A stretch of 64,000 nt of DNA from NCBI GenBank assembly GCA_036023115.1, contig JAYKKT010000079.1, positions 8,417,501 through 8,481,500 of the forward strand, given 5' to 3'. Within the stretch, counting starts at the first letter, position 1, and every line of letters begins with the position of its first letter. Source of the DNA: Brasenia schreberi (taxonomy: Eukaryota > Streptophyta > Magnoliopsida > Nymphaeales > Cabombaceae). Of this stretch, positions 1-64,000 are shown in pieces. The position numbers and the translations under genes are program-made. Below the pieces are notes generated by a model that had not been told where the DNA came from, made no database searches, and saw only the letters and a program-made list of their open reading frames with translations.

Positions 1-857
1 TTTTCTTAGCATAATGTAATTTGTAACATACCCTCTTTGCCTTGATTTTATTTTACACTACTTCACTCTACCACCAAGCTTCTTTCTGTGCCGGTACACC
101 TTTCTTAGATACACCTAACACATCTTTCGCCACTTTCCTAATATGTATAGCCATATTGTTCCACGTATCACAGGGTGTACCAACATAATTCCAAACATCT
201 CCTTGAAGGACTTTATGTTTAAATATATCTTCTTTTTCGCTTTTGAGGTTCCACCATTTAGTCTGAATAGCTCGATGAACTCTTTTCTTCTTTGTCTATT
301 TTTTTATTTTTAAATCCATAACTAAAAGTCGATGTTGGGTGGTTAAGCTTTCTCCTAGAATTACCTTGCAATCTTTACAACACGCTCTATCTTTTTTCTA
401 CAAATAAAGTAATCAATTTGTGTTTGTGATAAGCCACTCTTATAAGTAATTAAATGTTCATCTCGTTTTTTGAATTGTATTGACTATAAAAAGATCAAAT
501 GCGATAGCAAAATTTAAAATCTCCCTACCTTCCTCATTTATATCCCCAAAACCAAAGTTTTCATGAATCCCTTGATATCCTAATGCCTCTTTACCGACAT
601 GTCCATTTAAGCCTCCTCCTAAACAAATCATCTCCCTTTGTGGAATCTTTTGAATCACCTAATCTAACTCTTCCCAAAAAGTTGTCTTTATACTATATTC
701 TAGTCCTACTTGGGGTGCGTAAGCACCAACTATATTCAAAACCTCTGCTCCTAAAACTAATTTCACCGTCATGATTCGATCACCACATTTCAACTTATCT
801 AACTCTTTCCAAAAAGTTGTCTTTATACTATCTTCTAGTCCTACTTGGGGTGCGTAA
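1..857 (-). mobile_element. RTE-type LINE fragment (copy 1, left part)
   Basis: Minus-strand LINE sequence. It closely parallels the intact copy at about 6415-7200, covering the endonuclease domain and the region just downstream. A short reading frame at 458-658 keeps the endonuclease signature MICLGGGLNGHVG, where the active-site Asp of GGDLN has become Gly. The copy is split at 857 by an LTR element and resumes at 3844. At 661-857 a segment of about 130 bases is partly duplicated: the stretch around TCTTCCCAAAAAGTTGTC occurs twice in a row, which is not so in the other copies. The 3' part of the LINE lies beyond the left edge of the window or is missing. It is a decayed relic. Confidence 0.85.
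853..857. repeat. Target-site duplication of LTR element (left)
   Basis: CGTAA directly before the TGTTGAAG start of the LTR. The same five bases follow the other LTR at 3839-3843, and the LINE reading resumes there. This is the 5-bp duplication expected of a retroviral-type integrase. Confidence 0.9.
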
Positions 858-1156
858 TGTTGAAGAATACGAGTTTAGAGTCAGTTTTGATGTTTTATAT
901 ATTATTGTAATTGTCCGGAGTATTGAGGGCATTTTGGTAATTTTCTATACTAAGGGTATTTTGGTCATTTTACGTTTTACAGCTCCTTATATAAGGGTTG
1001 ATAGGTTGTATTAGGGTTAAGTGACTGTAATTAAGAAAGAGAGAGAAAGAGGGGGGCCGGCCTCCACTGGAGGTCCGCCCCCTCCCGATCTCCACATTTT
1101 TCTCTTTAATGTGTATGATCTTTTTCTTCTTCGTTGCGCAACCATGTTTTCCAACA
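858..1156 (+). repeat. 5' LTR of gene-capturing element
   Basis: 299 bases, starting TGTTGAAG and ending CAACA. It contains a TATA-like TATATAA at 988-994, a plausible element promoter, and a polypurine-rich GAAAGAGAGAGAAAG stretch. It matches 3537-3838 over its full length. Confidence 0.9.
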
Positions 1157-1170
1157 TGGTACCAGAGAAG
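1157..1170 (+). other. Primer-binding site
   Basis: TGGTACCAGAGAAG begins at the base after the LTR end. It resembles the TGGTATCAGAGC site complementary to initiator tRNA-Met that is common in plant Copia elements, with a T-to-C change and a diverged 3' part. Confidence 0.75.
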
Positions 1171-1269
1171 GTTCGATAAAAATTGTGGGTGAAACATAAA
1201 AAAAAAAAAATCAACAATAGTGGCCTTGTGATAGAAGAGAAAGAGGGAGCCATCGGCGGCAATGGGGAG

Positions 1270-1605
1270 GATGTTGATTGGGCATTACTTCTAGAGCAAA
1301 CTCCTTATTATAAAGATCTGGCTGCTCTTGCAGTACAAGCGGGTGTTTGTGTGGATATATTTGTTGTAACAAACGAGTATACAGACTTGGCATCCCTAAA
1401 GTTCCTCAGCATCAAAAGTGGAGGCTCGTTATTTCTTTACTCAAACACTGATGATTCAACACTGCCACAGGACATGTATCAGATGTTGAGTCGTCCATAT
1501 GCATTTGGTTGTATATTGCGCATTAGGACATCCTCTGACTTCAAACCTGCTCATTCGTATGGTCATTTTTTCCCAGATCCACAGTATGAAAATGTTCAAT
1601 ACATC
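1270..1605 (+). pseudogene. Captured Sec23/Sec24-family fragment
   Basis: An open stretch of about 112 codons reads like the trunk and beta-sandwich entry of a plant Sec23/Sec24-like COPII coat protein. Recognisable pieces are YYKDLAALAVQAG, EYTDLASLKFLSI, SGGSLFLYSNTDD, LPQDMYQMLSRPYAF and HFFPDPQYENVQ. In intact family members this region is followed by a cysteine-containing stretch. Here the match stops at about 1605 and the frame runs without a break into PPR sequence. No intron is seen inside, which fits capture from RNA but does not prove it. The frame is open from about 1183 and has no ATG until well inside the fragment. It is one segment of the chimeric cargo and not a working coat protein, which would be several hundred residues long. 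Confidence 0.75.
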
Positions 1606-2091
1606 ATGCGATTCCTATGCCTCTCTCTTCTCAAAGCCTGTGCTTCCATGAATCACCTCAAGCAAATCCATGCCTAAATCACGATGAATCATCCGAAATC
1701 GTCTTCCTGGAATTGCGTTATGAGAGGCTTATCTTATAGTGAGACTCCAAATATGGTGATCTTGGTATTCAAGACAATGCTCTCACATGGCAGAAAACAG
1801 AACAATCTTCCGTTTCCGTTCTTTTTCAAAGCATGTGGCCTCCTCGGTGCCATCCATGTGGGTAAGCAGATTCATGCCCAATCAACAAAGACCAGCTTCA
1901 ATTCTGATATCTATATTCAGAATGTTGTAGTCCGTTTCTATGCTTCTTGCTGCGAGATTGTCAATGCGGTCCAACTGTTCGACGAAATGCTTGAACGAAA
2001 TGTTGTTTCCTGGACATCCATGATTTCCGACTATTCTAGGAACTCTCTGTTTAAGGATGCTTTGGGACTGTTTCATGAGATGCAAAACGCA
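1606..2091 (+). pseudogene. Captured PPR-protein fragment (first)
   Basis: Pentatricopeptide-repeat sequence of the PLS type continues in the frame of the Sec-like fragment. It begins with LCLSLLKACASMNHLKQIHA, is interrupted by TAA at 1675-1677, then runs from the ATG at 1684. Typical motifs are [40 protein letters not shown] and DALGLFHEM. The stop sits where PPR proteins usually have Gln in QIHAQI, so a single CAA-to-TAA change would explain it. The fragment lacks a targeting peptide and a C-terminal E or DYW domain. It joins histone H2A sequence in frame at about 2092. Confidence 0.8.
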
Positions 2092-2331
2092 AAGTATCTT
2101 GCTGCTGAGGTGTTGGAGCTCGCTGGTAATGCCGCTCGTGACAACAAGAAGACGAGAATTGGGCCCCGCCACATTCAATTGGCCGTGAGGAACGATGAAG
2201 AACTCAGTAAGTTGTTGGGCAAAGTTACGATTGCTAGCGGGGGTGTGATGCCCAATATTCATAACGTTCTGCTTCCCAAGAAGGTTGGTTTGTCTGGGTC
2301 TACAAAGGTCATGGGAGAAGACGATGGTTGA
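2092..2331 (+). pseudogene. Captured histone H2A C-terminal half, fused in frame to PPR
   Basis: From codon 137 of the 215-codon frame starting at 1684, the sequence becomes plant histone H2A. It covers the end of the second helix through the docking region, with motifs [58 protein letters not shown] and a short acidic tail ending in TGA at 2329-2331. The N-terminal half of the histone fold is absent and replaced by PPR repeats, so it cannot form a normal H2A-H2B dimer. Small changes from the conserved sequence include Gly for the usual Val after KKTRI and Lys for Asp after LLG. The natural H2A stop appears to have been kept, which suggests capture of a last exon or a cDNA 3' part. Confidence 0.85.
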
Positions 2332-2379
2332 TAAAAGGGGGAACGACCATGATTTCTAGGCTTGCATTGCATTGCATGG

Positions 2380-2570
2380 ACTTGGAGAAGAAGCATCATT
2401 TAGGTTTGGTGGATCATGCCGAAAAACTTTTCAGGATATGCACCGCCTGTGAGAATCATGCCTGCAAGTGGGCATTATGGTTGCATGGTCGACTTTCTTG
2501 GTCGTGCAGGTTGCTTAAAGGAAGCATTTTATGTTGCAAAAAGCATGCATGTAGAACCTAATTGGATATC
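2380..2570 (+). pseudogene. Captured PPR fragment (second), frameshifted
   Basis: C-terminal type PPR sequence in two frames. GLVDHAEKLFR (about 2404-2435) is followed, after a frame change, by SGHYGCMVDFLGRAGCLKEA and SMHVEPN (about 2460-2560). This is the stretch normally seen near the end of PLS-class PPR proteins. It lies downstream of the H2A stop and has its own breaks, so it is not translated as part of the upstream chimera. Confidence 0.7.
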
Positions 2571-2639
2571 AAGTGGACATCAGAAGAGGAAGCTAGAAAA
2601 TGCCAGTGACTCGTACTTTGGCTGGACTGTGATAGAGAA

Positions 2640-2815
2640 GGCGAGAATATTGCATTTGAAGTAACTGAAGTCTGCACGTCTGCTAATCAGGATCTCAACA
2701 TATTCAGAGCATAATTCTCAGCTTTGATTGATAGGGAAATATACGAAGCTGCTCAGAATCATGGCAGACCCAATCAACTGTTTGATGAAATGCCTAAGAG
2801 AGATGTATTCGAATA
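2640..2815 (+). pseudogene. Third short PPR-like remnant
   Basis: Around 2750-2812 the sequence reads HGRPNQLFDEMPKRDVFE before a stop. NQLFDEMPKRDVF is the classic PPR helix-turn signature. The preceding part (from about 2640) is open but unrecognised. It may come from the same PPR donor as 2380-2570 or from another one. Confidence 0.5.
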
Positions 2816-2990
2816 GATGATTAACATGAACATCACAGAAAATGTTTAAGAGGGCTGGAAAATTCATGAAAAGAGTAAAGAAGAGATTAGTACGTGATGA
2901 TTGTCTCTATTCGAAAAACAAAATGAAGAAAGTTTACAAAAAAGAGATGTATGCTGAAGATTGCAGTTATGAGGACTGAAGAAATGTTTT

Positions 2991-3406
2991 TATATGCAGC
3001 CAGAGATGCTACTTGAGATGATCAGCTAGGAAGGTTGAGTTGATGTTGCAGCCAGAGATGCTGTTTGAGATGATCAGCCAGAAAAGTTGAGTTGATGTTG
3101 CAGTCAGAGATACTGCTTGAGATAATCAGCTAGGAAGGCTAAGTTGATGTTGCAGTCAGAGATGCTCCTTGAGATGATCAGTCAAGAAGACTGAGTTGAT
3201 GTTGCAGCCATAGATGTTGCTTGAGATGATTAGCCAGGAAGGCTAAGTTGATATTGCAACTAGAGATGCTGCTTGAGATGATCAGTCAAGAAGACTGAGT
3301 TGATGCTACAGCCATAGATGTTGCTTGAGATAATTAGCTAGTAATGCTAAGTTGATATTGCAGCCAGAAATACTGCTTGATATGATCAGCCAAGAAGGCT
3401 GAGTTG
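2991..3406 (+). repeat. 52-bp minisatellite, eight copies, inside the LTR element
   Basis: Eight tandem units with boundaries at 2991, 3043, 3095, 3147, 3199, 3251, 3303 and 3355, each exactly 52 bases. The shared core is CAGAGATGCTGCTTGAGATG followed by ATCAGCCAGGAAGGCTGAGT. Copies differ by substitutions without indels. As 52 is not a multiple of three, the array is not a protein repeat. It sits just upstream of the polypurine tract. Confidence 0.9.
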
Positions 3407-3524
3407 AAGATGTTGTAGCCAAAGAAGTTGTTGAAGATTAGACAAGTGATGAAGACAAATGAAGAATGTTGCAGATAGATGAAGACTTTTGGCAAGTTTG
3501 GAGTTTGAAGTATCTCACTCCCAA

Positions 3525-3536
3525 CTTGAGAGGGGG
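3525..3536 (+). other. Polypurine tract
   Basis: ACTTGAGAGGGGG directly before the TGTTGAAG start of the 3' LTR, the usual plus-strand priming site of Copia-like elements. Confidence 0.8.
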
Positions 3537-3838
3537 TGTTGAAGAATATGAGTTTAGAGTCAATTGTGATGTTTTATGTATTATTGTAATTGTCTGGAGT
3601 ATTGAGGGCATCTTGATAATTTTTTGTACTAAGGGTATTTTGGTCATTTTATGTTTTACAACTCCTTATATAAGGGTTGATAGGTTGTATTAGGGTTAAG
3701 TGACTGTGATTAAGAAAGAGAGAGAAAGAGGGGGGGCAGCCTCCACTGGAGGTCCGCCCCCTCCTCCCGATCTCCACATTTTTCTCTTTAATGTGTATGA
3801 TCTTTTTCTTCTCCGTTGCGCAACCATGTTTACCTACA
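3537..3838 (+). repeat. 3' LTR of gene-capturing element
   Basis: 302 bases matching 858-1156, with mostly transition differences and a small indel in the G-rich and CTCC-rich part. Ends CTACA, followed by the TSD CGTAA at 3839-3843. Confidence 0.9.
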
Positions 3839-3843
3839 CGTAA
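3839..3843. repeat. Target-site duplication of LTR element (right)
   Basis: CGTAA, a copy of 853-857. It is followed by GCACCAACTATATTC, the continuation of the LINE as seen uninterrupted at 7138. Confidence 0.9.
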
Positions 3844-4544
3844 GCACCAACTATATTCAAAATCTCTGCTCCTAAAACTAATTTCAACGTCATGATTCGA
3901 TCACCATATCGTTGTATGTCTACTACACTATCCTTTAAATCTTTATTTAAGATAACACAACTCCATTTCGAGCCTTTTCTTTACCTGAGTATCATAATTT
4001 AAAATATGTATCTTCTATTTCCTTTGCTTTTTCTCCAACCCATTTTGTCTCTTTTAAACATAGAATATGAATCTTTCTCCAAATCATAGTATCTACCACC
4101 TCCATTAGCTTACCAGATAATGTTCCGATATTCCAAGAACTAATACGAATCTTATTATCTAGGACTAGCTTCCTTACCCCCCGCATCCGTCCATAATCAA
4201 AATGCAGAGACCCTCTCTGAAAATTATTCACTATATTTGGACGGCAATGTAACGGGACTAACTTCTTTACCCACACCTGTCCATGACGTGGGAACCCTCT
4301 CTGCAATTGATTCACTACATTCGGGCGAAAATATAGTGGCCCTTGCTTACTTATTACTGCATTCGGGCTCTACAGCATGTCGCGAGGCGGGGATGCTCGA
4401 AAGCAATGCTCATAATTTTTGTAATCCATGTTATAAAAATCCGACGAGGTTTTACGTTGGCTGTCGAAAGCCTAACACAACCCTCCTCTTTTATCCGGGC
4501 TTGGGACAGGCAATGTAAGGGTGATCCCTTATATGGGTGGAGTT
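3844..4544 (-). mobile_element. RTE-type LINE copy 1, 5' part
   Basis: The continuation of the LINE interrupted at 857, covering the start of the endonuclease and the 5' leader. At 3992-4315 a 107-codon frame retains ISSWNIGTLSGKL and the catalytic-Glu motif as LKETKW (LQETKW in the intact copy). The 5' end is AACTCC at 4544, matching the 5' ends of the LINE at 41634 and the SINE at 8414. It is decayed by frameshifts and stops. Confidence 0.85.
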
Positions 4545-4559
4545 ACAGCTATATATATA
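4545..4559. repeat. Target-site duplication of LINE copy 2 (3' side)
   Basis: ACAGCTATATATATA abuts the TTG-repeat tail of LINE copy 2. The same sequence flanks its 5' end at 7829-7843. The right copy runs into a long TA repeat, so its exact length is uncertain. Confidence 0.6.
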
Positions 4560-4588
4560 CAACAACAACAACTAAGCCTTTTCCCATA

Positions 4589-6356
4589 CTAGACGGGGTC
4601 GGCTACATGGATTCTTTGTTTCCACAGATCTCTATCGTGTGCCATGTTAGCAGTTAACTCCCAATAAGCTAGATCATTCTTTATTATTTCTTTCCAACAC
4701 TTTTGTGGTCGTCCTCTACCTCTTTTAATACTTTCCAAATTTAGGTTTTCTAACCTTCTTACAGGTTCTTCTTTTGATCTTCTTTCTACATGTCCAAACC
4801 ATCTTAAACGATGTTCTCTCATTTTATCCTCTATTGGTGCCACTCCTAATTTGTTTCTAATAACCTCATTATGTATACGGTCTTTTCTTGTATGACCACT
4901 CATCCATCTCAACATCTTCATTTCTGTCACAGACATCTTTTGTACATGTTGACGATTAACTGCCCAACACTCAGAACCATAAAACATGGCAGGCCTAACT
5001 GCTGCTCTATAATATTTACCTTTTAATTTTAATGGTATCTTCTTGTCACAAAGAATACCTGATGCTCCTCTCCATTTTAACCAACCAGCATTAATTCTAT
5101 GTGTAACATCTCCATCAATTCTTCCATCACTTTGAAAAATTGACCCTAGGTATTTAAAACTTTCCTTTTGGGGAATGCAATGTGTGCCAATTTTAATTTC
5201 TATGTCCTCTGAAGTAGCCAAATGATCAAACTTACATTCCATATATTCTGTCTTTGTTCAACTAAGTCGGAGGCCTTTGTTTTCTAATGTTTCTCTCCAT
5301 AGTTCCAATTTTCTATTAACTTTTTCCTTAGACTCCTCCACTAATACAATGTCATCTGCAAATAACATACACCAAGGTACTTCATCTTGAATATGTTTTG
5401 TTAACTCATCCATCACCATTATAAATAAGTATGGACTTAAAGTTGATCCTTGATGTAACCCAATATTAACTTCAAAGAAGTCTGTCGTTCGTTCCTTCAT
5501 GAGTCCTCACACATGTTTTTGCACCATCATACATGTCTCTTATAAGGTTAATATATGTCAATGGGATACCTCTTATTTCCAAAGTTCTCCAAAGAACCTC
5601 CCTCGGTACCCTATCATAAGCTTTTTCTAGATCAATAAATATCATGTGAAGGTCTTTCTTTTTTGCTCTAAAATGTTCCATAAGACGTCTCAAAAGGTGA
5701 ATCGCTTCAATAGTAGATCTACCAGGCATAAATCCAAATTGGTTCTCTGTTGTACTTGATACTTGTCTTAACCTACGTTCAATAATTCTTTCCTATAATT
5801 TCATAGTATGACTCATTAACTTGATACCTCGATAATTCGCACAATTTTGAATGTCTCCCTTGTTTTTATATATGGGTATAAGTGTACTTGCTCTCCATTC
5901 CTCGGGCATCTTTTGGTTTTTCCATATTTCATTAAATAGTCTTGTGAGCCAAGTGATTCCTATTTCTCCTAGTATTTTCCAAACTTCTATATAGGAATAT
6001 TATCTGGTCCTACCGATTTACCACTCTTCATATGTTTAAGAGCCTCTTTGACTTCATTCTTTTGAATACGTCGGTAGAAATTGTAGTTTATATACTTTTC
6101 TGACTTGGCTAAATCTCCTAAACTAATACTAACATCTTTATTTTCATTAAAAAGATTATAAAAATAGTTTTTCCATCTATTTCTTATATCATCATTTGCC
6201 ACTAGAATTTTTTCATCCTCGTCTTTTATGCATCTAACATAATTAAGATCTTTAGTTTTCTTATCTCTAGCCCTAGCTATCCTAAAAATGTCTCTTTCAC
6301 CCTCTTTTGAGTTGAGTTTTTTATATAAGTCCTCCCAAATCTTAGCTTTTGCTTCA
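4589..6356 (-). pseudogene. LINE copy 2 reverse transcriptase and C-terminal region (frameshifted)
   Basis: Successive frames give one broken RT. 5987-6202 has the N-terminal MKSGKSVGPDNIP motif. 5472-5729 has [13 protein letters not shown] and [18 protein letters not shown] (catalytic motif A). 5258-5500 has [11 protein letters not shown] (motif B) and CMLFADDIVLVEE with the catalytic FADD (motif C). 4589-5242 is a 217-codon C-terminal domain with [42 protein letters not shown] and [11 protein letters not shown], ending in HVADPV. Catalytic Asp residues are kept, so the damage is frameshifts and a few stops, not loss of active-site residues. The terminal RLRWFGHV block is common in plant RTE-like proteins. 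Confidence 0.85.
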
Positions 6357-7727
6357 CTAACGGCCTTTTTTGCTTCCTTCTTTGCTTTTCTTATAAGCTT
6401 CTAAAGTTTCACTAGTTTTCTTAGCATAATGTAATTTGTAACATGCCCTCTTTGCCTTGATTTTGTTTTGTACTACTTCACTCCACCACCAAGCTTCTTT
6501 TTGTGCCGGTACACCTCCCTTAGATACCCCTAACACATCTTTCGCCACTTTCCTAATATGTATAGCCATATTGTTCCACATATCACAGGGTGTGCCAACA
6601 TAATTCCAAACATCTCCTTGAAGGACTTTTTGTTTAAATATATCTTCTTTCTCACTTTTGAGGTTCCACCATTTAGTCCGAATAGCTCGATGCACTCTTT
6701 TCTTCTTTGTCCATTTTTTTATTTGTAAATCCATAACTAAAAGTCGATGTTGGGTGGTTAAGCTTTCTCCTGGAATTACCTTACAATCTTTACAACACGC
6801 TCTATCTTTTTTTCTACAAATAAAGTAATCAATTTGTGTTTGTGATAAGCCACTCTTATAAGAAATTAAATGTTCATCTCGTTTTTTGAAGATTGTATTG
6901 ACTATAAAGAGATCAAATGACATAGCAAAATTTAAAATCTCCCTACCTTCCTCGTTTATATCCCCATAACCAAAGTTTCCATGAATCCCTTGATATCCTA
7001 ATGCCTCTTTACCGACATGTCCATTTAAATCTCCTCCTAAACAAATCATCTCCCTTTGTGGAATCTTTTGAAACACCTTATCTAACTCTTCCCAAAAAAC
7101 TGTCTTTATACTATCTTCTAGTCCTACTTGGGGTGCGTAAGCACAAACTATATTCAAAACCTCTACTCCTAACACTAATTTCAATGTCATGATTCGGTCA
7201 CCATATCGTTGTATGTCTACTACACTCTCCTTTAAATCTTTATTTATGATAATACCAACTCCGTTTCGGGCCTTTTCTTTACCTGAGTACCATAATTTAA
7301 AACCTGTATCCTCTATCTCCTTTGCTTTTTCTCCAACCCATTTTGTCTCTTGTAAACATAGAATATGAATCTTTCTCCGAATCATAGTATCTACCACCTC
7401 CATTAGCTTACCCGATAATGTTCCGATATTCCAAGAACCAATACGAATCTTATTATCTAGGACTAGCTTCCTTACCTCCCGCATCCGTCCATAATCAAAA
7501 TGCGGAGACCCTCTCTGAAAATTTTTCACTACATTCGGGCGGCAATGTAGCGGGACTAACTTCTTTACCCACACCTGTCCATGATGTGGGAACCCTCTCT
7601 GCAATTGATTCACTACATTCGGGCGAAAATGTAGTGGCCCTTGCTTACTTCTTACTGCATTCGGGCTCTGAAGCACGTCGCTAGTCGGGAACGCCCCAAA
7701 GCAATGCTCATAATTTTTGTAATCCAT
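6357..7727 (-). CDS. LINE copy 2 endonuclease frame (456 aa)
   Basis: The longest open frame of the window. Residues about 1-75 hold a duplicated leader: LHFRPNVVNQLQRGFPHHG is followed by LHCRPNVVKNFQRGSPHFD. From about residue 90 it is an APE/exonuclease III-type endonuclease: IRIGSWNIGTLSGK, then LCLQETKW (catalytic Glu), a central [17 protein letters not shown] (Asp and Asn), SQTQIDYF, and the terminal TTQHRLLVMD with the catalytic His. In the active element this protein would nick target DNA and supply the 3'-OH for target-primed reverse transcription. The frame ends at 6357 before the RT, whereas in RTE elements EN and RT form one protein. So it is the N-terminal piece of a broken polyprotein. 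The ATG at 7727 is the first in a good context, but the true start may lie upstream. Confidence 0.85.
   Translation of the reverse strand: MDYKNYEHCFGAFPTSDVLQSPNAVRSKQGPLHFRPNVVNQLQRGFPHHGQVWVKKLVPLHCRPNVVKNFQRGSPHFDYGRMREVRKLVLDNKIRIGSWNIGTLSGKLMEVVDTMIRRKIHILCLQETKWVGEKAKEIEDTGFKLWYSGKEKARNGVGIIINKDLKESVVDIQRYGDRIMTLKLVLGVEVLNIVCAYAPQVGLEDSIKTVFWEELDKVFQKIPQREMICLGGDLNGHVGKEALGYQGIHGNFGYGDINEEGREILNFAMSFDLFIVNTIFKKRDEHLISYKSGLSQTQIDYFICRKKDRACCKDCKVIPGESLTTQHRLLVMDLQIKKWTKKKRVHRAIRTKWWNLKSEKEDIFKQKVLQGDVWNYVGTPCDMWNNMAIHIRKVAKDVLGVSKGGVPAQKEAWWWSEVVQNKIKAKRACYKLHYAKKTSETLEAYKKSKEGSKKGR
7495..7640 (-). repeat. Internal duplication in LINE leader
   Basis: Two diverged copies of about 65-80 bases in the LINE 5' region, both containing CACTACATTCGGGCG on the plus strand (about 7527 and 7611). 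They encode the duplicated RPNVV...QRG block. The same pair occurs in copy 1 (about 4200-4335). Confidence 0.65.
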
Positions 7728-7832
7728 GTTGTAGAAATCCGACGAAGTTTTACGCTGGCTGTCGGAAGCCTAACACAACCCTCCTCCTTTATCGGGGCTT
7801 GGGACCGGCAATGCAAGGGTGATCCCTTACAG

Positions 7833-7834
<2 letters not shown>

Positions 7835-7892
<58 letters not shown>
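7835..7892. repeat. (TA)n microsatellite
   Basis: About 29 TA repeats next to the 5' end of LINE copy 2, probably grown from the TA-rich target site. Confidence 0.95.
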
Positions 7893-7894
<2 letters not shown>

Positions 7895-8203
7895 TATGGA
7901 GAATGAGGATAATAGCCCCAGGTTTTGGACCGATCCAGAAGGCCACTCTGTTATTCCTCTTAGAGACTGACACTAGAGAAAAGCTGGGTAAGATGGACTA
8001 GGGGGACGTCAGAATGAGAGATAAAGAAGGTTGAGCCTGTCATAGGAAGGCATCTAAGAAAAACTCATTTACGAAAAGATTCTCCTTTTATGGATGTAGC
8101 CAATTTTGTGGATTTGTTTTGCCAAAGAAGGCTGGGCCTGTCAACTTCAGCCCTATATAAGAATGCACCACAGGAAAACTATCTACAAAAAGATTCTCTT
8201 TTC
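7893..8203. other. Unrecognised spacer with an imperfect direct repeat
   Basis: No gene seen. Two imperfect copies lie in tandem at about 8024-8105 and 8126-8210. Both run AAAGAAGG, then GGCCTGTCA or GAGCCTGTCA, then a GAAAAACT or GAAAACT block, then AAAAGATTCTC and ATGGA. The second copy provided the target of the SINE insertion. Confidence 0.6.
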
Positions 8204-8220
8204 ATGGACATAATCAATTA
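8204..8220. repeat. 17-bp target-site duplication (left) of SINE-like element
   Basis: ATGGACATAATCAATTA, repeated perfectly at 8415-8431. Confidence 0.92.
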
Positions 8221-8414
8221 CTACTATAACTACAACTAAGCCTTTTCCCATACTAGATGAGGTCAGTTACATAGATTATTTGTTTATTTTGTAGAATCCA
8301 TGGTAAGTCCAACAAAGTTTTACGCTGGTTGTCGGAAGCCTCTAATGCAACCCTCCTCCTTTATCCGAGCTTGGGACTAGCCATGCAAGGATGATCCTTT
8401 ACATGGGCGGAGTT
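8221..8414 (-). mobile_element. SINE-like element made of the two ends of the LINE family
   Basis: A 194-base minus-strand insertion. Its 5' 130 bases match the LINE 5' end (AACTCCGCCCATG, GCAACCCTCCTCC on the plus strand). Its 3' 60 bases match the LINE 3' end (AAGCCTTTTCCCATACTAGA on the plus strand), ending in a degenerate TTG-type tail. The endonuclease and RT are absent. A possible RNA polymerase III B-box lies in the 5' part: the LINE version reads GGTCCCAAGCC against the consensus GGTTCGANNCC. This layout, the GTCGGCTACATGGAT-type 3' block and the tail resemble the Au family of plant SINEs, but that comparison is from memory. The perfect 17-bp TSD shows that it moved as a unit by target-primed reverse transcription. 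Confidence 0.8.
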
Positions 8415-8431
8415 ATGGACATAATCAATTA
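8415..8431. repeat. 17-bp target-site duplication (right) of SINE-like element
   Basis: ATGGACATAATCAATTA, identical to 8204-8220. Confidence 0.92.
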
Positions 8432-8940
8432 TGGCAAAAAATCCAGTTTGCTTCATCTCATCATCTGACGGAGTCCTAACAGCTGAGATAAGTCAGAAGA
8501 GGCTATCGAAGAGAACCACCCCTTTTACAGTATATGTATAGATAGATAGATATACAAACCCTCTCATGCGAACTATGACAACATGGGTTTTCTTCTATTA
8601 AATTTTTGAATAATCTAAGTATATGGACATAAGCCACTGAATTTCATGGGAATTGAGTCCTTATCATCCTATCTCATGTATATCAAAGATTTTATGCGTT
8701 CCAAAAATCAATGGCTCAAAATAGCCAAAGTTTTAATCCCCATGAAGTCACAGCTATATTGGAATCAACTAATTTAAAAATGATTTTGTATTTCTTCCAT
8801 GTTCTGAACATAGTATAGCGATCTAGCCCTTTTGCTGGTATAATGGTCAAATAAAAAGTGTCGTTATCTGGCCTTCAAACAAGTCTTTATGACAGATAGA
8901 AATTAGCCTCGTAAATATTTACAAATAATTAAGGTGAACA
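8432..8940. other. No gene recognised
   Basis: About 500 bases of AT-rich sequence with a short GATA-type run (GATAGATAGATAGATA at about 8549). I see no coding potential and no match to the missing SCAMP exons. Confidence 0.6.
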
Positions 8941-9199
8941 TGTTAAAGTGTAATAGGCAATGGGTCACTACGACCCGTTGATCTCAGTCTACCTGGCCCG
9001 AGCCCAAGCCAAGGGACTGTTGGCCCAACTATTGAGGAGCCCCAACAACTCTCCTCTCTCTAGGTTCCCTTCTTGCTGTTGTAAACTTTTATTCTTGCTC
9101 TATAAATAGAGTCACAACCTTCACTAATAATAATCCTAATTTTGGAGACAACACCTTAGTTATTTATTTGATTGGTTATTAGTTTGACTTGACTTATGT

Positions 9200-9207
9200 G
9201 TTTAAAC
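9200..9207. repeat. 8-bp TSD of hAT transposon (left)
   Basis: GTTTAAAC, repeated at 12346-12353. The unoccupied counterpart in the other Copia LTR (about 13631) reads GTTTGAAC once. Confidence 0.92.
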
Positions 9208-12200
9208 CAGTGTTGTCTGACGCGTATCGTATTACGTATCGCTGGGCTCCACGATACGAGAGTATTGTATCGCCCGTATCGTAAAAAAAAAAAGTAAAAA
9301 TCCGAAAAAAATCAAGAAAAATCTGGTAATTACTTTAAATTCATATAATGCAAAGTTTAGTACAGGTTGAGCATTCAACATTGAACAATTGCATCCAAAT
9401 TTACATATTTTGAATAAAAAAATAAAATATATTTACATTTTACAAATTGTAATCAGGATCATCAACTAAATAATCTTCATCTTCTCCTTATTCGAGATCC
9501 TCATCATCAGCAGCAGCAATACCTTCTGCTTGAAAATCAAATTCTTCATCTCCTCGATATTGTTGTTCCGCTCCTTCCAAATTAATCAATGCAATGTCTT
9601 GTTCACTTAGGAGAACATTTTCTTCACTGTCTTCTATAACCCAATCTTCTAATATATCAAAATTATCCAAACTTATTGAATCAAATTGGCTTTCTTGTAT
9701 ATTTACTTTTTTTAATTGCCTACAACAAACAAAGATAAACAATTAGTAAATAATATTAACAATTGAAGTTAAACAATTTATTGAATTGAACATTTAAATA
9801 ATAGTAATAAACATTACCTTTCACAAAGGCGCATGTTACAACGAATAAAAACTAAATCATTTAGTCTTTTATGTTCTAACCTATTGCGCTTCTTTGTATA
9901 GATGTGTTCAAAAACACTCCAATTTCTTTCACAACAACATGTTACACTACAGGTTTGGCTCAAGACTCTTACTATAAAATCTGTAAGGTTCAGACAATCA
10001 GTTCCAAACCTATTCCACCAAACATTTGTAGAAAAAGACAAACATTAGAGACATAATCCACAATAATATAAGATGCAACTTAAATATGAAAATAAACAAT
10101 TTATCTGGACACATCGTAGTGCGGTTGCGAATTGCTACAGGCAAACCCATCAAGTGAAGAGCATTATTATATATCTCGATCTCTCGATATATAGCATCTG
10201 CTATACTCTCATCAGGGACTAATCTATCAATACAATCAATGATTCCTCGATTAACCTCACCGTCCCTTTTGAAGGTTGCTGAGTACCTGAATGATGGGTT
10301 TAGATAATAGGTTGTTGCATGAATAGGCTGATGCAATTGTTTATTCCATCTATTATCAATTATTTTTCACACGTGCACATAATCTCTCTTTGTTCATTAA
10401 AATTATTTATGATGGCTTCTTTTGCCTTATCTATGGCTTCATAAAGGTAGCCCATTGATGGTTTCTCCTCGCTGTCAGCCAATATCAAAACTTTCACTAA
10501 AGGACAGCTAATTCTCAACAATCTAATACATGCATTCCAAAATGTACTTCTAAAAACTGTCTCTGCAATCTCATTCAACTTTCTATTTCTTCTATTCTGA
10601 AGCAACTCTCCAAATTGTTGTCACTCATCTGAGGAAAACATTCTCTTCAATGCTTACTTTTGTCTCACAATACTCTACAGATAAGAAGTTTGTTGCAAAC
10701 CGAGTTGCAACTGTTCGAAGAAGCTCTGCACCTTCTGTATATCTCATCATCATATACAAAACAAATGCATGATTGTAAATGAATTTTATCTTAACACTCA
10801 GTTGCTACCTTTATTTCATCCATCTCACTAATGTCCTCAAGGATGAGATCTAAACAATGAGTTGCACATGGTGTCCAGTAGAAAGTCCCATAAATATCAG
10901 CTAACTCCTTCCTAGTTGCTTTGTAGCTAGTTGCATTATCTGTAATTAATTGGACTACATTCTCTAGCCCAACCTCTTGTACTATAACCTTATCAAATTC
11001 TTCTCGTAGAATATCTGTAGTGTGTCTCTCCTCTAACATATCTAAAGATCTCAAAAACACAAGTCCTTTAGGACAGTATATAAAAAAGTTTAGCAAGGCC
11101 CTTTCTCGCATATATGTCCATCCATCTGCCATGATAGTGCAACCTGTCTCCTTCCATGACTCTCTCAATATCGAACAGTATTCTTCACTTCAATGACGGT
11201 CTTATCTAAGATATTTTCTCTCAACTTCTGATAGGAGGGCATCTTGTATTCTGGACCGATGTTAGCAATTGCATCTACCATTGCTTGAAAATGAAAATTG
11301 TTTGCTGTATTGAATGGAATGCATGCATTATAAAACCATCTGCCCACTGCAAGGTTTGCCTGATCATGCAACTGTTCTGAAGCCATAGCTGCACAAATTT
11401 CAGGTTGAGCACCAAGTGTAGTAGGAAGAAAAAATGAATGTATACTAGAAGAAGCTCTTCCTCTACTCCTTCCTGAACTTCCTCTTCCACCACCTCAAAA
11501 GTCTTCAACAACCCTCTTTCTCTTGCTAGGTACTCGTGAACTGCTACTATCAATCTCTGTTCTAGTATCTGAAGGCAAACTATCAGTGAATCCAAATCCA
11601 GTAGCATCATCTTCTTCTTCAAACATCTCCAAATCATCCTTTTGTTGTCTCCTTTCCTTTATACTCTCAATCATCTGCAGACATTGTCATTTAATACCTT
11701 CTGGCAAACTTGTAACTCTGCCTATGCATGGAGCAACTTCTTTCCTAGTCCCTACTAGGTGGTGTTTTAACCGTAAAATTCCACGACTAACCACCCTTTC
11801 ACAAAATAAACATCTGATCTTTAATCTGAAACCCTCAACTAGTGTACCCCACTGCCATGCTGGATCATAGACTTAGAATGGGAGTATCTAACAACCCTTC
11901 CTGCCATCTCAATTGAGTACTTTAATTCAATAAAAAACCTGAAAATAAAAGCACTTTGTAAATCCCCAATCGTCAAATAACACTCAAATAGAGTGTATCC
12001 CACTTTATGAATGCAATAAAAATCATATCCACACACTTAATAACTTCATATTTTGTCATTAAAAAAAAGAAAAATACAAATAAACAAATAAAAAGAAAAA
12101 AATAAAGAAAAATATTAAAAATATACCTAAATCCGAGATAGGAGGCTTGCACGAACACCGTAGAGCACGGTTTTGGAGCCTTGAACACCAAGGAGGCGAA

Positions 12201-12345
12201 GAACGTTAAATAGGAGACTTGGAGAACTCGAAGAGAGAGAGGAAACCCACGAAAATCGCTTGTTTCGGTTCGGCCAAGGACCTTTATAAGGGTCCCTGGG
12301 TGTACCGCCCGTATCGTACGATACGGTGCGATATGGATAACACTA
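9208..12345 (-). mobile_element. hAT DNA transposon, 3.1 kb
   Basis: Terminal inverted repeats: left CAGTGTTGTC, and right (complement) TAGTGTTATC, the CAGTG-type ends of hAT elements. It is flanked by perfect 8-bp TSDs GTTTAAAC. The subterminal regions are rich in CGTATCGTACGATACG-like palindromic motifs, possible transposase-binding sites. It carries a transposase gene on the minus strand (about 11890 to 9488). It sits inside a Copia LTR and so is younger than that element. Confidence 0.93.
9488..11890 (-). pseudogene. hAT transposase (decayed)
   Basis: From the 5' end on the minus strand. About 11700-11860 holds a BED-type zinc finger with CLFCERVVSRGILRLKHHL, the C-C-H-H pattern. About 11165-11400 has LAVGRWFYNACIPFNTANN, the usual lead-in to DUF659. 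10791-11168 is DUF659, with GCTIMADGWTYMRERALLNF, LITDNATSYKAT and CATHCLDLILEDI. 10360-10700 is the middle region (RFATNFLSVEYC, FWNACIRLLRI). 9814-10336 is the C-terminal hAT dimerisation region, ending RVLSQTCSVTCCCERNWSVF and RLNDLVFIRCNMRL. The last 84 codons (9488-9742) form an acidic tail. The parts lie in different frames, with stops at the BED linker and near 11165. Some gaps may be introns (for example 9743-9813 and near 10340). An Asp of the RNase H-like fold is visible in MADGW. Confidence 0.88.
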
Positions 12346-12353
12346 GTTTAAAC
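12346..12353. repeat. 8-bp TSD of hAT transposon (right)
   Basis: GTTTAAAC, identical to 9200-9207. Confidence 0.92.
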
Positions 12354-12470
12354 ACTAAGTACTTGGTGTATTGATTGGTTGGTGATTCTTGAATTATGAT
12401 ATTATCATTTCACGTAGACTCTTCAAGTCAATCGAAGAGTTGTTTCTTACATGGTATATTATTTCTTACA

Positions 12471-12483
12471 TGATATCAGAGCC
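12471..12483 (+). other. Primer-binding site of deleted Copia element
   Basis: TGATATCAGAGCC resembles the tRNA-Met-type site. It is preceded by a small duplication: TTTCTTACATG occurs at both 12443 and 12462, so the LTR-PBS border appears twice. Confidence 0.65.
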
Positions 12484-12617
12484 TACTCGAAAGCAAATCA
12501 TTGGATACGACTGTATTGGAAAGCATCCCCAACTTGAAGAAAGTTTCAAAAAATCATGCATTCTTGTTTTATCATTCCAAGGTTGAGGTAAACCTTAAAA
12601 ACTCATCTTTGTGAACA

Positions 12618-12960
12618 ATGGAAAGCAAAAATAAAATGTTTTGTTATTTGCTTGATCCAAATTGTTATCAAAGTTAGGCCCGAACGATAAAAAATTATTT
12701 TTATCCAAAGATTATTGAGATTATATTGATGGTATTATTCAACAACCTAATTTGTTTCTTAATGGGCTTAACGAGGATGAAATCACCAAGGCTCAAGAAA
12801 AAAAAATTAAATATGAGAAAATATGAACGCAAAGACCACTTGGATCATTTGTCAAAATATAAATGAGAAGCTTAGAAATAGAATCAATATTTATTAAAAT
12901 GCTTTTGAAACTTGAGAATATTTGAAAAAAATCCATTTCCAAAATGATTTTGTATTTTAA
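12618..12960 (+). pseudogene. Copia gag relic
   Basis: Begins with ATG at 12618 (MESKNKMFCYLLDPNCYQS, then a stop). It matches the better preserved gag start at 18452 almost codon by codon. It belongs to the UBN2-type gag of plant Copia elements and is full of stops and frameshifts. Confidence 0.75.
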
Positions 12961-13154
12961 ATTAATTTAACGAAAAAAATGATAATGCTCAAGCCAGGCA
13001 ATTTGAGTATTAGAGATTACCACAATGAATTTTTTGAGTTGTAGAATCAACTTTTAAGTTTTGACAAATTTAGAAAACTACAAAAAAGTATGAATTTCAA
13101 GAGTATCATAGGTGCTAAGAGACATGAGAGTCATTCTCGAACAACCCTCCATTA

Positions 13155-13375
13155 TATTTTGTGACAACAAGAGTATCATCTAACAACACCTTTCATGAAA
13201 AAACCAAACACATCGAGATAGATTATCACTTTTTTATAAAAGAATACTTGAAGAAAAAGTTGACTATGTGCTATGTGCCTTCGAAACTTCAACTTACGGA
13301 CTTCTTTACCAGGTCATTATCAACTCCTAGGTTTAATTTTTTGTTGGACATACTTTTGGTATACAAACCATAAGT
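13155..13375 (+). pseudogene. Copia RNase H C-terminal relic
   Basis: A 70-codon frame from 13161, preceded by a CDNKS-like motif. It shows the usual end of Copia polyproteins: KTKHIEIDYHFFIKEYLKKK (RTKHIEIDYHFIREKL in active elements) and YVPSKLQLTDFFTRSL (VPSKEQLADIFTKSL). It is followed directly by the polypurine tract and the 3' LTR. Confidence 0.8.
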
Positions 13376-13384
13376 TTAGGGAGG

Positions 13385-13737
13385 GGTTAAAGTATAATAG
13401 GCAACGGGCCACTAGAGCCTATTGATCCCAATCTACTTGGCCCCATCTAGCCATTAGGGGACACTAATTGGCCCCCAACAGCTCTCCTCTCTCTAGGTTC
13501 CCTTCTTGATGTTGTAAACTCCTATTCTTGCTCTATAAATATAGACACAACCTTTAGTAATAGTAATCCTAATTTTGGGGATAACACCTTGGTTATTTGT
13601 TTGATTGGTTATTAGGTTGACTTGACTTATGTGTTTGAACACAAGTGTTTTGTGTATTGACTGGTTGGTGATTCTTGGATTGTGATATTATCATTTGGCG
13701 TACACTCTTCAAGTCAATCAAAGAGTTGTTTCTTACA
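13385..13737 (+). repeat. 3' LTR of deleted Copia element
   Basis: About 353 bases matching the two halves of the split 5' LTR (8941-9207 and 12354-12451). It contains the landmarks CTCTCCTCTCTCTAGGTTCC and a CTATAAATA TATA box (about 13541). It ends TTTCTTACA. It shows the uninterrupted hAT target. Confidence 0.85.
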
Positions 13738-14022
13738 GAATGCAAGTTGTATAAATCGCAGCAAGTTGGTGAAGTGGTCACAAGTATGATACTAGAAAAA
13801 TCTAACTAGCATAGCAGCATCTCAACAAACGGAAAAGGTAACATTATTATCACTAAGAATCTGAACACCAAATGTCACCAACATTCCAAAGAGTGCAGTA
13901 TTTTGCCTTCGCTTAAGCTTGAATAATGCAAAGATAAGGTAATGTTTTGATAAGAGACACAAAAGGGGATTTTACAAACCATAACATGGAAATGGTAATG
14001 AAAATACAGATAAAGAGCCTAC

Positions 14023-17000
14023 CCCGACTATGGCATGTGGGCTCATTAGATCAATTGCTGGTAGAATACCACTGTTCCAAGAAATTGAAGATGTCAGCAT
14101 GTTGAAGAGCCCACAAACAAGCAACTTAAATTGATATACACTTTAAAGTATCAAAACACAGCTGCAGAAAATGTAGCATGATGATACCATTCATAGAGAT
14201 GTTTTGATTCAAACGAATATGCAGATACAATTACAGGCAGTTCAACAAACTAGGGACACACAAAACTTTGAATAGACGCTTACACGTGCAACATACTGCA
14301 ACATACCATCAAAAACATAAGTACTTTACAATTTGCATATCTCAGAACCAGAACTAGAAAACATGTTTTTGGTGGTATGTTTATGCTTTCAGTTGTCATT
14401 TTTTTTCCACAAGCCCAATTCTTCATATGCAAAATGCATAACCATTGCACTAAGCAGAATTTTATAACTTTACTAAGAAGAAGAAAATGATGATAATGCT
14501 AATATGGTCAAGACAAGTTGAGCAAGGTTGCAGATAGGAGACAGAAAATATGCAGTGGGAAAACTAGATGACCCCCTAAGATCTAAAATTTTAGTTCTTG
14601 ATACTATTGAGGCTATTCATCTACAAAGACATCTTATTGAAGCTCTTAGAGAAAAAAAAAACTTCATATGATATTTATTGATCTATAAAAGCTCATGAGA
14701 GGATGCCAAGAGATATTCTTTAGAGATCCTTACAAGAGAGGTATTTTATTGACATAAATCAATCTTATAAGACATTCATGATGTACACAACCATGCGTGA
14801 GGACTCATGAAGAAATAACGGATTTCTTTTAAGTTAACATTAGATTATATCAAGGATCAACTTTAAGTCAATATTTATGTACCTAGGTTATTGATGAGTT
14901 AACAAAACATATTAAAGATAAGTACTTTGGGATATGTTATTTAGAGATGACATAGTGTTAGTGGATGAGTCTAAGGAAAAAGTTAACAGGAAATTAGAAG
15001 TATGGAGAGAAAAATTAAAAAGTAAAGGCTTCTAACTTAGTAAAACTAAGACAAAATATATGATGAAATGTAGGTTTGATTAATTGGTTACTTCAGATAG
15101 CATACAAACTAAGATAGGCATATATTGCCCATGTTATCAATAGTGTGCTATAGCGGCCTCTATAGCGCGCTATAGCATTATAGCGGAAAACAAAACACTA
15201 TAGCGCTTGTATTATAGCGACCAACCTGTCAGGGCGGTGTTAACGGTGCTAACACCACTATAGCAGACCGCTATAGCAGGTTGCTATAGCGGTATTAGTG
15301 TACAAGTCATTTGGGTCTGGTTGATCTAGGGGACTGACCCCAATGTAATAAAACCTAAATTGGCGTCCCTCTCCCTTCCGCCTCTCGCCTTTGTTCTCTC
15401 TGCCACCACCAACGTGCACAACCTCCCCTCCACCATCGATGCCACCGCCTCCTTCCGTCGCCTTCCTCCACCGCAGGTAAACTCTCTCTCCCTTTCTCTC
15501 TTCTCTCTCTCTGCCTATATGTTGCCTTCTCTCTCGTGGATTCTCCTTTTTCTCTCTCTTTTAGCAGATTGTCCATTGTACTCATACATTTATTGCTTGC
15601 CTTGAGCATTAAGAACTTTAATGGCAACCAAAGTGTAACACATTCATCCTTTGTACACAACTCTTAAGCCACCTTCTCCAATCTTGGAGTTGGAATCAAA
15701 GTTGTTCGTGGCCTTCATCAACTCCTCGTGAGAGAACATAGTGAAACTTTGCATTATCCTCCTCTGTCTAGCATCTCCACCTTGTCGAAGACTACTCTCT
15801 TCAACTTTATATAAAGCTTCATCCCTATGCTTTTGCATCTCCAACTTTTTCCTCCCAACGTGTGACAGATATGTGTGCTACTCTTAGCTTACCAAGTGCT
15901 TTGTGTGACCTATATTTGGAATCAGTGATTTCCGCAGAGAGTGATAATTTATCCGCCTTTAGTTCTTTGACATTTGTCACTGTATCTTTAAGTTGTTTCC
16001 TAATCTTCTCTGATACTTGTCTTTCTTTGGAAAGAATTGTCTCTACGTTCTTCCTTTGTTTCTATTCTCTTTATAGTGCAATTTCAACTAGTCTTGTATG
16101 TAAGTAGGCAATGACCATATATAAGATGTCACTCACATGCACAAATATACAATTTATCTATGTTTGTATGTGAATTCATGCGTGTGTGAGAGAGAGAGTC
16201 TTTTACTTGCAATCTTACCTTACACTTCAATAGCCTCATGTTCTGCCTTTTGTTGTCTTTGTGACTCCTTGAAATATTTGCACTTACTAATCTTTAAAAT
16301 GTCACAAATTAGGAGAAATGTGTTTGAGAATAATACAGTCTCCCCGTGTGTACCATTTTTCTTGCTAGCTGAGTATTTATTCTAATTTTTTATAGTCAGT
16401 ATGAAATCATCAGCAAGTGGAGCCGCTTGCATTCATTAACATTAACATGGATGAAACGTTTAGCTTGATGATTTCCCTATGTTAGTTATGTTTTGAACTT
16501 GTTATTTGTTAAGTTGTTAAGTACTTAGTGGTTATATTTGATCCTTGCTAAAGTTGTTACTTCAAAATTATTATAAATATTTTAGTCAATTGGTCCACTA
16601 CTCCACCCTAGCATCATTCTATTCTTTTTGCACATCACTATAATTTATTTCACTTCTCAAATTAGATAAGAGTCATGAACCATATTCACCGTAATTGAGT
16701 AGATAAGTAATTATATATTTGTTTCTTTTTACATTTATATTTTTGTTTTCTAATTTAAGGTTAACAACATGCATGTGCCACATGTTTCCTTAGAAGTTAG
16801 AAGTAGATTTTATTTATTTAGTTTGATTCATATTTATGAAAGAAGTAGTTGTGTTTCTTGATATTTCTTAGAAATTAGGGAAGCTATTATATATATATAT
16901 ATATATAATTTTTTAATCATAAATAAAAGTGTACTGCTAAATCCACTATATCCCGCTATATTAACGATACCGCTATATCAGAGTCGACTACTAGCAACCT

Positions 17001-20000
17001 ACTAACCGCTATTGATAACATAGTATATTGCATCCCTCATTACGAAAATTATAAATACCGCTATATCAGAGTCGACTACTAGCAACCTACTAACCGCTAT
17101 TGATAACATAGTATATTGCATCCCTCATTACGAAAATTATAAATACTTACGATCATTTTTTCAGAGCAATGAGAAAATTGATGAAGTTGTTATACATAGA
17201 ATTAATACAAGTTGGTTAAAACAAAGAGATGCATCAGGTATTTTATATGACAAAAAGATACCTTTTAACTTTAAAATTTAAAGATAAATATTATAGAGCA
17301 CTTACAAACTTAGACCTCCTATGTTATAAACACTAAGTGTCGAGTAGTTAATTGTTGACATGTACAAAAGATATCCGTAACAGAAATCAAGATGCTTAGA
17401 TGGATGAGTGGTCACATAAGAAAAAATCATACACATAATGAGGTTATTAAAAAGAAATTGGGAATTGCATCAATAGTTAATAAAATAAGAGAAAATCATT
17501 TAAGATGGGTTAAACATATAGAAAGAATATCAAAGGAAGTTACGATAAGAAAGTATGAGAAACTAGATTGTAAAAATGTTAAAAAAAAGATAAAGACCAC
17601 AAAAGTATTGAAAAGAAATAATAAAGAATGATCTAGCTTATATAGAGTTAATTGCTAGCATAGCATGACACATGATCGGATTCCATGAAAACAAAGAATC
17701 TACATAGCCGACCCCGTACACGTCATGAGTATCACAAACGAATTGGGAGTGACACCAATACTTGAAAAGATGAAAATCATTTGAGATGGTTCGGACACGT
17801 GGAAAGGTGACCAAAGGAAACTCTAGTAAGAAAGTGTGAGAAATTAGACGGTGAAAATGCTAAAAGAAAATGAGGAAAACCACATAAATGTTGGAAGGAA
17901 AATTTAAAGAATGATTTAGCTTATTCTAAGTTAAGTGTTAGCTGTAAATGTATGTAATAGGACGGGCCCGTGCAGTCATGATGTAAGGGAGGGCCAGGGC
18001 CACCATGGCCCTAGCCAAAGTTGTTGGAAGCTCCAACGGCTAGCCGTTGAGCCCCAACAGCTAGTGCTGGCCAAGGCCAGCACTACCTCTTGCTTCCCTC
18101 TTGCTTGTTGTTTTTTCCTATTATTCATGTACATATTGTTGTCTATAAAAACCACTTCAAGACATGAATAAAGTATGCAGTCTAGAACTGCTTTTTGACT
18201 TGTTTTTTATGTGCTTCCGCTCTTGTTGGTTATTCTTGAATATCGGCATTCGTGATTGAATGTCATTTGACTCTTGGCGACTTGGTCATCTTGATTCGTG
18301 CAATATCAACCTTCGTTCATTTACAAATATTTACATGGTATCATAGCCTCAAATTGAAGAAATCGAGTGCATTGGAAGCATGCCACCGATACAAAATTTG
18401 AAGAATTTCACCAAACTTGAGGTTAGTTCATAATTCTTGATTTTGCACAAAATGGAAGGTAAAAACGAGTCATTTAGATGTATCATAGACTCAAAATGTT
18501 ATCAAAGTTGGGCTAGGATCATGAAAAAGTATTTTTTGTCGAAAGATTTTTGGGATTTCATAGATGGAACCATAAAGGAACCAACTTTGAACATTGATGG
18601 TTTAGATGATGAAATCGTCAAAGCTCATGAAAAATACAAGTTAGATTTGAAATTGTGGGAAAAGATGAATGCAAAAATTACATTGATTATTTGCCAAAAT
18701 GTGGATGAAAAGCTTAGAAATAGGATTAGTGCTTTTGAAAACACTTTTGAAACTTGGGAATACTTGAAAAAACTTCATTCTCAAGATGACTTTGTTTTTC
18801 AAATCGATCTAATGAGATGAATATTTATTCAAACGGATTCCATGAAATATAAATCAACTCATAAATAGCAAACATGTGTGAGTTAAAAATGAATAAAAAA
18901 GTGTACGACACAGAAGACAAAAAAAGGACACATGATAATGTGAAGAGCAACTAAAATAAATACCAATATATGAAGACCTATGTTGCATGGATACGAGTAC
19001 GGTACCTGTATGGTACTGGTATCGGGTATGGGTAGATAAATTTTTTTAAAACTAAGGTAAAGGTACCTCACTATTAAAAAAACATGATAATAAATAAATA
19101 TAAACACAATTTTAAAGAGCTGGTGCTTGGCTGATAAACATCAAATTCAATCAGTAATTTACAAGAAAATGCCTAAGAAATTGTACATGGTACTCCACAT
19201 TACAAAAAAAAGGGGGTTGAAGAAGCTCCATATCAGATGTACACCCTTTGTATGGGAGTCTTGACCGTTTTAAGTTGAGTGATTATAGAAGTTTGTGGAA
19301 ATTATGTAGGCTTGCTTCGCAAGAGGTTTTAGACGATCAAGAAAGAAGTTTTCCTTTCCAATAAGTGTTTGCCCCTCTCAAATATTCAAACAAAGATCTT
19401 TGAGTCTTTTGCATCCAACCATTGACAAAAGTGTTTATATTGGTCCGCAACGGCAACTGCAACAAGTTTGAGGTTGCCAATCAACAAGAAAAGCAAATTT
19501 CCTACCGTTCACTCTCATATGGGCATGTAACGGAATGGTGGATTTATTGTAGAAGGTGAGACAAATACATCAAACTTTCAGATATTTATTATCACCAATT
19601 ACGAAAGTGTTTTTTTCCAATTTTAATAAGGCCAAGTTTTTGTTGCTTCTTTAAAGGTACTACTTGTTTGTCAGTTGATTTTTCCATACATCGAGACAAT
19701 GAGCATCTCTCTCTCTCTCATTCGTCAGGTTTCCCATCACAGGTTCGTTTGGTTCTCCCATTCACACCATTGACACATCATCATGAGTTGAGAAGGCAGT
19801 TTCACGCATCATCGTCAAAGAATTGAAATCGTTCTGGTGTCCTCCTCTCTCTTTCTCTCTCATACTCATCTCCTTTCCATTTGCAGATATGAACATAGGT
19901 ATTAATTTCTTCTTCTTGTTCCTTCTTCTCCTCCTCTTCTTCTCTTCTTGTGTTTTCTGCATTTTTGTGTTTGCAGGAGATTGCCATCTGAGATGTTGTT

Positions 20001-23000
20001 TGTCTGTGATACCCATTTTAGAGGTGCTGCATATTGGGTACGCATACCAGTATGCTGTTTCTGGTATTGGTACGTATCATACATACCGATATGCATACCC
20101 ATACCCGATACATATCAGATACGGGTTCGTTGCCTACAACAGCATACCCGTGCTACATAGATTAAGACAAACAAAGTCAAGTATATAAAATGAGAGAACT
20201 ACATATCAACAAGACAAAAGTACCTACAACAAACAGCAAATGATGCTACAGTAACATGTCAAGAACATAATATGTGCTTGATCTATTCAGCTTTGACATA
20301 ATACAACTCAGAAAAGTCAGCAAATCATGAAAGGAAAGTAAGAAGTAAACTTAGCAGATAATTTAAGCACCCGAACTAGGAACCTAACAGTGGACACTTA
20401 CATTTTTTTCCAGTGCTTGAATTCTTAGAGGGCACTTGAGTCCATCGTTGTAAAAATTGTATTGTATCATACGATATGATACAATTTTATCGTGTATTAT
20501 ATGAGAATACGGTACGATACAGGTATAAGTATCGCAATGAACATGTATTGCACCCATATCGCAACGTATCATACGATACATTGTGATACGGATATTTTAT
20601 CGTACGATACGCTGTATTATGATATGATTTTTTTTTATTTTTTGATTTTTTGATTTTTTATTTTTTTATTTTAGTTTTGCAAGATATCCATCACTTATAT
20701 ATAACTTTATACACAGATAGTCATGTCAGCACCCATAATTTTCAAATTACCATATCCCATAACCCATCACACTCATGTTACAAACACGCACCCCTGTAAC
20801 ATGGTTCTTCAAAGTCAACCAAGCTAATGAGATCTTATTCTTGACGAGGATTCATTAGCAAGGTTACATAAAGTATGCACATTCAAGATAAATCAAGAAG
20901 CTAATGGAATCTTGTCAAGGCTTCATTTGGAACATTATAACCATACTTAGGGTGCAATCTGAGACATGCATAATGGAACAGAGTCCCTTCTACTTGGACC
21001 AGCTATGCATTCATAGATAGTAGTACAAGATAAAATATTATAGCATATACAAACCCATAATTGTATTCTAACAAAAATTACTTGCATGACTAAACCAAAA
21101 TGAAGAATAGATTATATGTGACTCTTTAGTACCAGAAGTGTGGTAGTAAGGACAAACTTAAGAACTTACGCCAAGGATTTCCCTTTAAAGATAATGGGTG
21201 GAGCCACAGCAGCAAAAACAACAAAACCAACGTGAAACTGACATAGAACAAGAAGGAAGTCTGGTTTGTCAATGTGTCAAAAGAAAAAATAGGTTAACGC
21301 TAGATAAGTTAGGAGCAACATTACCAAGTAAAAAAGGAAAAACCACCCAAACTTCAATGCACTGTCAGTCCTGAAAATTTTACACGAAGTCAAATTTATC
21401 TCAAAGGACAACAAAATTTTTGGTATTACATACAGGTGGTATCAGAAAACACTTATGGCATATGAAAGTAGGTGAAACAACAGGATAAAGGAGTATTGTT
21501 TACCTCATGGCACGATAAAGAGGCCGATACCACAAAACATATGCTCCTGGGACCCCAGAGATGAAATATATAATGGCAAGCAACCATATTGTTGCACCTA
21601 GAGGCAATTTTTAACAGAAAAAAGTGAAACATTCAAAGTTTCTCTCTGTTTGGAATTACTATTGCAACTAAAATTTCAAAGCTAGTAAAATGAAAATGTA
21701 CAATACCAAGTCAATAGACAGTAATCTAATTTACCGACCTTCTCCTCTAATCCAGGCTGTGGTAACTGCCACTATATTCCAAGCCAGACAGAGCACCAGT
21801 CCTGCATGAAAAGATGAAACCTTTATTGATAGCCAGCTTGGGCAAGTACACGAGCTTCTTTTTAATATAAGTGATTTTATAAAATTTCCATGTCCCTTCA
21901 AAATTCAAATACCTGAGCATGAGAATCTTCAAATTTTTTAGAGAATCAACAGAGAATGTAGCATACATGCATATGCAGACACGCAAGCAACAACCTTTTA
22001 ACTTAATATGCGTATAAGTTTGTCTTCTACTGTGAATCGGTTGTTGACCCACGTGACAATGGCATGATCTTTCTTGGTTAACTTCCACATAGACGGACCA
22101 AGGTTAGGTTGGTTGCCGCATAAAGCCAGCTAAGGCATCACAACTTTTTAGCATGCTTTTGTGCTTGAAACACAGGCATGAGAGAGAGAGAGAGAGAGAG
22201 AGAGACGGGAAGAAAAATGTAGAATAACACAGAGGTAGGACCACCAGTTGATTGATGAGACACCTATTCCAACAGATTGGACCACTCCTATAAATCCATC
22301 CTAGGACAACACTCCAGGTTACTGTATTCACAACACCAAATCGTTAGTCTCTTCCTTGATTATGCAGGTCTCACTTGCGCAGATATACCACCGGTTCCTT
22401 AGAAACAAACTCTCTTATGAGGCTTAATCAAGAAATTCTGAAAAGAAAGGTGGTTGATATATAGTAATGTGGCACACTCTAATGGTTATGCTTAGGAGCA
22501 GGAGCAGAAGAAGACAGATCACTGTGAGCTTGGGGTGGTGAGAAACAGAGAGATTACTTGTTCAGATTTTCACTTATGGAACACTTTCTCACATAAGATA
22601 CTTCATTGCATAGGACAGGATGTCACAATGTAACTTAATTTTTTATGTGAGACCCAAACTATGATATGGTGATGAGTTTAGTGTCTTCTGTACTCTGCTC
22701 TTTGTGAGAAGTTGGTGCATTTTAGCACGGTAGATGGTTTGCACCATTTGCTATAATCATGGGATCAGAGGAAGGAAAAGAATAGATAGGATTAAAAAGA
22801 AGAAGATGGAATTCATTGGCAGCCATGATTACCAGACGATGCACAAGAGCAACCATAGTGTTTCTTGCTGAACCATGATTACCGAATGATGCTTGAACAA
22901 AGGGTTTAAACCTTAGTCAAAATGTAGTCCAACTTTGTTGTGGCTTGGTTGCCTCTGTGCATGCAAGACAAGAAAAAATATCTGGAGGAAAGGTTTCTAG

Positions 23001-26000
23001 TATGCAAAAAGCAAACAAAATAATTCTGAACTAATTAATTCCAAATTTAGATTTCACCAAGTTCCTGCATGCAAGGCACTCTCAGAGCAGATCTCTTTCA
23101 AGAAGCTAATGAGGCAATCTTTTGTATCAATTAACGTATTATATGCACATGAATCGTATTAACCTTCACCTTTTAGGAGATAAAACCTATGTCATGTGCT
23201 TCCTTTTTTTATTTTGAGATAAGCATGTTGCTTGTACTCTCATCGCATCTTTCTAGTACTTTTAGCCAAGGCATTGCTGCAATTGGACCAGTAGAAAGTT
23301 AGAAATAGTGAGATAGGCTGGCCCAGAGAATCTAAGGCAGACCTAGATCCACTAGTCATCTACCTGCAAAGTTAAAGGCATTTGTTTATGCTTCTGGCTT
23401 TTGATTATGACAAGGACAGGTAGTCGACAGAGGAAACGTTTTGGTCCACAATGCCACCATGTCTCCTTACTATGCAAGAATGAAAACAGTGCATGACGGA
23501 ACATAGTAAGCACATCTAGACGTACTAGCTGAAATGCATGTCAATTTAAATCATTGTTAAAACAAAAAACTGAATTCACAAGATGAAGCAGATACATACC
23601 TAAATATGATGCAAAGGCAACATACTGCAGCCTCTGAAGATGGATTGCTATTTCATTTGCAATATCATGATGGATAATAGGAAAAAATGGAGGCCAGTTT
23701 TTCTCCTCAATAACTATTCCAGCTACAGACAGAAAAAACCACCAGAATAAGGAATCTCCACAAACACAATAATCACAGAAAGAAAGAGTTTTATTACTTC
23801 TACATGATAGCAAAGAAAACAGGAGTACCACGGGCAGCCGCATCCTCTCTGTGTTTTAGTTCCTGTGGAAGGTAAAACAAATAATAAACAACAGTTCTCG
23901 ACAAGATAAATCAGAACATAACAATTCCATATCACCAAATATACAAAGCAAGCAATTGGTACTCAAAAAAGATGAAATAATAGGCATAATGGCATGAACA
24001 GTAAGTGGCTGATTGGGGGAAAGAACCAACAGGTTTTCCTTTTGGATTATGACATGATAGCAGTTCACAGAAAAGGTTTGACGATCAGAAACATGGTAAT
24101 CAAGCAGGAAGTTCATACTATTCCAAGAATCAACCAGAAAAGCAAAGTAGGTGGATCCATATAAAGGCTTTCCCGGTAGTAAATAAAATACTAGGATGAA
24201 ATAACTGAAACAAAGAAAGAAACTAGATAAGTTAATGCAATTTTATGAATATATATAGATGGATGAAAACCAAAAGAACTTTAGTACAACTTTGAGGACG
24301 TGGCGAAAAAAATAAGTTTAAGTGAACTTTGGGCTTCACTCTTACATAAAAGAACGACAACTAGGAGTTGATTTGTGAGGCAGAACAAAGAACACAGTAA
24401 TTGGTAATGCAATAAGTAATTTCAGTGGCCAGGGAACCATATCAGCAAATTAAAAGTCAAAAGAGCTTTATGATAGATTTGAGGACATGCTAAAAAAGTT
24501 TAGGTGAACTACAGGCTGCACTCTTTCATTAAAAGAAGAAAGACAACCGAGGACTTGACAACTGAGAAACTTCAAACAACACCGTACCTGTTGACACGGT
24601 TAAGCAATTTCACTAGAACAAAAAAAATGCATATCAGAAAAAGGAAAGGTAAATGCATTAACGTATTTGCTTTTAATTCCCCAAAGTTAGCATAAATCGT
24701 CAAGATATTGTCCACTCCAACTCACTCGAGGAATAAATACAACCACGCTGCTGCACTAAAATCAGAACTGGTTTATGACTTCAGTAAAGTTGCACTACTG
24801 TACTTGAAAGGTGTCAATTCATGCACCTGTTCTCGCTTCTTCAACTCTGCCTCTTTGGCTTGCAGTTCCTTCTCTTTTTTCTTCAAATCCTACATAACGT
24901 TTCAGAAAGCCAACTTTCATACAACATCCACACTTTGGGTGAAGAAATATCACAGTGCCATCATATTAACCAAATATAGGCATCATACTTTTGCCGCATC
25001 GAGAGGAATATGAACTGTTGCACTTCTGAAATCAACAGGTTCCGGGGGAAGAGGTGAAAGTCTATTCATGGCAGATGGAACACTTCCAGGATTCTGCCAA
25101 TGGAAAGAGTGCGACATCATCTCATTATAAGACAGGATGTGAATAATTCAACCTACATGAAAAACAAATCTTACAAAAGATAGGAGATGAAAACAAAATA
25201 TAGGAGAAAACCTGAGTGTGTTACAATTACAATTTATAGTTAATATTAAAAACTACAAGTAAACGAGAAATCAATCCTAAAATCTTGAGGAAAATACAAG
25301 CACTCCATTCAATTCCTCGTTTACAAAGATTTTCACTCAATTGATTTCTTGGAGGCGTTTCACTTCTTCCATTTGTCTTGACAAGACAATACATGCCTTT
25401 TGAATATTTATCCACACACAGACCTGCGTGTGTGCAGTAGCAAACATAAGAATCAGGATTGTAACTCATAGTTCACTAGCTACCCGGAGAAGCCTTGTGT
25501 GGGGTAGCATAGTTATAATGAAAAGGACTGCATTTTGCAAGGTCATTTTCTCATAACCATGTTAAAAATCATGCACGAAAAAGAATAACACAACTTAATC
25601 ATGTTATCAGCAAGGATAGGGGACACGGTGCAGAATATAACAACTTACTGTCGTGTAAAATGCGCCCCCTCCATAATTGGATTGTCCTGATGCTTTTGCA
25701 CGCAGTGCTGGATCCTGGTTAATGAAACATTCAAGCAAATACTACGAGATGACATTGTATCTCATACAAGAGTGCAGCCAAAAAGCATAAAAAGTAAGAC
25801 CATGGAAAATCAGAAACGAGGGACTTCAAAAAGAAAAAACACATCCCACTGCAAAATCAGTTAAAGAACAGCAACGAGCAATTAATTATTTACTAATAAA
25901 GTAAAAGTATATTACCATTTCATGAACTTGCCCTGTAAGGTAGCAATAAACTCTCTAAGAATATTTTAATTAAAATATAAGAAAAATAGCTATTGTTATG

Positions 26001-27123
26001 AGCTCTGAGGGATGTATTCAAATCAAGTCTGGCAGCCCCATTGAAGTGCCCATCTGAGTCAGCATTTCAAGTCCATTTCTTTCTATTTCATAAAGGTGTG
26101 TAACCTATCTAGTATTTAACTATGTTTTGCTCATCATGCACATAATTTTTGCACTTTATTGGCATATAATCATGTACGTAAATTAAGGCATTAAGATAAT
26201 TAGATATACTTTTTTATCCGTAAAGCCTACAATCTTATTGCATGAAACTTATGAGCAATAAGCAAGCACGATGTCAAGTGAACAAAGAAACACTAAACAA
26301 ATCCAGAAACCAATTCACTAAATGCAATGGCAAAATCAGCAACACCAAATGTTTCTTATACATACATGCACTGGGTACATTGAAGTACAGGGAACTGTTC
26401 AGGGACGACCCCTGAGTATCCTCCTGTCTATTGAAAGGTCATCGTCCACATAAATGAAATCCATAAAGACAGTCAATTGGTCATCAGAAGGCAAACATGT
26501 GGTCAAGTTTCGCCCGTTCATGTAACCTCAAGAATAAGGATTCCGTTTTTCCAACGCATCTGCTTTACAGATTACGGTTTGAACTGTTAGTTCTCCAAAT
26601 CCCGAATAAAATGTCAAATCTCTTTTAAGCATTCAAGGCTGCATTCAGATCGTCCAAGAAAATTACTAATTTCCGCACTACTGAAGCGGATAAAGCAATT
26701 TAATGCTGAATCTCTCGGTTCACTCATAACTTACAGCTTACATTTCTACATTTTATTTTTATTTAAGAAGTGAAAAATACGTAATTCCTTATAACACGCG
26801 TTGTACATCTTCGCAGTCTATAAAATCTGACCGTGGACACAGGATCAAAGGCAAATGTCCCGCGAATTAGGTAAGAACTAACATATATGGAATCAGTGAT
26901 GCAATGAAGCAACAGACAGACGATTACACAAGAAAACGAACAAAAGGTAACACATCTCCACGAATATAATGGTTCCAGATTTCCTTCGCAGAAAATGCAG
27001 TAAGCCAAGTAATTAACGGAGAATTCACAAAGTTGTCCGGATCTGCCAGAAGAGTGCGAAACTTACAGAGAATGGGTTCACTTCTTCCTCATCTAATGGA
27101 TTACTGTCGTACCGTCCCGCCAT
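14023..27123 (-). CDS. SCAMP: Secretory carrier membrane protein (SCAMP), exons 1-11; 3' exons not found
   Basis: SCAMPs are four-span membrane proteins of trans-Golgi, endosome and plasma-membrane trafficking. Exons on the minus strand: 27123-27067, 25714-25649, 25093-24989, 24889-24827, 23862-23829, 23722-23600, 21801-21739, 21597-21504, 21370-21325, 21237-21170, 14071-14023. They splice in phase to 256 codons, with GT-AG borders throughout. The start is [18 protein letters not shown] with an NPF endocytic motif. Then come a proline-rich stretch (residues about 50-65), a charged coiled coil (77-108), [19 protein letters not shown], membrane span 1 (about 142-168), span 2 (about 174-193), the cytosolic E-peptide-like [10 protein letters not shown], span 3 (about 207-234), and GILPAIDL. 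The family is usually about 285-290 aa, so span 4 and the C-terminal tail (about 35-45 residues) are missing. They were not found in 1-14022. Intron 7 has an unusual GTCGGT donor. Intron 10 is 7.1 kb long because of transposons. Confidence 0.92.
14580..15128 (+). mobile_element. LINE RT relic (plus strand), left part
   Basis: A diverged copy of the RTE LINE RT region in SCAMP intron 10. Recognisable pieces are the ATATTTATTGATCT (motif A) stretch, GGATCAACTTTAAGTC (motif B), and GTTATTTAGAGATGACATAG, where the catalytic motif reads LFRDD. It is interrupted at 15128 by a TIR element and resumes after 17031. Confidence 0.8.
15121..15128. repeat. 8-bp TSD (left) of TIR element
   Basis: TATATTGC, repeated at 17024-17031. 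The LINE reading continues across when one copy is removed. Confidence 0.8.
15129..17023. mobile_element. Pack-type hAT-like TIR element carrying a kinase-gene fragment
   Basis: Terminal inverted repeats: left CCATGTTATCAATAGTG, and right (complement) CTATGTTATCAATAGCG, with an 8-bp TSD TATATTGC. The subterminal parts are rich in GCTATAGCG-like motifs on the left and CCGCTATAT on the right. No transposase is seen. The interior holds a host-gene fragment on the minus strand (15595-16270) and plant-gene-like flanks, including a CT-rich segment at 15470-15560. The 8-bp TSD and the ends fit a hAT-type element. With captured gene DNA it is analogous to Pack-MULEs and other Pack-TIR elements. Confidence 0.78.
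15595..16270 (-). pseudogene. Captured U-box-type receptor-like kinase fragment
   Basis: Read on the minus strand from 16270 down. First comes a short piece with [17 protein letters not shown] (about 16215-16270). After a gap that looks like an intron comes a coiled-coil segment (about 15845-16075) with [19 protein letters not shown] and DKLSLSAEI. Then [19 protein letters not shown] leads into the kinase start [20 protein letters not shown] (about 15700-15760), the glycine loop [12 protein letters not shown], and, past a stop and frame change, [11 protein letters not shown] with the ATP-binding Lys (about 15600-15635). The coiled coil followed by EATNNFD...IGEGG...VAIK is the layout of plant U-box domain kinases. 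The catalytic loop and the U-box are absent. It keeps apparent introns, so it was probably captured from genomic DNA. Confidence 0.72.
16967..17142. repeat. Exact 88-bp tandem duplication spanning a transposon end
   Basis: Two adjacent copies with period 88, apparently identical. Each contains the element's right TIR (CTATTGATAACATAG), the TSD TATATTGC and the following LINE bases CATCCCTCATTACG. It therefore arose after the insertion. The element could end in either copy. Confidence 0.9.
17032..17705 (+). mobile_element. LINE C-terminal relic (plus strand), right part
   Basis: Continuation of the LINE relic after the TIR element and the 88-bp duplication. A 79-codon frame from 17392 gives [20 protein letters not shown], then [15 protein letters not shown]. 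It ends in a decayed equivalent of the terminal block (GACCCCGTACACG at 17701). Diverged from the 4589-5242 copy. Confidence 0.8.
17712..17942 (+). mobile_element. Second LINE C-terminal relic, tandem to the first
   Basis: Repeats the same C-terminal region: AACGAATTGGGAGTGACACC, GGTTCGGACACGTGGAAAGG and AAGAATGATTTAGCTTATTC. So one partial LINE end follows another in the same orientation. It is cut at about 17942 by the Copia LTR. Confidence 0.75.
17943..18830 (+). mobile_element. Copia element 5' end (LTR, PBS, gag)
   Basis: LTR of about 393 bases (17943-18335) with a TATA-like CTATAAAAACC at 18151, ending TTTACA. A PBS TGGTATCATAGCC follows from 18336, then gag from 18452. Sequence downstream of about 18830 no longer looks like Copia, and no second LTR is seen. 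The gag is the same family as the relic at 12618 but better preserved. Confidence 0.78.
18452..18820 (+). pseudogene. Copia gag N-terminal fragment (UBN2-type)
   Basis: An open frame of about 122 codons from the ATG at 18452. It contains [28 protein letters not shown], an [20 protein letters not shown] block and [15 protein letters not shown]. The arrangement (W...M, LW..I, A...I, F.....AWE.L) is that of the gag-like polypeptide of plant Copia elements. It stops at 18820, long before the zinc knuckle and protease, so it is a 5' fragment. Confidence 0.82.
18970..18977. repeat. 8-bp TSD (left) of hAT-like element
   Basis: ATGAAGAC. The right copy at 20161-20168 reads ATTAAGAC (7 of 8). Confidence 0.6.
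18978..20160. mobile_element. Non-autonomous hAT-like TIR element, 1.18 kb
   Basis: Left end CTATGTTGCATGGATACG; right end (complement) CTATGTAGCACGGGTATG. These pair as imperfect inverted repeats and are flanked by near-identical 8-bp repeats. Subterminal regions on both sides are built of GGTATGGGTA/TACCCATACC-like motifs (19003-19040 and 20040-20130). No transposase or recognisable captured gene. The interior contains CTCTCTCT tracts and a T/C-rich segment around 19905-19960. Confidence 0.65.
20440..20640. repeat. Cluster of ATCATACGATAC-type palindromes
   Basis: About 200 bases with repeated TATCATACGATA, CGGTACGATACAGG and TATCGTACGATACG motifs, like the subterminal arrays of the hAT transposon at 9208-12345. 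No clear terminal repeats, so it is possibly a hAT-derived remnant. Confidence 0.55.
20641..21169. other. SCAMP intron 10 sequence, no feature
   Basis: AT-rich intron with a T-run at 20626-20670. Nothing recognised. Confidence 0.6.
22181..22205. repeat. (GA)n microsatellite in SCAMP intron 6
   Basis: About 12 GA repeats. Confidence 0.9.
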
Positions 27124-27440
27124 GGCGACTGGTCTCGCTCTCGTCTATGGCGGATCGGATCTGCGTCGAGGCCTTCCGCTCTAAAGAGGAAATCTTGAAG
27201 GGAAAGCTTACGGGAGAAGGGATCCACCAAAAACCGTAGAATTGGATTTCCGGGGAGGGAAAAGGGGGGGGGGGGGAACAACAAATAAAGGTTGCCACAG
27301 GAGAAAATCCTACCAACCTCTCTTTCAGAATTTTCGGGACAAATCCGCGATTTCTCGTAATTCTGGATTATCATTACACAGATCGTAGTAACTGGCAGGA
27401 AGGTAGAACTAGAGTGCCAGTTCCTTGACAAATAAAACAC
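27124..27440 (-). promoter_or_regulatory. SCAMP 5' leader and promoter region (inferred)
   Basis: GC-richer DNA immediately upstream of the SCAMP ATG (27123 on the minus strand), with a G13 run at about 27264-27276. I infer leader and promoter from position only. No TATA box is assigned. Confidence 0.35.
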
Positions 27441-29770
27441 GGATCATAGTTCACGAGTGACAGACCCATGCGCGGAACAAACATGGATTTCACGGAACCA
27501 TCGTTCCGGACCCATGTAGGCTTGGGCCAGCTCTGGTACGGAAGTTCCAGTACAACGAATCAAACACGCCTAAGTTCACCAAAACAGAACCAGCCTGTGC
27601 GAGTTTGGGCTTTGGCCTCCTTTCGTAACCGAAAAGAAACAATATGTGCAAGTGGGTTGGGATGAGTCTGGTGCCAGGTCTGAACCTTAAGAGTCGAGAC
27701 CCTATTGTGGCAGATAGGATCAAGTTCTGCGCACCTTTCTTTAGTGTGGGACGGGCACATACTCCAACCAACCATGCCTAGTTTGTGATTCAGATTTTTC
27801 ACGTTGAGAATGAAAAGAGAATGAAAATGCGAAGTATGATATTTTGTTGTTCATACTTTTACTTGTACATTTTCTTTTTCTTTTTCGCTAAACATACTCC
27901 TTTTTCCAAAAAAAACTTCAAATTACCCTACTAAGTAGTCTCTTTCATCTCACATCTCTTCATCCTACCAGCTCCATCCTTTCAATCATTATTTTCAGTT
28001 TATTTTTATCATTTTCAATATATTTTCAATCGCTTTCGATTTATTTTTCAACTTTATTTAATTTTCACAACCATAATACATATATTATTCAAAGTCTTCT
28101 ATCAATCTAACAAATAATCGCACAAAAACGAATCAAAAAATAAGTTTCAAATGGTGGTTTGAGTAAGTTAAGTGTCTTTAGTAAGAAAAGAGGTGTGTGA
28201 CACACCTATCATTCATTATCAATTAAAGCATCATAGAGGTGTGCCTTTGCTATAAGTCATTGCAAACTACACACGTGGGTTTTCAAGATTGATATGTACA
28301 CAATATTTTTACTATCCATACACTCCATTTTTCATGCATTTCTTAAAATACTCCTAATAATTTTTATTAACTACTAGAATATCCTTTTCATCGGAGAAGA
28401 CTCAATGTGAACTACCATTTGTCGCCCCTTTTTTCAACCATTCTTCACTTTCCAACACACTTCAATCACTCAATGCTTGATCTAATCTATTTGGAGGAAC
28501 CAACTTATCGAAATTTGTAGAAAGGAAAGAAGAAGAAAGAAGAGAAAAATGAAAAGAAAGAAATATGAGGTCGATTCAATGGGGGGGTTTGATGATTTAT
28601 TGAAGTAAGTGATTTGTTGAGGTACATCATTGATTTGGTTTAAATTTTGTTATTTTTTTATTATTTATAATATTTTTTGTTGGGTTCTCGCTAGAAAAAT
28701 GATCAAATTTTCATTTCATTTCGATTTGATTAACTCAATTTACTTTTTGGCTATGTATATATGGCTCATACGAGATGAGTAAAAGAGCATAACATCAACA
28801 CCTTGTCTAAGACATGTAACATTGTATCATACAGAGGATGACCTCGCAAATGACAATAAGGAAAACAAGACATTTTACACATACAAATGTTGTTGAAGTT
28901 GTGCCTTCACATTATGAGAAGGATAAAGATACCTCAAAGACTAAGATTGATATTATAAAGAGAGGATGAAGAATTCCATAATATGTTGGGATTACTTTTA
29001 AGTTTTGAAGGTCATATTGCTTATAAGATATGGTATAAATAAATAATTTTTAACTTAATAAAATTATACATTTAATATTAATACATGTTATTCTAATTGA
29101 CTATGTAAATATAAATATGTAGATAATATAAAAAGTAATAATAACACACAATATAAGTTGTTGGCAGAGTATGATTAGTAAAAAAAATAAGGCTCCACTA
29201 TATTTATTGTGTCAACTAGGTTGTATATATATCAAGATAAGTTTAAAGGTAGAATACTAATAGCAATAATATATCTATTGGTACATTAATTTAAAGAGTT
29301 GGCAATTGTATTTGAGGTGTAGGAACATTAGCCTACTTATATATATCTTAGAAATGCATTCCGAATGGAGGCATAACAACTTAGTGGACATATTTCTTTT
29401 CTCCAAGTAAGAATTTGTACTATTATTGTTTGTTACAATATCTTCCATATAATTTTTATAAATTAACAAGTTATATATTTTAAATATAAGTATGAATTTA
29501 TGAGTAATTTCCAAATTTTAGATTTAGTATGTGAGCAAAATGACTAGATGGAGAACCATGAGCAAGTCAATGTTTGAGAAATGTCTATTACAAGCAATCT
29601 CTTATTGATCGGCTTACTAAGAAATGATGATGGCAGAGAAGGTATTTTATGAAACTATAATTATATTATTTATTTTTATTAAACACAACGTTTGATATTA
29701 TACATTATTATCTTTTATTTTATGCAATACAAATCGACTGACAGACATATAGTTTTGCCGAATACTTGGA

Positions 29771-29824
<54 letters not shown>

Positions 29825-32069
29825 TTGTTTAGATATCATAGATACATTTGATATATAGATATTGTGAAACTATATATATGTTAGATTATGTAGTTCGACA
29901 ATTCGATCATCATCAAGGCATCTTAGTTATGCCGATAAAGCCCTCTATTACAAAAATAGACCTGCAACACCCCATACATATAAGATGCAATATGAATCAC
30001 AGATATTACTTGGGAGGTGCAATGCTCACACTATTTTAAGTTTGAGTACTTTGGTGTCTTAACAACGTATCCTCGTGAGTGTGACAAGTTGAACATGGAG
30101 TGATACATTCATTGGACACATCTTGTATTCGTGAAGTTGTTAGAGACATATGAATGGTGATGCTAACGAGAATATCGATTATCTATATATGAGGATGATG
30201 GTGAGGATGGGTGAATTCGGTGTTATAGATGATTTATGTGTTGGGACAAACCATTGCATATAGGGTTTAGATCTTAGAAACATCTTGATCTTCCCCATCA
30301 GAACCGACAATTTTGCTCCTTGGCATTCTTTGTACGATTGGTCATGTATGGTCGGAGCCCTACTCTCTGAAAGATACTAAGTGTCTCTATCCTCTGGCTA
30401 GCTTCCTCTCGATTGGCATCATTGTCAACTTTCCACTCATTTTTAAATTTGTCGCGGATCACTTTACTACACTTGTTGGTCTCTTCATAGAAGAAATATA
30501 GGCATCCTTCCCATTTAGTGTTTGTAGCATATGCTTCCTTGTCCACTAACTCCATGCAATTCTCTTTTGGCAGGCCTTACGATTCAAATGGTTGCTCTAT
30601 GCTTTCTTTGGGGATGAGATGTGCTAAGTTCAACTTACATCACTTGCCTCTCCTCTATAGATAATCGTGTTCTGAGTCCTCATTAGAATCTAGTAGGAGT
30701 CGGGAACAAGTATGATAAAAATCTTCCTTCCAACGGTTGAGAGTTTCATTGAACTCCAACTTTCTCCTTGGTTGGGCCCTTCTTCTTAAAGCCCAATATT
30801 TCTAAGTATGTATAGGCCACTAGTAGTAAGGTCGGAGTTATTATCTAGGAATTCTCTAACCACTAATCGATGTAGGGTCTAATCATGCGACCTCACTTTG
30901 GAGCGTGATCTCTCTCATATATCTAGTGTAGTTATATCATCTTGCACTAGCACCTCAATAGCTCAAAGAGAGAGTTATCAATAACAATGTACCACTAGAT
31001 CTAACTTAACTCTTTTCCCTTGGTTCTTTGTCGGTTTGTAAGTACTTGAACTAGGAGTACCTTCTATAATGTCTAGGTTAGTGTAGGGTTGATCCCTGAT
31101 ATTAAGTTGTTGTGTTGTGCCTCTTGAGGCTATAAATCAGGCCTATGCCTCTCTTGAGAAGCCCCTTGGATTTATCAAAAAAATAGGTTGTTTGGGCAAC
31201 CGAAAGAGTCTTGGTAACTCTCGTTCTTCATCGGCTCACCACTCCTTCCTTGACCTTGTATTTTTGCCTCCATTAGATATGGGTAAAATTGGTATGGTGC
31301 ATTGTCCTTATTACTTTGAGATGGTAGCCTTTGCTTACCATCCATTATGATAACATTGGGATGTCTTCAACTATGAGAGATGCAACCTATAATAGGTTTA
31401 TATCAGTTATGAGCTATTTCTTTATAATTTTGAGGTGGCCTTCTTTAAAAGCATGTTGTATAACCATGCAAATTTTTGCATGTCAAGCAAGGTGAGTTTG
31501 TGCCATTTATAGTTTCACGTTTCTTCTTAAGCTCATCTAGGAGGATATCAAGTGAACCTTGAGAAGGCTAATTTATCAATCTTTGAGGAGCAACTCAAAA
31601 ATCTTATTGATTTTAGCTTTTGATATATTAAACAGTCATGCCTCCTTATTGGCTTCATTCTCTTTCCCTATTGGAGGTTGAAGAGCATTGTAGACATACA
31701 ATGACCTCTAAGTTAATTCAACTGCCATAATTTTGGTTGAATTAGGCTATTCATCAGTTTCTTTTGCCAACTCTTCTAAATAAGATATCAAAGTCTAATG
31801 CTAGGTCCTCTTCGGTCCTTCATGCTTATTAGATGATGTATCAAGGTATTAAAGATATACTCAACCTCCAAGGTATTAAAGATATACTCAACCTCCACTG
31901 CTCGATTAATCAACTAGACCAAGGTAGGCCATAAATGACCTATCGAGCCCTTTTTGATCTCCTATTGCAATTAGTTTTATGCCAAGGCCACATATTGGGC
32001 TCCAATGAACTTCATTTGGTAGCTAATGACCAGCTCTTGAAACTTATCAAATAAGACTTCGATAGTTTC
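27441..32069. other. Intergenic DNA, no gene recognised
   Basis: Mostly AT-rich. 27450-27780 is a GC-richer island of unknown origin. A (TA)n run is at about 29775-29822. Scattered short frames (for example 29848-30039 and 30298-30555 minus) show no domain I can name. Parts of 30300-32069 probably belong to the Gypsy-like relic that follows. Confidence 0.55.
29775..29822. repeat. (TA)n microsatellite
   Basis: About 24 TA repeats. Confidence 0.95.
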
Positions 32070-32345
32070 TCCCGTTTTCTCTCATAGATTCATTAAGATG
32101 GTGGGAGTCAGCTATAGACATATCATGTTTAGCATATGATAAATTCTTTCTACATTTCGTTCCACATTTTAATCGACCTAAACCTCAATGACATATACCA
32201 AGCATATGCTTGGGTTATAAGGGATGACACAAAGAGCTTGAAATTGTGTAACTCACTATTATTCAACTCTCCACATTCAAGGGCAAATATTTATCCGAGT
32301 ACTTACAATCTTGCCCTAAGAAGGTCGTGAACTTCGCTTTGAAGC
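32070..32345 (-). pseudogene. Gypsy-type gag relic
   Basis: On the minus strand at about 32130-32250 the reading KLFVSSLITQAYAWYMSLRF followed by RSIKMWNEM, stop, KEFI matches the core of the Ty3/Gypsy retrotransposon gag domain (LF..SL...A..WY..L...SI..W..L...F). A downstream piece (about 32020-32090), ETIEVLFDKFQELVISYQ, fits the next helix of the same domain. It is decayed by stops. LTRs were not located. Confidence 0.6.
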
Positions 32346-35160
32346 CCCTCAAGTAGGGGCAAGCCTATTGACCCATTTGGGGTATGGCTAACAAATATCA
32401 GAAATAGCAAATACATAATACAATATGCATATGAAACAACTCAAGTATGACATAGGCATGAAATAAAAGCATTCAACAAACCGCTAAGCATAGAATATAC
32501 TGATTATATTAAATGAAATGGGTATACCTATATACCTAATGATCCTAGGCAAATCGTTCTATTAATGGAAATGGAAAAGGGAGAGAGTAACCATACTAGT
32601 ACCAACAGACTCAATGGCAGAGCAATTATGAAGCAATGTCGGGAGGGAGAGTACTAGACATTGGAGTGGATTTCATAGAGAGCACAAGAAATGAGAGGGA
32701 GATGGAAAAGGGTGAATAGGGAAAGAGAGAAGAAAAGAGAAAATTATTCCCATGCGGATGAAATTTGTTATGAAGATTTTACTTAAACTTTTATCAATTG
32801 TTGTGCAGGTTCCTAACAATCAGAATAGTTAAACAGATATATTTGATTGTTGTTTCTTTGTAATCCGACTGTTTGTTAGTAAGAATATGTCACATACAAA
32901 TCAAACCATTTAGAACAGTCAAAATATTTATGCACATTTTCTAGTAGTGCACTAACTGACATGCTTATTTACCTCTCATACCATCCCATACCAGTATAAA
33001 AATTAACTCTATGTCAACCTCAAGCATTCACACAATATATTTACAATCATACTATTTGCAATTATTTTACTACAATATCATCATCATTTGTAAATCAAGT
33101 AACTTTCCTAGTATAATATCATTTCATAATCATAAAGGACATCATGCTTGTTCAAAAATCATGAAAACAACTTTAGGTATGCACCTATGAGAATTCACAT
33201 ACCTCAAACACTTGTCAATCTAATTCCCAAGACCTTGTATCCATATATTTTAGCCCAAAATCGCTATCAAACAAGGATTTAGATTCGATCAACCTCTTTT
33301 AAAATATGATTTGGATCTACTAGCCAGACCTAGCTGACTGCATATGCTTCAACCAACTTGGTCCATTGGGTTGTATTGTAGTTCATCCCGGCACAACATG
33401 CATGAAGAAAGCCTTATATATTTTAATACTTCTATGATAATTTTGATCCATGTTTATATTTTGTTTGAAAACAATCTTAAGATGGGATCTAGCGACTCTA
33501 CCATTTGAGCTTATGCTCTATTTCCTCAAGCTTGGCTTTTATGAAGTCTTGATGTATCTTAAGAAAATAGTTCCTTTTCATTCGACATTTAATTGATTAT
33601 TATTACTTGTGATTGTATTAATATATATGTGAGCATCATTGATGTTGATTATTTGTCAGATAGGAGTTAGATTTATAGGCCTATGACTGGGGAACAATGT
33701 ATATGTGATGGTGGTTATCATGTGGGAGTGAATGCCTTTGTTTATTATGAAGTGATAAATGCTCACTTTATTTTTTATAGTTTTACTCGAGACTTGATGA
33801 ATCTTTCATGTTGAGCAACAAAGACACCATATTTTACTCAGAAATGAAATTAGAGATATAGTAAATATGATAGAGATGAATTCGCTCCATTGGAAGCACA
33901 TGGAGAGAGATGCAAATGCGTATGATAGGAAATTAAGGTACCCACTATTATTATTTGTAGTCCATTTGTTCCCATTTAAATGTATGCATGAGATTTTGAA
34001 TAAGAAAATTGATGACTTGTTGAAAAATAAATACAAATATATTGACTACTTAATTGGATGCACAACTCATATCATTGTGACATGCTCTTGATGAATATTA
34101 TGTTGAATATGACAACTCAATGAGTACAAAGAGTATGTGTTTTTTAGTTATTGAAAAGTAAATGTGAATATATTGCTTAAAGTACCCGGATGATGCTTTG
34201 AGAATGGGTACTAGACAAGATTAATGTGCAAATAAAGCTAATAAAATATAAAATATGAATATATGATCATACATGTGTGTTATGTGTCTCTAGAAGATGG
34301 GTACCCCTCGTAAGCTTCGACCTAGGGTTTTGTTGGCCATGTGCACCAGGAAAGATGGATGAGCCCATGTCGGGAACGAAATGGATAAATAACGATATGG
34401 AATCAGTATTGATGAACAACCATGTGGTATCGGCATTGATTTATGCAATTGAGAGGGTTGAACGACTCTAGCAGCCTAGGCAATATATTGTATTGTGCCA
34501 AAATATGGAAACTAGATGGATAAGTCGGTGTAAATAGTTTTGCTTACTTTTTGAAAATTAATTACCTTATGTTATATTGGTTCACTGGGCTCTTCAGAGG
34601 CATATCACCAAGATAGCTTCAAACAGACTAGTCCAAGTTGTTGATAAGCTATTAGTCGTTTCAATTTAAGACCCATTCGTTAGACAGGGTACGAGATGAC
34701 CTAGTGTTTCAGTTTCCAATTTTTTATGTTTGCATTTTCCTTGTAGCACATATGGTGTGTGCGAAACAAAAAAAAGTGCTTAAAGGTCATTCGAATACCC
34801 TTAAAGTAGTTAGTTCTTTAGCAAAGAAATTAGCAGCGGAATTTCATATGCACAATCTACCATTGTCATTATCCTAGACAAGTTTTCTGAATCTTGTTTA
34901 CCTTTATTATGGTGGAGGGATATGCAATCATTATGAACTTTAGGAGCAAATATTCTTTGCTTTTACATCTTAATGAAATCTCTATGTTGGTGGAAGAAAA
35001 ACAGTGAAGTTAATTGTACATTTTCAAGAAAACTGCAATATATACACATATATATACATACTAATAATTCTATTATACACACTTTTGATAATGCATACGT
35101 TGACATGAATGATATTTACAAATTTTAAAAATATAAAAAAAGATAAAAGATAATTTTATT
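32346..35160. other. Intergenic DNA, no gene recognised
   Basis: AT-rich sequence with many short unlinked frames. Nothing was recognised with confidence. Confidence 0.55.
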
Positions 35161-35165
35161 ATATT

Positions 35166-35176
35166 TATGCCTAAAT
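35166..35176. repeat. 11-bp TSD (left) of LINE stub
   Basis: TATGCCTAAAT, repeated at 35212-35222. Confidence 0.8.
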
Positions 35177-35211
35177 GAGTACGAAAAAAGGCTTAGTTGC
35201 GGTTGTTGTTG
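35177..35211 (+). mobile_element. 35-bp LINE stub insertion
   Basis: Only the last bases of the RTE LINE family (AAAAAAGGCTTAGTTG, then a TTG tail), bounded by a perfect 11-bp TSD. An extremely 5'-truncated insertion. Confidence 0.78.
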
Positions 35212-35222
35212 TATGCCTAAAT
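35212..35222. repeat. 11-bp TSD (right) of LINE stub
   Basis: TATGCCTAAAT. Confidence 0.8.
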
Positions 35223-35229
35223 CAGAAAT

Positions 35230-35686
35230 TGTAAGATTCAACTTTTAACTGGACTTAACTTTCCGCGTCTTTTTGTGTCCAGCATTTTCCGGGTTGAGTT
35301 GGTGCTCAGGTCCCAAATTGAAAGCGCTGCCAGTCAGCATCCCCCAAAGTAAAACGACGGCAGCCAGCAATCTTCAGATGCCATGTCCCAACGTTACTCC
35401 AATCGACTGCCATCGCCGAAGAGTTTTGATTACTGCTATATTGGTTTGCACGAGATCCGTTAATCGTGCCGATATATTTAGGTGGTGTGAGAAACCCCGC
35501 GAACGAGATTTTCGACCATCTGCCCTTCGTCCCGCAAACCCCCAATCGGCGCTTGAGATCTGAGCGAGGAAACAATTATTGAGAAGGCGGTCTCTCTCTC
35601 TCTCTGGAGCGGCGCTGGATGTGAACACACTACGGCTGGCTTCCTTCGCTTTCTACTTCCTCGACGCCTTCGCCTCCTCCGGAACC
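35230..35686 (+). promoter_or_regulatory. GID8-like gene promoter and 5' UTR (inferred)
   Basis: The GC-richer segment ahead of the start codon. A TCTCTCTCTCTCTC tract at about 35591-35605 is of the kind common in plant 5' leaders. No transcription start can be fixed from sequence alone. Confidence 0.4.
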
Positions 35687-38600
35687 ATGGTGCGACCGAA
35701 ACCTTTGATCTCCTTCCGTGTTTCCGAAAGAGTCTTTCGATGCTGGAAAGATTTTCTGGGTCTTTGTTGACGAGGTATTTTTTCTCTAATTTGCAGTCGA
35801 CGTCGAAAAAAGTGATCACTTGGGAGGAATGGGAGAAGAAGCTTAGTGACATCAAGATTCGGAAGGAAGACATGAACAAGCTTGTAATGAACTTCCTGGT
35901 CACCGAGGGATACGTCGAGGCTGCCGAGAAGTTCCGGTTGGAATCGGGCACCGAGCGTATCCGACCCTCCTTCCTCCCCCAAATTCCCATTTTTCTGTTT
36001 TGCAAATCCTTTTTCTTTTTCTATATTTGCTCTTTCTCTCTGCCGCTTGAGTCGATTTCTGTTCGTCTCTGAAATTACTATATGCAATGCGCGTTGTCCG
36101 ACCTTATCTGTGGACAGCAGACATCGATCTCTCAACAATAACCGATCGGATGGCGGTGAAGAAGGCCGTGCAGAGCGGCAACGTGGAAGATGCAATCGAG
36201 AAGGTGAACGATTTGAATCCGGAGGTATGCCACCCGCGCTTGTCTTTTTGCACGAAATCAATGTTATGCCTATGATTCAATAGAAAATTGCATGCTGATT
36301 GCGGAGGTACTGTGGTTTCTAAGTTCCATTACAAGATCTCTTAAATGAAATAATTTGTTAGAATTGTAAAATGGAAATCATGGATAGCTTGGAACTTTCT
36401 TTTAAATAATGAAAGATCAATGTTGTTTTCCCTCTTAGCATATTATTACGGTACCCATTAGCCTGTGCTTCTTAATCTCTTCATCGGTACATATCTGAAT
36501 TGTGTGACTCGAGAGAGAGATTACCCATTATGCTAATCTTGACTATTTGTTGCATGTAGAACAGCCTACAGCCCTCCTTCCCCCTGTATATGGGCCTCCT
36601 GGTTTCCTATCACTATGCGTAAGGAAAAGGGAAATGACTTCAGAAAACGTTGAAAGAAAACCAACATTTTGAGCTAGAAGTTACCTTTTACTTTGCTCAG
36701 TGGAATTCTGCGTACTTTTTCTTTGAAATAGCCTGGCATGCTATTGGTTTGTTTGTTGAATGACCCAAGAATTAATTGCTATGATTGATGTTGTCGGTGG
36801 CATATAAGAAAAAGTTAGTGCTTGGCCTGATCATTTACAAGGGTGTTGTAGTGCTATGCCACTGTTAGAAGTTCTTAAAATGAAAATTATACAATTGAAT
36901 GTTCAAATTGACTTGAACCACACCTTTTATGAATGTAAATAAATCTACACAAAGTCATGGCAATATGTAAACATGAATTTAACTATGTCACGGAACGGAA
37001 ACACTTCACCTAGGTAAAGTATCATTTGAGATGCTAACTAGGTAAAGTGCCATTAGAATTAAGACATTGACACTGATGGCAAGTCCTATCTCATCAATAG
37101 CAGGCAGTGACCCTTTGGTTGTAATACAGCATTAATACGGGTCTATTAAATTTAGCTATATACCATCATTAGAACCTTATAATTTAGTGCTATGCACTGT
37201 TAAATTATTCAAGACAAATTTATACAACTAAAATGTAAAAAATAACTTGAACCACACCTTTTATAAATGTAAATCAATCTATAAAAAGTCATGCCAATGT
37301 GTAAACGTGAATTTAACTTATAATTATGTAAAAAAAAAACACTTCGCCTAGGTAAAGTATCATTTGAGATACCAACTAGGTAAAGTGTCATTTAAGATAG
37401 AAGACATTGACTTTGATGGGGAAGTCCTATGCCATCAATAGTGGGCAGTGATCCTTTGGTTGTAATATAGCATTAGTAAGGGTCTATTAGATTTGGCCAT
37501 ATACCATCATTAAAACCATAAAAATATACAATTAACTGTCAGTAACCAGGATTATAGTTAAGATATTTCATAAATATAAATCTATATAAGTAACAAAGGT
37601 ACAAAATTAAAATAAAAACAATGATGAGAAACAAAATAAAAATTCTTTGCAAACATTTATAATGTATGAACTATTGTTAGATTATAGATTATGGGAACAA
37701 ATTACTTGAAAGACTTCCATCATAAATTTGAGGTTTAGAGTCCACAAACATTATTGTGTATACCATAGAATCATTTATGGATTGTATAAAATACAAGACA
37801 TAAAAAATTAGATAAATTGTACAACTACAATATTCATAAAAGGGTATATATATGTTTTATACGTTCAGAAATAAAATTGAACTTTAAACAACATGGTTAA
37901 TATTATCTCATATTTGATAACATACATATTAAATAATTGCATTACCTAGAATAGGTGATAGCTTAATAATTTTATAAAATGGTCAGTAAAATGATGAAAT
38001 CGGAAATATTTGTATTATCTACAGTAAGTGAATAAAATTTTAACTCATATAATAGACTTAGCAGCCATATAGTGGGCCTAGCAGGCATAACAAACTTTGC
38101 TGGTGTATTATCTTAAAAGCATCTCTTCTATCTTCTATATCTATCGTTTTATACAAATCCTCTCAATCTTTGTCTATTGTTTCACTGCCTTTCCAACTCT
38201 TATGAGTTTTTCTTTTATAATGCAGTTTAACACACTTTCTTTGCCTTAATTTGATCTTAAAGTACTTCACTCAACCATGAGTCCTGTTCTTTTATTTCGG
38301 TACACCTGTTTTAGATTCCACTGGCCCCCACCTTTTCACAATTTTATTGCTTATTTCAATAATTTGCCATATATGATATCCTAAAGTTTTAAACATCTAT
38401 TTGAAGTATTTTCTGCTAAAATTAATCTTCATGCTCCTTTTTAATATTTTTACGGTCTACTGAAAGTAGCTTCATGAAATCTTTTCCTCCTTTTGGGCTT
38501 AAGTTCATCACCAATATTTTATGTTGGGTAGTCAAACTCTCTTGCAGGATAACCTTATAGTTTTACAACTTATCTTCAAGGCAAAGTAGTTGATGAGAGT

Positions 38601-41600
38601 TTTATCCAAGCCGTTCTTTCAAGTAATGAAATGTTCATCTTGCTTTTAGAAAATGTATTCACTATAAGAAATCAGAAGTCATATAAAAGCTAGGAATTTC
38701 TTTAATGTGTTATACTTCAATTTTCTATACTCTAAATAAAGCATCTTTACCACATGTTCATTGATATCTCCTCCTAAACAAACTATTTCTGTTTGTGGAA
38801 TCATTTGGATTACTTTGTTAGTCCTCCCAAAGTTCCATGTTTCTCTTTCTTTTCTTCTTACTTGGGGTGCATAAGTGCAAACAATATTATAAAACTCTTT
38901 TCTTAAACAATTTTTATCATTATGTTCCAATTAAGTACAATTTATTTCTATGTCAATATTTTTCAAATCACAATACCAACTTCATTTCGAGTTTTCTCCT
39001 TCCTTAAGTACTATAATTTAAAGCTTATATGCTCAATCTCCTTTGTTGTTTCTCCTATTTCACCTTGTTGTTGTATGCATAAAAAGTCAATCCTTCTTCT
39101 TATCATAGTATCCACTAACTCTATTCATTTGCCTATTAATGTGTCAATATTCCAAAAACTAACCTGAATATTATATTTTTTCTAGTTTTATTCTGAAATT
39201 TTGATGATCCTTCACAATCTGAGCTATGTCCATTTGCTGATATGGCTAAACTAGCTTTACTACCCACATGCTTCCTTAATTTGAGAACCTTCTATATAAA
39301 AGAGATGCAACATGATCGTCATAAGTTCTAGAATTCATTGTAAAAGGTTTGACCAGTGTTGTGTATAGCGTATTATAACGCGTATCATTTTTGTCATGAT
39401 ACGATACAACTGTATCGGATTATAAATTTTTCCTAAACATATTTTAGAAAACAAGAAAAATAGAAAAAACCAAGAAAAATCCTAAGTAATTCTTATAAAT
39501 TAAAAGTGGGGTAAACATTGATCCATTGAACATCAAATCGAATTAAAGTATAAGTTTCATCATTGAAGTAGCAAATATTATTTAAATTTATAATTTCCAT
39601 CATTAAAAAAGAAGAATTACATATTGTAATCTGGATCATCAACTAAACAATCATCTTCTTCCCCTCCTTTAAGATCATCACCTTCACCAGCAAAATCAAT
39701 ATCATTATCCCTTGTTGATTTGAATGCCCTACTTGCATTCTTTCTTCTTTACTCCTGTATTCTTTCTCTCACTCTCTCTTGTTCTCTCCTATAAATACTC
39801 CTCTTATGCACAATAGTACATATCTAAACAATGCCTGTTGTGGCTAAATAATATCAAAATTTTCTTTATTGTGCCTTTATTGCATATGCTTTATAACCTT
39901 TTTCTAGTGTTAAATGAAAGTTAAATCCCCTTTATCATCCATATTTCAAGATGATGCTAATAATGTTCACTTGGGTAGAAAATCATCATCTAACTCCATG
40001 TCTAATCCATTTGACTGGCATACAGCTTTTGATGTGAGTGTGATAAAACAATTTGAAATATAATTTTTACAATTCATTTGGTGTAACAATTAGCTATATG
40101 AGCATGCAAAGGCTTCTTTTGCTTCTTGATATTGTGATTTTAGATTGTTCCATCTATCCTAGTAACTACAAAATGGATAGGGCCTGGCCTCATCATGAAT
40201 CTTGTTGACGTGGTTGTTTTTGTCAATGTTGCTTGGGCTTGTAAGATGGTGCATCCATCATGTTGCAAAAAGTTGAATAGCTGTATTAGTTAGGTCAGAA
40301 GGCTGATGCTAAAGTTTAGCTTATTTCATTCTGAATGAGTCAATGAGGTTATCTTGTTTTTGCGATGCTTTAAATTTGATAATGGATATGCCCGAATTGC
40401 ATGTGGAAACTAATCTTATTTTGATTAGAAATATTGCTTCTCAAGTTTCCTGCTATTTGTTGCCTTGTCAAAATGAAAACTTTTGTTGGATATCTCGTCC
40501 CAGAGGCTGGTTAATTTTGTGCAGATCTTGGATACAAATCCACAACTATTTTTTCATCTCCAGCAGCAGAGATTAATAGAGCTAATTCGCAATGGAAAAG
40601 TAGAGGAGGCTTTAGAGTTTGCTCAGGAAGAACTTGCTCCAAGGGGTGAAGAAAATGTACTTTCTAGTTTGCTCTTCCCTTCTCGTCCTCCAATACCTGC
40701 TTTTCTGGTTGGGTTAAGAAGAGAAAAGTCTCTTCCAACTCTTCCAAGAGTTTCCTTCTTCTATCAGCTGTAAGATGAAGTTTTTTATTTTCTTTTTTTA
40801 AATTCAGCTCAAAGGAAAAGTTTTTGTTAGTTTAAATTTACTGGCCACAAAGGGATCTGACTTGGTCATCAAATGTTTTGAGTTTTAAAACTTTGAGCAC
40901 AGATTTGAATGCCCTACTTGCAAAATGAAGGATAAAGGAGCTTTTCGTTTTTAAAATTTTAAGTGTTTTCTATGGAGATAGAAATATATGTTAACCGTAC
41001 CATTTCCTTTTCCAGTCATATGGTGCATATTTTCGATGCCTACCCCTCTCATTTTTCAACAATCACAGCTACTTAATGTCTTTTGGTCCTTACTTATGTG
41101 CACTGTGAATTATGGTCATATGTTGTGGTATCCACAAACCTGACGTCTCTGTGGCACGTTGATTGTTCATTTTCCTTTTTCTTTTCTGAAACTAGCAAAA
41201 GTTACTTATGGATCATACATTTGATATTACTTCATATGTTGGTCAAAGTTCACACCAAGAGTTCCTCTGAAGAATTATTTCAAGGTTGAAACAAATATTG
41301 TTGTCTAATGTTTTGAAGATTGAATCTATTGCAGCAAAGCTTTCTGGAGGAGCTGGAGAGGACAGTTGCACTACTTGCCTTTGAGGATGTTTCTAACTGT
41401 CCTGTGGGGGAGCTTCTGGATATTTCACAACGCTTGAAAACTGCGAGTGAGGTGAATGCTGCCATCCTTACAAGCCAAAGTCATGAAAAAGGTTTGGACT
41501 CGATCACACCTTAAATCCTTTTTGACTGTCATTGAGCTTTATAATAATTGATAACATTTTTACTCTTTCATACACTTGGAAACATTATTGTCTTCTAGGT

Positions 41601-44600
41601 TTAGATGATATGTTCAATATTCATGCTGTGAACAACTCCGCCCATGTAAGGGATCACCCTTGCATGGCCGGTCCCAAGCCCGGATAAAGGAGGAGGGTTG
41701 TATTAGGCTTCCGACATCCATCGTAAAACTTTGTCATGATTTTTATATCATGGATTACACAAATTATGAGCATTGCTTTGGGGCGTCCCCGCCTAGCGAC
41801 GCGCTGCAGAGCTCGAATGCATTGAAAAGTAAGCAAGGGTCACTATATTTTCGACCGGATGTAGTGAATCAATTACATAGAGGGTTCCCATATCATGGAC
41901 GGTTAGTCCCGCCCGGATAGTGTGGTAGACATACAACGATATGGTGACCGAATCATAACGTTGAAATTAGTGTTACGAGCATAGATTCCTCAAGTAGGAC
42001 TAGAAGATAGTATAAAGACGACTTTTTGAGAAGAGTTAGATAAGGTGATTCAAAGAATTCTACAAAGGGAGATGATTTGTTTAGGAGGAGACTTAAATGG
42101 ACATATCGTTAAAGAGGTATTAGGATATCAAGGTATTAGGATATCAAGGTATTCATGAAAACTTGGGTTTTGGGGATATAAATAAGGAAGGTTGGGAGAT
42201 TTTAAAATTTGCTATGGCATTTGATCTCTTTATAGACAATACAATCTTCAAAAAATGAGATGAACATTTAATTACTTATAAGAGTGGCTTATCAAAAACA
42301 CAAATTGATTATTTTACTTGTAGAAAAAAAGATAGAGCGTGTTGTAAAGATTGCAAGGTAATTCTAGGAGAAAGCTTAACCACCCAACATCGACTTTTAT
42401 TTATGGATTTACAAATAAAGAAATGGACAAAGAAGAAAAGAGTGCATCGAGCTATTCAAACTAAATGGTGGAACCTCAAAAGCGAGAAAGAAGATATATT
42501 TAAACAGAAAGTCCTTCAAGGAGATTCTTGGAATTATGGTGGTACACCTTGTGATATGTGGAACAATATGGCTATACATATCAGGAAGGTGGCGAAAGAT
42601 GTGTTAGATGAATATAAGGGAGGTGCACTGCCACAAAAAGAAGCTTGGTGGTGGAGTGAAGTAGTGTAAAATAAAATCAAGGCAAAGAGAGCATGTTACA
42701 AATTACATTATGCTAAAAAAACTAGTAAAACTTTAGAGGCTTATAATAAAACAAAGAAGGAAGCGAAAAAGGCCGTCAGTGAAGCAAAAGCTAAAATTTG
42801 AGAGGATTTATATAAAAAACTCAACTCAAAAGAGGGTGAAAGAGATATTTTTAGGATAGCTAGGGATAAAGATAAGAAAACTAAAGATCTTAATTCTATT
42901 AGATACATCAAAGACGAGGATGAAAAACTTCTAGTGGCAAATGATGATATAAGAAATAGATGAAAAAATTATTTTTATAAGCTTTTTAATGAAAATAAAG
43001 ATGTTAGTATTAACTTAGGAGAATTAGCCAAATCAAAAAAGTACATAAACCACAATTTCTATCGACATATTCAAAAGAATGAAGTCAAAGAGGCTCTTAA
43101 ACATATGAAGTGTGGTAAATCGGTAGGACCAACCAATATTCCTATAGAAGTTTGGAAAATCCTAAGAGAAAGAGGAATCACTTGGCTTACAAGACTATTT
43201 AATAAAATATGGAGAAATCAACCGAGGAATAGAGAGCAAGTACACTTATACCCATATATAAGAACAAGGGAGACATTCAAAATTGTGCGAATTATCGAGG
43301 TATCAAGTTAATGAGCCATACTATGAAATTGTGGAAAAGAATTATCGAACGTAGGTTAAGATAAGTATTGAGTACAATAAAGGACCAATTTAGATTCATG
43401 CAGGCAAATCTACATGATATTTATTGATCTAGAAAAAGCTTACGATAGGGTACCGAGGGAGGTTCTTTGGAGAACCTTAGAAAAAAGAGGTATCCCATTG
43501 ACATACATAAACCTTATAAGAGACATGTACGATGGTGCAAAAACATGTGTGAGAACTCATGAAAGAATGACAGATATCTTTGAAGTTAATATTGGGTTAC
43601 ATTAAAGATCAACTTTAAGTCCATACTTATTTATAATGGTGATTGATGAGTTAACAAAACATATTCAAGATGAAGTACCTTGATGTATGTTATTTGTAGA
43701 TGACATTGTGTAAGTGGAGGAGTCTAAGGAAAAAGTTAATAGAAAATTGGAACTATGGAGAGAAACATTAGAAAGTAAAGGCTTTCGACTTAGTAGAACA
43801 AAGACATAATATATGGAATGTAAGTTTGATCATTTGGTTACTTTAGAGGACATATAAATTAAAATTGGCACACATTGCATTCTCCAAAAGGAAAGTTTTA
43901 AATACCTAGGGTCAATTTTCTAGAGTGAGGGAAGAATTGATGGAGATGTTATGCATAAAATTAATGCTGGTTGGTTAAAATGGAGAGGAGCATGAGGTAT
44001 TCTTTGTGATAAGAAGTTACCATTAAAGTTAAAGGTAAATATTATAAAGCAACAATTAGACTTGTCATGTTTTATGATTCTAAGTGTTGGGCAGTTAATC
44101 AACATGTACAAAAGATGTTTATGACAGAAATGAAGATGTTGGGATGGATGAATTGTCATATAAGAAAAGACCGTATACATAATGAGGTTATTAGAAACAA
44201 ATTAGGAGTGATACCAATAGATGATAAAATAAGAGAATATCGTTTAAGATGGTTTGAACATATAAAAAGAAGATCAAAAGAAGAACCTCGAAGAAGGTAT
44301 GAAAAACTATATTTTGAAAGTATTAAAAGAGGTAGAGGACAACAACTAAAGTGTTGAAAAGATACAATAAAGAATGATCTAGTTTATTGTGAGTTAACTG
44401 CTAACATGGCACATGATAGGGCTATGTGGAAACACCGAATCCATGTAGCCGACCCCGTCTATTATGGGAAAAGGCTTAGTTGTTGTTGTTGTATTAAACA
44501 ACATGAAAATATATAATTAACTGTTAAGATATAACTAAAACCATATACCTTACATATTTCATAAATATAAACCAATATAAGTAATACAGGTTTATAAATT

Positions 44601-45628
44601 TTAAAATGAGGGCAATTATGAGAAGCAAAATAAAATTCAAAAACATTATAAAGCATCAAAATATACACATAGTAAATGTGCTTATCATAACGATGCATAG
44701 TAGATTATGCTAATAGAGTTCTAGGGGAAAAGAACATATAATAGAAAACTGAAGTCATAAAGAACATTATTTTAGGTATAAAATAGTTTAAGAATTACAC
44801 AATGACACATACACATGATATAAGATATATAATTATGATATTCACCAACCAGTAGAAAAATCAATTGTATGTGTTTTATATGTTAAGAAACAAATACATG
44901 TTACTTGACGTGGTTAATCTTATGCAATGTAAAAGTGCACCATATCACATAAAATGCATGTTAAATAATTCTGTTACTTAGAGTAGAAAAGGCTTAATGA
45001 TTTTGAAATATGAAATAAAAATAGTAAATAAAAATAAATTTTTTATTCATAGTGAGTAAGTATAATAATGATGATTCAACTCATATCATGAACTTAGTGG
45101 GTATATAGGGGTGATATAGCAGACTTAAGGGCCAATATAGCGGACAACATAGCAATCTTAATGGACACCACTAAATGGTGACAGATATATCAGCTAGGGA
45201 TCCGTTAAAACGCTACAGCTCTCCATTTTTTTTGTTTCACTGGGCTCGTACCAAAGACTTGTCTTCAACTGCATAAAAAAAATGAGATACTTGACAATTT
45301 TTTTGTTAGTTTTAATCTGATTCTACTCTTTGACTGAGAAAATTAAAGTTCATTGCCACTGCAGAAGTTGGTCATGGTCAGGGCCATCTCTTTCTTTCTC
45401 TCTCTCTCATTACAATTTTTGAAACTAAACCTTCCTGCTTAAAGCAACTCCATGTCGCTAATGCTCGTCTTGTGCGTGAGTAACGATGCCTTCTTTCCCA
45501 ATATAGATCCTAAGCTTCCAAGCCTACTGAAGATGCTAGTTTGGGCTCAAAACCAGCTTGATGAGAAAGCTTCATACCCACGAATAAATGACTTGTCTAC
45601 CGCAGCCTTGGAGGATCCCACAGTTTGA
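35687..45628 (+). CDS. GID8: GID8-like LisH-CTLH-CRA protein (226 aa, six exons)
   Basis: Homologous to yeast Gid8 and mammalian TWA1, a scaffold subunit of the GID/CTLH E3 ubiquitin ligase in nucleus and cytosol. Exons: 35687-35689, 35797-35956, 36118-36224, 40525-40656, 41335-41491, 45507-45628. They join in phase to 226 codons, the length usual for plant homologues, and all borders are GT-AG. Residues about 22-53 are LisH ([20 protein letters not shown]). About 59-116 are CTLH, with [40 protein letters not shown] and [14 protein letters not shown]. The rest is CRA, with [15 protein letters not shown] and [19 protein letters not shown]. Exon 1 contributes only the ATG; its GT donor follows at once. 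The exon 3 acceptor at 36118 was chosen because it gives the conserved ESGTEPDID. Introns 3 (4.3 kb) and 5 (4.0 kb) are swollen by transposons, but no exon is damaged, so the gene looks functional. Confidence 0.95.
36851..37518. repeat. 336-bp tandem duplication in GID8 intron 3
   Basis: Two diverged copies beginning GTGCTATG at 36851 and 37187. Both contain ACTTGAACCACACCTTTTAT, CCTAGGTAAAGTATCATTTG and CCTTTGGTTGTAAT. Non-coding. Confidence 0.88.
37530..38110. repeat. Dispersed repeat, copy in GID8 intron 3
   Basis: A diverged match to 44500-45160 in intron 5, with shared pieces such as CATATTTCATAAATATAAA-like, GTTAAATAATT-like and ACTCATATAATAGACTTAG-like segments in the same order and orientation. 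Origin unknown; possibly a non-autonomous DNA element. Confidence 0.6.
38130..39300 (-). mobile_element. Old LINE endonuclease relic in GID8 intron 3
   Basis: Minus-strand RTE-type sequence, much more diverged than the other copies. At 38679-38930 it still reads [15 protein letters not shown] and [20 protein letters not shown] (endonuclease). The order continues rightward to the 5' leader equivalent near 39280. Antisense to the gene. Confidence 0.75.
39354..39716 (-). mobile_element. hAT transposon end fragment in GID8 intron 3
   Basis: Starts CAGTGTTGTGTATAGCG, followed by a CATGATACGATAC motif and, at 39625-39680, sequence matching the C-terminal coding tail of the hAT at about 9450-9500 (ATCTGGATCATCAACTAAA-like). 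Only the 3' end of the element is left; no second TIR or TSD was found. Confidence 0.72.
41634..44491 (+). mobile_element. RTE-type LINE (copy 3) in GID8 intron 5
   Basis: 2.86 kb in the same orientation as the gene. It starts AACTCCGCCCATGTAAGG, the full 5' end, and finishes GGCTTAGTTGTTGTTGTTGT. Relative to copy 2 it lacks part of the leader and early endonuclease (jump near 41910-41930) and part of the RT (near 43400). It is riddled with stops. Still recognisable are GGDLNGHI (about 42092), [38 protein letters not shown] (43414), and an RT motif C that reads MLFVDDIV. No convincing TSD. It must be spliced out with intron 5. Confidence 0.88.
44500..45200. repeat. Dispersed repeat, copy in GID8 intron 5
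   Basis: Diverged counterpart of 37530-38110. Its right end has ATATAGCGGACAACATAGC, resembling the GCTATAGCG-type subterminal motifs of the TIR element at 15129, a hint of a hAT-like origin. Confidence 0.55.
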
Positions 45629-45871
45629 AAGAGCCTACTCTTGGGAGGTCTATGTGGTACAGCAGCATTTTATCATCCCCCCCCCCCCCCCCAATGAATA
45701 CCATGGGTTTCTTGCGTATGTATCATCCTCTGGATTCTATTGTATGCCGCTGTAACTGTTTGTTCATTTTCTATTTTACAATACTGTTTCACTGGCAAAG
45801 TCTGAGTTTTGTTTATTACTTTTTAAAAAGTTTTCTGGATTCATGCATGTAAATTACCCTGCATATGATCA

Positions 45872-45919
<48 letters not shown>

Positions 45920-48795
45920 GCGTAAACGCACACCCAACCTGACACTTGGCTCGTTCACTGTGGTCCACCTAACCACCACGTGGCAAGAGTTTTCATTTGA
46001 GGCTCCACCTACTGCTCCGAATCAGCCATAGGCCTTACATGCCACTGTGAATGCATTCTACTTGGTGCTTCCTCGTGGTCGACCTCTCTCTCTCTCTCAT
46101 CCCTCTGCATTGTCTTTGTGTAGCGAGCGTGTGCTACCCATTTACATATACTGTTTCACTAACGGTTGATAGGGTCGAGGATATGAAAAATGCAGATCCA
46201 TATACATCCCTTCATAGATTGGAATGCGCTTAATAAATTAATAGAATTCCAGTGGTCGCTGGTTCAAAAAGTTTATAACAATTATGAAGTTTGGCTTTCC
46301 TTGACGGTAATCGTGACAATCATCTTGAAATGTGTAATACAATCCTGAGAACTTCAAAAGAGGAACTTGTTTAGGTATTCACTTGTGAAATTTGTTTAGT
46401 ACTTTATCCATTAGTAGTACTTTTGTTATGTTCATCTGTTATTATTTGTCAAGTTCTTTATGTTTTTGTATCTTCACTGTCAAATCGAATAATTAGACTA
46501 GATACATGGTTGACTTGGGTCTAACCAAGATTCAGGCAGAATAGACTGACCTAGTCTCAGTTTTTACTGCATGGTATGAAAGCATATGCCACTGAGCTCA
46601 TATTCTCTCTCTCTCTCTCTCACACACACACAGAGGGATAGCCTGAGTTGAAGAAGTTGAATTTGATCTGACTAGAAGTGGCTTTGATGGTTCTCATTGT
46701 ACCTCAGAAACCAGCCTCTACTGCTTCACATTCATCTGCAAGAAATGGAAGAAGCTATTCGCGTGGCACCCTTCCCACAACAGAAGTTGTTTTTTGCAGT
46801 ACAATAGGAAACAATATTCGATAAAATATAGTGAACAACAGGTAGCAATTGAAATTCATGTCACAATTATAATAAAGTGAGTTGAACTAATTGGCTGTTT
46901 CACTTGTTCCAATGCTAAGGTTCCAGCCCATAAGAGGGTTGGACTACATTTTGTGAAGGCACAAGTTATATGGTACCCAAAGCCTACTACAGTAATGGTA
47001 TTTGTTAAATTTAGAATCCACTTGTACCTTAAAATTGATTTTATTTTTTGGCCATGAGAAGGTGCGGGATATGTTTTTCTTCTTCTGAAGCAAGTTACTC
47101 TTTCTTTTGTCCATAGTTTTCCATGGAAGAGAATTTGAGAATGTAGTTACAAGATCAAGTTCCTTTTCCTTCTTGTTTTTGTCCCATACTGGCGGGATAA
47201 CTCTTTGTCACATGATGCTTTTTATAATCTTTTTCCTCGCTGGGGATTAGTCGTGTCTACCTTAAACGTCAGAATCAAAAGAAAACAAATTCAATTAAGA
47301 CTAATTTTCTTCATTTAGGATCTTTTGTTAAGAAATTGCTTATGAACATATGTTTCAGTTTTCTACGAACCGCTTGAACTGTTCATTGGTTGGTTTGAGC
47401 AATATATTACTTTTTTCAAATAATTGAATGGACAATGAGGGAATGATAATTTGAACATTTATGAGATTCCAGCAATCGATATTTTTTTCTTTCACTTCAA
47501 TTGCAAATTGGCGGTGATTGTAGTTACTCTCTGATGTGGATTATCATTTAAGTTAGAAATATCTATTTCCTTCCTTTTTCTCTTCTTTCACATAACTAAT
47601 TGAAGTGACTGATGTTTCTTCATTTCAAAACATGAAAAAGTTCAATTCTTGTTTCTTTAGCTGGATTATTTGTCGCACCGCACGAGTCACGATCATGACC
47701 TTGACTTGAACCAAATCGATGTCATGTGACTGCTACTCACATGAGCATGAATATAAACATTCATAAACCACATTAAAAGACAAGCATACCTCAATTCTAA
47801 CTCCAATAAAAATAATCATATCTAATTTAAATGTACATAAATCTAAATAATTCATTCAAAATGGTATGAGGCTCACTAAACATAAACCTCGAATGTTACA
47901 TATATAAATTCTAGATAACCTAACCCTCATCTATATCATATTATCTTTCTAATAAACCCTAAAATAATAAGGAAGTTTCAACTCATAACTCAACAAAGAG
48001 GTTATACACTAGAATTCATATTAAAAGCATGTATATCTCACAATCATTTCATAGCAAATCATATTTACATTTCAATGCTTTCAAAATCATACTCACACAC
48101 ATTCATCAATTACGATAATTATAACCCATAATACATTTGTCTTAAGGCCAAAAGAGTCATTCGGCCCTCACATGACTTTGGTCTATCCCATTCATGATAG
48201 TTAAATCACACTAACTCTCATAATACAGTGCTCGAGAACACACTCTATATTTACCCTAAGCGGAAACACTTGAGAAACTATAAATCTCTAGACATCCTAC
48301 ACAAGTCATACAAGTACGACTCATATATTCACACATCATTATTGTTACAAAATAAATTTCATTTTATCTCCATAATCCATATCTAATTCATATATCCAAA
48401 TTCATATCCATTCAGGAATCAAATAACATTTATGATATCAAACACATGCATCTCAAATCATCCTCTTTATCAACTAGGTTATAAACAAATTTATCTTAAA
48501 AGCATATCAAATATTCTATAATTTTAAATATCATTTAAGACCCATCAATAAACCATTTAATAAACCATGCATATTTAAATCCATCCAAAACAAGAAAAAT
48601 CACTTCTAGCATGGTTCTATTAAAGAATGCATAACCCCTACTAAGAGGAGCACCAAGATCAATTTCCAAACTGTCTAATTAGCCCACTGTGGTGTACAAG
48701 ATCAACCCAATTTCTATGCCTAATATCCATCCTCTTCACTAGCTCATCTCTACCTAAAAGGTCATGTTTATGAGTTGTTATAACTTTTCATATTC
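45629..48795. other. GID8 3' UTR and intergenic DNA
   Basis: The 3' UTR of the GID8-like gene should occupy the first few hundred bases. Microsatellites: a C-run at about 45678-45692, (CT)n at about 45873-45916, and CT/CA at about 46608-46631. No other gene recognised. From 47650 the sequence is AT-rich and may be old repeat. Confidence 0.6.
45873..45916. repeat. (CT)n microsatellite
   Basis: About 21 CT repeats downstream of the GID8-like gene. Confidence 0.92.
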
Positions 48796-48808
48796 CTTGT
48801 AAATATAC
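48796..48808. repeat. 13-bp TSD (left) of LINE copy 4
   Basis: CTTGTAAATATAC, repeated at 49830-49842. Confidence 0.85.
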
Positions 48809-49829
48809 AACAACAACAACTAAGCCTTTTTCCATACTACATGGGGTCAACTATATGGATTCTCTGTTTCCACAGAGCGCTATCATGTGCCATGCATCCT
48901 TGGGACATCCTCTTCCTCTTTTAACCTTTTCACACAGTAGTTTTTCATATCTTCTTACGAGAGCATCCTTGGGTCGTCTTTTTACATGTCCAAACCATCT
49001 TAAACGAATTTCGCTCATTTTATCCTTTATTAGTGCTACTCCCAATTTGTTTCAAATAACCTCATTATGTATACCGTCTTTCCTTGTGTGACCGCTCATC
49101 CATCTCAACACCTTCATTTCTGTTATAGACATCTTTTGCACATGTTCATGATTAACTGCTCAACACTCAAAACCATAAAATATAGTAGGTCTAATTGCTG
49201 CTTTATAATATTTACCTTTCAACTTTAATGATATCTTTTTTTCGCACGCATAGAATTCCTGATGCCCCTTCTCCATTTTAACCAACCAACATTAATTATG
49301 TGTAACATCTCCATCAATTTTTCCAGCATTTTGAAAAATTGACCTTAGGTATTTAAAACTTTCTTTGTGAGGGATGCAATGTTTGCCAATCTTAATTTCT
49401 ATGTCCTCTGAAGTACCCAAATGATCAAACTTATATTCCATATATTTTGTCTTTGTTCTACTAAGTCGAAAACCTTTACTTTCTAATGTTTCTTTCTATA
49501 GTTCCAATTTCTTATTAACTTTTTCCTTAGACTCATCCACTAACACAATGTCATCTGCAAATAACATACACCAAGGTACTTCATCTTAAATATCTTTTGA
49601 TAACTCATCAATGACCAATATAAATAAATATGGACTTAAAGTTGATCCCTCATGTAACCCAATCTTAACTTCAAAGGAGTCTGTCATTCCTTCATGAGTC
49701 CTCATGCATATTTTCGCATCATCGTACATATCTCTTATAAGATTTATGTATGTCAATGGGATTCTTTTTTCTAAGGTTCTCCGAAGAACATCTCTTAGCA
49801 CCCTTAATGAGTCCTCACACATATTTTTG
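48809..49829 (-). mobile_element. 5'-truncated RTE-type LINE (copy 4)
   Basis: A minus-strand insertion with a perfect 13-bp TSD. The 3' tail is TTG repeats at 48809-48822. It extends only to the RT: 49586-49822 gives [20 protein letters not shown] and [20 protein letters not shown], while the C-terminal part at 48851-49045 gives MGVALIKDKMSEIRLRWFGH. The C-terminal end has an internal deletion relative to copy 2. Its 5' 25 bases repeat an internal RT segment out of order. Confidence 0.88.
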
Positions 49830-49842
49830 CTTGTAAATATAC

Positions 49843-52800
49843 ATTTATATAATACATTAGAATATAGAGTATTGATATTAGTACGTGTATAGAGAGTATT
49901 TAAATAAATTTATACTAAAATTTTAAAGTAGCTATTCCTCCTAGATCTTATATGCAATGCGACCTTCAAAGCTGACATCCCTCATCTTCATTGTCTACAA
50001 TATTTATCGTAGTATTGAAGTTGATATATTCTCCTTATAACATAAAGGGTGAACTTCCTCTTCTCGTTGTTGTCTACGAGGACATCCTCCATACGACACC
50101 GCGTTACGTCTCCTAAATGAACCGGTAACATTACGGTTTCGTACTCTGACTCTGTCAGCTCTATCTACATAAAAAAATATTTATGAGGTTAATAACATCT
50201 TAGTGAGAGCTCCCACTTAGTAGGAGTTGCACACCTCACTCAAAGTGGCCTGGTGCATATCTAATCCACACGATGTCAAAAAACATAAAGTTTTTTCGGT
50301 GCTCACTGCTCAATATCATAAAAAAAAATACTGAAAAACGAATGAAAATTGATACAGCACAAAATCAATAATAGACCTCGATAAATTGATGAATCAACTT
50401 CAAATCAACACAAGAAGTCGAAAAAATCCTTTTTCTTCCCCTTTATCTTATCGGTTTTTCCCAAATCCACTGTTTCGACGAATTTTAATCCATTTATGTG
50501 TGGAAATAGTGATAGATCTCTTTATGTAGCTAAAATGAAGCGATTAGCAAAGAAGGGCCGGAGGAACATAAGAAAATGGGAGCTGGAAGTCGGTTCATGT
50601 AGGAGGAGAAAGAGTGATCAATTTTAAATAGGAATGACATTTTCATAATATTCGAAAATAACTAGAGGCATTTTGGAAAAAGTTAAAAAATGGATTGTGT
50701 ATAGTAAAAGGGGTGTGTGCATATCAATCCTGCTTCTTTTCTCTATGCATGTGATATTCGGTTCTGATGAAAGAAAATTCCCTTTTAATTAGAAGTTAAC
50801 CAATTTGAAAGAAAAATTCTACACATACCTTTTTTTCGCTATTCCCACTCTCAACCTCCATAGTACCCAAACTGCTCTTGCTCCTGGTCTCTCTAGATTT
50901 TCTCCTAAAACCAGTCTCTTCTTCGTTTCTCTCTGTCTCTCTTCGCCGTTTTTGTCCTCGCTCTCTACTGTCACTGCTCGCTATTTGCTAAATTTTCCAT
51001 CTTCATCACTGAAGTAAATCCCTCCGCTCCCACCATTATTGTTGCATTAATGGGCAGACGCACTTGGGTGCCTATGCTCCAAAGAGTACATGTGCCTATG
51101 TGCACCTGCCCTTGAGTGAAAACACACTTCATTGTGTCTACTCCATCTGTACCAAATTCCATATATTTATATTTTTATTTGTTTGGCTTTTATATAGAGC
51201 ATCAAACGATGGAGGAGATTTTGGACATACCATGAACACTGTTCATGAAATTTACTCCTCAACACTAAGACATACATTGATTAAGTGTGAGGATGATGGA
51301 GTTGAAAGAGAATGAGTAGATTTATTATACAGGAAAGGTTGACAGAGATTATAGTATGTGCTTATAATAATTCATCTGAAACAAAAAGGCGGCAAGGATA
51401 AAATTTGGTATGTGACAAAAGTGACTAATATAAAAGCAAGAAAGCAGTTGTTGAAAGTAAATTTTGGACTTGCGTGAAGAAAATAAGATGTCCACGTTCA
51501 CTTCAAGGAGATGGTGAAGTGGATGGATTGTGAAAGTTGATTGTGATTAATAGAATGAATAATTATTTTCTTGGTTTCTATTTAGAAACGCACACAGATT
51601 GTTGAATTCAAGTTAACAAAGGAGATAGCAAAGGGTCAGCGTAAGGTGTAACATGGTTGAAGTTGATTGATAAATAAAATGTAAGCACTACCAAATACAA
51701 TTATATTGCGAGAATAAAAATAAAGTGAAAAAAAGATGGTCGAATAATTCTTCAACAATATTTATATGAAATAGATTGTCATCAATAATACATGTGGCAT
51801 TGAAGCATATTGTAGACGAAATATATAAGTGGATATTACATTTGCAAATCCTCCTTCAATTTGACTTTTTCATGCATTTCCAAAGGCATTGAAGATTTCT
51901 TTCACTTATAAGATGAATAAGTGTGAATTTCTTGAGGCCATGCACCACATGGATAACATGTCCTGCAGAGATTCCACAATACAAGAACTTTATATATGCA
52001 GCTCTCCTTTTTGAAAGCCACAGGAAGCGTCTTCATAGAAATGGCTAGAGACTTGTTTTAGAGCTTAACTAGGAACTAAGACGCACAAGAAACCTATCAG
52101 GATGTCTCACTTATCATCTTGCATAGTCGAGACTCTCTCCAAATCTTTATCGTACCTGGGTTGGATCTTGATGATCAGACAAGGATTTAGAAGCGAGCTC
52201 TAATAATTTCTTAAGATGCACGTGACACTTGGATTTGACCCTAATTCTAGGGTTATAATTTCATATGAAATCCAGACTGAGCCTCTCCGTTATAATTTTC
52301 ATTTCATTAGAGGCATTGGAATTTCCTATATGTAAAGTTTTATGTTCAATCACAGACTTTGTATAATCCAATATTTGAACGTTAGCAAAGCAGGAAGAGA
52401 ACTAGACATGGTAGTGATTCATTATCTTCTCTTTGCACTTGAGATAGCAGATCTACATAGACACCACATGCTTTTGCTTCAAACATATTTGCTTGACCGA
52501 AGAACTTGCTTTCTTAAGGAGAAGGCAACGGGAAGGAATCTCAATGAGCATTCGCAACCACATTTTTTGTTTAATAGGATCATGATAACTAGTTAGCACA
52601 ATCTTCTATAGGTAACAAACGTATTGGTAATGGAGTTTGAACAATGCAGAAATTGATTTCTTTCGTCACAAAGAAATAAGATGATACACAAGATTGCCGA
52701 AAGCTAATTGGAGAGAGAGAGAGGGATGTTCATAGGGTGATCCGGGACTGAGGATCATGGTCCCCGTTCCCATCCTTATTTAGGGATCCAGCCCCCATTC

Positions 52801-53467
52801 CCGCTTCATTCCTGTAACGAGAACCAAAATGACTTTTGTCTCTACCCCTATGGGCCCCCATCCCCATGTTAGAATATAACTTTAAAAGAAGATGCAAGAC
52901 CTCAAAATAATCATATACCATATTACAGTTACATATGATAGTCAATAAGAGTAAAACTTGTAGTACATTGCATAAAGCAGAACATGTCATATTAAGGTGG
53001 TCAAACCACACATATGATAGTCAATAAGAGTTTACTACACTATAAATAGTGCATACAAGCTGCAGTCTAATAGTACAAAACTTATAGTACACAGCATGAA
53101 GCATGGCATGATTATGCACCAAACACAAAGGAACGTCCTGTTTTATAAACATGCACTAGTCTTCCTATTTTTATCCATGTGTGGTATGCTACTAAAGAAA
53201 GTAAGAGAGTCATAGCTGGGTTCGTGGAGCATGAACCTGTTGTCCTCAATCCTCTAGGGATTCTCCCACTACCTCTAACCCCGACTACTATTTTGCACCC
53301 TCCAAATCCATCTCATTGAGTCTATGCAGGAAGCAAAGAAGACCACCCTCCCATCAACATTCCAGAGAGAGGGGGGGAAGTCACTCAAAGGCACATTTAT
53401 CTTATTTGGTAACATGATGGGCACTTTTGAATCTAAAATAACGTTAAGGGTATAATAGCTCTTAATA
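49843..53467. other. Intergenic DNA, no gene recognised
   Basis: No domain or exon set was recognised. 51180-51320 has a 40-codon open stretch (MNTVHEIYSSTLRHTLIK) of unknown origin. 52740-52870 is rich in CCCCATTCCC/GGGGATCC-like runs, a simple repeat-like tract. Confidence 0.5.
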
Positions 53468-54019
53468 TGACTGAAAAACCATCCTTGCATAACCATGCTC
53501 CCGCATGAGAATTTCTTAGCAATTTTAGTACTTAGTCTTGAATATTTGCTTTAGACATGAGGCATCCTTTGCTTTAGTACTCAATAAGAGTATGATACTA
53601 AGTTGTAAGTGTATCCTAGGGTTACACACCTTTTTTGCTATCAATACAACTTACTTTACTTTCTTCAAATTTCCTTGCTTACTATCAATCGATCCTCCCC
53701 AATCACCGGTCTTAAGCTTTCGTTAAATTTTTGCCACCTTGGTAAAGGCTTGCTTGGTCGGGCATCACCTAGCACCAATCGCAAGTTTTCAGTTATTAGG
53801 TGATTCCAATACTAGGATGACAACTTTGGTATCAAAGCTGGTTTGACTTGGAATACACAATGTGGGTGTGAGACACACCCTCTCGTGTTGATAGCAAAAT
53901 ATTGAGCATGCTTAAGACTCAATGTATAAAGAGTGCTTGGTCGTGTTGCAAAAGGCTTCAATCGGTTAATGGACAAGTTGAGCGTCACATTTCAAAATAT
54001 TGAGCATCGTACGAATGCT

Positions 54020-54600
54020 TGCAAGTACACGTGCGATATCATTAGTGAACATTTGGATTTCTTCGAGTAATATGTCTAACAGATGGAGGCCGATGTGATG
54101 ACCTACTTGATTGGAGGATGTCCTCTAGATGGACATACTTTAGAGCAATCTCATATGAAGATGCAATCTCATAGTATCAAGACAACGAGTTCAGAAGATT
54201 GTTTATTTAAGTTCCTTAACGGATTATAACCCTGAACGGGTAGAAGTTGAATAGATTAACCTACAAACTCTTTCTGATGCTATTATGGTGACAAAATGTG
54301 TATTTTGTAAAAACGTAATGACACGTAAAGACTGAATGGTGGAAAGAATGAAAATCAATAGGATATATAAAAAGATACTCCCATAGAATCTTCCGTACCC
54401 AAGGATTGAGGGAAGAACAATGACTATGCAAAAAAAAGATAAGGCAAATGAATCTTTTAGAAGAGAGCGTTGGTATCGTGGTGACCAACACTATATAAAT
54501 GAGTGTAAATACAAGAAGATGAACTTTGCGCGTGCTGTCAGTACCGTGCAATGGATGGATGATTGAGACAATCATCTAAGGGAGAATATAGGAGGATTGG
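54020..54600 (+). pseudogene. Gypsy gag relic
   Basis: Scattered frames fit Gypsy gag. About 54200-54300 reads like FLNGL(K)P... LSDAIMVAKCV, the end of the capsid domain. About 54440-54540 (KANESFRRERWYRGDQHYIN, then ECKYKK) is a decayed zinc knuckle in which the first Cys residues are lost and the His and last Cys remain. Confidence 0.55.
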
Positions 54601-54612
54601 TGTTCTAAGCGG

Positions 54613-55002
54613 GTGAATGCATTAGACATAGGTTCAATGTTGGGCGAGCCTATGGACAAGTCTCTCATGTTCATACCGATTACTCTCAATGACAGAAACA
54701 TCATGGGGATAGTTGACACTAACGCTACTCACAACTTAATGAGCCTTCAAAAAGCTAAACATTTGGGCCTAAAGGTAGTGAAAATGAACAATATGATGCT
54801 TGAGGGAGACAATTGCTATGTCGATTCGAGTGGGAGTTGGCAAGGAGAAATCAACTTCACTATGATGCAGTTGGACGAGTATCAGATAATATTAGGCATC
54901 AAATATGAGGACAAGCTATGCAGAGTTACGACTAACCTTAAACATAGTGGTCTTCTAGGATTGCGATCAATTGTGTGTTATTCGTATGGATCCTTCAGAT
55001 AA
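54613..55002 (+). pseudogene. Gypsy aspartic protease fragment
   Basis: A 129-codon open frame resembling the retroviral-type aspartic protease of Ty3/Gypsy polyproteins: FIPITLNDRNIMGIVDTNAT, HNLMSLQKAKHLGLKVVK, GSWQGEINFTMMQLDEYQII and LGIKYE. The catalytic triad D-T/S-G reads DTN, so the active-site Gly is replaced by Asn and the protease should be inactive. RT sequence does not follow. Confidence 0.78.
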
Positions 55003-55738
55003 TGGTTAAGTTCAAAAGGTGTTAAAGCTTTGACTCGAAAGAGCGCACTGAAAGTGGTGTGATGATCTTGTCGTTAGACAACACACTAGCATGGTCCAAA
55101 AGGATGATGACAACCAATTATCTTGAGGGTGGGAGATCGAACATTTCAACTAGAGATCGTTCATGACCGATTGCACATTGCCTTCTATGTGAGTAAATCT
55201 AAGATTTATCATGCGGATATGAAACGTGTGAGCCGTAAGTACTACGGGCACCTACACTTTGGTAGACAACAAGAGATACACAAGATGAGGGTATAGTGGG
55301 TAGAGAAGCAAACAATGTACTGAAGCTTTGAGAGATGCAAAAGTGCTACCAAGAAGCTTGCTTTGGTTGTCATGCAACATGAGGACCGTCTATAGTATTT
55401 TTCCTATGTTGTGTAATCAAACCCTTGCATTGGAACCCCTGACAACTTTAGTACTTAGTCTCGAACCTCTACTTTAGACACGAGCATCCTTTGTATTGGT
55501 ACTCAATGAGAGTCATGCATCTTATTTATAAGTGAGTCACAGACCACTCACCTTTTCTACTATCAATACAACTTATTTTGCTTTTTTCAAGCTTTCTTGC
55601 TTACTCGTAATCGACCCTCTTCAATCATAAGTCTTAAGCTTTCACTAAACTATTGTCACCTTAGTAAAAACTTACTTGGTCAGGCGCGACCCAAGCTAGT
55701 CGCTTCTGAGTTGTTTTGTGATTCCAACATTGAGTGTG

Positions 55739-57908
55739 ACATTATGTTGAAACATGAAGAGTGGAACGACAACTTTTCTCATTTCTCAACACACATTTAG
55801 TCGGATAAGTTGTATGTGGGTGCAAGTAGAACCCTAAGATACTTTTGATATTATAAGCAGAATCACATTTTAACAAATTGTCAACAGAAGTCTAATAGAT
55901 ATTTGGTGGTCTTTAAACCTCAAGAGATAAGAAAGGAAGATGAAGCAAAGGGTTCTATGCTTCCAATATAATGAAAAAACTAGAATATTTAAAAAACATA
56001 AAACTTTGAATTTAAAAACGAAATGAGTGACAAACCCAGATACAATAAGCTTCAAGAGAAACACCTTCGTTGTTTATTAAGTTAAAATAAGACTTATTGC
56101 TAGAACTATGAGTGTGATAGGTTGAGATAGAACCACAAAGGACAAAATATTCGTACATATTCTATTTTAAGAAAGTTTATGCCGAACCTTATATGATCAT
56201 AATAAAGAAAGTTTTGTATAGATTTACATCATTACTACACACATACACCTAATTACAAAGTGCATACCTCATTTTCCTTTCTACTTTCTACCATTCTCAC
56301 TTTCACGTGACTCTCTCTTCTTCACCTCTCCCCCTCCCTCCCCCCCCCCCCCCCCCGCTGTCACCTACATCTCACGCATGAGAGGCACACACACGTAACA
56401 TTAGACCCGTCTCTCCCGTAAAAAGCTCTCTCTCATGTAATCCATATATTTAAAGTTGTTGAAGACTTCTGTTTACCTCCCAAGTGGCATGTGTGCACAC
56501 ACACGTAACATTAGAACTTTTGAATTTGTCAAAAATATATGATCGAATCTCAACTAGCGTAAGTGAACCGTTGAAACTTGAATGTGCCACCTTGCAATAT
56601 TTTAACTAGGACACAAGCCAACCAGATCATGACACACCTAGGGTACGGGCTCCACACCTCAGAAAACCAAGACCCAGATATACCAAAATTAGGATCTCAG
56701 CAGCCCTCATTCTTAATTCAATTCAAAATAATAACCAAATCCAGCCTAAACAACAGAATCCAACCCATCGAGCGCTAATCCAACTCGATCTGAGTGTGGC
56801 GGGTAATACCCATTCCAAACTAGCGAGAAAAATCTCTAAGCTAATCCTTCGTCGTTCCGTCGCAATCATCTGCGTACAGTGGAATAGCGACGAATTGGCT
56901 TGGCATGGAACTTTTCCCTCGCCTGACGGTGGCCACTAAGGCCTTCACTACTTCCTCGCTATTTTCTGCAGTCATAAAACTCAATTTAGTAGAAAAGAAA
57001 AATGAACACTCTCAAAGGCATGTTTGGCCAAAATATACCAGAATTTAGTTCCTTTGGTCCTTGGGAGTAAAAGGAAACTTAAAACTTAAAAATACTAATA
57101 CTTCGTGCTTCTAAAAGTACATTTGGCATATAGTATAAAACAGCATCTAGGACTCCTAACCATTTGTGCTACAAGAAAATGTAATAAAATAGAAGTAAAA
57201 GAATACCTCTAGGAATGGGTATACCAATGAAGAGGCCTACATGGAAACCGCACTAGGATTGGAGTTTTTTCTAAGGCAAGCTTCTTTGCTCAAAGAAAGC
57301 CTTCTATGGGTTGAAACATGTTCCTAATACCCAATTTGATAAATTTAGTAGATTTATAATTCATTATGGTTCCAGTACCTCCTATAGTGAAACTACTCTC
57401 TTTACAAGGAAAGTTGCTATGGATTGTTATTTTACTCTATATAGATAATTTTGACTCGGAGAAACAGCATCACAAGGGGCTGGGACAACCCAGCATAAAT
57501 TTCCAAAGCTAGGACTCTCAGCTAGGCAATTTGCTTCACTTTTGCTTGCACAGATGAGTATTGCATGTGGCAATCGGTCCCCTTTTTGTTTGTCTAGCAG
57601 CAAAATGCACTTAACACTGTGATTCAACCCCCCAGTTTCAGTCTGAGTTGCGCTGTTTGCAAGTAACATATTCGAGTTTCAGAAGGAATTGGCTTGATAA
57701 ATTAAAGGACTTGTGATATAGAACTTTAAAAAATATTTGCTCTTATTCCCATCAAGTGAACAGTTACAAGGTCATCCTGAGTTCCTTCTCAGAATCTCCA
57801 TAATACAGGATCAGTCGAGTTTATGCCTTCTTTTAAAGTGTGTTTCATGACCTTTTGTTTTGGGTTTGATTTATATAATAAGCCATCCTGTGTGACCTAT
57901 CTTTAGTG
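55739..57908. other. Intergenic DNA, one possible exon
   Basis: A C17 run is at about 56340-56356. ACACACGTAACATTAGA occurs twice (about 56389 and 56499), a small direct repeat. Apart from the candidate exon at 56841-56965, nothing is supported. Confidence 0.5.
56841..56965 (-). CDS. Possible terminal exon of an unrecognised gene
   Basis: On the minus strand TTTTATGACTGCAG (a good acceptor) is followed by 41 open codons ending in TAG. They read NSEEVVKALVATVRRGKSSM, then PSQFVAIPLYADDCDGTTKD. The base composition is more GC-rich than the surroundings. I do not recognise the protein. Upstream exons would lie at higher coordinates; a 80-codon open frame at 57427-57669 on the same strand is one candidate neighbour but has no clear splice link. 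Confidence 0.25.
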
Positions 57909-58334
57909 TGTTAGAATGTGAATCTAAGTAGGAAATGGATCCTTAAGATCCAGTTCTATTTAGTTTGGTTTTACTTATGTAGTTTTGGATTGGAATGGCT
58001 CATCAAGATCCCTTTGCATTAGTTGAGATGGAGCGTATAAACCTCTTTTGAGGTCTTGTAAAGGAGGAAGCCATTTGAATGAAAATCCGACCTTTTAGAA
58101 ATAAGCATCATTATCTTCTTCTATTTGGTCTTAATTGAACAACCATGAGTATGTTCGCCTATGCGATGCGATGTAAGAGAAGTGAGAGTGGTATTGCACA
58201 CGAGGGAAGGACGCCAGTAGAAAAAGGCATGGTCTTGCCCAAGTGGGTTGAATGAGGGCGGCAGCCATTGTTGCCATCACTAGGCGCTTCTAAGGATAAA
58301 ATCTTGAAGTCTAATAGAAGGACCATGATATACA
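57909..58334 (+). repeat. Possible LTR followed by a PBS-like site
   Basis: TGTTAGAATGTG... to ...ATATACA, followed at 58335 by TGATATCAAAGAATAAAG, which resembles a tRNA-Met-type PBS. It could be the 5' LTR of the Gypsy element whose gag relic is at 59640-59999. No second copy is in the window, so the call is tentative. Confidence 0.35.
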
Positions 58335-59639
58335 TGATATCAAAGAATAAAGGTCATGCTTGACAGCCTACAATGGTGATCTTAGTGGTAGAATTGTCCA
58401 GGGATGTGCACAAAACCCGGTTGTGGAAGATCTTGAATCAGTTGTCACTCGCCGGAAATATTTTTGACCGTTTCTAGTTCCACCTTGTTTGACTGATTGA
58501 TATTGTTTACTCCTGGTGGTTCTAGGTTGTTCCACAATTCAATTGGCAGCCTAACACAATGGAGGAGCTCAGCGGAAGTCCGTCGTTTGGTGGATGAACC
58601 CAACGGAACAGATTTACTACATAGTTCTCTTGTGCGAGCAAGATCGAACCACATTTGGTCCCGATCTGTTTTTCTTTTGCTGCTAGTTTGCGGGATCTTT
58701 GTGTTTCTGTTAAGGCTTGATTTTGTAAGAAAATCCATTGTAGAAACCCAACAAAAGTCGTGGCAAAAATATTTCTTTCTGCCGTTGCAAAACCGATATC
58801 TTGTTGGTCTTATTTTCGAACAGCTATTATTCAAGTGACTTTCAGCCGAAAGTTACCACCTTTGGGCAGCCTGGGATCAAGCAGAAACTACCATAGAGGG
58901 CTGAGTACAACCATGTTCCGGTGGATTGCGAATCAAGACAGACCAATCGGTGGATCGTGAACCAAGCCAAGGCTTGGTGGAGCGGTTCATTGTGTTGGGG
59001 ATGAGCCACTTTACATTTGCCTACTTTGGTTGCAGCTATGGATGGGCCAGGTGCACATTGGCTCGCTCATGGACCTGCTCGTGATGCTCATGTGGTGGTG
59101 GTGGCTCACATAAGGTCACATTTGGTATTTGTGTGAGGCAAACAAGCCACATTTACTTTTGCGCAAATTGGATGTGATCTGCATTTGCTCGCTTTTGGGC
59201 TTAATGGGACCTACATTCGATGTGCGAGTCCACATTTAGTTTTGGAGGACCCACATTAGAGAGAATTTTGCACAAGTGGATTAGTCACAGCTGAATTGTG
59301 GATATTGCATATATTCCATTTGAATTTCATTCAATTTAGTTGTCTTGCATTCTAGATCCAGTACATATTTATTCATACTGAGGCAGGACAAACTTAATAT
59401 GGATGTGAATAGAGAGCACTTCATATTTAATATAGGTTTATTTGAAAAGGCATCATCTGGAACCTTGTGGGCAGTGTAGCCTTCTCAAGTGGAGTGAACT
59501 AGGTGGGGGAGAGTGGTCTACTAATCTTTGATTAGTGTAAGGCCTCCTAGCAATAATGGTGCAGACTCGTTCACAAGCGATCGGTTCCCCTAACCCACCA
59601 TCCAAACCTTCCTTAGTTCAAGATTGCATGCCACCTATA
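58335..59639. other. Unrecognised, possibly leader of a Gypsy element
   Basis: No domain recognised. A CATTTG-rich stretch (59010-59240) repeats short words such as CACATTTG and CTCGC. Confidence 0.45.
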
Positions 59640-59999
59640 GAAAATTTGTTGGTGTAGATGGCACAATGTTTAGAACATATTAGTCAGTTAAAGACGGAGT
59701 TCTAGGCATTGAGGGAGGCCAGGGATACTGCGACTACTACAACTAGCATGACCAACTACTCCCATAGCATTGGTTAGTGCAGGCACCTGTCCTCTGGGTG
59801 CGTCCTCCCAGTGGAGTGAACTAGTCATTGTGCTGCCAATCCATGACCACCATGGTATTATGTGCAAGTTTAGAGTGCCGGATCCAAAATTGTTTAATGG
59901 CACCCAGGACCAAAAGATGGTGGAGAACTTTGTATGAGACATAAAGGAGTATTTCGAAGAAGCTAGCTTGAGGTTGACCAATGCGTAGTGGTAGTCTTG
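59640..59999 (+). pseudogene. Gypsy gag relic, interrupted by a Copia element
   Basis: With frame changes the plus strand reads MAQCLEHISQLKTEF, then FRVPDPKLFNGTQDQKMVEN, then DIKEYFEEASLRLTN. The middle block matches the common plant Gypsy gag start (VPEPK.F.G.RDAKE..NFL..ME.YF). It ends at 59999, where the Copia LTR starts. Confidence 0.65.
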
Positions 60000-60466
60000 T
60001 GTTGAGGTTGTTGTCGATCTCCAAAGTCGTCTGCCTTGTTTGGTTTGGTTTTGCATAACGAAAGTCAACTGTCTCTATGGTTTTTCTTTCTACTTTCTTT
60101 TCTTTCCAATGTTCTTTGTAGAAAGTGTAATAGAAGTGTATTTCGTTTTTGGGGTTACCCACATAAGGTTTTCTTAGAAGACGTAAAACATAGTATCAGT
60201 TTTTCTATATTCCAAGTTATGTATTCTGTATTTATACATGGCTTTTTGTCTTCTCTGTTTATAACTCTGGGCTTTTCCTTTTAACAGTCATATCTTTCTT
60301 TTATCCGGGAGATGCATGAGCTTTACTTTTGAAAAATAGAAATCGTTTTGTGGACATTTTAAATTTTGAAAATACGATCTCATGACATCCGAGAAGAGGG
60401 CCCTTCTTCCTATATTTCATAGTCGTTGTTAGCAATAGGGCCGAGAGTGGCCATCCACTACTTACA
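60000..60466 (-). repeat. 3' LTR of minus-strand Copia element
   Basis: 467 bases; on the plus strand it starts TGTTGAGG and ends CTTACA. It matches 63717-64000 over the available length (for example AGAAAGTGTAATAGAAGTG). Confidence 0.85.
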
Positions 60467-60772
60467 TCTCCCACTTAGCCACTAGAGCCAATCTGTTTGA
60501 TACACTGGCTTTCCTCCCACTACTTTGGGGTTTACCAAGTTGTATCTTATTTTCTTGTTGCATTTAAATTGAAACTTACATCCGTTATGCGTTTTTTCCG
60601 TAAACAATATATTTTTCCAGTTTAACTCCCAACTAAGTGTATTTTCTACACTTATATACTAGGCATATCTTAACCCCATATGGGTTACATGTTTAGTAAA
60701 CAATTCTTCTGAGATGCCTTTTGTTAAGGGGACAGCTAACATATCAATAGTTGGCATATAACATATAATTAT

Positions 60773-61200
60773 TTAATTTCTTTTGAGTATATCATGAACA
60801 TAGTGATATTTAACCACTATATGCTTGCTTCGTGAGTTATCAACTCCACTCTTAATAAGAGTAATTGCTACACTATTGTTACAATATATAACAACTGGCT
60901 CGTTGGCTATATCCAATTTCAAATCACGTATGAAGCAGCTTATCCAAACGGCACTAATAGTAGCCAAACTGCAAGCAACGTACTCAACCTCTTGTGTATG
61001 CAATACTACACAACCTTGTTTTTTGCATGCTCAAGAAATTGCACCACCTTCAAATAAGAATATTTGTCCCGAGATTGATTTGCTGTCATCTTTTCTCTCA
61101 GAAAGTCAGCATCTGAGTAACCTATCACTTTCAGTTCATCTACTTGAAAACAAAGTTTCAAGTTTTTTGTTCCTTTAAAATATCTCAAAATCCTTTTCAC
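60773..61200 (-). pseudogene. Copia RNase H region
   Basis: Two frames on the minus strand. 61006-61200 has MKRILRYFKGTKNLKLCF and VIGYSDADFL (the RT-RNase H linker and first catalytic Asp). 60773-61003 has EVEYVACSLATISAVWI, VIYCNNSVAITL (CDN normally; here CNN) and SKHIVVKYHYVHDILK. Typical of plant Copia polyprotein ends, with degraded active-site residues. Confidence 0.82.
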
Positions 61201-61488
61201 AACTATCCAATGTTGCCATATAGGATTACTTTGATATCTACTTACAAGACCAACAACAAAGCTGATATAAGATCTTGTTTATAATATAACATATATCAGG
61301 CTGCCCACAAACTGTGCATTAGGAACATTGGGCTTATCGTCTCCTTCACCGAGACAATCAACCTTGCTCAATTTAACCCTTTTTGCAACAGGTGTAGATG
61401 CAGACTTGCATTCACCTATTTTAAACTTTTTGAGGATATAATCAATATATCTTTCGTGACTTAAGCATAGAAGTTTTGATTCTCTATC

Positions 61489-62043
61489 TCAAGAAATCTT
61501 TATACCTAGGATATAGGATGCTTCACCCATATCCTTCATTTTGAACCTTGAGTTTAACCCTGACTTGGTTTTAACAATCATCTCATTGTCATTCTGAGTC
61601 AACAATATGCCATCTACATATAAAGATAGGATGACAAAGTGGCTCCCACTATTCCATACATATACACAGTGATCAAGTTCATTAGCCACAAACCCAAGTT
61701 CAACTGTGACATTTTGAAAAGTCAAATACCATTGGCGAGGTGACTGTTTCAGGTTATATAGGGATTTTCTCAACCTATATACTTTATCTTCTTGGCTTGC
61801 AATTTTATATCCTTTAGGCTGCAACATTTATATGATTTCATCTAAATCTCCATTTAGAAAAACAATCTTTACATCTAATTGATGTAAATCTAAATCATAA
61901 TATGCTGATATAACCAGGATTATTCTAATGGATGCAAATTTTGCAACTAGAGAATATGTCTCAACATAACCTATTCCTTTATTTTGCGAAAAATCCTTTG
62001 CAACCAACCTTATTTTAAACTTATTAATTAAACCATCAACCAT
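61489..62043 (-). pseudogene. Copia reverse transcriptase fragment
   Basis: 61828-62043 holds FKIRLVAKDFSQNKGIGYVE and LHQLDVKIVFLNGDLDEII, with motif A as QLDVKIVFLNG (the usual DVKTAFL). 61489-61827 continues with MLQPKGYKIASQEDKVYRLR, SLYNLKQSPRQWY and LSLYVDGILLTQND, where the catalytic YVDD has become YVDG. The two lie in one frame separated by a stop. The catalytic change means no RT activity even without the stop. Confidence 0.88.
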
Positions 62044-62661
62044 ATATTTCTTTTTGAGAACCCATTTATAACCTATAGCTTTTCTTCCATAATGGCCTTG
62101 ACTATTGTATCATCCTTGAGAAAATGTGTTATACCTTTTTCTTTCCTCATTTGTTGCTATTATAGTAGGAGGTAAAATAGTTTCTTTTAGTACATAATCG
62201 ACTTCTTCTAAAGTTAAGGTCAGTGGTATTCTTCTTTCGAAGGTTTCAAAATTTAAGCCATTTAACTTTTCTGTCTTTGTCAATTCAGATGCGCAAATTC
62301 TTCAAGTCATTTTTCTTTTTAAACTTTTAGCAAAAACTATAACTAAAGAGTCTGTACATTTTAAGACAGAAAACATAAAAGCATGCATAAGATGAATTTA
62401 CATAAGAAATTTCATAAATAATCACAAAAAATTAACCAAGCACCTAAATACAATATTTACAAGTTGTAGATACTAAGCAATAAATATAACATGACTCAGT
62501 ACTGTAGTTTATTTAACTTACAAGTACCATCAGTAAAAACTAGGGAGTTAATATTTCTAGACACCATTCTTTAGTTTATTTAACCTGCAAGTATTATTCT
62601 GAAAAAAATGTAAAAAATCAAGACTCAATGTGAAAAAATATTGTTCATGATATTTCATAGA

Positions 62662-62945
62662 AAGTGCAAGGGCATTTTTGTACTTTTTAAGGAGGTATAA
62701 CAGATATTTTGTAAGATAATCAGGGCTATATCCATAAAATCACCAAAATTGTAGGTTCTGTAATATTTTGAAATGTCCAAGAGTAAAACAGTAAAACTAT
62801 ATCCTATTATTTTGTACTTTTCGAGAAAGTATAATGGATATTTTGTAAGACAACCAGGGTTATATCCATAAAATCACAAAAATCTAGGGTTTTATAATAT
62901 TTTGAAATGTCCAAGGGTAAAATAGTAAAACTATACCTTGCTATT
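62662..62945. repeat. Tandem duplication of about 142 bp inside the Copia element
   Basis: Two copies contain GATATTTTGTAAGA, TATATCCATAAAATCAC and TAATATTTTGAAATGTCCAA in the same order. Non-coding. Confidence 0.85.
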
Positions 62946-63271
62946 TGTAGTTTCACCGACTATGGGGGTAGAAAAGATTTTTTACACTGACAAGGGTACA
63001 ATTATCTTTTCACTCCAAAATATCTGGATATTTCTATAATTTTTCCCTTTGGTATTGCGTAAAATCCATTTTTGTGAAGGGTAAAATAGTCATTTCACAC
63101 TTCAAAACTGTTGTCGTAGGCGGTTTCCTATCCACATTTTAAAAAAACCGTGGGGCTGCCCCTATTGTCGCCTGACTATGGTCATCGCCCTTCCATGTTC
63201 TTTCTTCTCTACCTCAGGGCTTTTTAGCCTCCAATGTTTTTCCACCTCCGACCTTCAGCCTCTAGCCATTT

Positions 63272-63541
63272 TTGCCTTCTGTTTTTCTTCCCTGCGGCTC
63301 TTTTCTGCCTTTGCTTGGCCTCGGGTCGCTATTGCCTAGCCTCGGCTTGGCCTCTTGCCGTCTTAGCCTAGCCTCTGGTCACCTTGATTTGGCCTTTGTC
63401 TACCTCGGCTTGGCCTCGAGTAGCCTTGGTATGGCCTCAGGCTGCTATGGTTTGGCCTCGGGTCACCTTGGCCTTGCCTCGGGCCGTTGCAGCTTGGCCT
63501 CAACCCACATTGGTTTTGCCGTAGGCTACCTTCATCGGTAG
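63272..63541 (+). repeat. 21-bp GC-rich minisatellite (heptad-coding)
   Basis: About ten units of roughly CTTGGCCTCGGGTCGCCTTGG. One frame stays open and gives repeated LGLASG-type heptads (SLGLASC, HLGLASG and variants). It is antisense to the Copia element and lies in its rearranged interior. Probably a simple repeat and not a gene. Confidence 0.75.
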
Positions 63542-63701
63542 CTTTCGGCTGTTTGTTTACAGCTTTTCTCTTTTTCTCTCTATTTTCTATTTTAAAGGAA
63601 AAAATTCAATTTATGCCAAAAAACTCTTTCTGATTCCTCTCTAATTTTTTTTTTAATGCAAGACCGCGTACCTCTTTATTGTTATCGTAGAGCTCCAACC
63701 T

Positions 63702-63714
63702 GGATCTGATACCA
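63702..63714 (-). other. Primer-binding site of minus-strand Copia element
   Basis: TGGTATCAGATCC on the minus strand, two bases from the 5' LTR border at 63717. Confidence 0.8.
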
Positions 63715-63716
63715 AA

Positions 63717-64000
63717 TGTTGAGACTGTCGTCGATCTTCGAAGCCATCTGCCTTGTCTAGCTCGATTGTGCACAACGAAAGTTGACTACCTCTGTGGTTT
63801 TTCTTCTTGCTTCCTTTCATTTTCTGTGTTTCTTCTAGAAAGTGTAATAGAAGTGTATTTCATTTTTGGGGTTACCCGTAGAGAGTTTTCTCAGAAGATG
63901 TAAAATAAAATATCAGTTTTTCTATATTCCACGTTATGTAAACTCTGTATTTATACATGACTTTTTGTCTTTTGTGTTTACCACTATGGGTTTTCCCTTT
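63717..64000 (-). repeat. 5' LTR of minus-strand Copia element (partial)
   Basis: On the plus strand begins TGTTGAGACTG and matches 60000-60290. Cut by the window end. Confidence 0.85.

Follow-up and report, generated by a model that had tools for sequence, protein, structure and literature searches.

How pieces of unrelated host genes come to lie joined between the long terminal repeats (LTRs) of a single mobile element is the question raised by a locus in the 64,000-nt window analyzed here, a stretch of the Brasenia schreberi genome (assembly GCA_036023115.1, contig JAYKKT010000079.1, positions 8,417,501 to 8,481,500, forward strand). Window positions 853–3843 are a complete non-autonomous LTR element, as the original prediction held: the target-site duplication, the LTR pair, the primer binding site and the polypurine tract were all located, and a copy of the empty site lies nearby. 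The 5-bp target-site duplication CGTAA (853–857) is repeated at 3839–3843; all other features of the element are on the forward strand. Comparison of the LTRs, together with a genome search for the first of them, delimits a 299-bp 5' LTR (858–1156) and a 302-bp 3' LTR (3537–3838), both TG..CA, that are 93.4% identical (K2P distance 0.060). The primer binding site TGGTACCAGAGA (1157–1168) and the polypurine tract ACTTGAGAGGGGG (3524–3536) were read from the window. In many relatives, the first bases of the interior, at the position of the primer binding site, read TGGTATCAGAGC, which we take to be of the initiator Met-tRNA type. Scanning the window for tRNAs and Rfam families produced no hit. 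The empty site (655–788) is paralogous, an uninterrupted tandem duplicate of the target that the joined flanks of the element match at 127 of 134 positions. With its TG..CA LTRs, primer binding site, polypurine tract and short target-site duplication, the element has the features of the LTR order, and a sister copy with its own target-site duplication on C65 attests to dispersal by copy-and-paste.

The outer parts of the interior belong to a wider family. The leader (1169–1247) contains a run of 13 A (1198–1210), and its segment 1203–1247 recurs in a relative with an interior of only 450 bp (L012; 45 bp, 95.6% identity). Toward the 3' end, a backbone without a long open frame (2773–2994) is common to many relatives, 52-bp tandem repeats (2995–3462) are found in several, and the final 47–50 bp of the interior again match many. 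The original prediction had left the tandem repeats, at 2995–3407, unmentioned. Its statement that the interior encodes no retroelement protein agrees with a six-frame Pfam scan, which returned only host families or nothing; among the three open reading frames (ORFs) of at least 130 aa in the element, two are cargo frames and one is antisense to those. The gag-pol reading frame of an autonomous Copia element was found neither in the ORF list nor in the six-frame Pfam scan of the element, and no autonomous partner was seen by eye in the ORF lists (nine fetched loci with one LTR). At two loci, L018 and L020, Copia pol-like fragments, labeled by eye, are opposite in strand to the LTR.

Between the leader and the backbone, the interior consists of pieces of at least six genes that are present elsewhere in the same genome, namely a Sec23/24-like gene (Sec24 for short), three PPR genes, a histone H2A gene and a DNA topoisomerase 3 (TOP3)-like gene, all in the sense of the element. 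The predicted origin of the cargo from at least three unrelated plant genes is borne out by Pfam matches to Sec23_trunk (4.4e-12), PPR (5.4e-15) and Histone_H2A_C (2.5e-17), and the further PPR pieces that had been noted are accounted for by the three PPR genes. The TOP3-like piece, not named previously, was recognized in the sister copy through a Toprim match (2.6e-4, below the cut-off of that model) and a match to TOP3 in the PDB at 8e-8.

The Sec24 piece (1261–1621) joins four exons of a gene on C49; its first 61 bp are nearer to a paralog on C89 than to the C49 gene, and 5 bp are missing shortly upstream of its end. The next piece, PPR-A (1617–1988), derives from an intact, intronless 550-aa PPR frame on C75, relative to which it is shorter by about 111 bp (37 codons), the gap falling at a short direct repeat; the window copy has an in-frame stop at 1675–1677. 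The switch to PPR-B (1984–2094) is located within a conserved PPR motif, where GAAAT is common to both pieces. The closest intact gene read for PPR-B is a 623-aa PPR frame on C64, to which the window piece is 93.3% identical, compared with 95–99% over 81 bp to pieces at eight loci; given this greater closeness to pieces elsewhere, PPR-B may have come from a source other than the C64 gene directly. Two of these eight loci were read, and both have family LTRs. The histone H2A C-terminal piece (2093–2342; parent on C91) extends past the stop codon into the 3' UTR. The third PPR piece, PPR-C (2343–2562), comes from C74, where its parent is an open PPR frame, 80 bp of which are absent from the interior of the piece; the last piece, the Toprim part of the TOP3-like gene (2560–2784), has its parent on C90.

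Comparison of the cargo with its parent genes in the same genome, one of the checks that had been proposed, shows that three of the six contain introns without a counterpart in the cargo. Because five GT..AG introns of these parents are precisely absent (three of Sec24, one of H2A, at 2107/2108, and one of TOP3), the Sec24, H2A and TOP3 pieces are, judging from the alignments, copies of spliced RNA. The three PPR parents are intronless over the captured part and hence neutral with respect to RNA capture. Host gene pieces that have lost their introns inside LTRs are a feature that the element has in common with gene-transducing LTR elements of the Bs1 type. Four of the five joins share two to five bases (ATGCC, GAAAT, AG and AT, read by eye), and inspection of joins between one gene piece and the next showed no poly(A) run at those looked at. 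Two joins had to be moved from their predicted positions, Sec24/PPR from 1605/1606 to 1617–1621 and PPR/H2A from 2091/2092 to 2093–2094.

The search of the host genome with the LTR, which had been proposed as a check, uncovered a repeat family with at least 43 matches (40 of 3754 candidates scored). The sister copy contains the whole mosaic, with 94.6% identity to the window over 2381 bp of the interior, and its LTRs have diverged by 0.050, compared with 0.060 in the window. Two further copies, C54 and C33, match the sister at 97.9% over 867 bp and 97.1% over 869 bp, respectively; they contain the Sec24-PPR half, then switch inside a PPR motif to PPR cargo of the L013 type, and their LTRs are clearly unlike the window and sister type at both ends. 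These two copies look like later recombinants because the divergence within each LTR pair (0.020 in C54; 0.031 or 0.040 in C33) is below that of the window and sister elements, and because the beginning of PPR-B is present in both. Seven more loci have the right-hand PPR-C/TOP3 block and the element backbone without the Sec24-PPR half; in the one that was read (C81), the block is preceded by a DYW-type PPR instead. Other members of the LTR family carry other genes, including a second mosaic (L024) that joins cholinephosphotransferase, Rab and PPR pieces; at the gene loci, the cholinephosphotransferase and Rab parts are split into separate exons. Altogether, the shuffling together of host genes seems to have recurred in this family. 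Two candidates were left uncounted: L021, which by eye resembled APC and HMGB pieces but for which Pfam reports only ANAPC3 at 0.037, and L015, with a KIP1 domain (4.3e-35), where the 5' LTR was not found.

Long fused frames are kept in two copies, 385 aa in L009 and 343 aa in C54. The L009 frame stays open through Sec24-PPR-H2A, though 5 bp of Sec24 are lost ahead of the join; in L024, the Rab piece is out of frame with the cholinephosphotransferase piece. Because of this 5-bp loss and the frame mismatch, the open fused frame may be a matter of luck. The pooled pN/pS over six pairs of four copies is 0.49, calculated from few changes and without transition correction, and single-pair dN/dS values among the four copies span 0.35–1.02, again with few changes; these values hint weakly at selection on the cargo frames, which is not claimed here.

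The mosaics are likely to result, as originally predicted, from template switching among host mRNAs and element RNAs in reverse transcription, repeated and reassorting within a non-autonomous family mobilized in trans. A partner element would mobilize the family, element RNA would be packaged and reverse-transcribed along with host mRNAs and the RNAs of other family members, and reverse transcriptase would change template at short homologies, so that pieces of spliced host mRNA would end up linked to one another, with the leader on one side and the 3' backbone on the other, and with subsequent rounds swapping cargo blocks and LTRs among elements. The window copy would be one such product, composed of a left module (Sec24 and PPR-A) and a right module (PPR-B, H2A, PPR-C and TOP3). 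We infer the switching event itself, the packaging and the trans-acting partner. The prediction that U5 travels with the cargo failed, U5 differing as much as U3; an LTR and backbone from one RNA combined with cargo from another still fits this result, and DNA-level recombination is possible for the later exchanges.

The behavior of U5 also speaks for serial read-through transduction, whereby separate processed retrocopies inserted into elements or next to them, moved on with them by read-through and subsequently underwent gene conversion or unequal crossing-over, as does the A run in the leader, ahead of the Sec24 piece. Three-LTR structures (L010, L025 and the C33 copy) indicate that DNA-level recombination or tandem insertion does happen. 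However, this course of events requires some six separate landings within 1.5 kb, all in the sense orientation, and the joins looked at lack poly(A) and mostly share short homologies, so it is distinctly unlikely. An ordinary chromosomal chimeric gene picked up whole by an LTR element could account for the long fused frames of L009 and C54, but is highly improbable: each of the two blocks is also found at loci that lack the other, and the Sec24-PPR-A join, whose presence at an LTR-free locus was to count against the original prediction, was found at four loci, each with family LTRs. Pack-MULEs and Helitrons capture genes at the DNA level, with the introns kept. Capture by such a DNA transposon, with LTRs flanking the cargo only later, is even less probable given the five missing introns and the presence of LTRs, primer binding site and polypurine tract; furthermore, no long terminal inverted repeat was found. 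In its favor, DNA transposons also capture gene pieces, in maize more often than LTR elements, by the account in PMC2774510. Assembly artefact or chance repeats can be practically dismissed, considering that copies with target-site duplications of their own occur on several contigs and that there is a paralogous empty site; nothing was found in favor of this explanation.

With parents, recombinants and reassorted products in one assembly, mRNA capture and joining can be read junction by junction. Beyond template switching as such, it is conceivable, if doubtful, that the family is a standing exon-shuffling platform whose members keep joining pieces of host mRNA and trading modules among themselves, with some fused frames translated and retained by selection. 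Should some of these frames be used, they would offer a way for new multi-domain genes to arise; if unused, they are a source of gene-like annotation errors and may also give rise to small RNAs directed at host genes.

Among the closest known systems is maize Bs1, described as an LTR element with segments of three host genes (ATPase, xylan endohydrolase and glucanase) in one chimeric frame (PMC13317346). Both elements join host gene segments within LTRs, but the captured genes differ, going by the identities given in that description, and the window element has at least six parents and belongs to a family with several cargo types and modules common to elements with different LTRs. Intronless host genes inside non-autonomous LTR elements are also reported among pepper NLR retroduplicates, ∼72% of which are in LTR elements without gag-pol (PMC5664825), and in surveys of genes captured by LTR elements in rice and sorghum (PMC3726574); in the pepper account, however, genes are treated singly, and two or three genes in single elements are cases to sort out rather than shared modules. 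The maize B73 survey lists 425 LTR elements with gene fragments, stemming from at least 189 captures, and under its conditions reports no element that combines fragments of two or more standard nuclear genes (PMC2774510). Template switching has been invoked for the LTR-element chimeras Veju TRIM and BARE-2, which, as presented in PMC13317346, join element sequence or unknown DNA, whereas the window element joins several host gene pieces. The claim that the locus represents something undescribed goes too far for a single multi-gene LTR element, given Bs1, but is fair for a family in which cargo of this kind is reassorted; within the literature searched, a family with recurring mosaics that share modules is a novel form of such elements.

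The original prediction of a complete LTR element at 853-3843 is borne out by the LTR pair, TSD (CGTAA), PBS and PPT, the latter two at the expected places. The interior showed neither a gag nor a pol frame, in line with the lack of a retroelement protein noted from the sequence. The 5' LTR (858-1156) and the 3' LTR (3537-3838) differ at 17 of the 299 aligned positions (K2P 0.060). The host site is a LINE-like remnant with a tandemly duplicated 134-bp stretch (655-857), the second copy of which contains the element; the first copy (655-788) is unbroken and equals the joined element flanks at 127 of the 134 positions, and is therefore a (paralogous) empty site. Near the insertion, non-LTR retrotransposon remains with endonuclease and RT-like frames, identified by eye, occupy 4589-7769 (-), and a similar frame is found at 42259-42669 (+). 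Elsewhere in the window, there is a perfect 88-bp tandem duplication (16967-17146), a frame (10791-11189 (-)) resembling that at 3023-4366 (-) of the fetched genomic region L027, both presumably hAT-like transposases, and long, overlapping open frames (35478-36283) that appear to be part of a host gene and that, by eye, we take to be LisH-like.

The interior is a mosaic of host genes in the element orientation, as proposed from the sequence: all six pieces are in the element sense, and parents for them were found in the same genome (1.055 Gb, 92 contigs). The Sec23/24-like piece (1261-1621) matches four exons of a gene on C49 (74, 95, 91 and 90% identity; C numbers denote contigs or loci of the assembly), and the three GT..AG introns between these exons are, every one, precisely absent from the element. 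Within this piece, the best match changes from C89 to C49, so that it is possibly a fusion of two paralogs formed by a further switch: the first 61 bp are 90% identical to the C89 paralog versus 74% for C49, and the next 159 bp are 95% identical to C49 versus 81% for C89. PPR-A (1617-1988) traces to C75, where its parent is an intact frame of 550 aa; the element has lost about 111 bp of it at a short direct repeat. Of the intact genes read, the one nearest to PPR-B (1984-2094) lies on C64 and has a 623-aa frame (93.3% identity over 120 bp). The H2A piece (2093-2342; parent on C91, 95.7% over 235 bp) lacks one parental intron and extends beyond the stop codon into the 3' UTR of the parent. PPR-C (2343-2562) matches an open PPR frame on C74 in two stretches (83% and 91%), and the TOP3 piece (2560-2784) matches two exons on C90 (90% and 88%), with one GT..AG intron absent. 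Loss of parental introns is seen for the Sec23/24-like, H2A and TOP3 pieces (three, one and one introns, respectively).

At four of the five joins (by eye, the H2A/PPR-C join being left out), a short sequence, ATGCC, GAAAT, AG or AT, is common to both parents. The precise intron loss, sense orientation, included 3' UTR and short shared bases fit a scenario in which the reverse transcriptase would switch templates between RNAs, joining the host pieces. The predicted frame spanning Sec24, PPR-A, PPR-B and H2A is broken by a stop (1675-1677) in the window copy and is also broken in C33, and runs uninterrupted for 385 codons in the sister copy L009 (on C65) and for 343 codons in C54.

L009 repeats the mosaic in full (interior 94.6% identical over 2381 bp; TSD CGAAG), and the complete Sec24 piece is present at four loci in the genome (9 of 9 search candidates scored). 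The first 867 bp of the C54 interior (TSD CCATC) and the first 869 bp of the C33 interior (TSD AGAAG) are 97.9% and 97.1% identical to L009, respectively; beyond this, both pass into PPR cargo of the type found at L013 (72% over 337 bp for C54, 84% over 177 bp for C33), with the change point inside the VVSW codons. C54 and C33 are probably later recombinants of the window type, because PPR-B letters are already present in them just before the switch point, and the divergence within their LTR pairs is lower (0.020 for C54 and 0.031 or 0.040 for C33, against 0.060 for the window element and 0.050 for L009). Counting the window and L009, at least nine loci have the right block (PPR-C, TOP3 and the non-cargo backbone); identity is 79-83% at the seven others (40 of 693 candidates scored). 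Among these seven, C81, C38 and C37 also contain the PPR-B/H2A join, judging from abutting matches, and in C81 the sequence itself confirms it. To the left of the block, C81 has a DYW-type PPR frame (DYW_deaminase, 4.7e-34) instead of Sec24; no LTR was found within the 2 kb fetched there, so that its family membership rests on the common backbone.

A later round of template switching, between RNAs of different elements, would account for the C54/C33 and C81 types. The prediction, set beforehand, that U5 would travel with the cargo failed, given that the LTR differs along the whole in C54 and C33. Aligned with L009 and scored per 60 columns, their 5' LTRs have identities of 69-77% (first three windows), about 88-96% (central part) and 55-65% (three windows towards the U5 end), and yet, despite the differences at both ends, the cargo is 97-98% alike. 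Such a pattern fits recombination in which one RNA would give the LTR and backbone and another the leader and cargo, and exchange at the DNA level might produce it as well. The elements would be mobilised by a trans-acting partner, presumably of the Copia type given the TG..CA ends, 5-bp TSD and PBS.

Among 20 regions fetched around LTR matches (the window being extra), 11 contain two or more family LTRs; a single LTR stands alone in five, next to a remnant of 47 bp in one, and together with backbone in three. A recognisable host gene family was detected in seven of the 11 multi-LTR loci (selected ORFs scanned): L009, L013 (PPR), L014 (EZH2-like; Pfam 1.3e-5, under its cut-off, PDB 3e-4), L022 (Brix and MBD), L024 (cholinephosphotransferase, Rab and PPR), L025 (eEF2) and L028, which was left out of the ORF scan and is counted through its 94.7% interior identity to L025. 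Two or more unrelated families are present in three of the 11 (L009, L022 and L024). In L010, L011 and L023, the one ORF scanned per locus gave no significant match. L012, with LTRs, leader, 52-bp repeats, PPT and an interior of only 450 bp, left out of the ORF scan, is a minimal relative and a candidate empty vector. Exact 5-bp TSDs were seen by eye in eight of 14 elements (the window element, L009, L014, L023, L024, L025, C54 and C33); L010, L013, L022 and L028 have one mismatch, and the ends of L011 and L012 are unclear. Three elements have three LTRs: C33 is arranged LTR-interior-LTR-LTR with the TSD outside all, and L010 and L025 LTR-interior-LTR-interior-LTR.

With 40 of 62 L024 candidates scored, the L024 cholinephosphotransferase piece falls into three blocks both on C91 and on C74, while C92 has three blocks matching the Rab piece; the gaps between the parental blocks, about 230 bp to 24 kb by block positions, are absent from the element. 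At least six loci with part of the L024 cargo also carry the 81-bp PPR-B piece of the window, which connects the two mosaics.

Literature titles and abstracts, a coverage outside which most subscription papers fall and which therefore does not prove absence, revealed no LTR family in which multi-gene mosaics are carried and traded among the members. A maize B73 survey, under its own conditions, reports no LTR element that combines pieces of two or more standard nuclear genes (PMC2774510), captured genes inside LTR elements are already described (PMC3726574, PMC5664825), the element sense is their usual orientation (PMC7264820), and maize Bs1 is, according to a review, an LTR element with three host genes (PMC13317346).
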